Shown one piece after another: positions 1-64,000 of a DNA stretch of 64,000 bases (its first letter is position 1; each line of letters begins with the position of its first letter). The stretch is from Eunapius fragilis. Lineage: Eukaryota > Porifera > Demospongiae > Spongillida > Spongillidae. The position numbers were made by a program, and so were the translations under genes. The stretch spans positions 8,788,736 to 8,852,735 of the forward strand of contig OY811979.1 in the NCBI GenBank assembly GCA_963681505.1, written 5' to 3'. The notes beneath the pieces were generated by a model. That model saw only the letters and a list, made by a program, of their open reading frames with translations, did not search any database and was not told the DNA's origin.

Positions 1-184
1 CTCCTAGTGATAGAGTACTTTAACCCCACAACTTCTCACCCACTGACCACACCCATTGGCCCTCATAGCGATAGTGTGCTTTAACCCCACAACGTCTCAC
101 TAACTGACCACACCCATTGGCCCTCCTAGCGACAGAGTCCATTAACCCCACAATTTCTCACTCATTGGCCACACCCATTAGACT
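1..184. repeat. 61-bp tandem repeat, about 3 copies
   Basis: Three copies of a unit of about 61 bp, each containing 'ttaaccccacaa' and 'ccacacccatt', start at about 1, 58 and 119. The array may continue left of the window. No coding potential is seen. Confidence 0.85.
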
Positions 185-280
185 GCATTACAGTCGCGTT
201 AGCGACCAGTTGGGCGTAGCCCGACCTTAGCGTTTTGTTCCAAAGTCGGGTATCAAGCCATATCTGGATTTGTACCCATG

Positions 281-612
281 TGATAGCGAGTGTGGGCTAT
301 TATCACATATATAGTTGCCACATACATGTACGCTACCAGATGGATACAAATCATGGTACACATGTATGCGCGCTAAGCCCGACTACGCAACGACTTCGCA
401 CATTGCCTGATTTGCTCTTAGCGAATCCGTGCCTGATTTGCTCTTAGCAAATCCGTATTGTGCTGCAGCAACTGTCGCCTTTGCGTTGTGGAAAGTAGCG
501 CTAATTGGGTAGCCCGACGTTGTGGAAGGTAGCGCTAACGGGGCGTAGCCCCACCTATGCAAAACGATGCGTGTGTGGGCTATTTGTGATAATAACCCAC
601 ACTCGATATCGG
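281..612. repeat. Inverted-repeat element (MITE-like)
   Basis: Arms at about 281-310 and 583-610 are imperfect reverse complements around 'cgagtgtgggctattatcac'. The interior has short direct repeats such as 'cctgatttgctcttagc' (twice, about 410-455) and 'agtagcgctaa'-type words (about 490 and 525). It looks like a small non-autonomous element. No target duplication was identified. Confidence 0.5.
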
Positions 613-1200
613 ACATTCCAAAACGTGATTGCGAACAATGCCCAGCTATAGGCTAGGCATTGTACATGTATACGTTACGCCCGCTCGATGTAATTCACTT
701 CTGGCAGTACCGTAAATCGTTTTGTCGAGTGAGCGAGTGGCACTCGCAATGTACGCGGACTCGCGCGCGCGTTAATGCACTCGAACATGACTCGAACATG
801 ACTCGAACACGACTCGCACTCGACTCGCACTGCACTCGCGAGCGAGTGTGAACTTGTGGGTGGACGGTGCTGTATAAATGATTAAGCTTGCAAACTTCCC
901 AGAAAAATTGATCAATTTTGGACTGGATTTATTGTCAGATATTGTATCTGTCCAGACACGTTTTACAAAATTTATTCCAGTAAAATGTTTTAGACGATCA
1001 GGTCTGATACCAAAATATTAAAATTACGGCATGTATACATGTACACATTTGCGTATGTATTTATACATCATTACATGCACACCTCTCCACTGGTACTACA
1101 CATCATCACATGCACACCTCTTCACTGGTACTACACATCAAGAACATATTTGAAGGCTAAAAAGAATAACAATTCAAATCTTGTAATACTTTTACAACAG
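613..1200. other. Intergenic stretch, simple repeats only
   Basis: No gene is seen. It holds a low-complexity run of 'actcg' words (about 735-850) and two exact-length copies of a 35-bp unit (1066-1100 and 1101-1135) containing 'catgcacacctc'. Confidence 0.6.
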
Positions 1201-1224
1201 ATATGGACTCCATGAGTGTGGGCT

Positions 1225-3672
1225 GTGCTCCTCCCCACACTAATCCACCTCCTCCCCACCTTCATCCACCTCCTCCCCACCTTCATCCACCTCCTCCCCA
1301 CCTTCATCCACCTCCTCCCCACCTTCATCCATCTCCTCCCCACCTTCATCCACCTCCTTCCCCACCTTCATCCACCTCCTCCCCACCTTCATCCACCTCC
1401 TCCCCACCTTCATCCACCTCCTTCCCCACCTTCATCCACCTCCTCCCCACCTTCATCCACCTCCTTCCCACCTTCATCCACCTCCTTCCCCACCTTCATC
1501 CACCTCCTCCCCACCTTCATCCACCTCCTTCCCCACCTTCATCCACCTCCTCCCCACCTTCATCCACCTCCTTCCCCACCTTCATCCACCTCCTCCCCAC
1601 CTTCATCCACCTCCTTCCCCACCTTCATCCACCTCCTCCCCACCTTCATCCACCTCCTTCCCCACCTTCATCCACCTCCTCCCCACCTTCATCCACCTCC
1701 TTCCCCACCTTCATCCACCTCCTCCCCACCTTCATCCACCTCCTTCCCCACCTTCATCCACCTCCTCCCCACCTTCATCCACCTCCTTCCCCACCTTCAT
1801 CCACCTCCTCCCCACCTTCATCCACCTCCTTCCCCACCTTCATCCATCTCCTCCCCACCTTCATCCACCTCCTTCCCACCTTCATCCACCTCCTCCCCAC
1901 CTTCATCCACCTCCTTCCCACCTTCATCCACCTCCTTCCCCACCTTCATCCACCTCCTTCCCCACCTTCATCCACCTCCTCCCCACCTTCATCCACCTCC
2001 TTCCCCACCTTCATCCACCTCCTCCCCACCTTCATCCACCTCTTCCCCACCTTCATCCACCTCCTTCCCCACCTTCATCCACCTCCTTCCCCACCTTCAT
2101 CCACCTCCTTCCCACCTTCCCCACCTCCTCCCCACCTTCATCCACCTCCTCCCCACCTTCATCCATCTCCTCCCCACCTTCATCCACCTCCTTCCCCACC
2201 TTCATCCACCTCCTCCCCACTTTCATCCACCTCCTCCCCACCTTCATCCACCTCCTTCCCCACCTTCATCCACCTCCTCCCCACCTTCATCCACCTCCTT
2301 CCCACCTTCATCCACCTCCTTCCCCACCTTCATCCACCTCCTCCCCACCTTCATCCACCTCCTTCCCCACCTTCATCCACCTCCTTCCCCACCTTCATCC
2401 ACCTCCTCCCCACCTTCATCCACCTCCTTCCCCACCTTCATCCATCTCCTCCCCACCTTCATCCACCTCCTTCCCACCTTCATCCACCTCCTCCCCACCT
2501 TCATCCACCTCCTCCCCACCTTCATCCACCTCCTCCCCACCTTCATCCACCTCCTTCCCCACCTTCATCCACCTCCTTCCCACCTTCATCCACCTCCTTC
2601 CCCACCTTCATCCACCTCCTTCCCCACCTTCATCCACCTCCTCCCCACCTTCATCCACCTCCTTCCCCACCTTCATCCACCTCCTTCCCCACCTTCATCC
2701 ATCTCCTTCCCCACCTTCATCCACCTCCTTCCCCACCTTCATCCACCTCCTTCCCACCTTCATCCACCTCCTTCCCCACCTTCATCCACCTCCTCCCCAC
2801 CTTCATCCACCTCCTCCCCACCTTCATCCACCTCCTTCCCACCTTCATCCACCTCCTTCCCCACCTTCATCCACCTCCTTCCCCACCTTCATCCACCTCC
2901 TCCCCACCTTCATCCACCTCCTTCCCCACCTTCATCCACCTCCTCCCCACCTTCATCCACCTCCTTCCCACCTTCATCCACCTCCTTCCCCACCTTCATC
3001 CACCTCCTTCCCCACCTTCATCCAACTCCTCCCCACCTTCATCCACCTCTTCCCCACCTTCATCCACCTCCTTCCCCACCTTCATCCACCTCTTCCCCAC
3101 CTTCATCCACCTCCTTCCCCACCTTCATCCACCTCCTTCCCACCTTCATCCACCTCCTTCCCACCTTCATCCACCTCCTCCCCACCTTCATCCACCTCCT
3201 TCCCCACCTTCATCCACCTCCTTCCCCACCTTCATCCACCTCCTTCCCACCTTCATCCACCTCCTTCCCCACCTTCATCCACCTCCTTCCCCACCTTCAT
3301 CCACCTCCTCCCCACCTTCATCCACCTCCTTCCCCACCTTCATCCACCTCCTCCCCACCTTCATCCACCTCTTCCCCACCTTCATCCACCTCCTTCCCCA
3401 CCTTCATCCACCTCCTTCCCCACCTTCATCCACCTCCTCCCCACCTTCATCCACCTCCTTCCCCACCTTCATCCATCTCCTCCCCACCTTCATCCACCTC
3501 CTTCCCCACCTTCATCCACCTCCTTTCCCACCTTCATCCACCTCCTCCCCACCTTCATCCACCTCCTCCCCACCTTCATCCACCTCTTCCCCACCTTCAT
3601 CCACCTCCTCCCCACCTTCATCCACCTCCTCCCCACCTTCATCCATCTCCTCCCCACCCTAATCCACTTCCT
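1225..3672. repeat. C-rich minisatellite, 21-23 bp unit, about 110 copies
   Basis: The unit is 'ccaccttcatccacctcct' plus 2-4 C or T, and its length alternates between units. Because 22-bp and 21-bp units alternate, two plus-strand frames stay open for more than 800 codons, giving Pro/Ser/His/Leu-rich translations. I regard these as artefacts of composition. The array ends 17 bases before the last visible Rpn1 exon on the minus strand, so it lies in an intron of that gene. Confidence 0.97.
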
Positions 3673-3688
3673 CCTCCCCAGCACTTAC

Positions 3689-5159
3689 CCACATAGGCAC
3701 ATATCTCCAGCATGGTATTGGCAAAGGACCTGAACGGCTCAGGGACAGTCTTCAATACCTCCAAGAATATGCTGATGCCGGCAGGCTTGCCCAGATGCAG
3801 CAACCCCAGAGCAAGGGCCAGGTACCTGCAGTGTGTCTTCACCAGGTCTGCAGTGTCCTTCTTGGTCATGAGGAGGAGGAGGGCCTGGGTGAGCTCGTCA
3901 TGGCAACTGCCCACAGCCACCATTCCACACGAGAGAGCTGCCAGACACACCACCTGACCAGGGGGAGGGGAGAGAGAAGATAAGGTCAGGGAAGGGAGCA
4001 AGGAGATCATCACCATAGCAACTCACCTCCAGAGAAGAGCTGTCCCAGAGGACAGGGATGAGAAGTTGTATAACATCCTCCCTGGCTGATCCTGCATAGG
4101 CCAGCCCAAGGCTTGGAGGGAGGGAAGAGAAAGAAAACAAGATCAAGGTGCCTGGAGCCACACACCTGACCAAGGTGCCTGGAGCCACACACCTGACCAA
4201 GGTGACGTTGAAGAACCACACGACCAAAATAGTCACGTTTCCTTTAACCTTCCGAGTAAACATGCTAACCCACACTCCATAAACCTCCAAGCCACTCCCT
4301 ATGTGAACCTCCTCCCTCCTAACAACTCACCCGATGATGGCCATGGTGCTGGACTGGTGAATCACATAATCAGAGAGCAAGGCCAGGGCTGGTTCACACT
4401 CGTTCCTCACTACACAGTTGACAACACCACAAGCCAGGAGTGCTCCAGACTAGATGGAGGAGGATATGCAGATCAAGAACAAATGATCAGTGCATGTGCA
4501 TGATGGAATGAATGACTCATACATGTATAATGACACACAAACCCCCCCCAAACAAATGTTTACAATGAATGAACGTTAATGAGTTAACCAAGGTTAATGA
4601 CACGGTTAATGAGGGAAGCCAACCGTGCATGCACATTATTGCATAGTGGCATGGCATGGAGATGACGTAGTTGACCTTTCTTCATTTTTCTCCAGTCAGT
4701 CATAGTCTGTGAAATGTAATGGCTAAAGGGAGACTGGGGACTGGCATGTCCCCTCTGAGAATAATCCCCAAACCTGAGAGGGGGGTATTCCATAGCCCCA
4801 CCCACAACAATAGATTACCCCGGAAATGAAATGAATGGATTCATCATGCGTTGTCACACGCCTGACTACTCAGTAACGTCCATTGATTAGCAGCTGCCAA
4901 GGCCTTGGGCTTGGCAGCTGGCTGCAGAGCACCTTAGCTTGCTGTTTGACATTTGGCCAGACATGTGATGTCAGATGAGTTATTACAAGAAAATGGTGTA
5001 ATTAGAACGATTAACAAATGAGTCCCACTGATTGCGCAATACTCCACATACCCACAACATGTGCACCAAATAACATATACACGTTGAAATGCTAGTATCA
5101 CCATGTACACCCACAAATGCATGCATACATGCATGCGCACGCACACACATGCACACACG

Positions 5160-5232
<73 letters not shown>

Positions 5233-5568
5233 TGATGTGGTCATCTGTAGAGTAGAGGAACTTGTCTATCTGGGTGAGTCCTCCCTCCATGTCCCACAGC
5301 AGCACCAGCCCCAGGGAAGCCGTGGCACTCATCATGCCATAACCCTTGTTCTTGTACAACCACTTGTTCCCGTCATTGGTGAGCAGCTTGTCCTGTCCAA
5401 ATCCCGTATTCACAAAGCCATTGACCAGTGATGAGGCCAAGTTGGCACGTGCTGAGTCCACTGTGTTGGCTGAACTGAACCCTGTACATATGAGCCACAC
5501 AGGGGTCGTGTCCAGGGAGAAATTGGAGGCATGACCCAGAGAAAGAAATCAGGAGGCGTGTCCCGGGT

Positions 5569-5624
<56 letters not shown>

Positions 5625-7042
5625 CCAGTGCTACTCACGTGCATGTTCCAGGTGTGTCTTGTAGATGTCTTCAGGGACCTTTGGCTCCATGATGTCCAGC
5701 TGTGAGAGGGATCATGAGTTACCTAGGTGACGTGGGTGCTACTGTGTTGTACATGTACTGCTCTATGGCATGCATATGATGGTCACCTATCCCAATACAT
5801 GGTGGTATGATGGTCACCTCTCCCAACACATGGTGGTATGATGGTCACCTCTCCCAATACACGGTGGTATGATGGTCACCTCTCCCAATACATGGTGATA
5901 TGATGGTCACCTCTCCCAAAACATGGTGGCATGATGGTCACCTATCCCAATACATGGTGGTACAATGGTCACCTCTCCCAATACATGGTGGTATGATGGT
6001 CACCTCTCCCAATACATGGTGGTATGATGGTCACCTCTCCCAATACATGGTGGTATGATGGTCACCTATCCCAATACATGGTGGTATGATGGTCACCTCT
6101 CCCAATACATGGTGGTATGATGGTCACCTCTCCCAATACATGGTGGTATGATGGTCACCTCTCCCAATACATGGTGGTATGATGGTCACCTCTCCCAATA
6201 CATGGTGGTATGATGGTCACCTCTCCCAATACATGGTGGTATGATGGTCACCTCTCCCAATACATGGTGGTATGATGGTCACCTCTCCCAATACATGGTG
6301 GTATGATGGTCAACTCTCACAATACATGGTGGTATGATGGTCACCTCTCACAATACATGGTGGTATGATGGTCACCTCTCCCAATACATGGTGGTATGAT
6401 GGTCACCTCTCCCAATACATGGTGGTATGATGGTCACCTCTCCCAACTGGGATCAGTTCTGTACTGTCACACTTTATTGCCAATAGCTTCCAATGCATGT
6501 ACACCATCATCATCTGTATGTATTGCAGCCACCTCCTCCAACCACTGTACCACTGTGACCACAAGGTGTGCATTACATGGGGGGTGACCACACCTCTCTG
6601 GCCAGATTGAGGAAGTTGGTGTTGAGGTGCACATTGGACATGATTTCAGTGAGGTCATCAGCATCAGTGCACTCTTCTTCCAGCTCTAGGAACATCTGCT
6701 GTCTCCCCAGCATGAAGGACAGCTGCTTACGGACCACACTGGAAGGAAGTAGAGGAAAAGACAAGGCCATGAAACCATCCTGTCCTGGAACCAAACCATC
6801 TTCTCCTGGAACCAAACCACCCAAGTTCTGGAACTAAACCACCCAAGTTCTGGAACCAAACCACCCAAGTGCTGGGACCAAACCATCCAAACCCTGAAAC
6901 CAATCCAAGTCATCTACATGTATCTTCGAAAGTCTTACATATGCAAGATCAAACAACTGACATTCAGAAATTATACTGTCCATATACCAGCATGGAGGGG
7001 AGTCAACACAACCACGCTTCTTCGACGCACAAACACACATAC

Positions 7043-7084
<42 letters not shown>

Positions 7085-7239
7085 GTTATGACACTCTTGA
7101 AATCTTCTTGATGAGCTGACGATCATTGAGCATCATGGCCAGCCTGAGGGCCTGAGGGTACTGCTGGAACTTTAGGTAGGTCTTAATGGTAGTGTGGAGC
7201 AGAATAGAGTCCTCTGGCTCAGGAACATACTTGACACAA
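3689..7239 (-). CDS. PSMD2: 26S proteasome base subunit Rpn1/PSMD2 (middle exons, incomplete)
   Basis: Rpn1 is the large proteasome/cyclosome-repeat scaffold of the 19S base, which docks ubiquitin receptors and shuttle factors. Seven minus-strand exons align by motif to the known protein: 7083-7239 ('YVPEPEDS', '[10 protein letters not shown]'), 6594-6738 ('FMLGRQQ', '[10 protein letters not shown]'), 5639-5699 ('[17 protein letters not shown]'), 5231-5481 ('[20 protein letters not shown]', '[12 protein letters not shown]'), 4331-4449 ('[11 protein letters not shown]'), 4027-4111 ('[13 protein letters not shown]') and 3689-3953 ('CGMVAVGSC', 'EPFRSFANT'). All have GT-AG borders and, with one exception, phases that agree. 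The exception is exon 7083-7239, which is 157 nt, two short of the expected 159, so its 3' part ('FQECHN') lies in a different frame from '[10 protein letters not shown]'. Roughly 190 N-terminal residues are not found between 7240 and the gap, and the C-terminal third lies left of the window. The gene is almost certainly Rpn1; whether this copy is functional depends on that exon. Confidence 0.93.
4452..5230. other. Rpn1 intron, no other gene; (CA)n at its 5' splice site
   Basis: This intron between two Rpn1 exons holds short 'gttaatga' repeats (about 4575-4605) and a (CA)n/(CACACG) microsatellite at about 5133-5230. On the coding strand the microsatellite starts at the splice donor itself. 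Confidence 0.8.
5776..6446. repeat. 31-bp tandem repeat, about 21 copies
   Basis: The unit is 'tggtcacctctcccaataca' plus 'tggtggtatga'. It repeats with very few changes through an Rpn1 intron. There are no spacers between units. Confidence 0.97.
7041..7082. repeat. (CA)n microsatellite starting at an Rpn1 splice donor
   Basis: On the minus strand the exon ends 'CAG' and the intron begins directly with an unbroken (GT)n run of about 40 bases. Confidence 0.9.
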
Positions 7240-7689
7240 CTGTGTGTGTCTCCCCCCTCCCCCCATTGGTTGCATGTACTGGAGTAATGTGTTGTATGTA
7301 CTGGACTATTTGTTCCTGTCTCACAGTACCTGCCACATCATGACGTACCATGCCTCATGTCCCATATTCCTTTACATACATCCATTTACACACTCACACA
7401 CTCATACACACAACACTCACAACTATCCCATGCCAATCACTATATACACTGAAGCTCTGAGTGTGTACCATTGAGATGTTTAAAAAGATTTAGGACTTAC
7501 TATTTATTACCTTCCCTTGTTATATAATATTCCCAGAGCCCTGATCTTTATCTTTTGGGATACAGCAGGAATTATATTCCTGCCGGGCTTAAATACCAGG
7601 TAAAGTAGGCCTACTAAAGTCCCTCTTACAGAGTGGTGGATCTACAAGTAATATCACATAGGATAAGTATAAATAACACAGATTCCTAG

Positions 7690-7722
7690 AAGGTGCCCAT
7701 GTATAATGCTATACATACACAC

Positions 7723-7762
<40 letters not shown>

Positions 7763-8129
7763 ACACACAAACCAGTGCTACTTAGAATTAGTGGCTCTGG
7801 TGGGTATGACTGTCAGCTTGCTATGATCAGATGCAAAGCCACCCATGAAAGCACCCATGGAATGTTGATTTACATGAGATGGTGGTAAATAGATAGGCTA
7901 ATGCCTTTGTGTTTAAGACTCTGCAATCATATGGTCACATACCCACCTGAGGATCAGAGCACTTGGTTTCATTTTTATGTATGTTTTTGGATCTGGGGCA
8001 GTGCCGCTTCTAAACATGTTACAGGTGACTTCCATAGGCTTTTGCATTTGGTCATATGTGTAGCAAACCTGACAGCCATCCTCACCAGAACCACTAATCC
8101 TAAGTAGCATTGGAATTTCCGTCTGTGTT

Positions 8130-8202
<73 letters not shown>

Positions 8203-8215
8203 CATTGGAACCTTT
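7690..8215. repeat. Inverted repeat framed by (CA)n and (GT)n
   Basis: Arms at about 7771-7856 and 8025-8114 are reverse complements at roughly 75-80% identity ('gtgctacttag' / 'ctaagtagcat'). They are bracketed outside by (CA)n (7711-7768) and (GT)n (8125-8200), so the whole 500-bp block is a diverged palindrome. No protein is recognised. Confidence 0.75.
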
Positions 8216-8285
8216 CTTGGAGGATTTATTGATGTGTTGACAAGCTACTTCTAGATCTGCTCACCTAGAGATGGAAGCCTTGCTT

Positions 8286-8507
8286 ACAAGTAATAGAGAC
8301 ATTCTCTATGAGAAAGTTGATGGCATATAGGATTGGATGGCAAAAAGGAAGGAAACAAGGATATACTAATAAGGCGTAATGTAATAATGTCCTACAAATG
8401 TGCTAAATATAGGACTATTCCCATATTATTTTCTTTTTACACCACAATTGCCTTTGAATCCTATATACCAACTTTCTCATAATTAAAGAATGTTTTTTAT
8501 TACTTGT
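8286..8507. mobile_element. Fold-back MITE, diverged copy
   Basis: It starts 'acaagtaatagagacattct' and ends 'agaatgttttttattacttg', as the better copies at 10129, 30044 and 49518 do, with the shared inner words 'catatagga' and 'tttttacacca'. The palindrome is strongly decayed. Confidence 0.7.
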
Positions 8508-8919
8508 TCCATCAGACAGTTTTTTTTTCGTCATGAGATAGTACATACCAGTAACTATATTTAATTTAGAGTATTTTGAAATAGGACCATTAGTGGTGTT
8601 ACACAGTTTAGGAGGGTATACTGTGTGGAAGAGGGGGGGGTGTCTCCTGGATGGAATGGTAAAAAGGGGGGAAGGAGATCCCTACATAGAAAGGGTGCCT
8701 TGATGTGGAGGACAAGGGGCACCTGCTGTGAAGAGGGTGGGGAATCCCAACTGGTGGAGATGGAAGCCCTGATGTGGTGGAGCAAGTAGCATGCATCCAT
8801 TGGTGGCCTTGTAGTGGTGTGGGTGTCCCAACATGAAGGGGATGTGATGGAGCTACATGTAGCAAGGTGTCCACTGGTGGAGGTCCGGACACAGCTTGCT
8901 AAGCTTTGTCAAGACCACC

Positions 8920-9012
<93 letters not shown>

Positions 9013-9375
9013 GTGTGCGTGCTTGTAGCATTAGTACCTTTCTTGGAGGATCTTATGTGTAGGCAAGCTACTTGTAGACAGATGGAAGCCTTGCATATAG
9101 TGGCAGTGAATATTATTGCTAGCCTACTCCAGTGTCTGAAAGATTTGGAAAGACTGTGTAGAGTTTATACGAGAGCATTCACTGACATGGCTTCTATTTA
9201 CCCATGGGTATACACGCACTGAGCTGGTATTTACTTACACAACAGAGATGAAGCTTCAGGACTAGTATGTAGGTATATATACAAGAGCACCACCAGCATG
9301 CATGTAACTTAGTAAGCACTGCCAATAAGAAAATTTACCATTGACGGGGACATGAGATTTGAGCCCCCCCCCCCC
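8508..9375. other. No gene seen; (GT)n and a repeated block
   Basis: A (GT)n tract at about 8921-9020 is followed by 'cctttcttggagga' plus about 70 bases. That block repeats the sequence just after the (GT)n at 8204-8290, so microsatellite and flank were duplicated together. The missing N-terminal Rpn1 exons were looked for here and not found. Confidence 0.6.
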
Positions 9376-9575
9376 NNNNNNNNNNNNNNNNNNNNNNNNN
9401 NNNNNNNNNNNNNNNNNNNNNNNNNNNNNNNNNNNNNNNNNNNNNNNNNNNNNNNNNNNNNNNNNNNNNNNNNNNNNNNNNNNNNNNNNNNNNNNNNNNN
9501 NNNNNNNNNNNNNNNNNNNNNNNNNNNNNNNNNNNNNNNNNNNNNNNNNNNNNNNNNNNNNNNNNNNNNNNNNNN
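9376..9575. other. Assembly gap, exactly 200 N
   Basis: A run of exactly 200 N follows a poly-C tract. The round length suggests a placeholder of unknown true size, so features left and right of it should not be assumed to be neighbours. Confidence 0.99.
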
Positions 9576-9579
9576 GAGC

Positions 9580-10128
9580 ATATAAAAGTGGAAAGATCCA
9601 GATGCTGCCAGATCTGTCAAACGTGCGTATGTCAAGCGCGGTACCGAAAGGAACAACAAAACGACCACCCAAAGGTACGTTATACGGCATCGATAAATGT
9701 TGGATCGATAAATTATAAGCATGCATATGGTATATCGCTAAAATGGAAGGAATAGTTTAGTTACAGCGGTAGAGATACTGCGTCTCTCCGTTTTACAGTA
9801 ATATGCGCTGTTTGAAATGTGTGTATAACGCCAAAGTTGCTTACGTCAATTTGGTCATGTATTGTGGTGCATGGTTTATAGCGTGAGATCAGTTTACTTA
9901 GAGTGCATTTATTCTTTGTATTATATGGCTTCGTTTTTAACCTTTATCAATCCTTTGCTCCTCAATGGAGATAGTCTGGGGACTAGTGTAATATTTGGTA
10001 CACACCTCAACAGAATTGCATATTCTAATATAAACCTGTCATGATCGCGCAAGTTGACGTTTATGCTACCTTATTCTATGCGTTTCAAGAACTAAGTACA
10101 ATACCAAATGCACCAGAAAAATTAGGAA
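9580..10128 (+). pseudogene. Mini-gene remnant, copy 1 (first exon only)
   Basis: This block is homologous to 29305-30043. A TATA-like 'tataaaag' (about 9582) precedes an ATG (9630) opening a short exon 'MSSAVPKGTTKRPPKG' that ends at a canonical donor 'gtacgt'. The corresponding intron is still alignable ('tatatggcttc', 'gcgtgagatcag'). The second exon seen in the other copy is absent here. Like the other copy, it ends about 50 bp before a fold-back element. The function is unknown. Confidence 0.45.
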
Positions 10129-10422
10129 ACAAGTAATAAAAACATTCTCTACACGAGAAGGTTGGTGGTATATAGGAATCAAAGGTGAGATGGTGGTGTA
10201 AAAAGCAAGGGAACAAGGCTTTTGATTGAAAAGGAAAATGAAATAGACCTATATTAGCACGCACATTAAAATATGACAACATGCGGCTAATATAGGTCTA
10301 CATGTATTTCATTTTTCCTTTTCAATCAAAAGCCTTGTTCCCTTGCTTTTTACACCACCATCTCACCTTTGATTCCTATATACCACCAACCTTCTCGTGT
10401 AGAGAATGTTTTTATTACTTGT
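10129..10422. mobile_element. Fold-back MITE, well preserved
   Basis: A near-perfect palindrome of about 294 bp. Its arms of about 130 bp begin 'acaagtaataaaaacattct' and meet at a spacer of about 25 bp. It contains 'gctttttacaccaccat' and 'ctatattagc' words shared with copies at 19955, 30044 and 49518. It has no coding capacity. Its right end is 30 bp from the T-box exon acceptor. Confidence 0.9.
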
Positions 10423-10452
10423 CAATTAGTCTCTCCCTCTATATACTGACAG

Positions 10453-11270
10453 GCGCCTGTTTCCACCTCTTTGTGTGAGCGTTAAGGGGCTGAATCCCAG
10501 GGTAACTTATGAGATGTCACTTCGTCTCGTGCCCACTGACGACTACCGTTACAAATATCTCAACTTTACGTGGATACCAGTCGGGAAATCTGATATTTTA
10601 CACAAAGAGACAAAACACATATATGTGCATCCCAACTCTAGAGATCCAAGAACATCCACGGGTGACTGCTGGATGAAAAAGCAAATCAACTTCAAGAACG
10701 TTAAGATATCTCACAATCCAGTCAGCCCGCACGGAGATGTGAGTACTGACAGCGGGTTTACGCATGCGCACTGATGTTAATTTTCCCGCAGCTATTAGTG
10801 CATACTATGCATAGGTATGTTATAGAGATTGTTATAAAGCCAGAGGACTCACCGGCCACTAGCGTGAGATTTCCAGAAACCACATTCATCGCCGTAACGT
10901 CTTATCAAAATAATGCAGTAAGCACTTGTTACATGTATCATATTAATGCATGTATGAATTCTTCAATCAGCTTACTCAAATGAAGATTGATAACAACCCT
11001 TTCGCTAAAGGGTTTCGGGAGAAGGAAAACAGCAGCTCCCTAATGCATACAAGTCCCCAGACTTCACCACAGAGCTCTGTCCCTCTTCTGATGCACTTCT
11101 GTCACAATCCTCTCTGGATACCACCTGGTCTTGACAAGCTACCAGAAGCAGACCTGGAGGCGCCACAAGGGTCTTCTAGTAAACTTCCACCTTCAACACA
11201 ACCTCTCCCCTGCTGTTGGCCCTGGCCCAACTATTACATCACACACAAGCAGGACTTCAACAGCCACTAG
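10453..11270 (+). CDS. T-box transcription factor (3' exons)
   Basis: T-box proteins bind DNA at Brachyury-type half sites and control development. Three exons have agreeing phases. Exon 10453-10738 encodes 'RLFPPL', 'VSVKGLNP', 'YKYLNFTWIPVGKSD', 'YVHPNS' and 'WMKKQINFKNVKISHN'. Exon 10792-10917 encodes 'HTMHRYVIEIVI' and 'FPETTFIAVTSYQN'. Exon 10971-11270 begins 'LTQMKIDNNPFAKGFRE' and then runs into a Ser/Pro-rich tail ending at a TAG. These are the core T-box blocks in order. The first block ('LW..F...GTEM' region) is not visible upstream, where the repeat block and assembly gap lie, so the N-terminus is missing. The loop after 'VTSYQN' is normal; the linker before 'HTMHRY' is divergent ('LLV' instead of the usual 'LNS'). 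The subfamily was not assigned. Confidence 0.93.
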
Positions 11271-12080
11271 CTCACCGACATACTGCCACATACCTGTAGC
11301 CACCACTGTGCCTTTGGATACTCCAATCAAGCTTAACACACACTTATGTACACATGAACTGCATTTATTTATACCCCATATTCAATTGCATTTTTTTTTC
11401 ATGACTGGGCAATAATATATGAAACAGATATGCATGTACATGTATGCAGAAATGGTAATACATCATAATCATCTTAGTCGTCATACTCTGCTGGAGTGGG
11501 TGCAACAACCCGAGCATCTTTCTACCCGTCATCCCCTTCCAATAAGGCAACTCGCCGGTCTCCATGGCTGCCTTCTCTGCAAATTCCTTTGTTGCTGCCA
11601 AGAACCCTTTGACGTTCCTCCAACTAAGATCTCATTGAAAATTTAAAATAGTAATTTGCGACGTACAAAGTTAGCTATACATATTTTTGTGATTTTCTCT
11701 CTCTCAGGTATGCTTTAAAGATATGTACCTGCTTATAAATTATGCAAATGTTAATTTATACAACATCATTTAGATTCCATTATAAAAAGTTGCAAAGATG
11801 CTCCAGAGTCAAGACATAGCAACTGCATTTCGAACTTTCATTATTATTTTTCATCCAAAAAAGTTTGGAAAAAAAAATCAAACAAATTCAAATTTCACAT
11901 CACAGCGCAAACCACTCCAGTGTAGAAAAAAAATGAGTATTTTTGAAACTTCGGGACTTCCTTATACGTACACACAAAAGCACACACACTATATGTACAT
12001 ACAAAGCACACTCACACATGCACCCTTGTGTGTGTGTGCATGTGTATACCTATGTAGTTTTAATCTTTTCTAACAAGCAG
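11271..12080. other. No gene recognised
   Basis: A minus-strand open stretch at 11365-11640 ('AATKEFAEKAAMETGELPYW') has protein-like composition but no family was recognised and no splice context was settled. The remainder is AT-rich. Confidence 0.4.
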
Positions 12081-12205
12081 GAGGAGTGGCTGAACTGTCA
12101 GAGGAACTGGCTCTATTTGGACGCCAGTGTGTCAAGGAGACGACCAACGACCACAAGTGATCATCTGCGATGGCCCCCGAATGGTCCCCCTAGTTATGGG
12201 CACAG
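12081..12205 (+). pseudogene. Dynein-heavy-chain-like exon fragment
   Basis: After an acceptor-like 'caagcag' the sequence reads 'EEWLNCQRNWLYLD'. This matches the tail/linker motif of dynein heavy chains (E-W-L-x-x-Q-R-x-W-L-Y-L). After that the frame continues into a non-dynein Arg/Pro-rich tail, so this is at most one short exon or a copied fragment. No other dynein exon is seen nearby. Confidence 0.4.
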
Positions 12206-12622
12206 ATAGGCGTCCGCTTATTTATTTCTGTCCCAACTCTGCTAGGTGTTATGTGGTCTAACTATTAGCTGCTGCACAAGAGCTATTGCCTTGTGGTATT
12301 GTTAAGGCCATCGCGCACGAAGTCACTATCAAAAACAGGTGTTTTCTGTACTACAAATGATCAAATAGTCTTCCAATTCATGTATTCTATAATCAAGCTT
12401 GGTAAAGATCAAACAAGACCTCGTCATTGGCGTATGATGTGTGTGGGGCAATGATATTCTCCTTCTTCCTATGGTATCAATTCATGCTCTTTTCCCCCCA
12501 CAGATCTGGCCTCTTCCCTCCACACACCAGAGAGAAGGAGACCTGGTTTGTACCTTGTCCCCCCCCCCCCCCACACACACATGCACACCACAAGTAAATG
12601 CACACGTATACATAGCACTCAC

Positions 12623-14163
12623 ATGTCTGCACACTGACACTACTGCTGTTGCTGGATCCAGCACAGTTGATGGCTGCAATACTGATCGTGTAGTTTGAAC
12701 CATCAATAAGACCTTCAATGGAGATGTTGGTTAAGTTTGTAACCAGTATGGTGGTGTTGGTGAGGCTAATGGTGTAGCTGGTACCACTAGTAGCTGGGGT
12801 CCATTGGAGGGCCAGAGAGTTGGTGCACACCATGGATGTTTGGACATTGGAGGTCATTCCTGGCAAAGCTGTGGTAATACCATAAGACCATCACATAAGG
12901 CCATGACGCATAGTGACAGCATCATGACTGTGAATAAGGTTTATGTGAATGCATATATGGGGCAGTGCAAGAGAAAATTGGGCTGTTAAAGTTTTCAAAT
13001 TTAGGATACAGGATAGCGCTCTCTACAAAACAAATCTTACACATCCAAAATTGGATAGTATATCCTAGAGCTACACAAAGCACTGAATTATTAATTAGCC
13101 ATACATTTCAATGGCAAGCATTACTTTCTTTTAGTTGTCTTGGAATTGTCTCAAAATCCTACATAAGCCCAAATTTCTCTTGCACTGCCCCTTATGTGTA
13201 TGCGAGACAGTGTCTAGCATAATTCAACTATGACTTTGAATTTTGTACAAAAATTGTTAAAAATCCATTTTCGCATGTTGTATAGAGAGATGATATACTG
13301 CTTTGCTCGATATGGTGATAAATTTTAAAACTCACAAGGGTGATTTTGCTGGACACTGTCCCATATATTTATAAATGCATGTGAGGCCATGCATTTAATG
13401 GTGGGAACATGGTACAAATCTCACTTATTATCTTCAGGGTATCATTTCCCACTACAGCTCCAGTACCATCCACACATACAACAGTGGTCCCATTCAGAGC
13501 CCGAACAGCAGGAATGGTTAGGACAGATGTGTAGCATGTTCCATCAGTGGAGATATTTGTTGTCACAGCAGAGAGACTGCCACATGACACTGGGGTGAAC
13601 GGTTGGATTCCTCCAGGTGTTTTCTGGAGTAGTGAGATAGAGTTTGTAGAGGGACACTGAAAGGCTGATCCAATCCAGGTTGTTACGGTAGGACTACTAT
13701 TACTTAAGCTGATAACACAGGTGTAGGTGATGTTAGTTCCAGGACATGAGTAGGAACTGAGAGAGAATGGTTGCAGTTGACAGCAACCTGAAGTTAATAA
13801 CATCTTGAGTAATTGAACTGACAGTTTAAACAAATTGTAGTACAAAACAACTTGCAATAGTGTTTTCACACACAAGCATTAGTTAGACATCTGAAGTAAC
13901 AGAACTCACATTATATGTAATTAGTATAGAGGTGCACACTTATATTCATTTTTAACTAATGCAGCAATCATTATTGAAGTGCCCACAATCAACATAAAAC
14001 AAGTCCAGCAGATGTTAGTAGGGGGCATGGACTGACACACACATGCTTTTATTATAAGTATGCAAGCCATGAGAACTCTTAAGGTTTGAGGACCTACTTA
14101 TTATTGTCATAAAAACGTACCATTTCCATGGATGAAAAAGGCATGAACAAGGACAATTTCCAA
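12623..14163 (-). CDS. Ig/FN3 surface or secreted protein (partial)
   Basis: Three phase-consistent minus-strand exons. 14121-14163 encodes a hydrophobic segment 'LEIVLVHAFFIHGN', likely part of a signal peptide. 13425-13787 encodes an Ig-like domain with 'YSCPGTNITYTC', a central W ('VTTWIG') and 'LTIPAVRALNGTTVVCVDG'. 12623-12868 encodes a fibronectin III domain ('LALQWTPATSGTSYTISL', 'GSNYTISIAAINCAGSSN'). The exon at 12623 ends at a GTGAGT donor, so more exons should follow to the left; none was identified. The many Asn-X-Ser/Thr sites fit an extracellular protein. Such Ig-FN3 receptors are numerous in sponges and are candidate recognition or adhesion molecules; ligand and role are unknown. 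Confidence 0.75.
13876..14120. other. Intron of the Ig/FN3 gene
   Basis: AT-rich, with no further feature seen. Confidence 0.5.
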
Positions 14164-14779
14164 CTGCAAATGAAGACAAATTATAAAGTTCTTAGGTACA
14201 GTGTAGCACTGTAAGCTCAGTGCTTTTCATGCTCAATACACTACACAAAACGTAGTAGAAAAATGGAAAATGAAACTAGCTTCGTTGCTGCATCATTTAC
14301 AGGGGCTTCTTACACTATAATGATCACTACACTAGGCAACGATTCTTCCGATAGCAGTAGAAATGTCCCAGCCCACAGGATGTAGTTAAATATCCTGATC
14401 TATTTATCTAGCGGATACTGTATATCGATAATGAAAGTAGGTCTGGAAGCAGTGTATTTTATCTTAGCATGTTTCTAATTCTACGCAATTATATGCTATC
14501 TATTGTGACTTGAAAAGTGCGAAAGTTGCAAAGCGGCTGGGGCTTTTCCCCCGTGACCCGCATGGGGGAGCCCCTAGCTGGGAGTAGGCGTGCCCTGCCC
14601 ACCCATTGTACCCCACCTCGTCCAGAAAGCGCCACCCCCCCCCCCCCCCCCCCACAATTATGAGAATTACAGGATCTATGTATTGCAATAATAAGGCAGT
14701 TTTTCTGGGATGCATGGGTTTGCAGATTTCCTCCACAGGTAAAGCCAAACGATCATTCACATGTTTTAGTACATGTAAC

Positions 14780-15206
14780 CTGGGTTGCCGAAGGCCAGTC
14801 CGGTCTGCCAGGCCGGACATTTAGCTTAGCTTGGCAGGCCGGACCATGACCTGACAGGCCAGCAGGCTGGGATCCACCCACAAATTATTAATTCATTTTG
14901 CGATGTCTATAGCTATATATAGTAATATAGTTATTATAATCAGCTGGTAATGGTTACAATTTACAAATTACAGATTACAGAAATTATTAGTCATTCTTAG
15001 TCCTTAGGCACGCAGTTAATTTAGCTATGAATTTTAAACGTGGCGACTGGGTAATTACGTTTATGGTTAACTATGAATTTTTAAAAAATTGTTTAATAAT
15101 ACCATAATGTTTTGTGGTTAGCCATGAATTTTTAATAAATTGTTTAATAACATCAATTTATCCGACCTGGCAGGCCGGACCCCAGCCTGACTTTCGGCAA
15201 CCCTGC
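14780..15206. mobile_element. Non-autonomous DNA element with GC-rich terminal inverted repeats
   Basis: The left end reads 'gggttgccgaaggccagtcc' and the right end, reverse complemented, 'gggttgccgaaagtcaggct'. Both continue into 'ccggcctgccagg'-type sequence, giving inverted repeats of about 40 bp around an AT-rich core. The flanks share 'catgta', a possible target duplication. No open reading frame is present. Superfamily unassigned. Confidence 0.7.
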
Positions 15207-15240
15207 ATGTAGCTACTTAGTTCATTTTTATGACTCAATT

Positions 15241-15600
15241 TTGCATAGGATCATTATCATTTTTTTTAAAGATAGTTTCCGAAGCGGGACACACAGCAGG
15301 CTCTGCAGCTTTGCCACAGAACAGCGAAGGATACAAGCAAATTCAGCGATTTGTGAAGAACTAGGCTGGAATTGCATACCCCTTGTTGTTGAATCATTTG
15401 GGACCTGGGGCCAACTAGCCTCTAACACATTCAAGAAACTTGCTTCCTGCCTTTCAGTCCAGGTTAACTCCTCCACTTCCACCACTCTGGACAGCATTTA
15501 TTCCAGACTAAACCTTTCCCTTGTGTGCTCGAATGCCAGAGCATTTCTTGCAAGCGCAGGTCCCCGTACTAAATTCTCAGACCTCTACCTAGTTGGTTGA
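15241..15600 (+). CDS. Retroelement-type ORF fragment, 119 codons
   Basis: The open frame contains 'IQANSAICEELGWNCIPLVVESFGTWG', then 'STTLDSIYSRLNLSLVCSNARAFLASAG'. This arrangement (a Cys/Glu-containing strand, 'PLVVE.FG.WG', then a helical tail) resembles the C-terminal tails of reverse-transcriptase ORFs in LINE-like elements of marine invertebrates. That is recollection, not a search. No reverse transcriptase was found next to it. Confidence 0.4.
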   Translation: MHRIIIIFFKDSFRSGTHSRLCSFATEQRRIQANSAICEELGWNCIPLVVESFGTWGQLASNTFKKLASCLSVQVNSSTSTTLDSIYSRLNLSLVCSNARAFLASAGPRTKFSDLYLVG

Positions 15601-18271
15601 CTCATACATAGTTACATAGTTTACTAAATAGTTAAATACTTGTTTATACAATATATTCCTATATGGTATAATGTATATTGTTGTATGAATTTGTGGTATA
15701 AAATTCATAGTTATTATTTTTATTATATAAAATGTCAAACATATACACACAGACACAGAAAATGCACAGAAAAGATTAACCTGCCATGCAAGATCTGGAG
15801 AGTATGGCCCGGGAGATGGCTCTGACTAGGTTTAGGTCAGTCTACCATATATCTGATTGGTAGCGATATATTTGTTGCTTTTTAAAAATCATAGGCTGAT
15901 CAAACTTACTATAAAAGTCGAAACAGCATTATATTTAAGTAAGTCTGTAAGAGTTTTTATAAATGCTCTGTTCTGTTCTTGAGAGTGCATGGGCGTCCCC
16001 GGAAAGAGGGGGGGGGGGGGGGGGGCCAGGATAGGATGAGGGGGCGCCATTTGACAGCTCGATTCAACCTGGGGGGGGGGGGGGGGGGGGGGGGGTGCTG
16101 TCCGTTTTCTTTTTCGACTCATTATAATGCCCTGCTAAATGCTATAATTTTGCTTGGCTGTACATGTAACGTAGGACTGTAAAGATAAACCAAAGGCGTC
16201 TCTTGCTTAGCACCGTGTATACGCGCCAACACAGTCGCACGTCCCCCTCATCAACATAGGAGCCATGTACCCGTTCAATGCAAATCAATTTTACCATCAT
16301 TTGCAAATTGCTGCGCATAGCTGACCACCCAGCGCTTTTTTATGACATCTCAGTCTTGTGCGTGAAACGAGCTGGTGTCTCACGGCCAGAGACTATAGTA
16401 TACCTAGGGCTAGGCTAACAAAGCAAGCAGGCGATGTTTTATCTCATGCAGACACTATCTCGTGGCATGGCGAAATCACCCGACACGTATAGGTCTCGCA
16501 CATACAACACTGGTCGACAAACGCGTTATAGAGGTTACTACCATGCCTACAGCACTCTTCTTAAAACTTACGTATACGAGTACGGCCATGGAATCCTTTT
16601 TTTTTTTTCAGCGCTGCGGTACTTTTTAATACTTTGGCGCCTTTGATCTTATCTGTATGTGTACACAATGTAAGTATGCAGGCCTTTTTACCAACACCCT
16701 ATGACACATGTTCGTGTATATTATTGCTATACAGTGTACAAGTAGTGCTTTCTTCTAAGTTTATAAAGTGGTAAATCTTGTGACAAGCATAATATACAAC
16801 TCAAACACATACTTGTACATACATGTATAATAATACTACACACATACATAAAATAAATACTAAGGAACTAAATATCAGTGCACTGCAAAGAATGGATAAA
16901 GACACCCTTGAAGTGGCAATCTTGAAACTGGGCACATCACATCAGTATACTGCAAGATTACATACAGCCATTCAGTACAATTTTTACAGCCAGCATGTGA
17001 TATCTTCAACACATGCTGGCTGCTCAACCATCACATCCTAGAATTTAAAGAGAAACTACATCAAACACTCCCACTTGTGTATACCCACCCTCCCACTCTG
17101 CATGCAAGTTGCAAACACAGCAATGTTGCCACACTGTAACAGAAGTGTGAAAGTGTAACATCAAACATTTTCGTGGAGAAAAAATGTTCCAATGGGTAAA
17201 ATCTTCATCAACGTTTTATCTCTAATGGTACCATACAACTAGCTTGTATCCCTCATAGTCCTCTCTCTCCCACCTCTTAACCACTCACAGTACCTTCCAC
17301 AGGACCCGTAGTGCTGTGGATAAATGGGGGCAAGGAAAAAGCAATTGTAAACACAATCCCTCTGAGATTCCATCGCACAGGGGTAAACTGATTCACTGTT
17401 TCCTAACTCTTAAAAGTACAAGTACATACATTGAACATGTAAACACTTGTTTCCCACCTGACAATATCCATGCCAGCCAGTGTACCAGGAGGGCACTGCT
17501 TAGAGGTGGGGGTGTGGCCCCGTAATCCCCACTGCAGAAAGTAAGGTGGCGGTGTGGGGGGCAAGGGACAGGGAACAGTAATCAAATGATGTCATGCATC
17601 CACCACTGCACTTACTCACAAAGGCCATTGCAAGGATTATGACAAGGTCGATAACATTAAACATAACATGACATGTAATTGTGATTACAACATGAGTATA
17701 GAACATTTGCGTTTCGCAAATAAATTAAGACCGCCATTTGTTCCGTATATCCAATTATCAGCATTTTTATTGCAGGTTATAGGTTAACTGTTAAGGCACG
17801 GTTGTATGCGGCTGGAAACTAGGTCTATAATTAGATCATTTACGGTATTAACACATCATTCTAAAAAGATGCCTCATTATAGACATCCAATGTTTACAAG
17901 GTGACCATGACTCAGCAGAACGAGCAAATCAAAAAATTACAACGAGCCCAAACACTTCACTCCCTTTCCTGGCATGTCCAATAGATGCGCACAATTCACA
18001 TCCCACATAGATAGCATGCGCATACCGTTTCATAAGGCCACGCGGCACGTAATTAGAAGGGGGGCGTTACTAAATTAGACAATGCAACGTGGCCTTTGGT
18101 GACCGAGCTGGAAGGTAAGCATACTGCAGCGATGATCAGGAGGCATGTGGCTATAAGTATTGGCAAACCTGATGTGGTGACACGTTTTCTATCACCACAA
18201 ACAAGCTGAGCAAATTGCATGAATAATCGACATGTGTTGTGGTTTGTCCCTACATGTATACATGATTACAG
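15601..18271. other. No gene recognised; poly-G tracts and a perfect hairpin
   Basis: Two poly-G runs (about 16009-16024 and 16071-16095) flank a short GC segment. A perfect 13-bp inverted repeat with a 10-nt loop lies at about 16987-17022 ('cagccagcatgtg' / 'cacatgctggctg'). Short open frames such as 16434-16646 show no recognised motif. Confidence 0.5.
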
Positions 18272-19269
18272 GTATGGATTACCACAACCGACAAGTTCCC
18301 ATACATTGTAGAGTTTGTGGGCAGAGGCTAACGAAGTACAGGGCAAAGAAGGGTATTAGCTATGAGTGCAAAGTATTCTCAGCTGAGCTGAAAATTGCTT
18401 TTGACATCGACACGTCTGGGGATGATGTCAATATTCACCCGGAGATGTTTTGCAAGCAATGTCAGCTCTCAATGCAGAGAACCATCAGTGCCATCGAAAA
18501 GGGAGTCCATTACAAATGTGCAGTGATCGTATTTAATTGGCTAAAACATACAGACCAAGAATGCAAGGTAAACAGTACACATATGTTTTAAGTAAACAAA
18601 CATATGACATCATGGCGTTTAGGTATATGAGCACTTCCATGCGTTCCCTCCCATATCAGACAAGCACCAGGTGTGATACTCCTGCTGCTATCGTATGTTC
18701 TGGTAAATTGTACAGACTGCAGCAGGGATATTAAGGCTGGTGACTATGAAGGGCATGACTGTGTACCATCACTTACACCTGAGGGGAAGCAAGCAGTGGG
18801 ATTGCTGAAGAGGGCCATCTCTACCAGTCCTGACAAAGGCATCATACAACTTCCTACAGGAGGAACAGTTAAGTGAATGTCATTGACTTGTACTGAGGTT
18901 ACACAATATCTACACACACTTTAGCCAATGACATTCATGCGTGTTACCAGAGCTCACCAAGAAACCACAGCTGCCTGCTCACGGACTGTAAAGTTGCGAT
19001 GTTCTCAAATGCAGAAAATCCCAGGCATTGTCAGTGGTGGAGAAGCATCTGCGCTTATCCAAAAAGAGGTCCTCATCCTTAGCGAGGAAGAGAGGCGATC
19101 TTTGTTGGATAAGGCAGGAATCTCATCATCGATTGAGCCTGGGGCAGCTCAGGTATTGACGATTAAGGCAGACTTGCCATACCTTGGAATAATGAGGCTG
19201 TATGTCACATCATACACCAAAGGTACCAATTCTAGCTCACTGCTATTTCAGACATTCATGCACTATTAG
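18272..19269 (+). pseudogene. RAG1 N-terminal-like gene (zinc dimerisation domain), remnant A
   Basis: Exon 18272-18567 opens after 'gattacag'. It encodes a Cys-rich block closely matching the zinc-dimerisation region of RAG1: 'HCRVCGQR', then 'FSAELKIAFDIDTSGDDV', 'IHPEMFCKQC' and 'NWLKHTDQECK' before a 'gtaaac' donor. In vertebrate RAG1 the same order is 'LCRICGN', 'WPDLIAKVFRIDVKADVD', 'IHPTEFCHNC' and 'W..H...C..C'. Further right, 'VLVNCTDCSRDIKAGDYEGHDC' (about 18690-18770) resembles the RAG1 C2H2-type finger after the RING. 'LSEEERRSLLDKAGISSS' followed by 'LTIKADL' (about 19080-19190) resembles a linker found in N-RAG-type proteins. No RING is complete and no catalytic (Transib-like) core was seen. 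Exon borders after the first are not resolved and the gene looks decayed. Confidence 0.65.
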
Positions 19270-19954
19270 AAGTCTTCATTATGCAAGGGTCATGAGGCAC
19301 AAGTTTTAAATATTGCTATCGATGGAGCGTTAATAAAGTTTACAACTAAATTGCTGCAAGTGAAAGTCACACTCTCTTTATGCATGCTATTGCCATAAAT
19401 ACTTACTGAGAAGAAAAGAATAAGTTCACGCCAAAGGGAGCAAGATTTTGGGGAAAGGAAAATGAGGCAAAACTATAGTTTGCACATTTAATTATTTCTG
19501 AGTTCTCATTGGAATATGTACTAGTTTTCTCTACTTTGTTCTCACAGCAACTTTGCAATGAATCTCAAATTGCCACTGCAGGCGTGCTGTGCATGTGCAT
19601 ATGTATGCGATGTGTGTGCGTGCATGACTATTACAGGCACATAAAATTTCCGCTCACGAATTAATGCAAATTTTCAAGTTTATTCAAATTTACAATATCT
19701 GTTATTTTAAAATCAAATGAACTTACATGTAAGCTTTGTTTTTCAAATGTTCACCTGATGTAGCATGCCTTTTTAAAAACTGGCCATGGCATTTTATATT
19801 ATAAATCTGCAGGTAAAACAATGTAACATTTACTCTCCCATGTAACTACATATTTATTAACCAAACCTGGAGAATTCAAATTTAATAAAGTATCAGCTGT
19901 AACACTTTTCCCCTTTAAGTTGATATGATCATGCTACGCCTAAAAACTTCAAAA
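19270..19954. other. No gene seen
   Basis: AT-rich spacer with no recognised motif. Confidence 0.5.
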
Positions 19955-20189
19955 ACAAGTACATAAAAACTTTCTATATGAAAAGGTTGATGATTGAAAC
20001 ACATTGGTGGTGTAAAAAGCACAGACGTGAGGCGGTGAGGGATAGAAATAGCACAATTCTCAGCAACAAGCTGAGGGATATTATCTTTCCATCAATTTCT
20101 GTCAAAATGGTTGTTTCTGTGCTTTTTACACCATCATTGTCTTTCATCCTCCTATATACCGCCAATACTAATAGAGACATGTTTTTATG
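19955..20189. mobile_element. Fold-back MITE, diverged copy
   Basis: It starts 'acaagtacataaaaactttc' and ends near 'gagacatgtttttatgg'. It shares 'ggtggtgtaaaaagcac' and its reverse complement 'gtgctttttacacca' with the 49518 copy. The arms are partly eroded. Confidence 0.75.
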
Positions 20190-20804
20190 GCTACACTGTA
20201 TCTATTGTCAGACAATCCATTTTTAGATTGCTAGACGATCCATATGCCACAGTCGTATATAGATTTACAACATTGTGTATGGAGTGCATACAGCTGTAGT
20301 GCTCTGGATAACTGGAGTGCGTAGCGCGCTAAACTGGGAGTGGATTTCACTGCTAGTCCCCGTCATCAACTTTATAAATAAACGCGCTCGTGGAAACCCG
20401 CCACGATACTGTACCTCCCTATACGTATGCGTAAGTACACACTAATTGTTGTCTCACCCGTCACTCTCACCTCATGTGCACATGCCCATCAATCACTTTC
20501 ACATGACTGTTTGCAGACCCCATGACCTGGCTGTACTAGCGACCAGAGATAACATCGACGTAGCTGTAACACCAACGTGGTTCAATTTGCCGTATTCAAT
20601 TGTTTGATAATTATTATGAAATATTACAAAATGTTTACATGGGTCGACCATTTCGACATCAATATGTCGGCGGTCATTTTCCGACAGGACAAGATATTTG
20701 TAGCGAACGTTGGGGACCCAACGGCCGTTCTAGGTACGCTCGTGTGGTTCCATTGACACGCGCACATGGATTCCTACACAACACGCACTCACATTTCACC
20801 ACAG

Positions 20805-20918
20805 CTATCAATAACCCATTCAGACACATGCCAGGAGAACCAGCAGTCATGGCCAAGGTCCTTACCAAAGACCACAAACTAGGTGACCCATCAGAGACCC
20901 TCCTGGTTGAGAGCTTGG
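20805..20918 (+). CDS. Isolated exon, protein family not recognised
   Basis: A clean exon with acceptor 'ttcaccacag' and donor 'gtaaga'. The middle frame reads 'NPFRHMPGEPAVMAKVLTKD' and then 'HKLGDPSETLLVESLG'. The composition is typical of a conserved cytosolic protein, but I do not recognise it. No partner exon was found on the plus strand downstream. Confidence 0.4.
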
Positions 20919-21640
20919 GTAAGAAAATGTCTACCTGACGTCATCCCGGTGGTACATTTTGTCGTCTAACAGTGTACTCTCCCCACTTTCCCTCTCCCTT
21001 CCCACTGTCCCCCCTACATCAAAGCTTGCACATTGTACCATATCAAGCCTGTTGTGTCCTCGCAGCAGGGAGGTAGATAGGTTGTTGTTTTGAGTTGTCT
21101 GGTTTTGCCTCCTGCTGAGGGGGTGGCAAGGGGAGTGGCCTATCCTGGCAAGGGGAGTGGCCTACCCTGGCAAGGGGGAATGGCCAAGCATTTATTTAAT
21201 GAGGTGTGTCCCTGGTGTACAAACATTGTGTGTCAGTGTGCACTTCCAGCATATTGGATTTGAATGCATTCTATGTGCTTGAATGTTAGTACATGTAGTT
21301 TACTCCCCCCCCTCCCCCTCCCCATCCCACTAAGTGACAGACAATGTGATGCCTAGTACTCATTAGGGGCGTGACTCTTGTTCTGGTCCAGCATTGGTAC
21401 CTGTTACATACCTGAGGGATACCACTTCTGTACCATCACTGTTCTGGGCAAGTAACCAGCACACTCCACTATCATCCTCCAGCAGGAATTGTGAAGTCCA
21501 CACAACACGATGATAGTGGATTCTCAAATCAACCTGTTAGCATGCTACAATCCAAAATGTTCTATATCACGCACACCACACCCACTCCCTAATATTAGTT
21601 ACTATTGTTCACAATGTCTGTACTCCACACTCCTCCCTTC
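20919..21640. other. Spacer with 25-bp triplicate and a possible minus-strand exon
   Basis: Three copies of 'ggcaaggggagtggcctacc'-type units lie at about 21125-21190. On the minus strand, about 21412-21505, an open stretch 'TSQFLLEDDSGVCWLLAQN' ends at a 'gtatgt' donor. Its family is unknown and its acceptor unclear. Confidence 0.35.
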
Positions 21641-21643
21641 CAT

Positions 21644-23245
21644 TCACTTGCCAGAAGCAGTGTATTCCTTGAGAACTGCAGGGTCTTGTTTCAGTCGACG
21701 GAGCAGGCCTTGAAGTCTGTTTAAGCTGAGTTGATAGTTGTCTGGCAATGAATCGTGGAACTCCCTCCAAGGTAATGGAACCTTGTACCTGCCGTTCTCA
21801 AACTTGACAGCCTTTGTGAAAGTGTCGTAGAGTGTCTTCTCCTTGTCTGGTATTCCGAGGGCTTCCAGCTCCCAAAATGCTCGAAGTTGCTCTTCCAATG
21901 TTTGAGGCTCCATTTGACATGAATCAACATGTAGGACATGAGTAACATTCAAGTTCATAGCACACTGTCCAGGATCTTCGTGGGAGGATGGACCAGACAA
22001 CACCCAACCAAGTTTCGTGTGTATTGCTACTGGACCGCTGACTCCTCTGCAGATGCTCCCCGTCACCAACTCCCAATAGTAGTCAGATCCCACTAGCATA
22101 TCCACAGACATGCTCAACCCAGTGCTCTGGACATCAGCCAATTCTAGTCCAAGAAGGTGAGGAAACTGATTGGCACACGCAGATACCGACTGCCTAACCA
22201 AGGGTTCACAAATGGTGGGCACCACATAGACTGAGAGCAGCATAGACGGGTAACCTCTCAGACACAGGCTAATGTCAACAACAGGGCATACCCTTGTACT
22301 GCCCTCGTTTGACCCGAACGTTGCTATAGAGAGCGATTGCTCCTTGGAAGCCTTTAGGTTCAGTAGACGTTGGGTTCGTTCAGTGATGTACGATCTTTGG
22401 CTGCCACCATCGAGAATCAAACGCACTTCAAGTGAGACATGTGGGTCATGTGGTTGGTGAACAACTGCCTTGGCTGTCTGCAGGAGTATGACCTGTTGAT
22501 TGTGGGAACATAGTGTGCTTGTTGTTTGAGTTGCCTGAACTAATGATGCATCTGGGGCTAATCCAGATTGGACAGAGTGAGATGAGCTGGATGGTCGGCT
22601 TAGATTGGCATCACATATACATGTAGATGTGTGGTTTCGGCGTAGGCAGTTGAAACACTGTCCATTGGTCTTATGGATTTGCTTGCGATCAGCAGGAGAT
22701 GTCACACATGTGCAGCTTGTGGATGGATGACTCTGCAGGCAGTAGCAACACTGTGGATTAGGCTTCACGTTCTGGGAACTAGAGAACAGAGTAGAGACTG
22801 TAGGCTGCACTCTTTCTTGACCATGTCGTGAGGATTGAGAATTTGCTCTCTCCCTAGCAGTCAATTCTTTCTCAAATGTTGCTAGCAATGCATCCATGTC
22901 CAGATTGGAGTCTGATACCTTTCTGCTCACAATGAGTCTCAGTTCTGGTGGCAACTTGGACAATAAGACGGGTGCAAGGAGAGCTCCATAAGAAGCAGAT
23001 TCAATTCTCAAAGACTTTAAACTGTGGATGTGAGATTCGGTGTGGTTATACAGTCGATGCAAATCCTTGAAGTTTCGGTCAGAGGATAATAGCATCAATG
23101 TTCAACAAAGTATCATGTGCTTTGAAATGATCAACTGCTTGTTGCCAAATCGTTTAGAAAGGATGTCTATGGCTTGCTGGTAGTTGGCTGATGAGAGAGT
23201 CAGTCCATCAGTGAGTGCGTGCCCTCGCCAAGGTAATAGGCTATA
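21644..23245 (-). mobile_element. BEL/Pao LTR-retrotransposon fossil, gag-protease part
   Basis: A BEL/Pao-family fossil on the minus strand. Visible parts, in order, are a gag-like region (DUF1759 type, 'DILSKRFGNKQ'), two CCHC-type knuckles, an aspartic-protease-like region (DUF1758 type, 'LILDGGSQRSYI') and the start of the following linker. Reverse transcriptase, integrase and LTRs are not seen in the window. The element is incomplete and broken, with at least two breaks. Its upstream end is replaced by the minisatellite at 23283. It looks moderately old. Confidence 0.88.
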
Positions 23246-23282
23246 ACTGGGGCCGACTGCTAAACTTTGAAATGAATCCTCC

Positions 23283-24915
23283 TAGTACCCTCCATCACCA
23301 CACCCCTACCCTCCATCACCACACCCCTACCCTCCATCCCCACACCCCTACCCTCCATCACCACACACCTACCCTCCATCACCACACCCCTACCTCCATC
23401 ACCACACACCTACCCTTCATCACCACACCCCTACCCTCCATCACCACACCCCTACCCTCCATCACCACACCCCTACCCTCCATCACCACACCCCTACCCT
23501 CCATCACCACACCCCTACCTCCATCCCCACACCCCTACCTCCATCACCACACCCCTACCTCCATCACCACACCCCTACCCTCCATCCCCACACCCCTACC
23601 CTCCATCACCACACCCCTACCTCCATCACCACACCCCTACCCTCCATCACCACACCCCTACCCTTCATCACCACACACCTACCCTCCATCACCACACCCC
23701 TCCCCTCCATCCCCACACCCCTACCTCCATCACCACACCCCTACCCTCCATCCCCACACCCCTACCTCCATCACCACACCCCTACCTCCATCACCACACC
23801 CCTACCCTCCATCACCACACCCCTACCCTTCATCACCACACCCCTACCTCCATCACCACACCCCTACCCTCCATCACCACACCCCTACCCTCCATCACCA
23901 CACCCCTACCTCCATCACCACACCCCTACCCTCCATCCCCACACCCCTACCCTCCATCACCACACCCCTACCCTCCATCACCACACCCCTACCCTCCATC
24001 ACCACACCCCTACCTCCATCACCACACCCCTACCCTCCATCACCACACCCCTACCTCCATCACCACACCCCTACCCTCCATCACCACACCCCTACCCTCC
24101 ATCACCACACCCCTACCCTCCATCCCCACACCCCTACCTCCATCCCCACACCCCTACCCTCCATCCCCACACCCCTACCTCCATCCCCACACCCCTACCT
24201 CCATCACCACACCCCTACCTCCATCACCACACCCCTACCTCCATCCCCACACCCCTACCCTCCATCACCACACCCCTACCCTCCATCCCCACACCCCTAC
24301 CCTCCATCACCACACCCCTACCCTCCATCACCACATCCCTACCCTCCATCACCACACCCCTACCTCCATCACCACACCCCTACCCTCCATCACCACACAC
24401 CTACCCTCCATCACCACACCCCTACCTCCATCACCACACCCCTACCTCCATCACCACACCCCTACCCTCCATCACCACACCCCTACCCTCCATCCCCACA
24501 CCCCTACCCTCCATCACCACACCCCTACCCTCCATCACCACACACCTACCCTCCATCACCACACCCCTACCTCCATCACCACACCCCTACCCTCCATCAC
24601 CACACCCCTACCCTCCATCACCACACCCCTACCCTCCATCCCCACACCCCTACCCTCCATCACCACACCCCTACCCTCCATCCCCACACCCCTACCCTCC
24701 ATCACCACACCCCTACCCTCCATCACCACACCCCTACTCTCCATCACCACACCCCTACCTCCATCACCACACCCCTACCCTCCATCACCACATCCCCTAC
24801 CTCCATCACCACACACCCTACCTCCCCCATCACCACACCCCCTACCCTACATCACCACACCCCCTACATGTACCTCCATCACCACACCTACCTCCCCCAT
24901 CATCACACTTCCTAT
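23283..24915. repeat. C-rich minisatellite, 20-21 bp unit, about 75-80 copies
   Basis: The unit is 'ccatcaccacacccctacc' with or without an extra C and T, grading into degenerate units after about 24780. The plus strand stays open for more than 500 codons by composition only. It begins directly at the edge of the BEL/Pao fossil. Confidence 0.97.
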
Positions 24916-25205
24916 CTGCCACTATCTGCATAACACATTAGACTTTACCTGATTAGAGACAGTTTCAACGAAATCTCCTGCGTTCACTAGTTCTGAATCA
25001 CATGCTATGATCCCAGCAAAAGCTTAACATAACCCTCAGGTAGGCAGTGCAGAAGCTGAGTGTTGACTCCTTGATCGTTCTGAAGTCCTTCAATACATGT
25101 AGTTGGGTACAATTCCAAGGTTGACATGTTTGAGGATGTTTGGACCTAAGCTGTATGTATCATTATGTAAATGTACCTTATGTATGTACAGATAGGTGTG
25201 CTCAC

Positions 25206-26134
25206 TTTCCTTAGTGCTCCTGGATGATGTATACTTTTGCCTGCAATAAGTTCTTCAATGGGAACATTATTGAAGAAATGTTGCATCATAGGAGAGGGAT
25301 ACATTCTTTTCACCACATCTAAATATGAGAGACACATTATTTCATATTCCAATACAGCTATTATTTGTTTCGTACATTGCCAGACGATGGGGCATCACAC
25401 AGGTAACACTGTACAGCAAAATGATGGCAGATATCACGACTAGTTGCTGTATATATTCTGCGCTCTCACTGTTGTATTGAATGATTCACATGTAAAAAAT
25501 AAACAAGAATGTCTCAGCCACTTACCTGTAAAGATTTACACTTATTTCCAACATAGGATTAGCTGTAGCTCTTAAGCCATACAGTGTCTGCATTTCCTTA
25601 GCACTCTGCACCGTTGGTTGAGAACGAATAGCTGCAATCTGATTGAGACATTTTTCAAGTGTTCTTTCTTCATCTATCTTGGACACCTTTGTCAACCTAG
25701 GAATATGCATAAGTACTATAATCCAAAGGTTTTTCAACGTACCTCACAGATACAGCAAAACTTATTGGCTGCACTACCCAGATGGCTCACCAGTTGAGAG
25801 GCATGTGGATTGTCACAAATAATGACCATCAAAGGCGCCACAACCAAAACTTTCTCCTGTCTGTACATGTCCACCCAAAAAGGTATCAAAAGCTGTTAGC
25901 CAGGTATATGCTTAATTGAATATGCGATCCAAAATGAGCATACCATTTGCTAGCTCTTCATCATGTGCATCACATTGATCATTAGTACTGGAAGTATTAT
26001 CATTAACCTCAGGTTCACCTTCGTGCTCTGAATGTGAGAACATGCTATGTATGACAAATGAATATAAAGTATACCTGCATTTCTGGTGGTGAGGAATTAA
26101 ATAGGCTCTCATCAAAATCAAGCCATATCTGCCG
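25206..26134 (-). pseudogene. Tnp2-like transposase fragments
   Basis: Minus-strand exon-like pieces: about 26096-26134 ('RQIWLDFDESLFNSSPPEMQ'), 25743-25892 ('LLIPFWVDMYRQEKVLVVAP', 'ICDNPHASQLVSHLGSAA', 'FCCICE'), 25526-25696 ('LYGLRATANPMLEISVNLY') and about 25206-25315 ('MYPSPMMQHFFNNVPIEEL'). The order 'DNP.AS.L..HLG..A..FC..C' followed by 'LYG.R...NP.L.....LY' is what I recall from Tnp2/KDZ-type transposases of fungi and invertebrates. The continuing 'TP.E..H...LG' block is not found and the exon phases do not all agree, so this is probably a dead fragment of a DNA transposon. It is not the same protein as the complete transposase at 51219. Confidence 0.45.
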
Positions 26135-27984
26135 ATAAAGATATACTTTTTGTATTAGGATACCTCTATATAGCGACGGAGGGACATTTTCAGGGGTTTG
26201 GTTTGGTACTTAGGGTTATGCCCTTCGTACTGCCGATATGGAATGGAAGGGTTAACAGCTACGTACGTAAGGGTAAAATTTTCACCCTGTCCGCCTCAAA
26301 AAAAAAGGTCTTGGGGTATTAACTCCCTACATTACATACCTCGCGAGGCGCATCCTTCAGTATTGCGAGACTGCTAGCAAAAGAAGTGTGAGACGCTCTC
26401 GACATAATAATGTCGATCGAGATTGAACTGGCGTGTAAAGGTCTCCTCACACACGTGGCAACAGTACAGAACTAACAGAGATAATGTACATATAATGCAG
26501 TTATTTAATCGATAAACTTACGTTTTCGATCACCAATATACGCCACGGTTTACGATGTAGCCATGTTTTTATTATTCGAGGCGTGCTTACCGTAAATTCG
26601 TTTTTTTTTTTTTAATGCCACTCACAACTGGATGGGTACGAAGGTCAATTCATAGGCGGTCCCAAGGGGGTCCTAGGGGCCCCCTCCCCTGGTTTTACTG
26701 CATGTATCTATGTGTTTCTAAAGTAAAATAGTTACTAACACCAGGGGCGGACACAGGATTTTACAAAAGGGAGGGTTTGGACCCGCGATACGAAAAGCGG
26801 GGGTGGGTGTGGGGGTGGGGGTGGGGCTGTACGCTTCAGTAAAAGCGGGAGGGGTGTGTGTGCGAAAGGCGGGGGGTAGGGGGGGAGGGGGGTTGCTTAG
26901 CGAAAGAAGGGGAGGTTACATGAAAGGGGGGTTGCAACCCCACCCCCCACCCCCCCCGCGAACATATCAATAATGCCCCTACCTTTTTAATTGGCGCCCG
27001 TCGTGGGGGTAGGCCCCTCCCTTCGGTAAGCGCTGGGGCCACCTATGGTCAATACCTATTTATTGCTGCGGCAACTGCTGTCAATGTGCATTTTCCTCTT
27101 GTATTCCTGCTGTATTACTTCCAATGATAGCGCTTCGTGTATACCTTCCGCATGTCATCATTGCTCTATAATCCGAATGATAATTAACAAGGCTCGAGTG
27201 CAACGTTTACCGTATGCGTGGCCGTCTATTACAGAGACTGGCTGTAAGGATACATCAAGAAGCAACGTTGTCTTACTTGTAATACTACGGGTCTGCGATC
27301 AGTGAAGCAGTGTCTGGGCACGAGATAAGCACGTGATCATTACCTTTGAATCAATCCTGTAACAACGAGCTGGTTCAAACTGTTAAAACATCTGGTTCAG
27401 ATTGAGTCAAAAAGTCATTATATCAGGTTGTAATCAGTTTGAATCAACCTGGTACAACAGCCCACAATCAGACTGTGATTATCAACAGCTTTGGTTCAGA
27501 CTGTGACCCACCTCTGGTTCAAACTGTTAAGCACCACCAGTTTTGAATCAGATTGGTAACTTCTGGCTGTGTACCAACGCCGGAAAGAAATCGCGACTGA
27601 AAAACCCCATCCGCAGCTTCAACAGAATGGGTGACCCAGACCCGGGCGTCGACCAGTCTCCTTTTTCAACCGAGCAAATGGCCTGGCTGTCCCGACATAT
27701 TTTACCTACGAGCGCCGCAGGGACATCATCGCAGCTCCCCTCGGGCAGTGAGTTCCTTGTTACAACCGGGTGTCCCGTATTTTAGCTTAGGGAGACCCCT
27801 CCGTAACTGCAAGTCGGCGCCGCCACGACCGCTTCGTCCGCAACCGGCTCGGGGATGGGCAGGCATGTAGCACGTGTTGAATTTGTGCATATATAACTTG
27901 TGTATCTAACTTGTACAGGGGACCGCGATCCGCCTCCGCAAGCTGGCAGCGCCATGGCTGCTCCGCCAGCAATACGATGTCATA
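26135..27984. other. Nested repeats, no gene recognised
   Basis: An outer inverted pair ('cataggcggtcccaa' at about 26651; 'ctggggccacctatgg' at about 27029) encloses a C/G-rich element ('ggggcggacacaggatttta', about 26744-26960). The latter is related to copies at 36285, 37795 and 39985. At 27340-27545 the motif 'ggttcaaactgtta' or 'ggttcagactgt' recurs about five times. A stretch at 27560-27940 has exon-like GC-rich pieces with no family found. Confidence 0.5.
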
Positions 27985-28180
27985 GCGGATTTTGTCCCCC
28001 CCAAAAAGTGTCCCCCCGGACACAATCCGCTAGCGGATTCTGTCCGGGTGGATACAATCCGCTAGCGGACTCTGTCCGGGGGGACACAATCCGCCAGCGG
28101 ATTCTGTCCGGGGAGACATGTTCTGCTAGCGGATTCTGTCCCTCCTCCGCAGAATGTGTCCCCCCCCCCCCCCCCCCCCC
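27985..28180. repeat. Cluster of about four hairpin units
   Basis: Repeats of about 33 bp, each self-complementary around 'ccgctagcgg' ('ggacacaatccgc' against 'gcggattctgtcc'), end in a long poly-C run. A related cluster lies at 32519-32650. Confidence 0.85.
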
Positions 28181-28189
28181 TCCCCACCC

Positions 28190-28275
28190 TCCCTCCAACC
28201 ATTGCATTTGATTAGCGAGCGTGTATAGGCATGCAGCTTCGTATGGTAAAATGGTCGTCAAACGCTCGGATACAT
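28190..28275. repeat. 85-bp repeat after poly-C, copy 1 of 3
   Basis: It contains 'ggcatgcagcttcgtatggt' and 'acgctcggatacatattaat'. Nearly the same 85 bp follow the poly-C runs at about 30641-30725 and 63160-63246 inside the integrase fossils. Confidence 0.85.
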
Positions 28276-28283
28276 ATTAATTA

Positions 28284-28650
28284 TCGGAACCTACGCGAGT
28301 AGGTTCCATATAGGAATCCAACAGTATCATGAATGTCATTAAAAAAAACGTCACTCACGTCTAGCAGGACATTTAAGAATCGGGTCACTTCGCTCTTAGT
28401 GGCATTCGAGCGATATAAAAAAGGACAACAGTTCTGCGTTGTATTTGTGTCACAAGACGGTGTACTTTTAGAGAACAAAAATACTCGTCCCCATCGTCCG
28501 TACCCAGTCCCACCTAAAATTTCTCCTCCGTCGGCTTCTTCTTCTTCTTCTTCCTTCCGGAGAGTATAACTCACGACAGGAACGTTTGTAAAGCACGCCA
28601 AGTGTACCAATCGCTTCAGGATGCGTCCGCAGGTTATCTTCGGGTGTCTG
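28284..28650. repeat. Dispersed repeat family X, copy A
   Basis: It shares with 46456-46805 an end hairpin (GAACCTAC / GTAGGTTC), 'ccatatagga', 'gaatgtcattaa.aaaac', a Glu-type trinucleotide run, 'ggtataactc' and 'gtaccaatcgcttc'. The minus strand is open from 28610 to 28281 (109 codons), but the other copy does not keep that frame. A transposon or ancient duplicated non-coding segment is more likely than a gene. Confidence 0.7.
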
Positions 28651-29304
28651 TTAGACGCCTAACTGTTCGGGCAATTAACTAAAGCGAATAGTACCTCATT
28701 TGGTATTCGGTTAAAAATACCCAATTACATCAGCTAGCTATTTTTAAATGCAATAATAGCCACGTGTCGTGGGCGTGATTCAAATTCTTAATACTCCCGT
28801 GGAAGAGGTATACGCACTGAATCCAAGAGCCTTTTCGGGTCCCTACGGCTCCATGTATAAATGTCCAACCATAATGCCAAATGGTTGAGAAACGGAATGG
28901 AGCAGCGATAACGTTATAGGAAGGCTCCTGACGAATATTCAAGGTATCATTTTCTGCATGACGCCTGTGCGTTACTCTCAACTCTTATCATTCGTTACGC
29001 AGCTTGAAATGAAAGCCAAAACAACCATACACGTATACGTAAGTACCCGACACTATCGCATATTATAATTGTTTTGACCGAATTGATTTCTATACTATAG
29101 CTTCTTATATAGCATAACTTTCGAATTCTGTCGGTGGAACTACATACGCGATTAGATACTACGGTATACAGTCTACAGCAGATAATGTGAAGCAAGAGGC
29201 TCCAATTAGAATGTGTCTCCCCCACACCACCGCCCTTACAGAAAAAAAACCCGGCAACAACTAGCCACTCGTACACCTACAGATATGCCAAACGAGTGCA
29301 ATAC
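28651..29304. other. No gene recognised
   Basis: Mixed-composition spacer. No motif or repeat was identified beyond short palindromic 'cgtatacg' words. Confidence 0.4.
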
Positions 29305-29870
29305 ATAACACGACAAGGTGTCAAGCGCGCTACTGAAAGGACCATCAAAGCGACCACCCCGAAGGTGCGTTACACCATGAATGTTGGATCTGGACATAAA
29401 TTATAGCATGTATAGTGTATCGCTAAAATATTTTATGCAACAGTTACAGCGGAAGATATTGCATCTCTCTCCGTGCTGTTGTTTGAAATATGTGCACGCT
29501 GTTCGCTGACAACAATTTCGTAATAATGTTAATGTGTATTGTGGTGCATAATTTATATCTAATAGTATCAAAGTTGCTGATGACAACGTATTGTGGTTTA
29601 TCTGATAATAGCGTGAGATCAGTGGGTACATGTAATCTTTGTCTGATGTATTATATGGCTTCACTTGCCTATGGAGTATTTGTTTTAACTAATGGTTGTT
29701 TAAATCACCTGTTTCAGGTCCAGGTCCAGGAGTGGTTCCATGTCCAGCTGCAGGATTAGCTCCACCTGCTCTACCTGCTATATATCCTGGATATACAGAA
29801 ATATATCCTGGTCCAGAATATACAGCAGTATATCCTATACAAGATGACATGCTCCTGGGTTATAAATGAA
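29305..29870 (+). CDS. Two-exon mini-gene, copy 2 (Pro/Tyr/Gly-rich protein)
   Basis: The first exon, ending at about 29366 with donor 'gtgcgt', is homologous to 'MSSAVPKGTTKRPPKG' in copy 1. It differs by small changes, including a one-base length difference just before the donor. The second exon opens after 'gtttcag' (about 29718). In the frame set by copy 1 it reads 'GPGPGVVPCPAAG', 'ALPAIYPGYTEIYPGPEY' and 'MLLGYK', then stops at about 29870. An AATAAA lies at about 29959. The YPG/IYP repeats suggest a low-complexity structural or secreted peptide, but no family is recognised. The frame disagreement in exon 1 means this copy may not be translated as one chain. A fold-back element follows at 30044, as in copy 1. 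Confidence 0.4.
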
Positions 29871-30043
29871 ATACTTGTACTTATTGTTTAAATAGTAATA
29901 CTGTGTGTTTTAATGGTACACCCACACCTCAAAAAATTGCATGGCCACGAGATTCTAAAATAAAACTGTCATTTGACATTCTTGCTACATGGTTACTTTT
30001 CAAGAACTAAATACAATACTAAATCTACCAAAAAATGTAGGAA

Positions 30044-30328
30044 ACAAGTGATAAAAACATTCTCTATGCGAGAAGGTTGGTGGTATATAGGAATCAAAGG
30101 CGGTGGTGGTGTAAAACGCAAGGGAACAAGGATTGTGATTGAAAAGGAAAAATGAAATAGACCTATATTAGCACACACAGTTAAACATGACGACATGCTG
30201 CTAATATAGGTCTATTTCTTTTTTCATTTTCAATCACAATCCTTGTTCCCTTGCGTTTTACACCACCACCGCCTTTGATTCCTATATACCACCAACCTTC
30301 TCGCATAGAGAATGTTTTTATCACTTGT
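30044..30328. mobile_element. Fold-back MITE, well preserved
   Basis: A palindrome of about 285 bp with arms beginning 'acaagtgataaaaacattct'. It is the same family as 10129-10422 and sits in the same position relative to the mini-gene. No coding capacity. Confidence 0.9.
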
Positions 30329-30339
30329 ATACAAGAAAA

Positions 30340-30599
30340 GCTGGAAATGGTTCAATCAAACAATAAATCAATATCTCAGTCACACACACACAGGAAGAGT
30401 AGATAGGCCAGGGGTAACAGATCCATATTGAGGCCAGGGGTAACAGATCCATATTGAGGAGAGCCATATAGTGAGGCCATGCAGGGGTGACAGAGCCATA
30501 GTGAGGCCTGCATGGGGTAACAGAGCCATAGTGAGGCCAGAGGTAACATGCAGAGCCATAGTGAGGCTAGGGGTAACAGAGCCATAGTGAGGCCAGGGG

Positions 30600-30633
<34 letters not shown>

Positions 30634-32260
30634 CCCCAACATTGCGTTTGATTAGCAAACTGAGCGTGTAGGCATGCAGCTTCGTATGGTGAAATGGTCG
30701 CCAAACGCTCAGATACATATTAATTTTACAAAGAAAAGCTGGAAATGGTTCAATCCAACAATAAATCAGTATCTCAGTCACATACACAGGAGAGCAACAC
30801 CATTTGTCCTCATGCAGTGTTGGAAGTGTGAGAATGCCAACACATTTGATAAGGAACCATTTGTGACAGGTGTCACATTGCACCAAGTCTCTGTAAGCGG
30901 TGTCAGGTATCAGTATCAGACACGCACAATGAACATAAATATCCTTAGGGATCGTTGTAGTGTTTGATTATACCAACCATTAGTTTGAGGATGGTATATG
31001 CTGTAGATTATCCTGTGTTCAGTTCCCGTTAATTGGAACAGTATACTGCATTGACTCTGTTCACAAATTCACGTTCTTGATCTGATATGGTAACGTTGGT
31101 GCAACCATGCCTGTAAGAAAGTTACATGTTATGAAATGCTTATATGCTTATAGCCTTATATGTAAACTGAATTAATAAATCATTAACATTTGTCTGCATA
31201 TAATCTTATACAGAAACTCAGCAACTGTTCTTGCAGTCTTGTCGGCTATAGGCTCAGCCTCAGGCCACTTAAAAAAGTAATCAACTAAGGTGATGATTTA
31301 ACAATTGCCTCGTTCAGTTTTTGGGAGAGGACCAATCAGGCCTATTCCAACCTAAATTGATGCATGCATGCATTAACTTAAGGTAGTCTTGATTGCAACT
31401 AACTTGATGCCAAACACTAGGTTGTATAGGTATAGGACGCAGAGGGGCTACGGTTATCATAAACTTGGCACCATTGGTGCTTGAATTGGGCAAGCATCGC
31501 ACGTCTAACGAACTCATGCACCCATACATCTTTCATCTGCGTCTTCCAGAAGAATCTCGATGAAACCTTAATTTTCTCTTGTTTTATCCCTTCCCAGGTG
31601 TCCACGTATATAAAAAAAGCGCTATTATGATTATTGGATCAACCCTATAGCGTGCATGAGTCAGTGTTAATCCTCGGACACTTTTCGGGCGCTTGGTTAT
31701 TGACGTTGGTGATCTACCAACCGTTTACACGCGTGCATTGTATAAATTTAAAACAGCTTGCATGCGTAAAGACCAAGACTAAATGCAAAAGCTGTCAATA
31801 GTTGGTTTCGATCATGAAGTATACTACTAATTCGATAACCAAGCCCCGATGCGTACGTATATACGTGCATGGCAGTCATACTCACTTTCTTTGGACGAAT
31901 GGCATGAAGGATTCGTTCTATTTCTTCTACGCCTCTAGGAACTTGAAGATATTCAATTTTCCCTCTTTCTTTATCCTTTTTGCGGTACAGTATACGCCAC
32001 TATCGACTAGTCTCGGCCCCAGACCAACATGACGCAATGTTTATCGCATAATGTATAAACACGCTCATATAGCGGTACGTGAAGTGTAGGGTCTGGGGAC
32101 GAGACTAACTATCGACCGCATAGTCCATGCACACACTTGAGCTTGCTTTAGGTCCTTGTGATGCCATGCAGAGGGTAACTAAGTACCATACTCCAGAAAG
32201 CTGAAAATGGCATCGTACTCTTCTTCATCCATAATGCTGCAGCTGACTATTACTGAAAGC
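30340..32260 (-). mobile_element. Ty3-type integrase element fossil, copy 1
   Basis: Minus-strand fossil of an element with a Ty3/gypsy-class integrase; Ginger/KRBA2-type elements use the same enzyme. Visible parts are a possible first coding piece near 32180-32236 ('MDEEEYDAIFSFLEYG'), an H2C2-type zinc region near 31420-31600, the integrase core near 30990-31340 ('KWPEAEPIADKTARTV') and a PHD-like finger near 30830-30890 ('CDTCHKWF'). It is broken, with several breaks, and contains an inserted minisatellite and poly-C tract. A second copy lies at 62960-64000; the two are very similar, so their separation is not ancient. Confidence 0.7.
30395..30602. repeat. 26-bp tandem repeat, about 8 copies
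   Basis: The unit is 'ggccaggggtaacagagcca' plus 'tagtga', and the array ends in poly-C. The same array and poly-C recur at 62995-63150. Confidence 0.9.
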
Positions 32261-32518
32261 AAATAGCTACTAGCAGCTGCAAAGCGCACCACGTGCATGC
32301 AACTTACTGTAGAAGGGCGGAGGGGACAATATTCAGAGCCGCAGCCAGGACGTCTGGCGGGAAGGTAGATTGATAGCACTGCGGGACTGAAGTGGGAGGG
32401 GGAGGGTGTGTGTGCTAAGCTTACCTTTCTGGCTCGATGCAAAAAGCGGGCGGGGCTAATAGGACCTGACAATCTGACACCAATTAAAAAAACCGGGACG
32501 GCCAAGCGCATCGGTTGG

Positions 32519-32650
32519 AGGGGGGGGGGGGGGGACAATATCTGCGGAAGGGGGACAATATCTGCTAGCGGATTATGTCCGTGGGGGACAATTTCCGCTA
32601 GCGGATTGTGTCCGGGGGGACAAAATCTGCGGGGGGACAGAATCTGCTCC
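32519..32650. repeat. Hairpin-unit cluster after poly-G
   Basis: Units such as 'gggacaatttccgctagcgg' plus 'attgtgtcc' are self-complementary and related to those at 27985-28180. The cluster is bounded by poly-G on the left. Confidence 0.8.
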
Positions 32651-32689
32651 GACAACGGCATGCCCGGGGTTTAGTTGTAACCTATTCGG

Positions 32690-35640
32690 TACAGGCAGCC
32701 GCGCCCGGCACCACAAGATGACATGCCAAGGCCGCCCCGCCCGCAGCGCATTTTCTGACCTAACTTGTACCTCATTTCATACAGGGGCCGCGCTCCGTCA
32801 TCGCAAACTGGCAGACCCACGGTCGCTCTACCTTTAACGCATTGCTAATCATACATCATGTTATGTAGGGAGCCGCGCTCCGTCATCAACAAGGCTGGCA
32901 GCGACCGGCAGGTGACTCAAAGGCCGCCGCGCCCGCACAACATAGGTCCAATAAGAATGCTTGTGGATGGCAATTCTACTTGTAGCGAGTTGGTTGTGTT
33001 AACGTGTTTACAGGTCGTGGAGTGCATGTACTCTCCCCTATAATTTACCGCGCATGCGCAGACAGTGGCGTATAGTGTGTACAAATATCGGTTAATTACA
33101 CCCCGCACAGACCCGCTCCCAACGTTTGATGATGCACACGATGCCACAGCACCGCAGCCCCTCGCTGCTACACTGCCCAATATGGTGGACGCCGACCACG
33201 CAACAGCCGCGCGTCCGCACGCACCCGGCGGCCCCACAAACCGCCTGTCGGCCAGGCTCATAGCTCGTATAGAGTCTCTGGAGTTTATAGAGATGTATGA
33301 ACTGCTGCAGGAGACCTGGCTGCCCTACACTACGCCGTTCGACCCCAGTCACAGACATCTCAGTTTGGGTCGAGTGCTACTGCCTTATGGCAGCTGTCCT
33401 GGGTGCCAGATACCCAGCGAGTGCCTCAAACTTCTGGGCATATCTGCGGCGCATTGTGCGGTGTGCACGCACATTTGACTGCCAGAATTGGGTGACGTAC
33501 GATAGTCTGTATCGCAGGCAGGCGGCAGCCACCCGCAGTCTCAGCTGGGCTACAGAAGACCAGTCGCTGTACAATGAGTCGTTTTCCGGTAGGGCAAAGC
33601 CCGTAGCCAGGTGCAAGGTCTGCCTCAGCGAGTACCATAGCTCGGACGCCTGCCCAGACGCCCCCCGTTTCCTCGTGGGTCAGCCCGACGCTCCTGCCTC
33701 TCAGCCCAGTAGCCAGGAAATATGCCGCCGGTTCAACGAGGCGCGGTGCTTCGCCTCTTCGTGCGAGTACCGGCACGCCTGCTCCATCTGCTCCGGCAAC
33801 CACCCCGCTACAACCTGCGGGTCCCTACTGAGCCCGGGCCGGGCCCACCCGTCCTTACCCTCGCAATTGAACCGCGATATATCTAGACATTGCTGCAATG
33901 CACGGTCCATTAATCACGAATGCATGTGTAGTCCTGGTGCGTGTTATTATCAGCACCATGTCACAAATATATCATCTGCCCTAACTATGGTTACCAAGCA
34001 ACCTTTATATGTTGCCCGCGCAATACACAATAATATCTTACGTAACCTATGCTACACATGTACTGATGATCTTTCCCATTACACTGGCAATACCTATACA
34101 CTCGCACGTATCTATATATACCGCGCCGACCCGTTGGTAACAATGTACGCATGACTCAGTTTGGCATCAACAATACACGCACTTAGGTATAGTGTCATCG
34201 CTCCACTCGCAAGTTAAGGGTGTGACCTACGTATACGATGATCAAATAGGGCCTCTCATGCACCGACTGTAATTCAGCACAAGGCAGGTTTTGACTCGCG
34301 CACGCACTCATAATTAGCACGCATGAATGCTCTCATTCTCCCATTTAGACTCCTATCAGTACACTGAGCACCTGCTCGGCCTGCAAAGCCACCTACCACA
34401 CCAAGGCGAAACCGGCCGGCACAATACTTATTTTCAGGGTGGTTCCACCCCGCCGGATGATTAACCTCCTCTCCGGAGCGTCACGGGGCCACCACCGCAT
34501 CCGCCGCGGCAGGGAGTTCCGCGCAGACCTCGCCTGGTGGCGCATGTTCGTTGCACAATGGAATGGTATTGGCCTAGCGCCCTCCGCGCGTGTCTGCTCC
34601 ATGCCCCCGCTCTACACAGACGCATCAGGGTCGTGGGGATGCGGGGCCTCCTGGAACCAGCACTGGTTCCAGCTGAAATGGGATGTGAGGTCGCAATCTC
34701 TACCCATTCCTGTGAAAGAGATGTTACCTATCATCATCTCCGCCGCCATTTGGGGCCCACAGTGGCGCGCCGCTAAGCGGATCACATGCTGCTGCGACAA
34801 CGCGGCAGTCGTAGCCGCTCTGTCTTCACGCTCGTGCAAGGTTGACCACATCATGCACTTGATGCGCTGCCTGTTTTATGTAGAGGCATTTCATGAGTTA
34901 AGGTCCATCTCAGCTTTGCTAAATGCGACCAGTTCGGGAGAGGCGCCGATATATACATTGGCCCGTCAGGCAACGTCATCTGTCCTGTGGCGGCGACCGT
35001 CGCATTCACAGCAGTAAGGGCTACCTCAGCCGGTCCATTCTTCCGCTCGAAGAGCGGCAGACCACTCCAAAAGTCCCACTTCATAGCAGAGGTCAGGCGG
35101 GCCCTAGCCGCACTGTCACTAAGTTCTGGGGACTACGCGCGGGTCACAGTTTTAGGATTGGCGCGGCGACAGCCGCTGCAGCTGCTGGAATCCAGGACTC
35201 TACAATCCAAACGCTCGGGCGTTGGAGTAGCGCAGCCTTCCTAACATACGTCAGAACACCGCGTCAGGACCTCGCTACCGTGTCTGTCGCCATAGCCCAC
35301 ATCGCCTGATCAGCCATCTATACAATGGATAGACATATAGGCTAATCCATGTTGTATACCCGTGCATCCTAATTTCATATTTACTGCACCTATAATCTTA
35401 TACGTTTGGGGTTGTGTACGGGGGTCGCCTTCGCCGACCTTTGGGGTATCGGACCTCGAGAACCCGGAGCAGGGTACTCGCAGGTCCGCCCATACACACC
35501 CTGCTGTGGGGCGGGGCTGAACGCCCTGCAGTGGGGGCGTGTCACGCTAACCCCGGCATCCCCCAAACATAGATAATACCTGCTCGGTTCAAAGGGGGCG
35601 CGCCGCCCCACCCCCAAATAGTGCGGTACTGCTAAATATA
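32690..35640 (+). mobile_element. DIRS-like (tyrosine-recombinase) retroelement fossil
   Basis: Plus-strand fossil of a DIRS/Ngaro-type element. Visible parts, in order, are GC-rich repeated modules (32690-32930), a gag-like region with Cys/His fingers ('EICRRFNEARCFASSC', 'CSICSGNHPATTC', about 33065-33880), an RNase H-like region ('LYTDASGSWGCGAS', about 34440-34900) and the end of a tyrosine recombinase ('GHSFRIGAATAAAAAG', 'LGRWSSAAFLTYVRTP', about 35130-35300). An inverted pair near its right end (about 35403 and 35560) resembles the complementary ends of this class. It is broken, with several breaks and not all parts present, and looks old. Confidence 0.8.
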
Positions 35641-36790
35641 TATAATATCAAAAATGAAGGCCATGTCCAGCAATCCCGGACATGAATAATTGAATACCCG
35701 CGTCACACGTATAAAATGTATTGAACGGGAAGTGAATGGAGAAATGTCTACTAACACGCACGGTTCTTGTACGGAAGCAAAATCTTAAGTCTACCAGGCA
35801 GATTATGGTAGTAATAATAATAGACTATCTTTTGCACATTCTGATCCCCGTTGAAATGTGTTCAGTACAAATTAGAAACGCAGTTTTGTGTTTATTACAT
35901 ACTTTGTACGTGGAACATGCCATTGCTTTGCTTGTTCTATTTATTTCCGATTACTCAGACAGAAACTTCAAGTCTACCGGATGGAATATGAAGGCTGAAC
36001 TATTGAGATAACCTTCAGATCAAGTCGTATATTTTTGAGACCTACACACAAGATTAGAATGTCACTTTAGTGTACCCTACTTCAAAATCTGAGGCAGTAT
36101 ATGAATTATTCATGAATAATACGTCACGTTTTCAATGTACAATGTGTATTATGAGTAGCTGCCATAGAGCTAGAGCTGCCTGGCTTTGGAGTTATTTAAC
36201 GTTGTAACTGCAAGGCCGTACGCACACATTATCAAAAATAGCAGGACGTACCACACTGCGTGACAACGTGCCGTATCCTACGCAGAGGGGGGAGGTGGGG
36301 GGTTGATGGATCCTCTCCCCAAAGCGAGGACACCTTCACCATTGAGTAAGTATACCGTACAGGGGTGGATAAAGGGCCTGAAGCGTACAGCAACCCCCCC
36401 CCTCCCCCTCCCCCCCCCTCCGCTTTTCGTATCGCGGGTCTGACCGTAAACCCCTCTCCTGTGTCCGCCCTTGCCATATATGATGCATGTAAACCAAATT
36501 CGACCCTCTTCCTGAAGGCTGAGTACGCCCATGGGTATACAGAGCTATGCTATACCTGCATACGTATACATAGCTGTTAGCGGACACATATGCAGTTATT
36601 CGCGTACGCAGACCAGTATGCCATGCACGCAAACACGTCTCATGAAAATAACCCGCAAGCCAGTTTTTTTTTACAAATGATAGCTGGATAGCGTCCTAAC
36701 TCTGGATGGTCGTGGTGGTGGTGATATGGGCGCTTATGGGCGCTTGTAGTTACGCACCCTATACATTCTTGCATACTATGTAATACTATA
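35641..36790. other. No gene; one poly-C repeat copy
   Basis: Contains a C/G-rich element at about 36285-36480 ('cgcttttcgtatcgcgggtc', 'gtgtccgcccttgcc'), related to those at 26744, 37795 and 39985. Otherwise AT-rich. Confidence 0.5.
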
Positions 36791-36794
36791 CTTG

Positions 36795-37105
36795 GAAAGT
36801 GTCATACGAGGACATCAGCGCTATTTGGGCTCCTACGATCGGAGAATATCAAGAGGTATGCAGGGAGCCTGAAAATTTACACGATCGCCGTGCCGTCTGC
36901 ATCAGGTGTAATTGTTGGTCATGTACTACGTGTATTAACAGCAATTCTTGTTAAATTCATCGATCACGGTGGCGCTAGAGGGAGACCACAACCAGGAAAA
37001 GGATTAGAAGTTCCGTGTTCCTATATATTAGCAGGAAAGAAGAAACTATTAACTGCAATGCAAAAGTACCTAAGCACATATCCATGCATAGATAGTATAG
37101 AGTGA
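36795..37105 (+). pseudogene. Remnant of an invertebrate repeat-family protein (HIRAN-like)
   Basis: One frame reads 'IWAPTIGEYQEVCREPENLH' then 'DRRAVCI'. The next reads 'VIVGHVLRV' and then 'GKGLEVPCSYILAGKKK'. The pattern 'REP.N.HD..AV......VGHV', then 'GLE.PC.Y...G', is one I associate with a multi-copy, transposon-linked invertebrate family with a HIRAN-like fold. The two halves are in different frames, so the copy is probably dead. Confidence 0.4.
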
Positions 37106-37239
37106 TATGCAATGAACTGACTGTGTTGTTCAGTGCTAAATACTGGCACGTAGCTGTGTGATGATCCAGGTGTAGTTACCATGAATACATGTACATGTAT
37201 ATACTGCAATGTTGTTTCCAATGAGCTGCAATGTTTCGA

Positions 37240-37665
37240 ATGAGCTCTGCATGATGCTGCCTGCGGGAGTTCATAATCCTTGCCTTCAAACATACACGGG
37301 CCTATGAACTTTAAATGGGTGCGATATAATGGTGCGTTCCAACAGATATAATCATGTAGTGGGCTACGTGTACCACATGCACGTATCCACCTCATCCTGG
37401 CTTAATTCAATGTGAAAGCAGTTCAGAGATTGATTCTCTGGCCGCGGCTAGACCATGCTGTGAATAAGGTCTATAAGTTGTCTGCACTTATGACCTATAT
37501 GTATTGTCTCTCTTGTTACTCCTGTACTATAGATGTTTTGAATGAGCTCTGCATGCATGATGTTGCCTGCAGGAGTTCATAATGTTTGCCTTAAAACATC
37601 CACTGGCCTATGAATGTGATAAAATGGTGCATTCCAACAGATAATCATGTACATGTAGCGGGCTT
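37240..37665. repeat. Direct repeat of about 120 bp, two copies
   Basis: Copies at about 37240-37370 and 37545-37665 share 'gagctctgcatg', 'ggagttcataat', 'gggcctatgaa' or 'ctggcctatgaa', and 'cattccaacagat'. Confidence 0.75.
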
Positions 37666-37794
37666 TTCCACTGTACTTTTGCAGAGGCGTATTTAGGGGG
37701 GTGGGGGGCTTAGGGGGCTCGGGCACCCCCCTCCGTCTCCGTCTCAAGGATGACCACAAGAATGGGCGTGGTTGCCAAACAATTTCGCGCTACA

Positions 37795-38022
37795 GTGGCG
37801 GATCCAGGCATATTTTAGGGTCATTAAAACCGGGCAATTACGGGCACGGGCCCATAATTGCCCGGTTTTAATGAATCAGAAACCAACAGTACCCCCCCCG
37901 CTTTTCGTATTGGGCCAGAAACCGACAGCACCCCCCCCCCCCCCCCACCGCTTTTCGTATCGGTCGTATCGGGCCTGACCTTAAGCACCCCCCTCGCTGA
38001 AATCCTGGATACGCCACTGATT
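37795..38022. repeat. Poly-C element with 'gcttttcgtatcgggcc' units
   Basis: Repeated 'gaaaccgacagcaccccc' plus 'gcttttcgtatcgg' modules end 'cgctgaaatcctggatacgc'. The same arrangement is at 39985-40272. Probably the end region of a non-autonomous transposon. Confidence 0.75.
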
Positions 38023-39540
38023 TGTGAACCTGATGTTATAGCAACCAGTTATCTCAGGGTTTTACATGTAGCTGTTCGTATGTGTGCACGATATGACGCT
38101 TTCCTAAATTTGTTTTGTATATTTATCATAAATGAGCATCTCCTTGTAATATCACACATGTTACACAACTGCTATGGACTTCCTATTTTCAACGCATCAT
38201 ATAATACACATTTGCTGTATGGTAAAATGTATATTCTTGCTTTAACTTCGTGTTTTTATCCCGAATCCCACGTTTATTAAGACCCACTATGGATTTTTGC
38301 TGATATGATCAAATTGCACCAGCACATTAAAAACGATACAGATGGGGAAATAATAGTGGGCTATGCATGTATACAACAGAAATTTCACCACGTGCTGTTT
38401 GATAGCTTTGGCTTACGTACTCGAACGAAACGGTAAAACACCACTACCATTCTCATTCCCGCCTGATGTAGCGATCCCTCGTGTTAAAATACTCAATCGG
38501 TTATCATAATTAGTTCCACTATTGTGCCGTGTGAGAAATGCACGAAATGACTTGGTATCTGGGAACTAATAAAACGCTCAACTAAATTTGCGCATGGCAT
38601 GTAGGATATAGTTTTGATAGTGTTTCGGCAACAACAAAAACATGTCAGGACCTGTTGTTATTATACACTAGTCTGGCACGCAGAAATTTTAATTTGCGCA
38701 CTTGCGCTGCATCAATCCATATAAGCGTGGGCGTACCGTCGCTCTATCGTTTTTATTTTTAGCAGAACGGAGGTTTGGCACAATGTATCGTACTATTTTA
38801 AGAGCAGAAGTCTCGTGAGCAGACGACACATCAATATTTAAAAGATGACGCAAGGTATTACATAATGACATACGCTTATGAATATAATTAGTTATGCTTG
38901 GTTGTAATTAATTTATTTCTCTTGATTTTAGTTAATGGATGCTTAATGTTCGTTTCACGATACACATATAGTATAATCAGACCGATTTTTAGCGAATATT
39001 GAATGTGTTTGGAATTCAATTTGATAAAATTAATTTTTGTTAATTGATTTGAATTAATAATTTCTTGTCTTGAAACATGATAAATCATTTAAAAATGTGA
39101 CAAATTTATTGGTGAAATCAGAATTCTCAAATCTCTATCACAACTTTACATATTCATTCATGTCCTCCATTTCTGGCCATGGCCTTGTGTGGTGTGTGTG
39201 TGTGTGTGTGAAAAGCATGGACTCCCATCCTGGCCCAAACGGACGTGCTATAATATTTTATTTTTTAATCTTGCACTCGTATACACACATACACACACAA
39301 ACAGAAGTTGAAAGCGTTTTTACTGAAACACAAAGAATCAGCTTTATGTATATAAACGATGAACTCATTGTTAAATTGGATTAACGGTATTCCTCCGGCT
39401 ATGTATATATAACGATGAATTATTATAAACGTACATCCTGAGGAACATGGATTTAGTAGTACCGGTAGCTGCAGTGTTGGGTAAGCCAGTGTGAATTATT
39501 TAACATAGCGCGCATGTTAGTGTGCACGCCAGGGGCTAAA
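38023..39540. other. AT-rich spacer, no gene recognised
   Basis: Only short microsatellites ((GT)n near 39196) and AT-rich sequence were seen. Confidence 0.5.
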
Positions 39541-39860
39541 ATTAGCGGCACTGTAAAATGATTCGCTGGCAGTGTAGGGAGTTTTCAGAGGCGCCCAAAA
39601 AGGCTTTTAAAGTTGGTTACAGGCCGGGAGAGCTTGGAAACGCGCCACGTGAGCCATACATGCAGAAAAGGATATGCGTCCGCTCATTTATTTTCATGTT
39701 GGACAATCAAGACAAGAACCAGGAGAGTAGGGAAGCTTTCGGCAGAGATCATCTATATATAATCTCTGCTTTCGGTGCACCACTATTTTATTGCAGCAGC
39801 GTCGAAATCAGTGAACGTCTTTTTAAATATGGCGTTCAGAAGGGAAGTTACAGCGCATAG
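39541..39860 (+). other. Open frame of 100 codons, unrecognised
   Basis: An ATG-to-TAG frame ('WQCREFSEAPKKAFKVGYRP'). It carries an inserted 28-bp palindrome at about 39741-39768 flanked by 'tttcg' on both sides. No family recognised; it may be chance. Confidence 0.2.
39741..39768. mobile_element. 28-bp micro-palindrome with possible 5-bp target duplication
   Basis: Ends GCAGAGAT and ATCTCTGC, with an AT-rich core. It is directly flanked by 'tttcg' on both sides. A 36-bp relative with the same eight-base ends lies at about 44727-44762. Confidence 0.55.
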
Positions 39861-39984
39861 CCTCTAATAAATGTATGAATATGATTAGACTATCTGAACC
39901 TAACTACACAATCCTACATAGGACCTACTATCGTAGGTCCTGATGTAGGCCTGTCACGAATATTTCGGTCCGCGTCCGATTTTC

Positions 39985-40272
39985 AGAGGCGTATTTAGGG
40001 GGGGGGGGGCTCAGGGGGCTCGGGCACCCCCCTCCGTCTTAAGAATGGGCGTGGTTGCCAAAAATTTCGCGCGCGCAAGCTTTTCAGCACCCTCCTCCAG
40101 CACATTCTAGATACGCGCTTGTAACCGGGCCAGAAACCGACAGCACCCCCCCCCCCCCCCCGGCTTTTCGTACCGGGCCAGAAACCGACAGCACCCCCCC
40201 CCCCCCCCCGCTTTTCGTATCGGGCCTGAGCTTAAGCACCCCCCTCGCTGAAATCCTTGATACGCCACTGAT
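39985..40272. repeat. Poly-C element, second full copy
   Basis: 'cagaggcgtatttagggggg' at the left and 'cttgatacgccactga' at the right are inverted versions of one another, so this looks like a complete small transposon. It contains two 'aaccgacagcaccccc' plus 'cttttcgta' modules. Confidence 0.75.
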
Positions 40273-41375
40273 TTTGGTCTGGCCGGACCAAAACGCGCGG
40301 TCTAAAATGGTCCGGCCGGACCGAATTGAGTGCTCGATTAGGTCCTATGCGTCAGTCACTTTTTGGTCCCATCTACGTCCAGCGATTTGGAGCCAGAATT
40401 ATAGGCGCCGTGCACGCGTGTATTACCTTTATGATGTAATCAAGACTACGTCATTGAAATATATTATATGATCGAGCATTCGATATAACCTTTGGACGTA
40501 ACCAATGGCTCTTGAAAAATCACTGTTCCATAGAACTGAAGGTCTATATCGAGCTGTATCGTCTATACTCACTAGTAAGTCATAATGGGTGCATTGGTGG
40601 AGGCATAGGATATCTTTGGTCGCGCGAATATAAAGCGTGCAAGCCGTCTCCCAGTCCACTGGACACGAGAGGCGGCTAGATGGGCAACGCCCTACCTTAG
40701 CGTGTCGTACTCAAGCTAGTGGGCTGTTACAGTAAATAGCGTACACCCCTACTGATGACAAAAACTTATGTCCTAGGGGTGGGGGGAATGTAAGTCTACG
40801 CAAACCATCCTGGGGAGATATGTCCTGGTGTGTATGTGTACAAGTATATATCAATCATGTCCTGGGGGTAGCTGTAAATCATGCCATACGGGATGTGATG
40901 TGATCTGGAAGGGGGGGGGGGGGGGGGGGGGGGGGACCATGTAATACATATGTCTTGGGGGATCATATGATGACATCAGTACCTGTTATTGACAATGTCA
41001 GGTGAGCATGTAGAAGGTTCGAAGTACTGTAGGAGTGTTCCGGTGGGGTACACGTTTTATGCATGTGGTGCGTCTTTTATGTGATGTGACAGAGCATTGG
41101 TGGGCGTTCCCTGCCTCCCCTCCCTCCCTCCCTCCCTCCCTCCCTCCCTCCCTCCCTCCCTCCCTCCCTCCCTCCCTCCCTGCCTCCCCTCCCTCCCTCC
41201 CTTGCCCTTTATGGCTGCATAAAAAAAAAGAAAAAGAAAAAAAAAGAAAAGAAAATTTTATAGCCATTAATGCAGACCACAAGTGTAGTTGTGATTGACC
41301 TGAGGACCAAGGTAAAAAAAAGTGTCTTTGGCTGGTGTGTGTACAATCTCTCTTGCTCTCTCCTTTTGGTTACAG
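40273..41375. other. Upstream region of the TPR-CHAT gene
   Basis: Holds poly-G (about 40911-40935), a (CCCT)n tract (about 41110-41195) and an A-rich run. No upstream exon was identified, although a 'ttacag' acceptor at 41375 implies one, perhaps non-coding. Confidence 0.5.
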
Positions 41376-41415
41376 TTCAACAGGAGACAAGGTGAACTCA
41401 GTAGGGCTAGCAGCT

Positions 41416-44283
41416 ATGAGAAAAGCGGTCAGGAGAATGGACGCCAACCACGATGTCACCAACACCAGCCAAAGGAGTGTAACACAACCTTCAGACTCCA
41501 GTAGAGACACTCCACACCCACTCATCTCCTCGCCTACCTACGTCTGGACCAACTGCACCGATGCCCACTCAGGCCACACTAACCAGCGAAGCGCAGACCT
41601 TCTGAACACAGCAGCCGGCTGTTTCCTTGCACAGGACTACAGCGGGGTGGTCCAGCTGCTTGAACAAGCCTCTCCTGGTGAGCCGTCTTCCACCCCAGAC
41701 GTGGCGTCTCTCCTGGGCTGTGCACTGGCCTACTACAAGTTGGGGGACTACCAAACGTCAGCAGCAAGGTTCAGAGTACTGGAGAGCTTGGATTCTCCCT
41801 CTGCCGATGCGTGCGGAGCTCGTTTTCTTGCCTGCTTGTACCTCGGGGACATCCATAGCATCGAAGGGGACTACCTAGGAGCTGTCTCATATTACGGCAA
41901 GGCTACATCCTGCTACACCTCCTCCCCTCCCCCCTCCTCTGTTGCTGCCGCTTATTGCCCGCAGACCCCATCTCTGTCCTCGCTCTACTTGAAGCAAGGC
42001 GCCAACCTCAGGAAGGCTTCAAAGATCATGGCGGCCATCGAAGCGTACAGAAATGCCATTAAAACCGCTGTCCACAACAGGAAGGATCGTCTCGCGGCAT
42101 ATACCGGTCTGGGCACCCTGCACCACGCCCTCGGTGACCACACTTCCGCGGTGCAGCAGTACACAGAAGCCCTAGGTCTGGCGGAAGAGGAGGGGGACTT
42201 GGTGTCCCTGGGTCATGCGCACGGGAACATCGGCAATGCGTACGTGGGGCTCCACCAGAGAGACAAGGCTCTCTTCCACCTCGTGAAGAGTTTGGACCTC
42301 ACCCTGGAGAACGATCCAGTTCCCCAGGCCATAGGACGTGCCTACAATAACCTTGGCACCGCTTACCAGTCGCTCGGGGAGCTGGACAGAGCAGAGGAGT
42401 ACTACCAGCTTGCCCTCGGACAGTGCATCTATGGTAAGGACCCAGCGGGGCAGGCCCGCGCCTATGGTAACCTGGGCAACGTAGCAATGCTGAAGAAGGA
42501 CCATGACGCAGCCATCGCCAGCTTCACCGAGACATTGCAGATCAGCAACGATTCGGCAATTCTAATTGCTGCTCATCACAATAGGGGATGCTGCTTGAGT
42601 GAGAAGGCAAGGAAGATGACATCAGGGGCTATAGATGACACCAATAGGATCACGTTCCACGGTCCATCAATGGCGTGTGACCAGCGTCTCCTGTCGGAGC
42701 CGGTTCGGAGTCTGTATTCAGAGGCATTGGGTGACCTCAAGGATGTGATAAAATCACACGAAGATACACTGCACAGCATAAAGGGGTCTGGGGAGGGCTT
42801 AGGCCTCTCTGTGTCCCTTGCTGAGAGTAGCTCACGGACCTTCCACCACATGCAGGACTGTCTCTGTGCCCTGGGAAGATCCTCTGATGCCCTCATGTAT
42901 GCAGAGCAAAGCCGGGCTCGATCGCTTGGTGAGCTTCTGTTGAGAAAGAAGGGTGCCCAGTTTGGGCGTCTGTTCTCCCCTCCCCTCTCCTCTGGGGACA
43001 TCAGCTGCATAGTCCTGGAACAGAGCGTCAACGTGGTCTATCTCTCCTACACCGGTGCCAGCCTGCTTGTGTGGGTGCTTTCACCCTTACGCGGCAGGGT
43101 TGTGGAGAATATGATAGAGGTGAGGCTGGATGGCGTGCTCTTTAACGGCAGTACGCTGGAGGTGTTCCTCCACAACACAATGTCAGAGCTAATTGCCAAG
43201 AACTCTCTGGAGATGTTTGAGTTCTGCGACTACTCCTCCCCATCCCCACTTCTTCCCCTAGGCAGCATCCTGGTTCAGCCTCTCCTCAAAGTGCTAATGG
43301 CAGTCCACTTGGGCCGCCTTCCCAGTGAGATTGTACTGGTACCCGACAGCCACACACTGATTCCATTTGCAGCACTCCTTCATCCTGACCGTTCTGGGTT
43401 CCTAGGGGACAGGCTGCGACTTCGTGTTATGCCATCCCTTCTGACGATGGGGTTGATGTGTCACACCCCCTCTACCCAGCAGTTGCTCACCCGGGTCACA
43501 ATCCCATTGGATAGTCCCAACTTCTGCATCGTGGGAGACCCGGCCATCCCTCCCTTCAGACACAACGGAGAGGACTGGAAGCTGGGGCGCCTCCCCCACG
43601 CCCGAAAGGAGGCGGAGTGGGTCGCCCACATTCTTGGAAGCCACGCCCTCCTGGAGGAGGAGGCCACTAAGGTGAAGGTGTGCAGGAGGCTGGTGGAAGC
43701 CAAGCTGATCCACATTGCGACACACGGAGGGAGGGTGAGCGGGTTCCTGGCACTGGCCGGGACCCAGTGTGGGTCTGGGGACTGTCCCACTGAGGGCACC
43801 GACGTCCTTCTCTTGCCCAGTGAGGTGGAGAAGCTGACCATCAGAGCTGCCATCGTTGTCCTCAGTAGCTGTGACAGTGGGCGTGGTATGGTGCGTGCTG
43901 ACGGCATCATCGGCATGGGAAGGGCCTTCCTTCTTGCGGGTGCCCAGTCCGTCCTCACCACTCTGTGGAGGATCCCCGATGAGAGTGCTGGTATGTTCAT
44001 GCAGTTCTTCTACCAATACCTGGTGGATGGTCTGGGCACCACACATGCCCTCCAAAAGGCCACTCTGAGTGTGAGGTGTTTCAAGAAGTATTCCTCGTAT
44101 TCACACTGGGGTGGGTTCCAGCTGATCGGAAGGGATGTGCAGTTTGTGGTGGAGAGGACCTCAGAAGACATCATGTTGTGTACGAGGGTAGGAGGAGGCA
44201 GTGCCTTCCCCCGTCTGGACCTGCTGAACAAGATGGAGGATGCCATTGTGTTGTGTACTGCTGGCAGAGCGTCAGATGTCCAG
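41416..44283 (+). CDS. TPR-CHAT-STAND protein, exon with TPR and CHAT peptidase domains
   Basis: From the first ATG after the acceptor at 41375 the exon encodes 956 residues and ends at donor 'gtcagt' in phase 0. Residues about 55-430 are tetratricopeptide repeats (for example 'YTGLGTLHHALGDHTSAVQQ', 'AYNNLGTAYQSLGELDRAEE', 'AYGNLGNVAMLKKDHDAAIA'), a protein-binding scaffold. Residues about 620-930 form a CHAT domain, a caspase-clan Cys peptidase. The catalytic pair is present: His770 in 'IHIATHGG' and Cys819 in 'VVLSSCDSGRG', followed by 'GMGRAFLLAGAQSVLTTLW' and 'FFYQYL'. The last residues ('DAIVLCTAGRASDVQ') lead into the STAND-like part in the next exon (45364). TPR-CHAT proteins are known as regulated proteases, including in bacterial defence; in this animal an innate-immune or death-signalling role is inference only. 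The same gene continues at 45364-46161 and 59373-59804. Confidence 0.9.
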
Positions 44284-44639
44284 GTCAGTTGTTCATGAGG
44301 TGATTGGTCATGAGGTGATTGGTCATGGGGTCAGATCATTTATGAGGTGATTGGTCAAGGGGTCATATTGTGACTACATCACAATGTGTGTCATCACAAT
44401 ATGTCATTATACTGTTTGATTAGGTCAGGGGTCAGAACACTTGCCTATGTATAACAACAATGCCATGGGGATGTTGTCATGGATGTCATGGCGACAATGA
44501 CAGGACAGTAGTTTGTTAGTGAGGGGGTGACCCTAAGGGGGTGGAGGGGGCTAGCCCCATCAATTTGGTGAGGGGGTGGAGGGGGCTTGCTGGTTGTAGG
44601 TCCATAAAAGCTTCCAATAAAAAGATACTTGTGACAATA

Positions 44640-44942
44640 ATGTTATAAGGTGCTCCTATAAGGTGCTGCCATAAGGTGCTGTTATAAGGTGCTGCCATAA
44701 GGTGCTATTATAAGGTGCTCCTATAAGCAGAGATCATGTATTAGATAATATATTATCTCTGCCATAAGGTGCTGCCATAAGGTGCTGTTATAAGGTGCTC
44801 CTATAAGGTGCTGCCATAAGGTGCTGTTATAAGGTGCTGTTATAAGGTGCTCCTATAAGGTGCTGCCATAAGGTGCTGTTATAAGGTGCTGTTATAAGGT
44901 GCTCTTATAAGGTGCTCCTATAAGGTGCTGCCATAAGGTGTA
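44640..44942. repeat. 13-bp tandem repeat in the TPR-CHAT intron
   Basis: About 20 copies of 'ataaggtgctgtt', '..gcc' or '..cct'. They are interrupted at about 44727-44762 by a 36-bp imperfect palindrome with ends GCAGAGAT / ATCTCTGC. Confidence 0.95.
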
Positions 44943-45363
44943 CCTTCTTAACATCAAGATACCTGAAAGAAAAACTTTTATAGGTACCATTTAATGTCTA
45001 TTGTCCTGACAGTCCACGGGGAAAGGAGGGGGGGGGGGGTTGCATTGATGTGGTGTTAAATGTAGACCTCATGTTGTACAGGTGTCAAGACCTCTGCCTC
45101 TGTTAGTTGTATCGAAGTTCTCTACCTTACTTCCTCTCCTCCCCTCTCTCCTCTCACCTCCCTCTTGTATTACCTCCTTGAATTACCTCTTACCTCCTCC
45201 ACTTCCTCCTTCCTCCTCTCCCTCCCTCCTCTCCTCCACTCCTCTCTCTCCTCTCCTCCACTCCCCTCCCTCTCCTCCACTCCCTCCACTCCACTCCTCC
45301 CCTTCCCTCCCCTCCCCTTCCCCCCTCCCCTTCCCTCCCCTCCCCTCCCCTCCATGATTCCAG

Positions 45364-46161
45364 ATACTACATTCCTGTTCCGGTCTTGTACCTGAGGAGC
45401 CTGTTATTGATTTCATCATTAAACACCACACCCACTTTGGGGGAGGGATATTCTGGGTGAACGGTAGCTTGGAGCACCTCTTGCAAGGCTCAGTGAGCAT
45501 ACTGAGTGCCAACATGCCCCAACCACAACACTTACAGGAGACCCTCCCACTGGCCCCTCCCACCAACCCCTTGGCCCCTCCCACCAGCCCCTTGCTGATC
45601 GTCCTTGACAACCTCTGCACTGATGTGATGCCTGAAGCCATGCTGTCTGTCCTGGCAAGCTGCCATACCCACATCATTGTGATCACCACCAGTCCAGAAG
45701 CCATGCAGGAAGAAGCACGCACCAGGCTCCACAGGGGGTCCTGTGTCCACAGGGTGGAGCCGTTGAGCCCCCTCCAGGCAACACAGAGGCTCGTGTATAC
45801 GTTGCAATCGAGGGTTCATCTCGTTCCCCTCAACAGTGACCAGGAGCTATTGGCACGGGTGGTGGGCGTGTCCCACGGCTCACCTGAGCTGGTCGACGCC
45901 TTCTCATCGTTGCTGTTACAGCGCGGCACCAGGAACAAGAGAGACACGGAGCCAATGGACGAAATAGCATTACCCAGCGAGGATGTTCTTTGTGGCGATT
46001 CGGGGGACTGGCTGGCTCAGGTGTCCCATTCTCTGCTGGGAGGGTTCAACTCAAGCCCCGCCTACCTCAGTCCAGAAGAGCAGCTGGTCCTGTCTAGCTT
46101 GCTTCTCTTTGGGGAATCCCCCATACCAGAGGTTGTGGTGGATGCAGTCCAAGAGATAGTT
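45364..46161 (+). CDS. TPR-CHAT-STAND protein, STAND-like exon, 5' part (split by transposon)
   Basis: The exon opens after 'gattccag' in phase 0. It encodes a degenerate NB-ARC/STAND module: 'EEPVIDFIIKHHTHFGGGIF' and 'WVNGS' (strand after the P-loop helix), 'LLIVLDNLCTD' (Walker B-like), 'HIIVITTSPEA' (sensor-like), 'GVSHGSPELVDAFSSLL' (GxP-like) and 'LSPEEQLVLSSLLLF' (start of a winged helix). A canonical GxxxxGK[ST] P-loop is missing; its place is taken by 'TAGRASDVQ' across the exon junction, so ATP binding is doubtful. Translation would run 'VVDAVQEIV' and then enter the CACTA element at 46162, meeting a stop five codons later (ends 46176). The rest of the exon is at 59373. Confidence 0.88.
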
Positions 46162-46390
46162 CACTGGATGAAATAGTGCATTTACACCGTATGTAAATGC
46201 TATGTAAATATGATGTATATGTGACATTTACTTACTTTACAATTTTGCAAATGTCATATTTACGAAGCATTTACAGGGGTATATAAATATGGTATATGTG
46301 CAATTTACTCACATTTACACTTCAGCAAATGCTGGAGTAAATGTGATATTTGCGTTACATTTAAACACCGTGGGATACCTATTGGTCATT
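46162..46390. repeat. Left subterminal repeat region of the CACTA element
   Basis: About a dozen copies of 'catttac', 'atgtaaat' or 'catatttac' in both orientations within 230 bp. Such subterminal arrays are the binding sites of the accessory protein in plant En/Spm. Confidence 0.8.
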
Positions 46391-46455
46391 AAAATACTCC
46401 TTATTAAAATTAAATAGCCATTGTGCTATAAACTTTTAATATCTTATCTCATCTG

Positions 46456-46805
46456 AACCTGCGGCAGCAGGTTCAATATAGGATTGATTGAGGGTTGATG
46501 AATGTCATTAATAAAACTTCACTAGCGTCTGGAGGGACAACGGAGAAACGGATCGCTTATCTCTTTATTGCGATAGAATGAGGGTACAACGACCTACAGT
46601 TCTACGTTGGTACCGTGTCATAAAACGGTGTGGTTATAGAGAAACAAACAATTTCCTGTTTCTCGTGCCCAGTCCTAAAATAATTCTCCATCGTCGTCGT
46701 CGTCGTCGTCTTCTTAGGAAGGTATAACTCGAGCTAGGAATGGTTTAGAAGGACGGGAATAGTACCAATCGCTTCGAAATTTACCGGCACGTTATCCATA
46801 CATGT
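46456..46805. repeat. Dispersed repeat family X, copy B (nested in CACTA)
   Basis: Starts with hairpin GAACCTGC / GCAGGTTC, then 'aatatagga', 'gaatgtcattaataaaac', a (GTC)n tract, 'ggtataactcgagc' and 'gtaccaatcgcttc'. Homologous to 28284-28650. Confidence 0.7.
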
Positions 46806-46964
46806 CATATAGACACATATCAACTTCTATTTAATAATGTATGTAATAGATATTTATTAATAATTTTAGGCAGTATAAATACTCTAACCTGCACAAAAAA
46901 TATTTGGTGTTCCTATCGCAGTTTAGTTGTTACTTTGGCTAGTGAAGTTGTTTTTCTAAAAATG

Positions 46965-48244
46965 CCTGGCTTCGCGTAATCAAAAGAAGAGATTTAAGCA
47001 ACGAGCGGAATACCTCCAAAAGCAAGACGAGAACAAAGCTAAAGCCCGAGCGCTCTACAAGGCCGATCCCGAAAAGAAGAAGGCCTCTGTACGCGACAGC
47101 TACAACGCAGATATTGAATCTAAGCGATCTGCTAAAAGGCGGTGATATAAAGAGGACCTTGAGGAGAACCGTGCTGCTAAAAGGCGGCGATATGAAGAGG
47201 ACCTCGAGGAGAACCGTGCTGCTAAAAGGCGGCGATATGAAGAGGACCTCGAGGGGAACCGCGGTGCTAACAGGCGGCGATATGAAGAGGACCTCGAGGG
47301 GAACCGCGCTGCTAACAGGCGGCGATATGAAGAGGACCTCGAGGAGAACCGTGCTGCTAAAAGGCGGCGATATGAAGAGGACCTCGAGGAGAACCGTGCT
47401 GCTAAAAGGCGGCGATATGAAGAGGACCTCGAGGAGAACCGTGCTGCTAAAAGGCGGCAATATGAAGAGGACCTCGAGGAGAACCATGCTGCTAAAAGGC
47501 GGCGATATGAAGAGGACCTCGAGGGGAACCGCGCTGCTAACAGGCAGAAATACGAGGACAATTCAGCTGCCATTAAAGCATCTAAAAGGAGTCGGTATTG
47601 GAATGACCCCGCTGTCCGATTGGCTAAATGTGCTTCCGAGAGGACGCGGTACCGCAGGGGTCACAGCACTACCACTATCACCCAAAGGTATGTTATGGCA
47701 TGTTGTATTAACATTAAAAAGCTGTGCATGCAACATTTGTAGAGCATAGTCTGGCGGTGTTTGGTCGGGCTTGTCACCCTTCTACCTGACCAAACGCGGT
47801 AGTAGGGCCCGCCCGACGATGTACAGCACGGATCAGCACAAAACCATTCACTTCACATCACTGTCATGTAAAGCATGCATGGTGACTCAACTGTGTGTAC
47901 AGTAATAGTGTCTATTGTTTTACTAATCTGATGTATAAAAAGGCTTCCTTATTTGAAGGCTTCCTTATCTGTCTAGCCATGTACATGTGTTGCAACTGTA
48001 TGAATATAATTACAGTTGCAAGGGCTGAGAACTATAGGTGAAATGACAATAACTGCAACCATATCCTGCTCCCATATAGCTACTCCTTGTATGAACCCAA
48101 ATCTCATGCACTAATGGAGTATAATGGTGGTCTTGAAAAAGCTATTCTTAGGGATAGTGAGCTTCTAAGTGAAGTAAATGATGCCTTTTGTAAGTCTCAT
48201 CCATTGCTAGCTCAAAAGGTTGTTACTAGATCTGCCACCATAAG
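46965..48244 (+). pseudogene. Basic-repeat protein gene of sponge-type transposons, remnant
   Basis: Exon 1 (to 47687, donor 'gtatgt') encodes 'NQKKRFKQRAEYLQKQD', then nine 15-residue units of the type 'RRRYEEDLEENRAAK' (45-bp DNA repeats, about 47135-47545), then 'SRYWNDPAVRLAKCASER'. Exon 2 (48080-48244) encodes 'EPKSHALMEYNGGLEKAILR' and 'KSHPLLAQKV'. The same order of parts occurs in a family of transposon-linked proteins I recall from sponges. An in-frame TGA at 47143-47145 (CGA to TGA, a CpG-type change) and an unresolved frame at the ATG near 46963 make this copy defective. The extremely basic/acidic repeat suggests nucleic-acid binding. It may be part of the CACTA element or an older nested insertion. 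Confidence 0.6.
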
Positions 48245-48726
48245 GTACTTCTACTCTCACATTTATGTAAAATCAGACATTCTGCCCACACTCATAACGC
48301 TGCAGACCTTGTCCACACTCACCTGAAAACATATCCTTATCAATCTACATGGTGCCATGTTATCCCAGATCTACATGCAGTCATGTAGTTCGCTTCCTGA
48401 GTTCCCACACTATCCAGCTTTACTTCATGTAGGCTACACCTCCATGTTTAGATTGGAGCATTTTCAAATTTGACCAATAAAATTTTAGCACATGCCGTTA
48501 ATATGATGGAATTGGACCAATAGAATTATAGCACAGTCTGCACACGTGTTAAGGCTTTGCAGGTATAAAAGTCAGTCATGCACCCGCTGAATTATAGTGC
48601 ACTTTGAAAAAAGAGGTAAGAATTTAATAATATACTCTATGTGGATTCACGTGTAAACTTGCTTGAAAAAAGAATTAGGTATAAAATTTAAAAATCATAC
48701 TCTCTGTCTCTGTCACATACATGTAG
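48245..48726. other. CACTA interior, no gene recognised
   Basis: Spacer with two copies of an 'attggaccaataaaattttagcac'-like word (about 48465-48535) and a TATA-like 'gtataaaag' (about 48563). Confidence 0.4.
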
Positions 48727-49239
48727 ATGGCAGCTGAAGACCTAACTGGTTTTTTTTATCAAGAGGGGTCGGAGGAGGAAGAGGATGACATACATCCTCC
48801 GACTCCTCCCCTTCACCCCGCCACCTCCAGAAGCCCCACCACTCCTACCACCACCAGCAGCAGCAGCGCTACCCCCGCCGGCACCACCAGCGCTGCCCCC
48901 GCCGGCACCACCAGCGCTGCCCCCACCGGCACCACCAGCGCTGCCCCCGCCGGCACCACCAGCGCTACCCCCCCCCCCCCCCCCCCCCTCTGGGCACCAC
49001 CAGCGCTACCCCCGCCGGCACCACCAGCGCTACCCCCCCCCCCCCCCCCCCCTCTGGGCACCACCAGCGCTACCCCCGCCGGCACCACCAGCGCTGCCCC
49101 CGCTACCACCGCCGCCTGTGCTCCCTCCCTGGCCTGCATGGCCACTGCCACCCTGACAGAACGCAGCATGGCAGGGAGGCCGAGGAGGAGGACGTCCCCG
49201 CAGGAGACGAGGGCGCGGGCGAGGACAACTAATAATTAA
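48727..49239 (+). CDS. Acidic and Ala/Thr/Pro-rich ORF with AT-hook-like tail
   Basis: ATG-to-TAA frame of 170 codons. It has an acidic N-terminus ('EGSEEEEDDIHPPTPP'), then repeats of 'AAPAGTTS' encoded by a 24-bp tandem unit with two poly-C runs of about 18-20 bases, then a basic tail containing 'GRPRRR', an AT-hook-like motif. Poly-C length changes would shift the frame, and other frames are also open, so coding status is uncertain. It lies inside the CACTA element. Confidence 0.3.
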   Translation: MAAEDLTGFFYQEGSEEEEDDIHPPTPPLHPATSRSPTTPTTTSSSSATPAGTTSAAPAGTTSAAPTGTTSAAPAGTTSATPPPPPPLWAPPALPPPAPPALPPPPPPPLGTTSATPAGTTSAAPATTAACAPSLACMATATLTERSMAGRPRRRTSPQETRARARTTNN

Positions 49240-49517
49240 TACTACAAATTCATATAATAATAATTATTATTATTAAAGTTATTTATTGAAAATGATACTA
49301 CATATACAGTTTTAAGCTACGCAATTTTACTAAACAAAAACAATACACTGGAACGGAGAAGGTGAGGAGACTAACATCCAGTTGCCATTGAACGGGACAG
49401 CAGAGCTCTGGCATTCGCTCTAACTAGGACCAGGTTTAACCTGCCATAGAGAGCCGAAGTGACCTGGGACTTGCAACAATTTGATCTAATTGCCTACGGT
49501 GAAAAAAAACCTATGAA

Positions 49518-49813
49518 ACAAGTAAATAAAAACATTCTCTAACGAGAGAGTTGTTGGTATATAGGATTGACCAATGGTGGTGTAAAAAGCACGGAAACAA
49601 GAGTGACAGAAATTTTACTCGAAAATTGAAATTGGCCTATATTTAGCACGCTCACAAAATAACAGCGCATGCCTGAGTAATGTGCTAAATATAGGCCAAT
49701 TTCAATTTTCGAGTAAAATTTCTGTCACTCTTGTTTCCGTGCTTTTTACACCACCATTGGTCAATCCTATATACCAACAACTCTCTCGTTAGAGAATGTT
49801 TTTATTTACTTGT
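49518..49813. mobile_element. Fold-back MITE nested in the CACTA element
   Basis: A near-perfect palindrome of about 296 bp with arms of about 135 bp, starting 'acaagtaaataaaaacattc' and ending with its complement. It is the best-preserved of the five copies in the window. It sits 29 bp from the stop codon of the minus-strand gene. Confidence 0.92.
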
Positions 49814-49842
49814 ATACATTAATGCACACACATGATAGAAAG

Positions 49843-51068
49843 CTAGCCACGAAGAGGGAGTTCCTTTACGGCCCACGCAGGAGCAGATGAAGGTGGTTGC
49901 CGAGTTGACGGAGCGCCATTGTACCGCTTGCGGCACATCTCCCTTGCTCTATTCGAGCTCTTTCGCTGGGCCTTTCGGTCCATGCTGGCAATTATCGAAT
50001 TCGCCCTGTCACTTCGCCAAGGAAGTGGACGAATTTTAAATATTGTTACTGGGAGCGCCTGGCGTTCATCTTCACTCCCAGCAGACTCCTGCCCTGTTTC
50101 TTCGGATGACATGTAGTCTACCGTGAGGATCTTCATCGCTTCACTTTTCTCTTCGGCAGTAATAGCCGTAGAAGTCGCGCAGGCGTTCATCCTGCTATGG
50201 GCTTTCTATAAATATCATATAGACTGACGTTGATAATAAATTCCAATATCATGACAATATGACTCACGTTGTGCTTTCGCTGGACCTTTCGCTGCCGCTT
50301 TTTTGATTCGTCCAACTTCCCCGCCAGTGCCATTTTGTCACGTCGCTTTAAGCTAGCGAAGTATATTCTTGCGGCTTCTACATGAATGATGCAGCGTATA
50401 TAAAAGATATTCTAATACCTGCATACATGGCATACTTCGGACAACAGCAGCGGGAAATTTGTCGCTTTGACAAGCAGTGACAAGTTCATCTGTCACACGC
50501 AGGTTGGCAATATCTGTAAAACTACGTATACCGCATTAGTACTGATGACCTGTGTGATTGATGCATGCACATGCATGCGGTACCTTTGGGATGTATTCCA
50601 CTCCATAGGATTGTCTATCTGATGGCGCAGGTGTTTCACAGTGCTATGGATTGCAGACTGTAAATATAAATGCAGATAAGGGGTGTTATTTAATACATAA
50701 TGATGATGGCACGAAATAGCGTACCGACAATTCCTTGGAAATCTTTTTCTCCTTCGGGGACTCTGCTGCTGCGGCGGCTGCCGATGAGGAAGGTGTTAAG
50801 CTCCTTAGCTCCGCGATCTGGTCCTGCAAACTTTTCAGGGAATCGAGGATTTTATCTTGGCAGGTAGTATTGTCCGATTGCAATCCAGCGGTAGCGGGAG
50901 ACCCTCCTAATATGCATGCATATCATAGTGTAGATGCATACGTTTTCAGTGATTTGTATGTACATTGTATTATTATATGGCATATAGATTACCAGAGCGA
51001 GGTACAATAGGCCGATGAGGGAATAAAGATGAATTCACACGACTGGGAGTGACGAACGGCGACGACAT
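49843..51068 (-). CDS. CACTA-encoded second protein, six exons, 296 aa
   Basis: All six exons join in frame with GT-AG borders: 50993-51068 (ATG, 'MSSPFVTPSRVNSS'), 50725-50906 (coiled-coil-like 'ILDSLKSLQDQIAELRSL', then poly-Ala), 50584-50657 ('HSTVKHLRHQID'), 50436-50521 ('DIANLRVTDELVTACQ'), 50268-50377 ('AARIYFASLKRRDK' and a Lys/Arg-rich stretch) and 49843-50205 ('VDYMSSEETG', 'RPLPWRSDRANSII', 'RYNGAPSTRQPP'). The order 'RYF/IYF..LKRR', basic stretch, 'YMS.EE', 'PLPWRS', 'PS.R..P' is a pattern I recall from proteins paired with Tnp2-like transposases in invertebrates. By position it is analogous to the En/Spm accessory protein that binds subterminal repeats; that role is inference. The gene appears intact and shares a 150-bp promoter region with the transposase. 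Confidence 0.75.
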
Positions 51069-51218
51069 TCTTGATACAGACTTCAAAGTACGACAGAAGC
51101 AATGAATGGACAGATGCTGCAAATGCTATCTTGGCGCAAATAAGAGATTTCTATTCCCATTGGTCGGCGCGTGTTTGCATGACGTCATTGCTGAACATTA
51201 AACCAATTCAAAGTGAGA
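51069..51218. promoter_or_regulatory. Divergent promoter region of the two CACTA genes
   Basis: 150 bp separate the start codons of the minus-strand gene (51068) and the plus-strand transposase (51219). It contains 'tgacgtcattg' (CRE-like, 51180) and 'cattggtc' (CCAAT-type in reverse, about 51157). No TATA box is obvious. Function is inferred from position. Confidence 0.5.
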
Positions 51219-54200
51219 ATGCCTCGTAACCGTCGTTATTGTCCACACTGTCGTGAAACAGTCTCCTCAAATACGTACCTGAAGCATAGAAGGCTTTATT
51301 TCAACTCATCGTCGAATTCGTGGGCAATACAAAATCTATTAGCGGCAGCTACATCCGATGAGAGCGATTTGGACAACGAGCAGTTTTCAAATAGAAGCAG
51401 ATATAGTGATTCAGATGAATTTTCAAATGGAAGCAGATATGATTCAGACGAAGCAGCAGGTAAAGGCTGCTTTTTAAAATTCGCCCCGCTTGATGCATGC
51501 AATGTATATGCGATCTGCGAATCATTAACTGATTGCATGACTGAATTCTATTATTGCACACTATATAGATACGCAAGATAATCAGGATGAAGAAATTGGA
51601 GAACAAGAAAAAGGCTACGAAGAGGAAGAAATAATAGATGATGGAGAAATGTGGGATGACCAAGCTGCAGACATTGACGAGGATATTCAAGGTAATAGCA
51701 CTTCAGATCTCCCTCCCAGTAACGTTATGCCGATGGCTCAGGATTTAGTAGAAGAATCAATTTCAAGGAAAGCAAATGCAGTAACAATCTGTTTTCTAAC
51801 CATTCTGCTGAAATGGTTTTGTCGGTACAATATTGGAATTAACGCCATCAACACCTTGCTAATTATTTTGCATTTCTACTTTTTAATCTTAAAACAGTTT
51901 TCCCCACTATTAGCCTCAATATCATTCATCTTTCCTAAATCTTTGCGAAGCTTACAAAATATTCTTCGTGTTAATAGAAATAGTTTTATAAAGTTTATTG
52001 TATGTCCTGAATGTCACTCCATATATAATCTAGACAATTTACTCACAAGTGTCGAAAACGTTTGCACATATTGCGAGTACCCACAGCATCCTCATCGAGC
52101 TCGTAGAAAACCATGTGGCACAAAATTGGTGGCTAAAATAAAACTAAAGGATGGATCATTGAAAGTGTATCCCCATAAAATGTATTGTTATAAATCTCTT
52201 GCAGAATCATTGAAATTGCTTTTTAGTCGTCCAGGTGTACTGTCAGCATGTGAAAAATGGAGGCAAAGAACTATCCCTAGCAATGCATTGCACGACATAT
52301 ACGATGGTAGAGTGTGGAAGAAGTTCATGCATGTAAATAACACTCCATTTTTAGCTGCTCCTAATAATATAGGACTAATGCTGAATGTGGATTGGTTCAA
52401 CCCTTACAAACACTCCCCTTATAGTGTTGGTGTTATTTATTTAGTTATTCTAAATCTGCCAAGATCAATGCGGTTTAAAAAAGAAAACATCATTTTAGTT
52501 GGTTTAATACCAGGTCCACATGAGCCTTCGTTGCATATTAATACATATCTTGATCCACTTGTTGAAGAGTTGAACACTTTATGGAAAAATGGAATTCAGA
52601 TACAATCACCAGATGCACATAACCCCATCACTTTAAGAGCTGCTTTGCTTTGTGTAGCCTGTGACACACCAGCAACTAGAAAGGTGTGTGGATTTTATGG
52701 TCACATGGCAAAATGTGGTTGCTCAAAGTGCACAAAAGTTTTTGAGACCAACCCAGAAAATGGGGTGATGTGCTATGGTGGTGGTTTCAATACAGTTTCG
52801 GCCCCACGCAAAGAGGAAGACCATCGTGCACAAGCCTTTTTAAGCCAACAGCAAGTCAGCAATGCTGCTAAACAAAGAGTTGAGTCGCTGAGTGGGTCAA
52901 GGTTTACATCTTTGATGCACTTGGAATACTTCGATTGTATAAGGTTCCACATCATTGATGCCATGCATAACCTTTTTTTGGGTACTGCAAAACATGTAAT
53001 GAAAAATATATGGTTAAATGAAGATTCCCCTATTATCCCAAAAAATCGCCATACCATTTTACAATCAAAAGTGGATAAATGTGCATTTCCGTCATCATTA
53101 GGAAGAATACCACATAAAATTGCTTCAGGATTTAGTTCATTTACAGCAGATGAATGGAAAATGTGGACAATGACCCTCTCAATGTATGTGCTGGATGGTG
53201 AGCTAGAGCAGACACACTTAAATTGTTGGCATCTTTTTGTTCAAGCATGTCAAATGCTAGTGTCACCAATGCTAACAATTGAAGAAGCAGAACAAGGTCA
53301 TGACCTACTAGTTAAATTCTGCATTGAATTTGAGACATTGTATGGCATAGAGAAAGTCACTCCAAATATGCATATGCATACACATCTAGTTGAATGCATT
53401 ATGGATTATGGGCCTGTGTATGCATTCTGGCTTTTTTCATTTGAAAGGTATAACGGTATACTGGGTAACTATCGAACCAATAACCGGTCAGTGGAAGTTC
53501 AGTTCATGCAACACTTCATGCATGATGTACAGGTTGACAATCTGAATATTCCCGTAGAGTGCTTGAATGTACAAACGACAACAATGCAACAATTGTTCAA
53601 CAAAGATTTAAGCACTGGTACATTAAATGATATGAGCTCAGAACATGGCATGGAGTATTGGGCAGTTATTACTTCCACAAAACTGTCAGTTCATGATGTG
53701 CCCACCAACATTTGGTCCATCAGTGCTCACTATTGTCTATCAGGGGCTGCATCAGAGCACTATCTTGATGAAGACAGTACACTGTATTTGGCCAACACCT
53801 ATCAAGTGATGTACAAACAGGATGTTATCAACACAAGTATTTCATTTCGTGCAATGTCATATACATACATCAAGAACGGAAACACAGTGTATGGATCAAT
53901 CGGGAGCCGTTCCAAAAGATCATGCTACATCCTCGCAGCATGGTGTGGTAAAGATGGTCACGTGGACATAAGTACAACAGAACTTCGTCCAGGTCAGGTT
54001 ATGTATTATTTTCAGCACAACTATACCATGACTGGAAACACAAAATCTTACATTTTTGCGTTTGTTAAATGGTACCAACGTCACCAATGTCATCATCCTC
54101 AATCACGCCAGGTGTGGTGCTCTAATTTGTATGAACCATTTGGCCCAGCATCATTCTTACCAGTACAAAGAATACACTCACAGTTTGTTGCAGCAAGTAC

Positions 54201-54261
54201 AAAGCTAAATGATGAAAACGTTCTATATATCTGCCCACTACAACAGAAGGTTTTTTTATAA
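51219..54261 (+). CDS. CACTA Tnp2-type transposase, two exons, 977 aa, intact
   Basis: Exons 51219-51459 and 51569-54261 join in frame (phase 1) through donor 'gtaaag' and acceptor 'tatatag'. The protein begins with a Cys/His motif ('RYCPHCRETVSSNTYLKHRR'), then an acidic linker, a hydrophobic helix region (about residues 150-215) and a second Cys cluster ('VCPECH', 'CTYCEYPQHPHR'). The transposase domain follows: 'GLMLNVDWFNPYKHSPYSVG' (Asp355), 'GLIPGPHEPSLHINTYLDPL', 'LLCVACDTPATRKVCGF' (Asp446), a Cys motif 'CGCSKC', 'IIDAMHNLFLGTAKH', and 'YAFWLFSFERYNGILGNY' (Glu706). Asp355, Asp446 and Glu706 are the proposed DDE triad by position in conserved blocks. No stop or frame break is seen, so the element may still be mobile. 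Confidence 0.9.
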
Positions 54262-54576
54262 CAAAACATGTGACAATGTACACTCTAATGACTATTGATT
54301 GCAATTATGTATTTCATGATTGTAAAGCCATCACCAATATATTACTCAAATTGAGTGAATGATTACTTGTGAAGTGAGAGTAATACATAGATGAACAAGG
54401 CTTTAAAAAGGGGAGGAGCTATTGGTACTAGGCCCTTCCATATATGGGGTTAAACATAACTCATGTACATGTAGACATGTACATCATTTGTTTATAAACA
54501 CGGCAGCTGGACTTTTACACATCTAGCTCACTTGACTCTGAACATTAGTAAGTCCATACCCACCATTTAAAAAACG
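54262..54576. other. Spacer between transposase and satellite array
   Basis: AT-rich; contains 'acatgtacatgtag'-like words. No gene. Confidence 0.5.
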
Positions 54577-57500
54577 GTCCAGAGGACTCACCGTGCATCG
54601 CCAAGATGTCAGAAGCATCAAGCTCTCTTAGGTAACCATCCTGGTCACCCTGTAACAGAGGCAGCACATGACCTCAAACCACCTGTGAGATATTCTAATT
54701 AGTTTGTGCGCACGATACAAATAAACATGTCCAGAGGACTCACCATGTATCGCCAAGATGGCAGAAGCATCAAGCTCTCTTAGGTAACCATCCTGGTCAC
54801 CCTGTAACAGAGGCAGCACATGACCTCAAACCACCTGTGAGATATTCCAATTAGTTTGTGCGCACCACACAAATAAACATGTCCAGAGGACTCACCATGT
54901 ATCGCCAAGATGGCAGAAGCATCAAGCTCTCTTAGGTAACCATCCTGGTCACCCTGTAACAGAGGCAGCACATGACCTCAAACCACCTGTGAGATATTCT
55001 AATTAGTTTGTGCGCACCACACAAATAAACATGTCCAGAGGACTCACCATGTATCGCCAAGATGGCAGAAGCATCAAGCTCTCTTAGGTAACCATCCTGG
55101 TCACCCTGTAACAGAGGCAGCACATGACCTCAAACCACCTGTGAGATATTCCAATTAGTTTGTGCGCACCACACAAATAAACATGTCCAGAGGACTCACC
55201 ATGTATCGCCAAGATGGCAGAAGCATCAAGCTCTCTTAGGTAACCATCCTGGTCACCCTGTAACAGAGGCAGCACATGACCTCAAACCACCTGTGAGATA
55301 TTCTAATTAGTTTGTGCGCACCTTACAAATAAACATGTCCAGAGGACTCACCATGTATCGCCAAGATGGCAGAAGCATCAAGCTCTCTTAGGTAACCATC
55401 CTGGTCACCCTGTAACAGAGGCAGCACATGACCTCAAACCACCTGTGAGATATTCCAATTAGTTTGTGCGCACCTTACAAATAAACATGTCCAGAGGACT
55501 CACCATGTATCGCCAAGATGGCAGAAGCATCAAGCTCTCTTAGGTAACCATCCTGGTCACCCTGTAACAGAGGCAGCACATGACCTCAAACCACCTGTGA
55601 GATATTCCAATTAGTTTGTGCGCACCACACAAATAAACATGTCCAGAGGACTCACCATGTATCGCCAAGATGGCAGAAGCATCAAGCTCTCTTAGGTAAC
55701 CATCCTGGTCACCCTGTAACAGAGGCAGCACATGACCTCAAACCACCTGTGAGATATCCTAATTAGTTTGTGCACACGATACAAATAAACATGTCCAGAG
55801 GACTCACCACGTATCGCCAAGACCTCAGAAGCATCAAGCTCTCTTAGGTAACCATCCTGGTCACCCTGTAACAGAGGCAGCACATGACCTCAAACCACCT
55901 GTGAGATATTCCAATTAGTTTGTGCACACGATACAAATAAACATGTCCAGAGGACTCACCATGTATCGCCAAGATGGCAGAAGCATCAAGCTCTCTTAGG
56001 TAACCATCCTGGTCACCCTGTAACAGAGGCAGCACATGACCTCAAACCACCTGTGAGATATTCCAATTAGTTTGTGCGCACCACACAAATAAACATGTCC
56101 AGAGGACTCACCATGTATCGCCAAGATGGCAGAAGCATCAAGCTCTCTTAGGTAACCATCCTGGTCACCCTGTAACAGAGGCAGCACATGACCTCAAACC
56201 ACCTGTGAGATATCCTAATTAGTTTGTGCACACGATACAAATAAACATGTCCAGAGGACTCACCACGTATCGCCAAGACCTCAGAAGCATCAAGCTCTCT
56301 TAGGTAACCATCCTGGTCACCCTGTAACAGAGGCAGCACATGACCTCAAACCACCTGTGAGATATTCCAATTAGTTTGTGCACACGATACAAATAAACAT
56401 GTCCAGAGGACTCACCATGTATCGCCAAGATGGCAGAAGCATCAAGCTCTCTTAGGTAACCATCCTGGTCACCCTGTAACAGAGGCAGCACATGACCTCA
56501 AACCACCTGTGAGATATTCCAATTAGTTTGTGCACACGATACAAATAAACATGTCCAGAGGACTCACCATGTATCGCCAAGATGGCAGAAGCATCAAGCT
56601 CTCTTAGGTAACCATCCTGGTCACCCTGTAACAGAGGCAGCACATGACCTCAAACCACCTGTGAGATATCCTAAATAGTTTGTGCACACGATACAAATGA
56701 ACATGTCCAGAGGACTCACCACGTATCGCCAAGACCTCAGAAGCATCAAGCTCTCTTAGGTAACCATCCTGGTCACCCTGTAACAGAGGCAGCACATGAC
56801 CTCAAACCACCTGTGAGATATTCCAATTAGTTTGTGCACACGATACAAATAAACATGTCCAGAGGACTCACCATGTATCGCCAAGATGGCAGAAGCATCA
56901 AGCTCTCTTAGGTAACCATCCTGGTCACCCTGTAACAGAGGCAGCACATGACCTCAAACCACCTGTGAGATATTCCAATTAGTTTGTGCACACGATACAA
57001 ATAAACATGTCCAGAGGACTCACCATGTATCGCCAAGATGGCAGAAGCATCAAGCTCTCTTAGGTAACCATCCTGGTCACCCTGTAACAGAGGCAGCACA
57101 TGACCTCAAACCACCTGTGAGATATCCTAAATAGTTTGTGCACACGATACAAATGAACATGTCCAGAGGACTCACCACGTATCGCCAAGACCTCAGAAGC
57201 ATCAAGCTCTCTTAGGTAACCATCCTGGTCACCCTGTAACAGAGGCAGCACATGACCTCAAACCACCTGTGAGATATTCCAATTAGTTTGTGCGCACCAC
57301 ACAAATAAACATGTCCAGAGGACTCACCATGTATCGCCAAGATGGCAGAAGCATCAAGCTCTCTTAGGTAACCATCCTGGTCACCCTGTAACAGAGGCAG
57401 CACATGACCTCAAACCACCTGTGAGATATTCTAATTAGTTTGTGCGCACCACACAAATAAACATGTCCAGAGGACTCACCATGTATCGCCAAGATGTCAG

Positions 57501-58912
57501 AAGCATCAAGCTCTCTTAGGTAACCATCCTGGTCACCCTGTAACAGAGGCAGCACATGACCTCAAACCACCTGTGAGATATTCCAATTAGTTTGTGCGCA
57601 CCTTACAAATAAACATGTCCAGAGGACTCACCATGTATCGCCAAGATGGCAGAAGCATCAAGCTCTCTTAGGTAACCATCCTGGTCACCCTGTAACAGAG
57701 GCAGCACATGACCTCAAACCACCTGTGAGATATTCCAATTAGTTTGTGCGCACCACACAAATAAACATGTCCAGAGGACTCACCATGTATCGCCAAGATG
57801 GCAGAAGCATCAAGCTCTCTTAGGTAACCATCCTGGTCACCCTGTAACAGAGGCAGCACATGACCTCAAACCACCTGTGAGATATTCTAATTAGTTTGTG
57901 CACACGATACAAATAAACATGTCCAGAGGACTCACCATGTATCGCCAAGATGTCAGAAGCATCAAGCTCTCTTAGGTAACCATCCTGGTCACCCTGTAAC
58001 AGAGGCAGCACATGACCTCAAACCACCTGTGAGATATTCTAATTAGTTTGTGCACACGATACAAATAAACATGTCCAGAGGACTCACCATGTATCGCCAA
58101 GATGTCAGAAGCATCAAGCTCTCTTAGGTAACCATCCTGGTCACCCTGTAACAGAGGCAGCACATGACCTCAAACCACCTGTGAGATATTCCAATTAGTT
58201 TGTGCGCACCTTACAAATAAACATGTCCAGAGGACTCACCATGTATCGCCAAGATGGCAGAAGCATCAAGCTCTCTTAGGTAACCACCCTGGTCACCCTG
58301 TAACAGAGGCAGCACATGACCTCAAACCACCTGTGAGATATTCCAATTAGTTTGTGCGCACCTTACAAATAAACATGTCCAGAGGACTCACCATGTATCG
58401 CCAAGATGTCAGAAGCATCAAGCCCTCTTAGGTAACCATCCTGGTCACCCTGTAACAGAGGCAGCACATGACCTCAAACCACCTGTGAGATATTCCAATT
58501 AGTTTGTGCGCACCTTACAAATAAACATGTCCAGAGGACTCACCATGTATCGCCAAGATGTCAGAAGCATCAAGCCCTCTTAGGTAACCATCCTGGTCAC
58601 CCTGTAACAGAGGCAGCACATGACCTCAAACCACCTGTGAGATATTCCAATTAGTTTGTGCGCACCTTACAAATAAACATGTCCAGAGGACTCACCATGT
58701 ATCGCCAAGATGTCAGAAGCATCAAGCCCTCTTAGGTAACCATCCTGGTCACCCTGTAACAGAGGCAGCACATGACCTCAAACCACCTGTGAGATATTCT
58801 AATTAGTTTGTGCACACGATACAAATAAACATGTCCAGAGGACTCACCGTGTATCGCCAAGATGTCAGAAGCATCAAGCTCTCTTAGGTAACCCTCCTGG
58901 TCATCCTGTAAC
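54577..58912. repeat. 152-bp satellite, 29 copies, nearly every unit carrying a spliceable 58-nt exon
   Basis: The same word ('ccaagatg.cagaagcatc') recurs from 54601 to 58857, a distance of exactly 28 x 152 bp, so there is no net insertion or deletion. On the minus strand each unit holds an acceptor 'ctgttacag', a 58-nt exon coding 'GDQDGYLRELDASAILAIH' and a 'gtgagt' donor. Variants of the exon read 'DASEVL' or 'DASDIL'. The 'EVL' units start a strict three-unit pattern between about 55800 and 57200 (spacing 456 bp, four times). The first and last units are the most divergent. In the last unit the minus strand is open upstream to an ATG at 59076 ('MMLSSRVIRSLIKLY'), which could be a first exon. 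Splicing all units in series would hit a stop in the second one, so at most one unit per transcript could be used. Confidence 0.95.
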
Positions 58913-59099
58913 GGAGGTTTGCAATTGCAAATTATAGAAGCTCCAAGCGTGCGCGAGCATACTCTGTGTGTGCGTGTATTTTCGCGCGCAAGGCTTTCAT
59001 TCAATGAATTCAACTTGCATCGATTCGCGCAGTATAATTTGATCAGAGATCTTATGACACGAGACGACAGCATCAAATCGTAGACTGTAGACTGTAGAC

Positions 59100-59369
59100 T
59101 GAGATTATACGATCAAATTTCGATGATACTATATTTCTTGCAAGTGTTACTTTTAATTAGAGCAGCAATTATGATAGATGTAAATGTGGTGCAAATATGT
59201 TCGTAAATATATTATACATTTACACGGATAGTAAACATTATGTAAATAAGGTGGCAAATGTATAACATATTTACATCACAGCAAATATGTTTGTAAATGT
59301 GTATTGACATATTTACAATACATCTACACGATTAGTAAATGCGTGGTAAATGTACTTTTTCGCGTAGTG
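59100..59369. repeat. Right subterminal repeat region of the CACTA element
   Basis: Many 'gtaaatgt', 'catatttac' and 'catatttgc' words in both orientations up to the terminus 'gcgtagtg'. Matches the left region in motif and density. Confidence 0.8.
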
Positions 59370-59372
59370 GTT

Positions 59373-59804
59373 GGACAGGCGTCTCCTAGGGGGAGTTGCC
59401 CCCCTCTGGTGGAGGGGTTGAGACAGCGTCACCTTATAAGGCAGTACCCCTCCCCATGTGTGGTGAAGCCCAGTACTGCAGCCGTGGTCTGTGAAGGAGG
59501 GGGAGGAGGAGGGGGAGGAGGAGGAGGGGGTGCCATCCTGCTGCGTGTGCCGCAACTCATCGCTGATGCCTTGTGGAGTGTACTGGACGAAGGGGGGCGT
59601 GTCATGGCTGTTGCCATGGCGCACAAGGCCCTGAGGAATGCATGCCAGCGTGTACCAAGAGAGGACGATTACACGTGGGCGGTCTGCAGTGGAATGGGTG
59701 TGGCTCTGGCGGAGGCAGCAGGGGGCGTGGCTGGGCTCACAGAGGACTGTTACCACCTGCTCTACCAACCTGTGTCCCGTGAAGATGTTATGATGTCATC
59801 ATAG
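59373..59804 (+). CDS. TPR-CHAT-STAND protein, STAND-like exon, 3' part
   Basis: This is the continuation of the exon broken at 46161. The GTT at 59370-59372 repeats the GTT at 46159-46161, and the frame continues 'EIV-GQASPRGSCPPLVEGL', giving the end of the winged helix ('LVEGLRQRHLIRQYP'). After that come a run of about 12 Gly, 'VPQLIADALWSVLDEGG', a helical tail and a TAG at 59802-59804. With the two upstream segments the uninterrupted protein would be 1365 residues. No promoter is expected here, so on this haplotype the segment is probably not expressed unless the 13-kb insert is spliced out. Confidence 0.88.
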   Translation, partial: GQASPRGSCPPLVEGLRQRHLIRQYPSPCVVKPSTAAVVCEGGGGGGGGGGGGAILLRVPQLIADALWSVLDEGGRVMAVAMAHKALRNACQRVPREDDYTWAVCSGMGVALAEAAGGVAGLTEDCYHLLYQPVSREDVMMSS

Positions 59805-60599
59805 ACAGGAGGTGTGTGAGAGGCACTGTGATATGTGGACCCTGGTGTGGAAACAAGAGGGAGATACCATCAAGACGTGTGTACACAAAGGATGAATAAT
59901 AACTGGCTGGAGCCAACTCCCATTGTGTGACTCCATAACTACTCTTGCACTAACACTGTGGTAAATGATACTGTAACATACAAAACACTATAGTTCTGAA
60001 ACATGATTTATTGATGACATTGCATGTAGATATTTACAAGTATTTTAGACCTACTACATGTATTTTAGCTTGTCAACAGAACAAGCACAGCTGAAGTCAT
60101 TGTTGACCTGTTCCTGTTAAGTGATTTCATAGTGATCATGATATGTCACGGTGGTCCAGACGCGGACATTAGGGTTGTATAATTAGAACGAATAGTTCTA
60201 ATGCGGTATACGTAATCGTTTCATATTTTCGTCGAAAAAAAAACGGCGGTCTTTCAATGCTTATAGTTCTTTCGCACAACAACCAAATGCCAAAAGAATT
60301 ATATGAACCTATTCACAAAGTAGTGCGAACATAAACTCTTTCAAGTCCGCATTAAAAAAGTACCCTCTTGATAAATCAGAAGTCCCGCGCATTGGTGTAC
60401 CGTAAAGACAGCCATTTTGGTGACTTACTTGGAGAGGCCTTTTGCTTCCAATCCGCCAGAGGGTTCGTGCTGTCTTTATTAGCGTACATTTAGTGGTCCA
60501 GGTACAGCCTCTTAAGCATGTTTTTTTGTGTGGCCATTGCTTTCTTGACCTCTCTTTTATGCCATCAAACCACACGAACAACTTGAATGGTGTGCTCAC
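59805..60599. other. 3' flank of the TPR-CHAT gene; no further gene recognised
   Basis: Unremarkable AT-rich sequence. A minus-strand open stretch at 60309-60608 has no recognised motif. Confidence 0.4.
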
Positions 60600-60624
60600 A
60601 CAAATCAAGGATGCAAGGTGACCT

Positions 60625-61408
60625 GTTATGTGATCTGAGCAGTCATTGCAGAGTTTGTGGTTTCAAGCAAAGAAAATAGTGAAGGCTAAACGTGTATTTG
60701 ACTGTGCTTCACATGCAGTCGATTTGCAATGGCCTTTGGCATTGATATCACCAACGACCTGCAAATGAGCCTCTCTGTAGGCCATGTTACCAATCAATGG
60801 AAACATGCTGTTAAGGCAATAGAAGCTAACTTGGTTTCAAGATGCATGGTAAAAGTTTATGACTGGTCTAAGCATGCTGCCAACAATTGCAAGGTAAACA
60901 TTGTAACCCCATCACCAGCCAAACACTTTACACATGCATTATATGTGTAAGGAGTACACATCATACAGATAACGTTGCTGGACAAAAATAAGCAGGTATC
61001 CTGCAAAACAATCCATGGACATAGCATAAACCAAGAACCTTATCCAACACATTGAGTGGATTGCCCCACAAAAACTCATCTCTTCCAACGAACATCCAGC
61101 AGTATCTGCCAACCAAGTCCTTTCTGTTGCTGAAATGCTGTTATGTGCCATATGCCAGAAGACTCTTGATCAACCAATACAGCTGTCATGTGATACTCTG
61201 GTGTGTACAGGATGTTTGGTACAGCAATTAACAGCTTCTGCACAGACATTCTTCCCTTTCTGTTCTCCACCACATCAACTGACGCCAGAGACTATCAAAC
61301 CAGCATCACAGATGATACAAAGGTTGCTGCAAGATGTACTGGTGAAATGCATGACATGCAAACGAGATGGGGCATTCATTGGAAATCATGTCAACAGGGC
61401 ACTACAGG
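60625..61408 (+). pseudogene. RAG1 N-terminal-like gene (zinc dimerisation and RING), remnant B
   Basis: At about 60640 'SHCRVCG' followed by 'KKIVKAKRVFDCASHAVDL', 'AFGIDITNDL' and 'VYDWSKHAANNCK' with a 'gtaaac' donor parallel the zinc-dimerisation exon of remnant A (18272-18567). These pieces lie in different frames and the 'HP..FC..C' block is lost. A second exon, about 61045-61408, stays open. It reads 'LCAICQKTLDQPIQLSCDTL', then 'VCTGCLVQQL', 'FPFCSPPHQLTPETIKPASQ' and 'VLVKCMTCKRDGAFIGNHV'. This follows the RAG1 RING plus C2H2 order ('CQICEHILADPVETNC', 'FCRVC', 'CPSC', 'LMVKCPAKEC'). One RING ligand position appears changed (Thr where His is usual). No catalytic core was found. The first exon is clearly dead; the RING exon is better preserved. 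Confidence 0.65.
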
Positions 61409-61843
61409 TAGTAATTTATACACACTGTGCGAATTCATGTCTGGTTTTGAATCTGGATGTATGAACATTTCAAATACCTACAGCTACCCTCAAGTATGTA
61501 ATTCTTCAATTGCTCGAGTATCTACTTCTGATGAGATGCTAAAGTTTACATTGTTTGCTGTAAATGGATATGGAAATGGTGCAAACTCAACCACATTTCT
61601 GAGTATTAAAGGTACATTATCAAGTCAATGCAACACATGTAAATACACATAAATGTGTGTGGGCTATAGCATGCATGTACATTTCCAATTCATTTATTCT
61701 TATCAGCAAAAGCACTTAGCAGGGAACTAAATGGTTCGATGGATGCAAATAATCTTTTTAAAAAACCATAAAGTGCAGCACTAACAATGGCTGTCATGTT
61801 TTTCACAGGCATCGCAGATAGCAGCAGCATATCTATCATCATT
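61409..61843 (+). pseudogene. FN3-like exon and transmembrane-start exon
   Basis: An open stretch to about 61610 ends 'LKFTLFAVNGYGNGANSTTF' plus 'LSIK' before a 'gtacat' donor. This is the usual end of a fibronectin III domain. A short exon-like piece at about 61810-61843 ('ADSSSISIIIG', donor 'gtatgt') resembles the start of a transmembrane segment in such receptors. The Ser/Asn-rich part before the FN3 end is unassigned. Whether these belong with remnant B or with a separate receptor gene is unclear. Confidence 0.4.
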
Positions 61844-62584
61844 GGTATGTTTTGATTCCTTGCTTGACTTCTATACATACATCTGCATGACTGTAAATAT
61901 TCATGAATGTTTGAATTAGCTTATTCACACAGCTTATTCACACATTGTAGGCTACAAATTATTGTACATTAATTATAATGTATTTTAAATATTGGTTACC
62001 AATTTAAAAACACTAAACACAATAGCAAGCCAACATTGCTGATGTTTAAAACACTAAATACTATTCTTTCTTATCAAGGCTTTAGAAAGTCCTTGAAATT
62101 CGTATACTTGAAATTACTTTGGAAGAAAAAATATGGGTATCCCATATATGGCATGGTAACAATCATCGATTTTATTTATCAGGTTGTTCATGGATACAAT
62201 TGTTAACAACTTCATTATTTGCATTTACATACAACCATTAGTAGTGTCAGTAATCATCCTTAACCTATCCTGTGTTATCCCTGGTCTGGTGCTCTCAACT
62301 TTTGACACATTTGAACATCAAACTTTAAGAGACACGTACATACTACTAGCTTATAGAAATAGCCATACTCAGTCTGTGGGTGTTAATGCCATGATGCAAT
62401 CTGATTGTACTGTAACTATCTTTGTACCAGAACAAAACTTGCAACCCAACTACCCAGTGGATTGCAATTTTTGGGCCACCCCAAATAATTGTTTATCATA
62501 GGCACACCTTCCCATCCGATTTAATAATAATAATCTTAATCTTAATAAAGTTCCATTAATTACAACTGATAAGTGACAAAGTTA
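61844..62584. other. AT-rich stretch with one unrecognised ORF
   Basis: A plus-strand frame of 105 codons (62184-62501) starts with a hydrophobic stretch ('LVVSVIILNLSCVIPGLVL') and ends with a TAG. It could be a membrane-protein exon; no family recognised. Confidence 0.3.
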
Positions 62585-62950
62585 CCCCTGTCACCGCTGC
62601 TTCTGCGTATGTGAAGGTGTAGAAGGATCGTCAACTGTTGGAGCAGGGGTGTGGGGGTGGAAAGGGGGGGGGGAGCATCCTGATGTTGAAGTGAGGGCAT
62701 CAACTGTTGGAGGCGGGGGGATGTCCCAATGTGCAGGAGTAATGGTTAAAATCACGATCAAAGAAAGCTGCAGAGCTGATTAACTGAACAGCAAAGCATA
62801 TGCCAACCCAAACTCACATCCTATGATTAGTATTTGCCCTCACCTCCATATCAGGATGCTCCCCCTCCTTTTCCACCCACACACCCCTGCTCCAACAGTT
62901 GAGGATCCCTCTACACCTTCACATACGCAGAAGCAGCGGTGACAGGGGTG
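62585..62950. repeat. Inverted repeat with arms of about 110 bp
   Basis: Arms 62585-62700 and 62840-62950 are reverse complements: 'caccgctgcttctgcgtatg' against 'catacgcagaagcagcggtg', and 'gagcatcctgat' against 'atcaggatgctc'. The spacer is about 140 bp. It abuts the integrase fossil. Confidence 0.85.
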
Positions 62951-62959
62951 CAGGGCCGT

Positions 62960-64000
62960 GAATAAAACCTGTACGGCACACACACACAGGAAGAGTAGAT
63001 AGCCCAGGGGTAGCAGATCCATACTGAGGCCAGGGGTAACAGAGCCATATAGTGAGGCCATGCAGGGGTAACAGAGCCATAGTGAGGCCTGCATGGGGTA
63101 ACAGAGCCATAGTGAGGCCAGGGGTAACCTCTCACCCCCCCCCCCCCCCCCCCCCCCCAAACATTGCGTTTGATTAGCAAACTGAGCGTGTAGGCATGCA
63201 GCTTCGTATGGTGAAATGGTTGCCAAACGCTCAGATACATATTAATTTTACAAGAAAAGCTGGAAATGGTTCAATCCAACAATAAATCAGTATCTCAGTC
63301 ACATACACAGGAGAGCAACACCATGCATTTGTCATCATGCAGTGTTGGGAAGTGTGAGAATACCAACATATTTGATAAGGAACCATTTGTGACAGGTGTC
63401 ACATTGCACCAAGTCTCTGTAAGCGGTGTCAGGTATCAGTATCAGACACGCACAATGAACATAAATATCCTTAGGGATCGTTGTAGTGTTTGATTATACC
63501 AACCATTAGTTTGAGGATGGTATATGCTGTAGATTATCCTGTGTTCAGTTCCCGTTAATTGAAACAGTACTGCATTGACTCTGTTCACAAATTCGCATTC
63601 TTGATCTGATATGGTAACATTGGTGCAACCATGCCTGTAAGAAAGTTACATGTTATGAAATGCTTATATGCTTATAGCCTTATATGTAAACTGAATTAAT
63701 AAATCATTAACATTTGCCTGCGTATAATCTTATACAGAAACTCAGCAACTGTTCTTGCAGTCTTGTCAGCTATAGGCTCAGCCTCAGGCCACTTAGAAAA
63801 AGTAATCAACTAAGGTGATGATGTAACAATTGCCTCGTTCAGTTTTTGGGAGAGGACCAATCAGGTCTATTCCAACCTAAATTGATAGTCATGATTGCAA
63901 CTAACTTGATGCCAAACACTATAGGTTGTATAGGTATATGGGATGCAGAGGGGCTATGGTCTTCATAAACTTGGCACCATGCATTGGTGCTTTGGCAAAC
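62960..64000 (-). mobile_element. Ty3-type integrase element fossil, copy 2 (cut by window end)
   Basis: Very similar to copy 1 at 30340-31480. It has the same 26-bp tandem array and poly-C tract, the same 85-bp block, the PHD-like region and the integrase core. Broken, with several breaks; it continues beyond the window. Confidence 0.7.
62995..63150. repeat. 26-bp tandem repeat and poly-C, second locus
   Basis: About five units of 'ggccaggggtaacagagcca' plus 'tagtga', followed by poly-C. Same array as 30395-30630. Confidence 0.9.

What the first reader, a model, noticed from the sequence alone, without database searches (positions are those of the whole stretch)
46159..59372. A 13.2-kb CACTA transposon sits inside a coding exon of a TPR-CHAT-STAND gene, with an exact GTT target duplication
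Seen directly: GTT at 46159-46161 and 59370-59372; element ends CACT...AGTG; about 18 of 24 terminal positions inverted-match; and the host frame continues across the insert ('VVDAVQEIV' then 'GQASPRGSC', finishing a winged helix). Three independent signals (duplication, terminal repeats, frame) agree to the base. A large autonomous-looking CACTA caught disrupting a predicted immune-type protease gene is unusual in animals and implies a recent event, perhaps one haplotype only.
Basis: partly seen in the sequence, partly recalled or inferred. Interest (0 to 1): 0.92.

Follow-up and report, generated by a model that had tools for sequence, protein, structure and literature searches.

The report
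Jumping gene split a duplicated gene
A young CACTA-type jumping gene landed in one copy of a duplicated TPR-CHAT gene in an animal genome and cut off the end of its predicted protein; sister copies elsewhere in the same genome still show the undamaged site, so the event is real and recent but of an ordinary kind.

Summary
A CACTA element (46162-59369) flanked by GTT lies in an exon of a TPR-CHAT gene. Three paralogous loci in the same genome run straight through the site with a single GTT. One, at C9:3.45 Mb, lies in a segmental duplication with 26 mismatches in about 12.2 kb of compared blocks, so the insertion is probably younger than that duplication. The frame ends after 1,222 of 1,365 codons plus four foreign residues.

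Corrections: the CACTA itself is 9.85 kb; a 3.36-kb Helitron-like insert (46452-49812), absent at that site from the sister copies compared, enlarges it. All 11 family copies with both ends fetched have 3-bp duplications, and three transposase frames are unbroken. CACTA transposases are common in this genome, and uninterrupted copies of the host exon remain. The label STAND found no Pfam or PDB sequence support.

A side result is less ordinary: the element's 152-bp array unit agrees at 147 of 152 consensus positions with that of a CACTA element whose transposase shares only about 38% of residues, which suggests exchange between co-resident families. Polymorphism and RNA effects could not be tested.

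The parts
41416..44283 (+). Host gene exon 1 (TPR repeats and CHAT domain), first ATG of the open frame to splice donor (hand model)
   Evidence: Open frame; Pfam CHAT E 5.1e-43 and TPR; exon model and paralog comparison
45364..46161 (+). Host gene exon 2, part before the insertion
   Evidence: Continuous 411-residue frame in paralog L018
46159..46161 (+). Target-site duplication GTT, left copy
46162..46185 (+). Left terminal inverted repeat, begins CACTG
   Evidence: 18 of 24 inverted match to right end
46162..46401 (+). Left subterminal region, nine ATTTAC/GTAAAT motifs in 240 bp
   Evidence: 9 observed, shuffle mean 0.31, maximum 3 in 500
46174..46176 (+). In-frame TAG that ends the host frame four codons inside the element (V-HWMK-stop)
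46452..49812 (+). Nested Helitron-like insert, 3,361 bp, TC...CTTG, between A and T, no target duplication
   Evidence: Absent at this site from six copies displayed (L033, L034, L037, L038, L040, L041) and, by the alignments, from the inner copy, L042 and L043; relative inserted at another A/T site in L030
49843..51068 (-). Probable accessory gene of the CACTA element, several exons, splice model unresolved
   Evidence: Hand model, one in-frame stop at an exon junction
51219..51459 (+). Transposase exon 1 (hand model)
51569..54261 (+). Transposase exon 2, tnp2 domain, unbroken
   Evidence: Pfam Transposase_21 E 1.9e-25; unbroken also at C2:3337647 and C23:2551300
54577..58917 (.). Tandem array, 152-bp unit, 28.6 copies
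   Evidence: unit number varies from 0 to 29 among ten family copies counted
59130..59369 (+). Right subterminal region, nine ATTTAC/GTAAAT motifs in 240 bp
   Evidence: 9 observed, shuffle mean 0.38, maximum 3 in 500
59346..59369 (-). Right terminal inverted repeat, reads CACTA inward
59370..59372 (+). Target-site duplication GTT, right copy
59373..59804 (+). Host gene exon 2, part after the insertion, to the stop codon
   Evidence: Joined in one frame in paralog L018
26046..60944 (.). Segmental duplication shared in blocks with C9:3448467-3466000 (inverted; 17.5 kb on that side); the window side is stretched by transposon insertions; right edge at about 60944, left edge beyond the fetched DNA
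   Evidence: 26 mismatches in about 12.2 kb of the blocks compared

Best explanation
A cut-and-paste CACTA (En/Spm type) transposon inserted at a GTT in exon 2 of one copy of a recently duplicated TPR-CHAT gene. Shown: ends, 3-bp duplication, an unbroken transposase frame, and empty sites in paralogs. Inferred: insertion followed the segmental duplication, and a 3.36-kb Helitron-like element later entered this CACTA copy or its direct donor. The reading frame now stops four codons inside the transposon, so unless the insert is removed by splicing the predicted protein lacks its last 143 residues. Uninterrupted paralogs could cover the function.
For: Empty sites in three paralogs, single GTT, ungapped across the junction. 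3-bp duplications in 11 of 11 copies with both ends fetched, L042 and L043 probably being one event. tnp2 domain E 1.9e-25, full length without a stop in three copies. Subterminal motifs 9 and 9 against shuffle means of 0.31 and 0.38. Closest copy 4 mismatches in 4,761 bp of the core. Nested insert absent at this site from the sister copies compared. Host copies differ by 13 bases in 4,098 coding bases, in 12 codons: 7 synonymous, 5 not.
Against: No reads, RNA or second haplotype were available, so loss of function, fixation and activity are not shown. The accessory gene could not be modelled cleanly. The left edge of the duplication was not reached. The duplicates differ more in the simple repeats of the intron and by indels, which the 0.2% leaves out (98.7% over 7,025 aligned positions with 76 gaps).
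Confidence: 0.94

Rival explanations
1. The insertion is older than the duplication, and the C9:3.45 Mb copy lost the element by precise excision.
For: CACTA elements can excise (general knowledge).
Against: Three paralogs have a single GTT and no footprint; the element's core is 4 mismatches in 4,761 bp from another copy, as expected of a recent jump.
Confidence: 0.04
2. The element is spliced out like an intron, as described for some plant CACTA insertions, so the window copy still makes a nearly full protein.
For: Plant precedent in passages of PMC4219821. By eye, an in-frame pair of cryptic sites in the host exon (a donor-like GAG/GTTGTG and an acceptor-like ACAG/GCG) would remove the element and 12 host codons; not scored by any tool.
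Against: The open frame meets a stop four codons into the element; no RNA evidence; the intron would exceed 13 kb.
Confidence: 0.08
3. Assembly artefact: the element or the duplicate was misplaced by the assembler.
For: The window has one 200-N gap at 9376-9575; the two host copies are nearly identical.
Against: The gap is 36 kb away; no N in the element or in L029 and L030; a target duplication and exact family ends are not what a misjoin gives.
Confidence: 0.02
4. The window copy was already a dispensable duplicate and the insertion is neutral (compatible with the best explanation).
For: Two other loci have exon 2 uninterrupted; a third is itself damaged (L020).
Against: Apart from the insertion the spliced frame has no stop in 1,365 codons.
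Confidence: 0.6

Closest known systems
Plant CACTA elements inserted in genes, e.g. soybean Tgmt* (20.5 kb, in F3'H) and TgmR* (13 kb, in a MYB gene)
   Same: Large CACTA element within a gene; for Tgmt* also CACTA ends, 3-bp target duplication, subterminal repeats and tnp2 transposase (passages of PMC2613891 and PMC4219821)
   Different: Those two lie in introns; this one lies in an exon of an animal gene and carries a 4.3-kb tandem array and a nested element
Animal CACTA-related TRC elements: SmTRC1 of Schistosoma; Spongebob of Hydra
   Same: Animal host; SmTRC1 has the Transposase_21 domain
   Different: They have CCC ends and 2-bp target duplications (passages of PMC1636069 and PMC4298943); this family has CACT ends and 3-bp duplications. 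Whether Repbase holds animal elements with CACT ends was not checked
TPR-CHAT gene family expanded in corals
   Same: TPR followed by CHAT; number changed by recent duplication (passages of PMC12314368)
   Different: Here 18 CHAT matches in the genome; those passages give 6 to 362 genes in corals, 15 in Nematostella and 1 or 2 in most other animals. The gene here has a further C-terminal region that the insertion cuts

Membership tests
CACTA (En/Spm) superfamily | Terminal inverted repeats beginning CACT(A/G) | tested here: met
   CACTG left, CACTA right; 18 of 24
CACTA (En/Spm) superfamily | 3-bp target-site duplication | tested here: met
   11 of 11 copies with both ends fetched, window included; four other loci (L045-L048) showed one end only
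CACTA (En/Spm) superfamily | tnp2 (Transposase_21) transposase | tested here: met
   E 1.9e-25, 89.8 bits, cut-off 28.6
CACTA (En/Spm) superfamily | Repeated subterminal motifs | tested here: met
   9 and 9 in the two 240-bp ends against 4 in 4,764 bp of core
CACTA (En/Spm) superfamily | Second gene for a subterminal-binding protein | tested here: inconclusive
   Candidate on the minus strand; hand splice model not clean
CACTA (En/Spm) superfamily | Catalytic DDE residues | not tested
   No structure or residue alignment was obtained
Helitron (nested insert 46452-49812) | Insertion between A and T without target duplication | tested here: met
   2 of 2 sites examined
Helitron (nested insert 46452-49812) | 5' TC and 3' CTRR | tested here: not met
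   Starts TC, ends CTTG; hence only called Helitron-like. The rule is recalled
Helitron (nested insert 46452-49812) | Rep/helicase protein | tested here: not met
   No such Pfam match in three open frames of the insert; one repetitive frame had a match below its cut-off to an unrelated family, taken as chance
CHAT protease | CHAT domain | tested here: met
   E 5.1e-43, model positions 7-289 of 289
STAND / NB-ARC ATPase | Recognisable NTPase domain | tested here: not met
   No Pfam match at E up to 5 in six exons of this gene family, no PDB sequence at E up to 1. By eye a Walker-B-like LLIVLDN is present and the P-loop position lacks GK(S/T)

The most novel reading that the evidence does not exclude
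Co-resident CACTA families in this genome exchange a 152-bp module array by recombination or repeated capture. The unit consensus of the window family agrees at 147 of 152 positions with that of the C18 element (L050) and at 134 of 138 with that of the C9:2.53 Mb element (L052). Their transposases match that of the window at only 37% and 39% (for C18, 48% of codon-aligned bases and 34% at third positions). In both, as in the window, the array lies roughly 0.3 to 0.5 kb beyond the 3' end of the transposase gene. All 29 units of the window carry a 58-nt exon-like stretch between splice-like sites on the opposite strand. The superfamily would then evolve by trading 3' modules while transposases diverge.
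Probability: 0.5. Interest if true: 0.45.

Novelty: new member of a known kind. Interest (0 to 1): 0.33.

Why it matters
It is a documented filled site and empty site of a young animal CACTA family with plant-like ends and 3-bp duplications, in a duplicated gene. That makes the date, frequency and effect of the insertion directly testable. The array shared among distant CACTA families is a test case for module exchange between transposons.

Tried and rejected
Insertion bias to exons: of ten junctions examined (window included, the self-nested inner copy not), only the window shows a clear host exon. This was judged by eye from open frames, without a homology search. L038 has a 433-residue frame that looks like a reverse-transcriptase sequence, and the L034-L036 outer copy a 199-residue frame of unknown nature. 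No bias claimed.

Coding constraint on the 58-nt exon-like unit: exon columns (mean conservation 0.962) are no more conserved than the rest (0.964), and codon positions show no third-position signal; the 12 splice-signal columns are slightly higher (0.984). As 58 is not a multiple of three, chained units would meet a stop. So no repeat protein is claimed.

Pooled comparison of the array: the first count (4 differences in 152 between 128 family units and 31 others) was dominated by L051 (20 of the 31 units), where no transposase was identified. It was therefore redone locus by locus. L053 (two units, no transposase identified) agrees less well, 133 of 147. In some searches, 159 of 183 unit alignments were kept (24 with 25 or more gap positions dropped); gaps are not counted as differences.

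tblastn of the transposase in the plasmid collection: no match. The species was not identified; the Dysidea avara passages (575 Mb, 15 chromosomes) do not fit a 219-Mb, 24-contig assembly.

In one search, element hits inside the array or of 150 bases or less were filtered out before reading. In one search, divergence was counted on chosen blocks; the repeat-rich intron (44284-45363) and short stretches at 39192-39299 and 41101-41299 were left out, and gaps were not counted.

Full report
What is there. The window is C9:8788736-8852735 of a 219-Mb, 24-contig genome. Between two GTT triplets (46159-46161, 59370-59372) lies an element of 13,208 bp with ends CACTG... and ...TAGTG. The ends match each other in 18 of 24 positions, which no shuffle reached (0 of 100,000). 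Genome searches with each end show multi-copy sequence that starts and stops at the same bases.

Proof of insertion. Exon 2 of the host gene has close paralogs at C9:3450039-3450842 and C17:451027-451830, both uninterrupted, and C17:423840-424643, which is damaged otherwise. A 240-base join of the window flanks with one GTT aligns without gaps to the first (one mismatch) and second (235 of 240), and to the third over 157 bases (154 of 157). The C9 paralog belongs to an inverted segmental duplication: 17.5 kb fetched on that side match window 26046-60944 in blocks, the window side being stretched by transposons, with a sharp right edge and an unreached left edge. Over the blocks compared there are 26 mismatches in about 12.2 kb (intron repeats and gaps left out), and in the coding sequence 13 base differences in 4,098, in 12 codons (7 synonymous, 5 not). 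The insertion is therefore probably younger than a duplication of about 0.2% divergence. No year is given, since no mutation rate is known here.

What the element is. Pfam finds Transposase_21 (tnp2) at E 1.9e-25. The 240-bp ends hold nine ATTTAC/GTAAAT motifs each, against shuffle means of 0.31 and 0.38. The 11 copies with both ends in hand all have 3-bp duplications (GTT, TAA, CAG, GCG, CAG, TCA, AGC, GAT, TCA, TCA, GCA); L042 and L043 (both TCA) share flanking sequence and may be one event. These are features of CACTA elements. The transposase frame is unbroken over its full length in the window, at C2:3337647-3340337 and at C23:2551300-2553990; other copies are broken or partial. The core is 4 mismatches in 4,761 bp from the C2 copy. 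One family member sits inside another (L034-L036).

A composite. Window 46452-49812 (3,361 bp) is missing at that site from the six copies displayed, which read CTTATCTCA-TATACATTAA across it, and by alignment from others, so the CACTA itself is 9,847 bp. The insert begins TC, ends CTTG, lies between A and T and made no target duplication. A relative inserted in the same way upstream of the C9 paralog. It resembles a Helitron but lacks the CTRR end (rule recalled) and a recognised helicase.

Effect on the host gene. The predicted gene has TPR repeats and a CHAT domain in exon 1. Exon 2 has no Pfam or PDB sequence relative at the limits used but is shared by more distant paralogs at 23-31% identity. 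The insertion falls after codon 1,222 of 1,365; the frame then reads HWMK and stops. Loss of 143 residues follows unless the element is removed from the RNA. The genome has 18 CHAT matches; passages of PMC12314368 give 6 to 362 TPR-CHAT genes in corals and 1 or 2 in most other animals.

How unusual. Transposase relatives are common here: 59 matches after scoring 51 of 622 candidates, of which 18 listed at 34-39% identity have no stop in the match. Animal CACTA-related elements have been in print since at least 2006 (SmTRC1, PMC1636069, passages). Those described there and in PMC4298943 (passages) have CCC ends and 2-bp duplications, so this family is closer to plant CACTA in its ends. Plant CACTA insertions of 13 and 20.5 kb in genes are in print (PMC4219821 and PMC2613891, passages). 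Other papers were seen only as search listings, apart from the passages on Dysidea avara (PMC12909245).

The array. The 4.3-kb array has 152-bp units with 97% mean pairwise identity (28 units) and varies from 0 to 29 units among the ten family copies counted. Each of 29 units in the window has a 58-nt stretch between TTACAG and GTGAGT on the minus strand. The same unit lies next to transposases only 37% (C18) and 39% (C9:2.53 Mb) identical in protein, and at C4:5.18 Mb and C11:4.06 Mb, where no adjacent transposase was identified. Long alignments of the arrays give 83-90% identity. Locus by locus, the unit consensus agrees with that of the window family at 147 of 152 positions (C18, 7 units), 148 of 152 (C4, 20 units), 134 of 138 (C9, 2 units) and 133 of 147 (C11, 2 units). 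The transposase coding DNA of the C18 element agrees at 48%, with third positions at 34%. Exon-like and other columns are equally conserved, so coding constraint does not explain the likeness; exchange or repeated capture does. One literature search (13 papers held 4 of 5 terms, 8 listed) showed no title on this in animals, which is not a proof of absence.

Verdict. The finding is real and exact; its interpretation needs the corrections above. It is a good example of a known process rather than a new one.

Noticed in passing
54577-58917; L050:3782-5191; L051:772-3981; L052:1291-1819: The 152-bp array unit is nearly identical between CACTA families with very different transposases (for L051 no transposase was identified), and each of the 29 units of the window array has a 58-nt exon-like stretch on the minus strand.
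   Followed up: partly
L050:5803-7000: The divergent C18 CACTA locus has a second, different array of 166-bp units after the shared one.
   Followed up: no
14500-23209: About 8.7 kb or more is present at 99-100% identity at two other places on the same contig (C9:5925285 and C9:4895671).
   Followed up: no
28282-30329: A 2.05-kb repeat with 32 near-full copies listed at 96-100% identity and inverted ends of about 285 bp.
   Followed up: no
35667-39191: A 3.5-kb insertion absent from the segmental duplicate, bounded by GGCC on both sides by eye.
   Followed up: no
47129-47545: The nested Helitron-like insert has an open frame of about nine 15-residue repeats (45-bp period, 9.3 copies).
   Followed up: no
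44250-44283 and 45364-45460: By eye the region after CHAT resembles an NB-ARC module whose P-loop has lost GK(S/T); paralogs L025 and L028 look the same.
   Followed up: partly
L034-L036: A CACTA copy of the family inserted in another copy of the same family, each with its own 3-bp duplication (GCG outside, CAG inside).
   Followed up: partly
L031 and L020: The C17:424 kb paralog has about 165 bp deleted just after the empty site and a shifted frame, so it is a damaged copy.
   Followed up: partly
9376-9575: A 200-N assembly gap.
   Followed up: no
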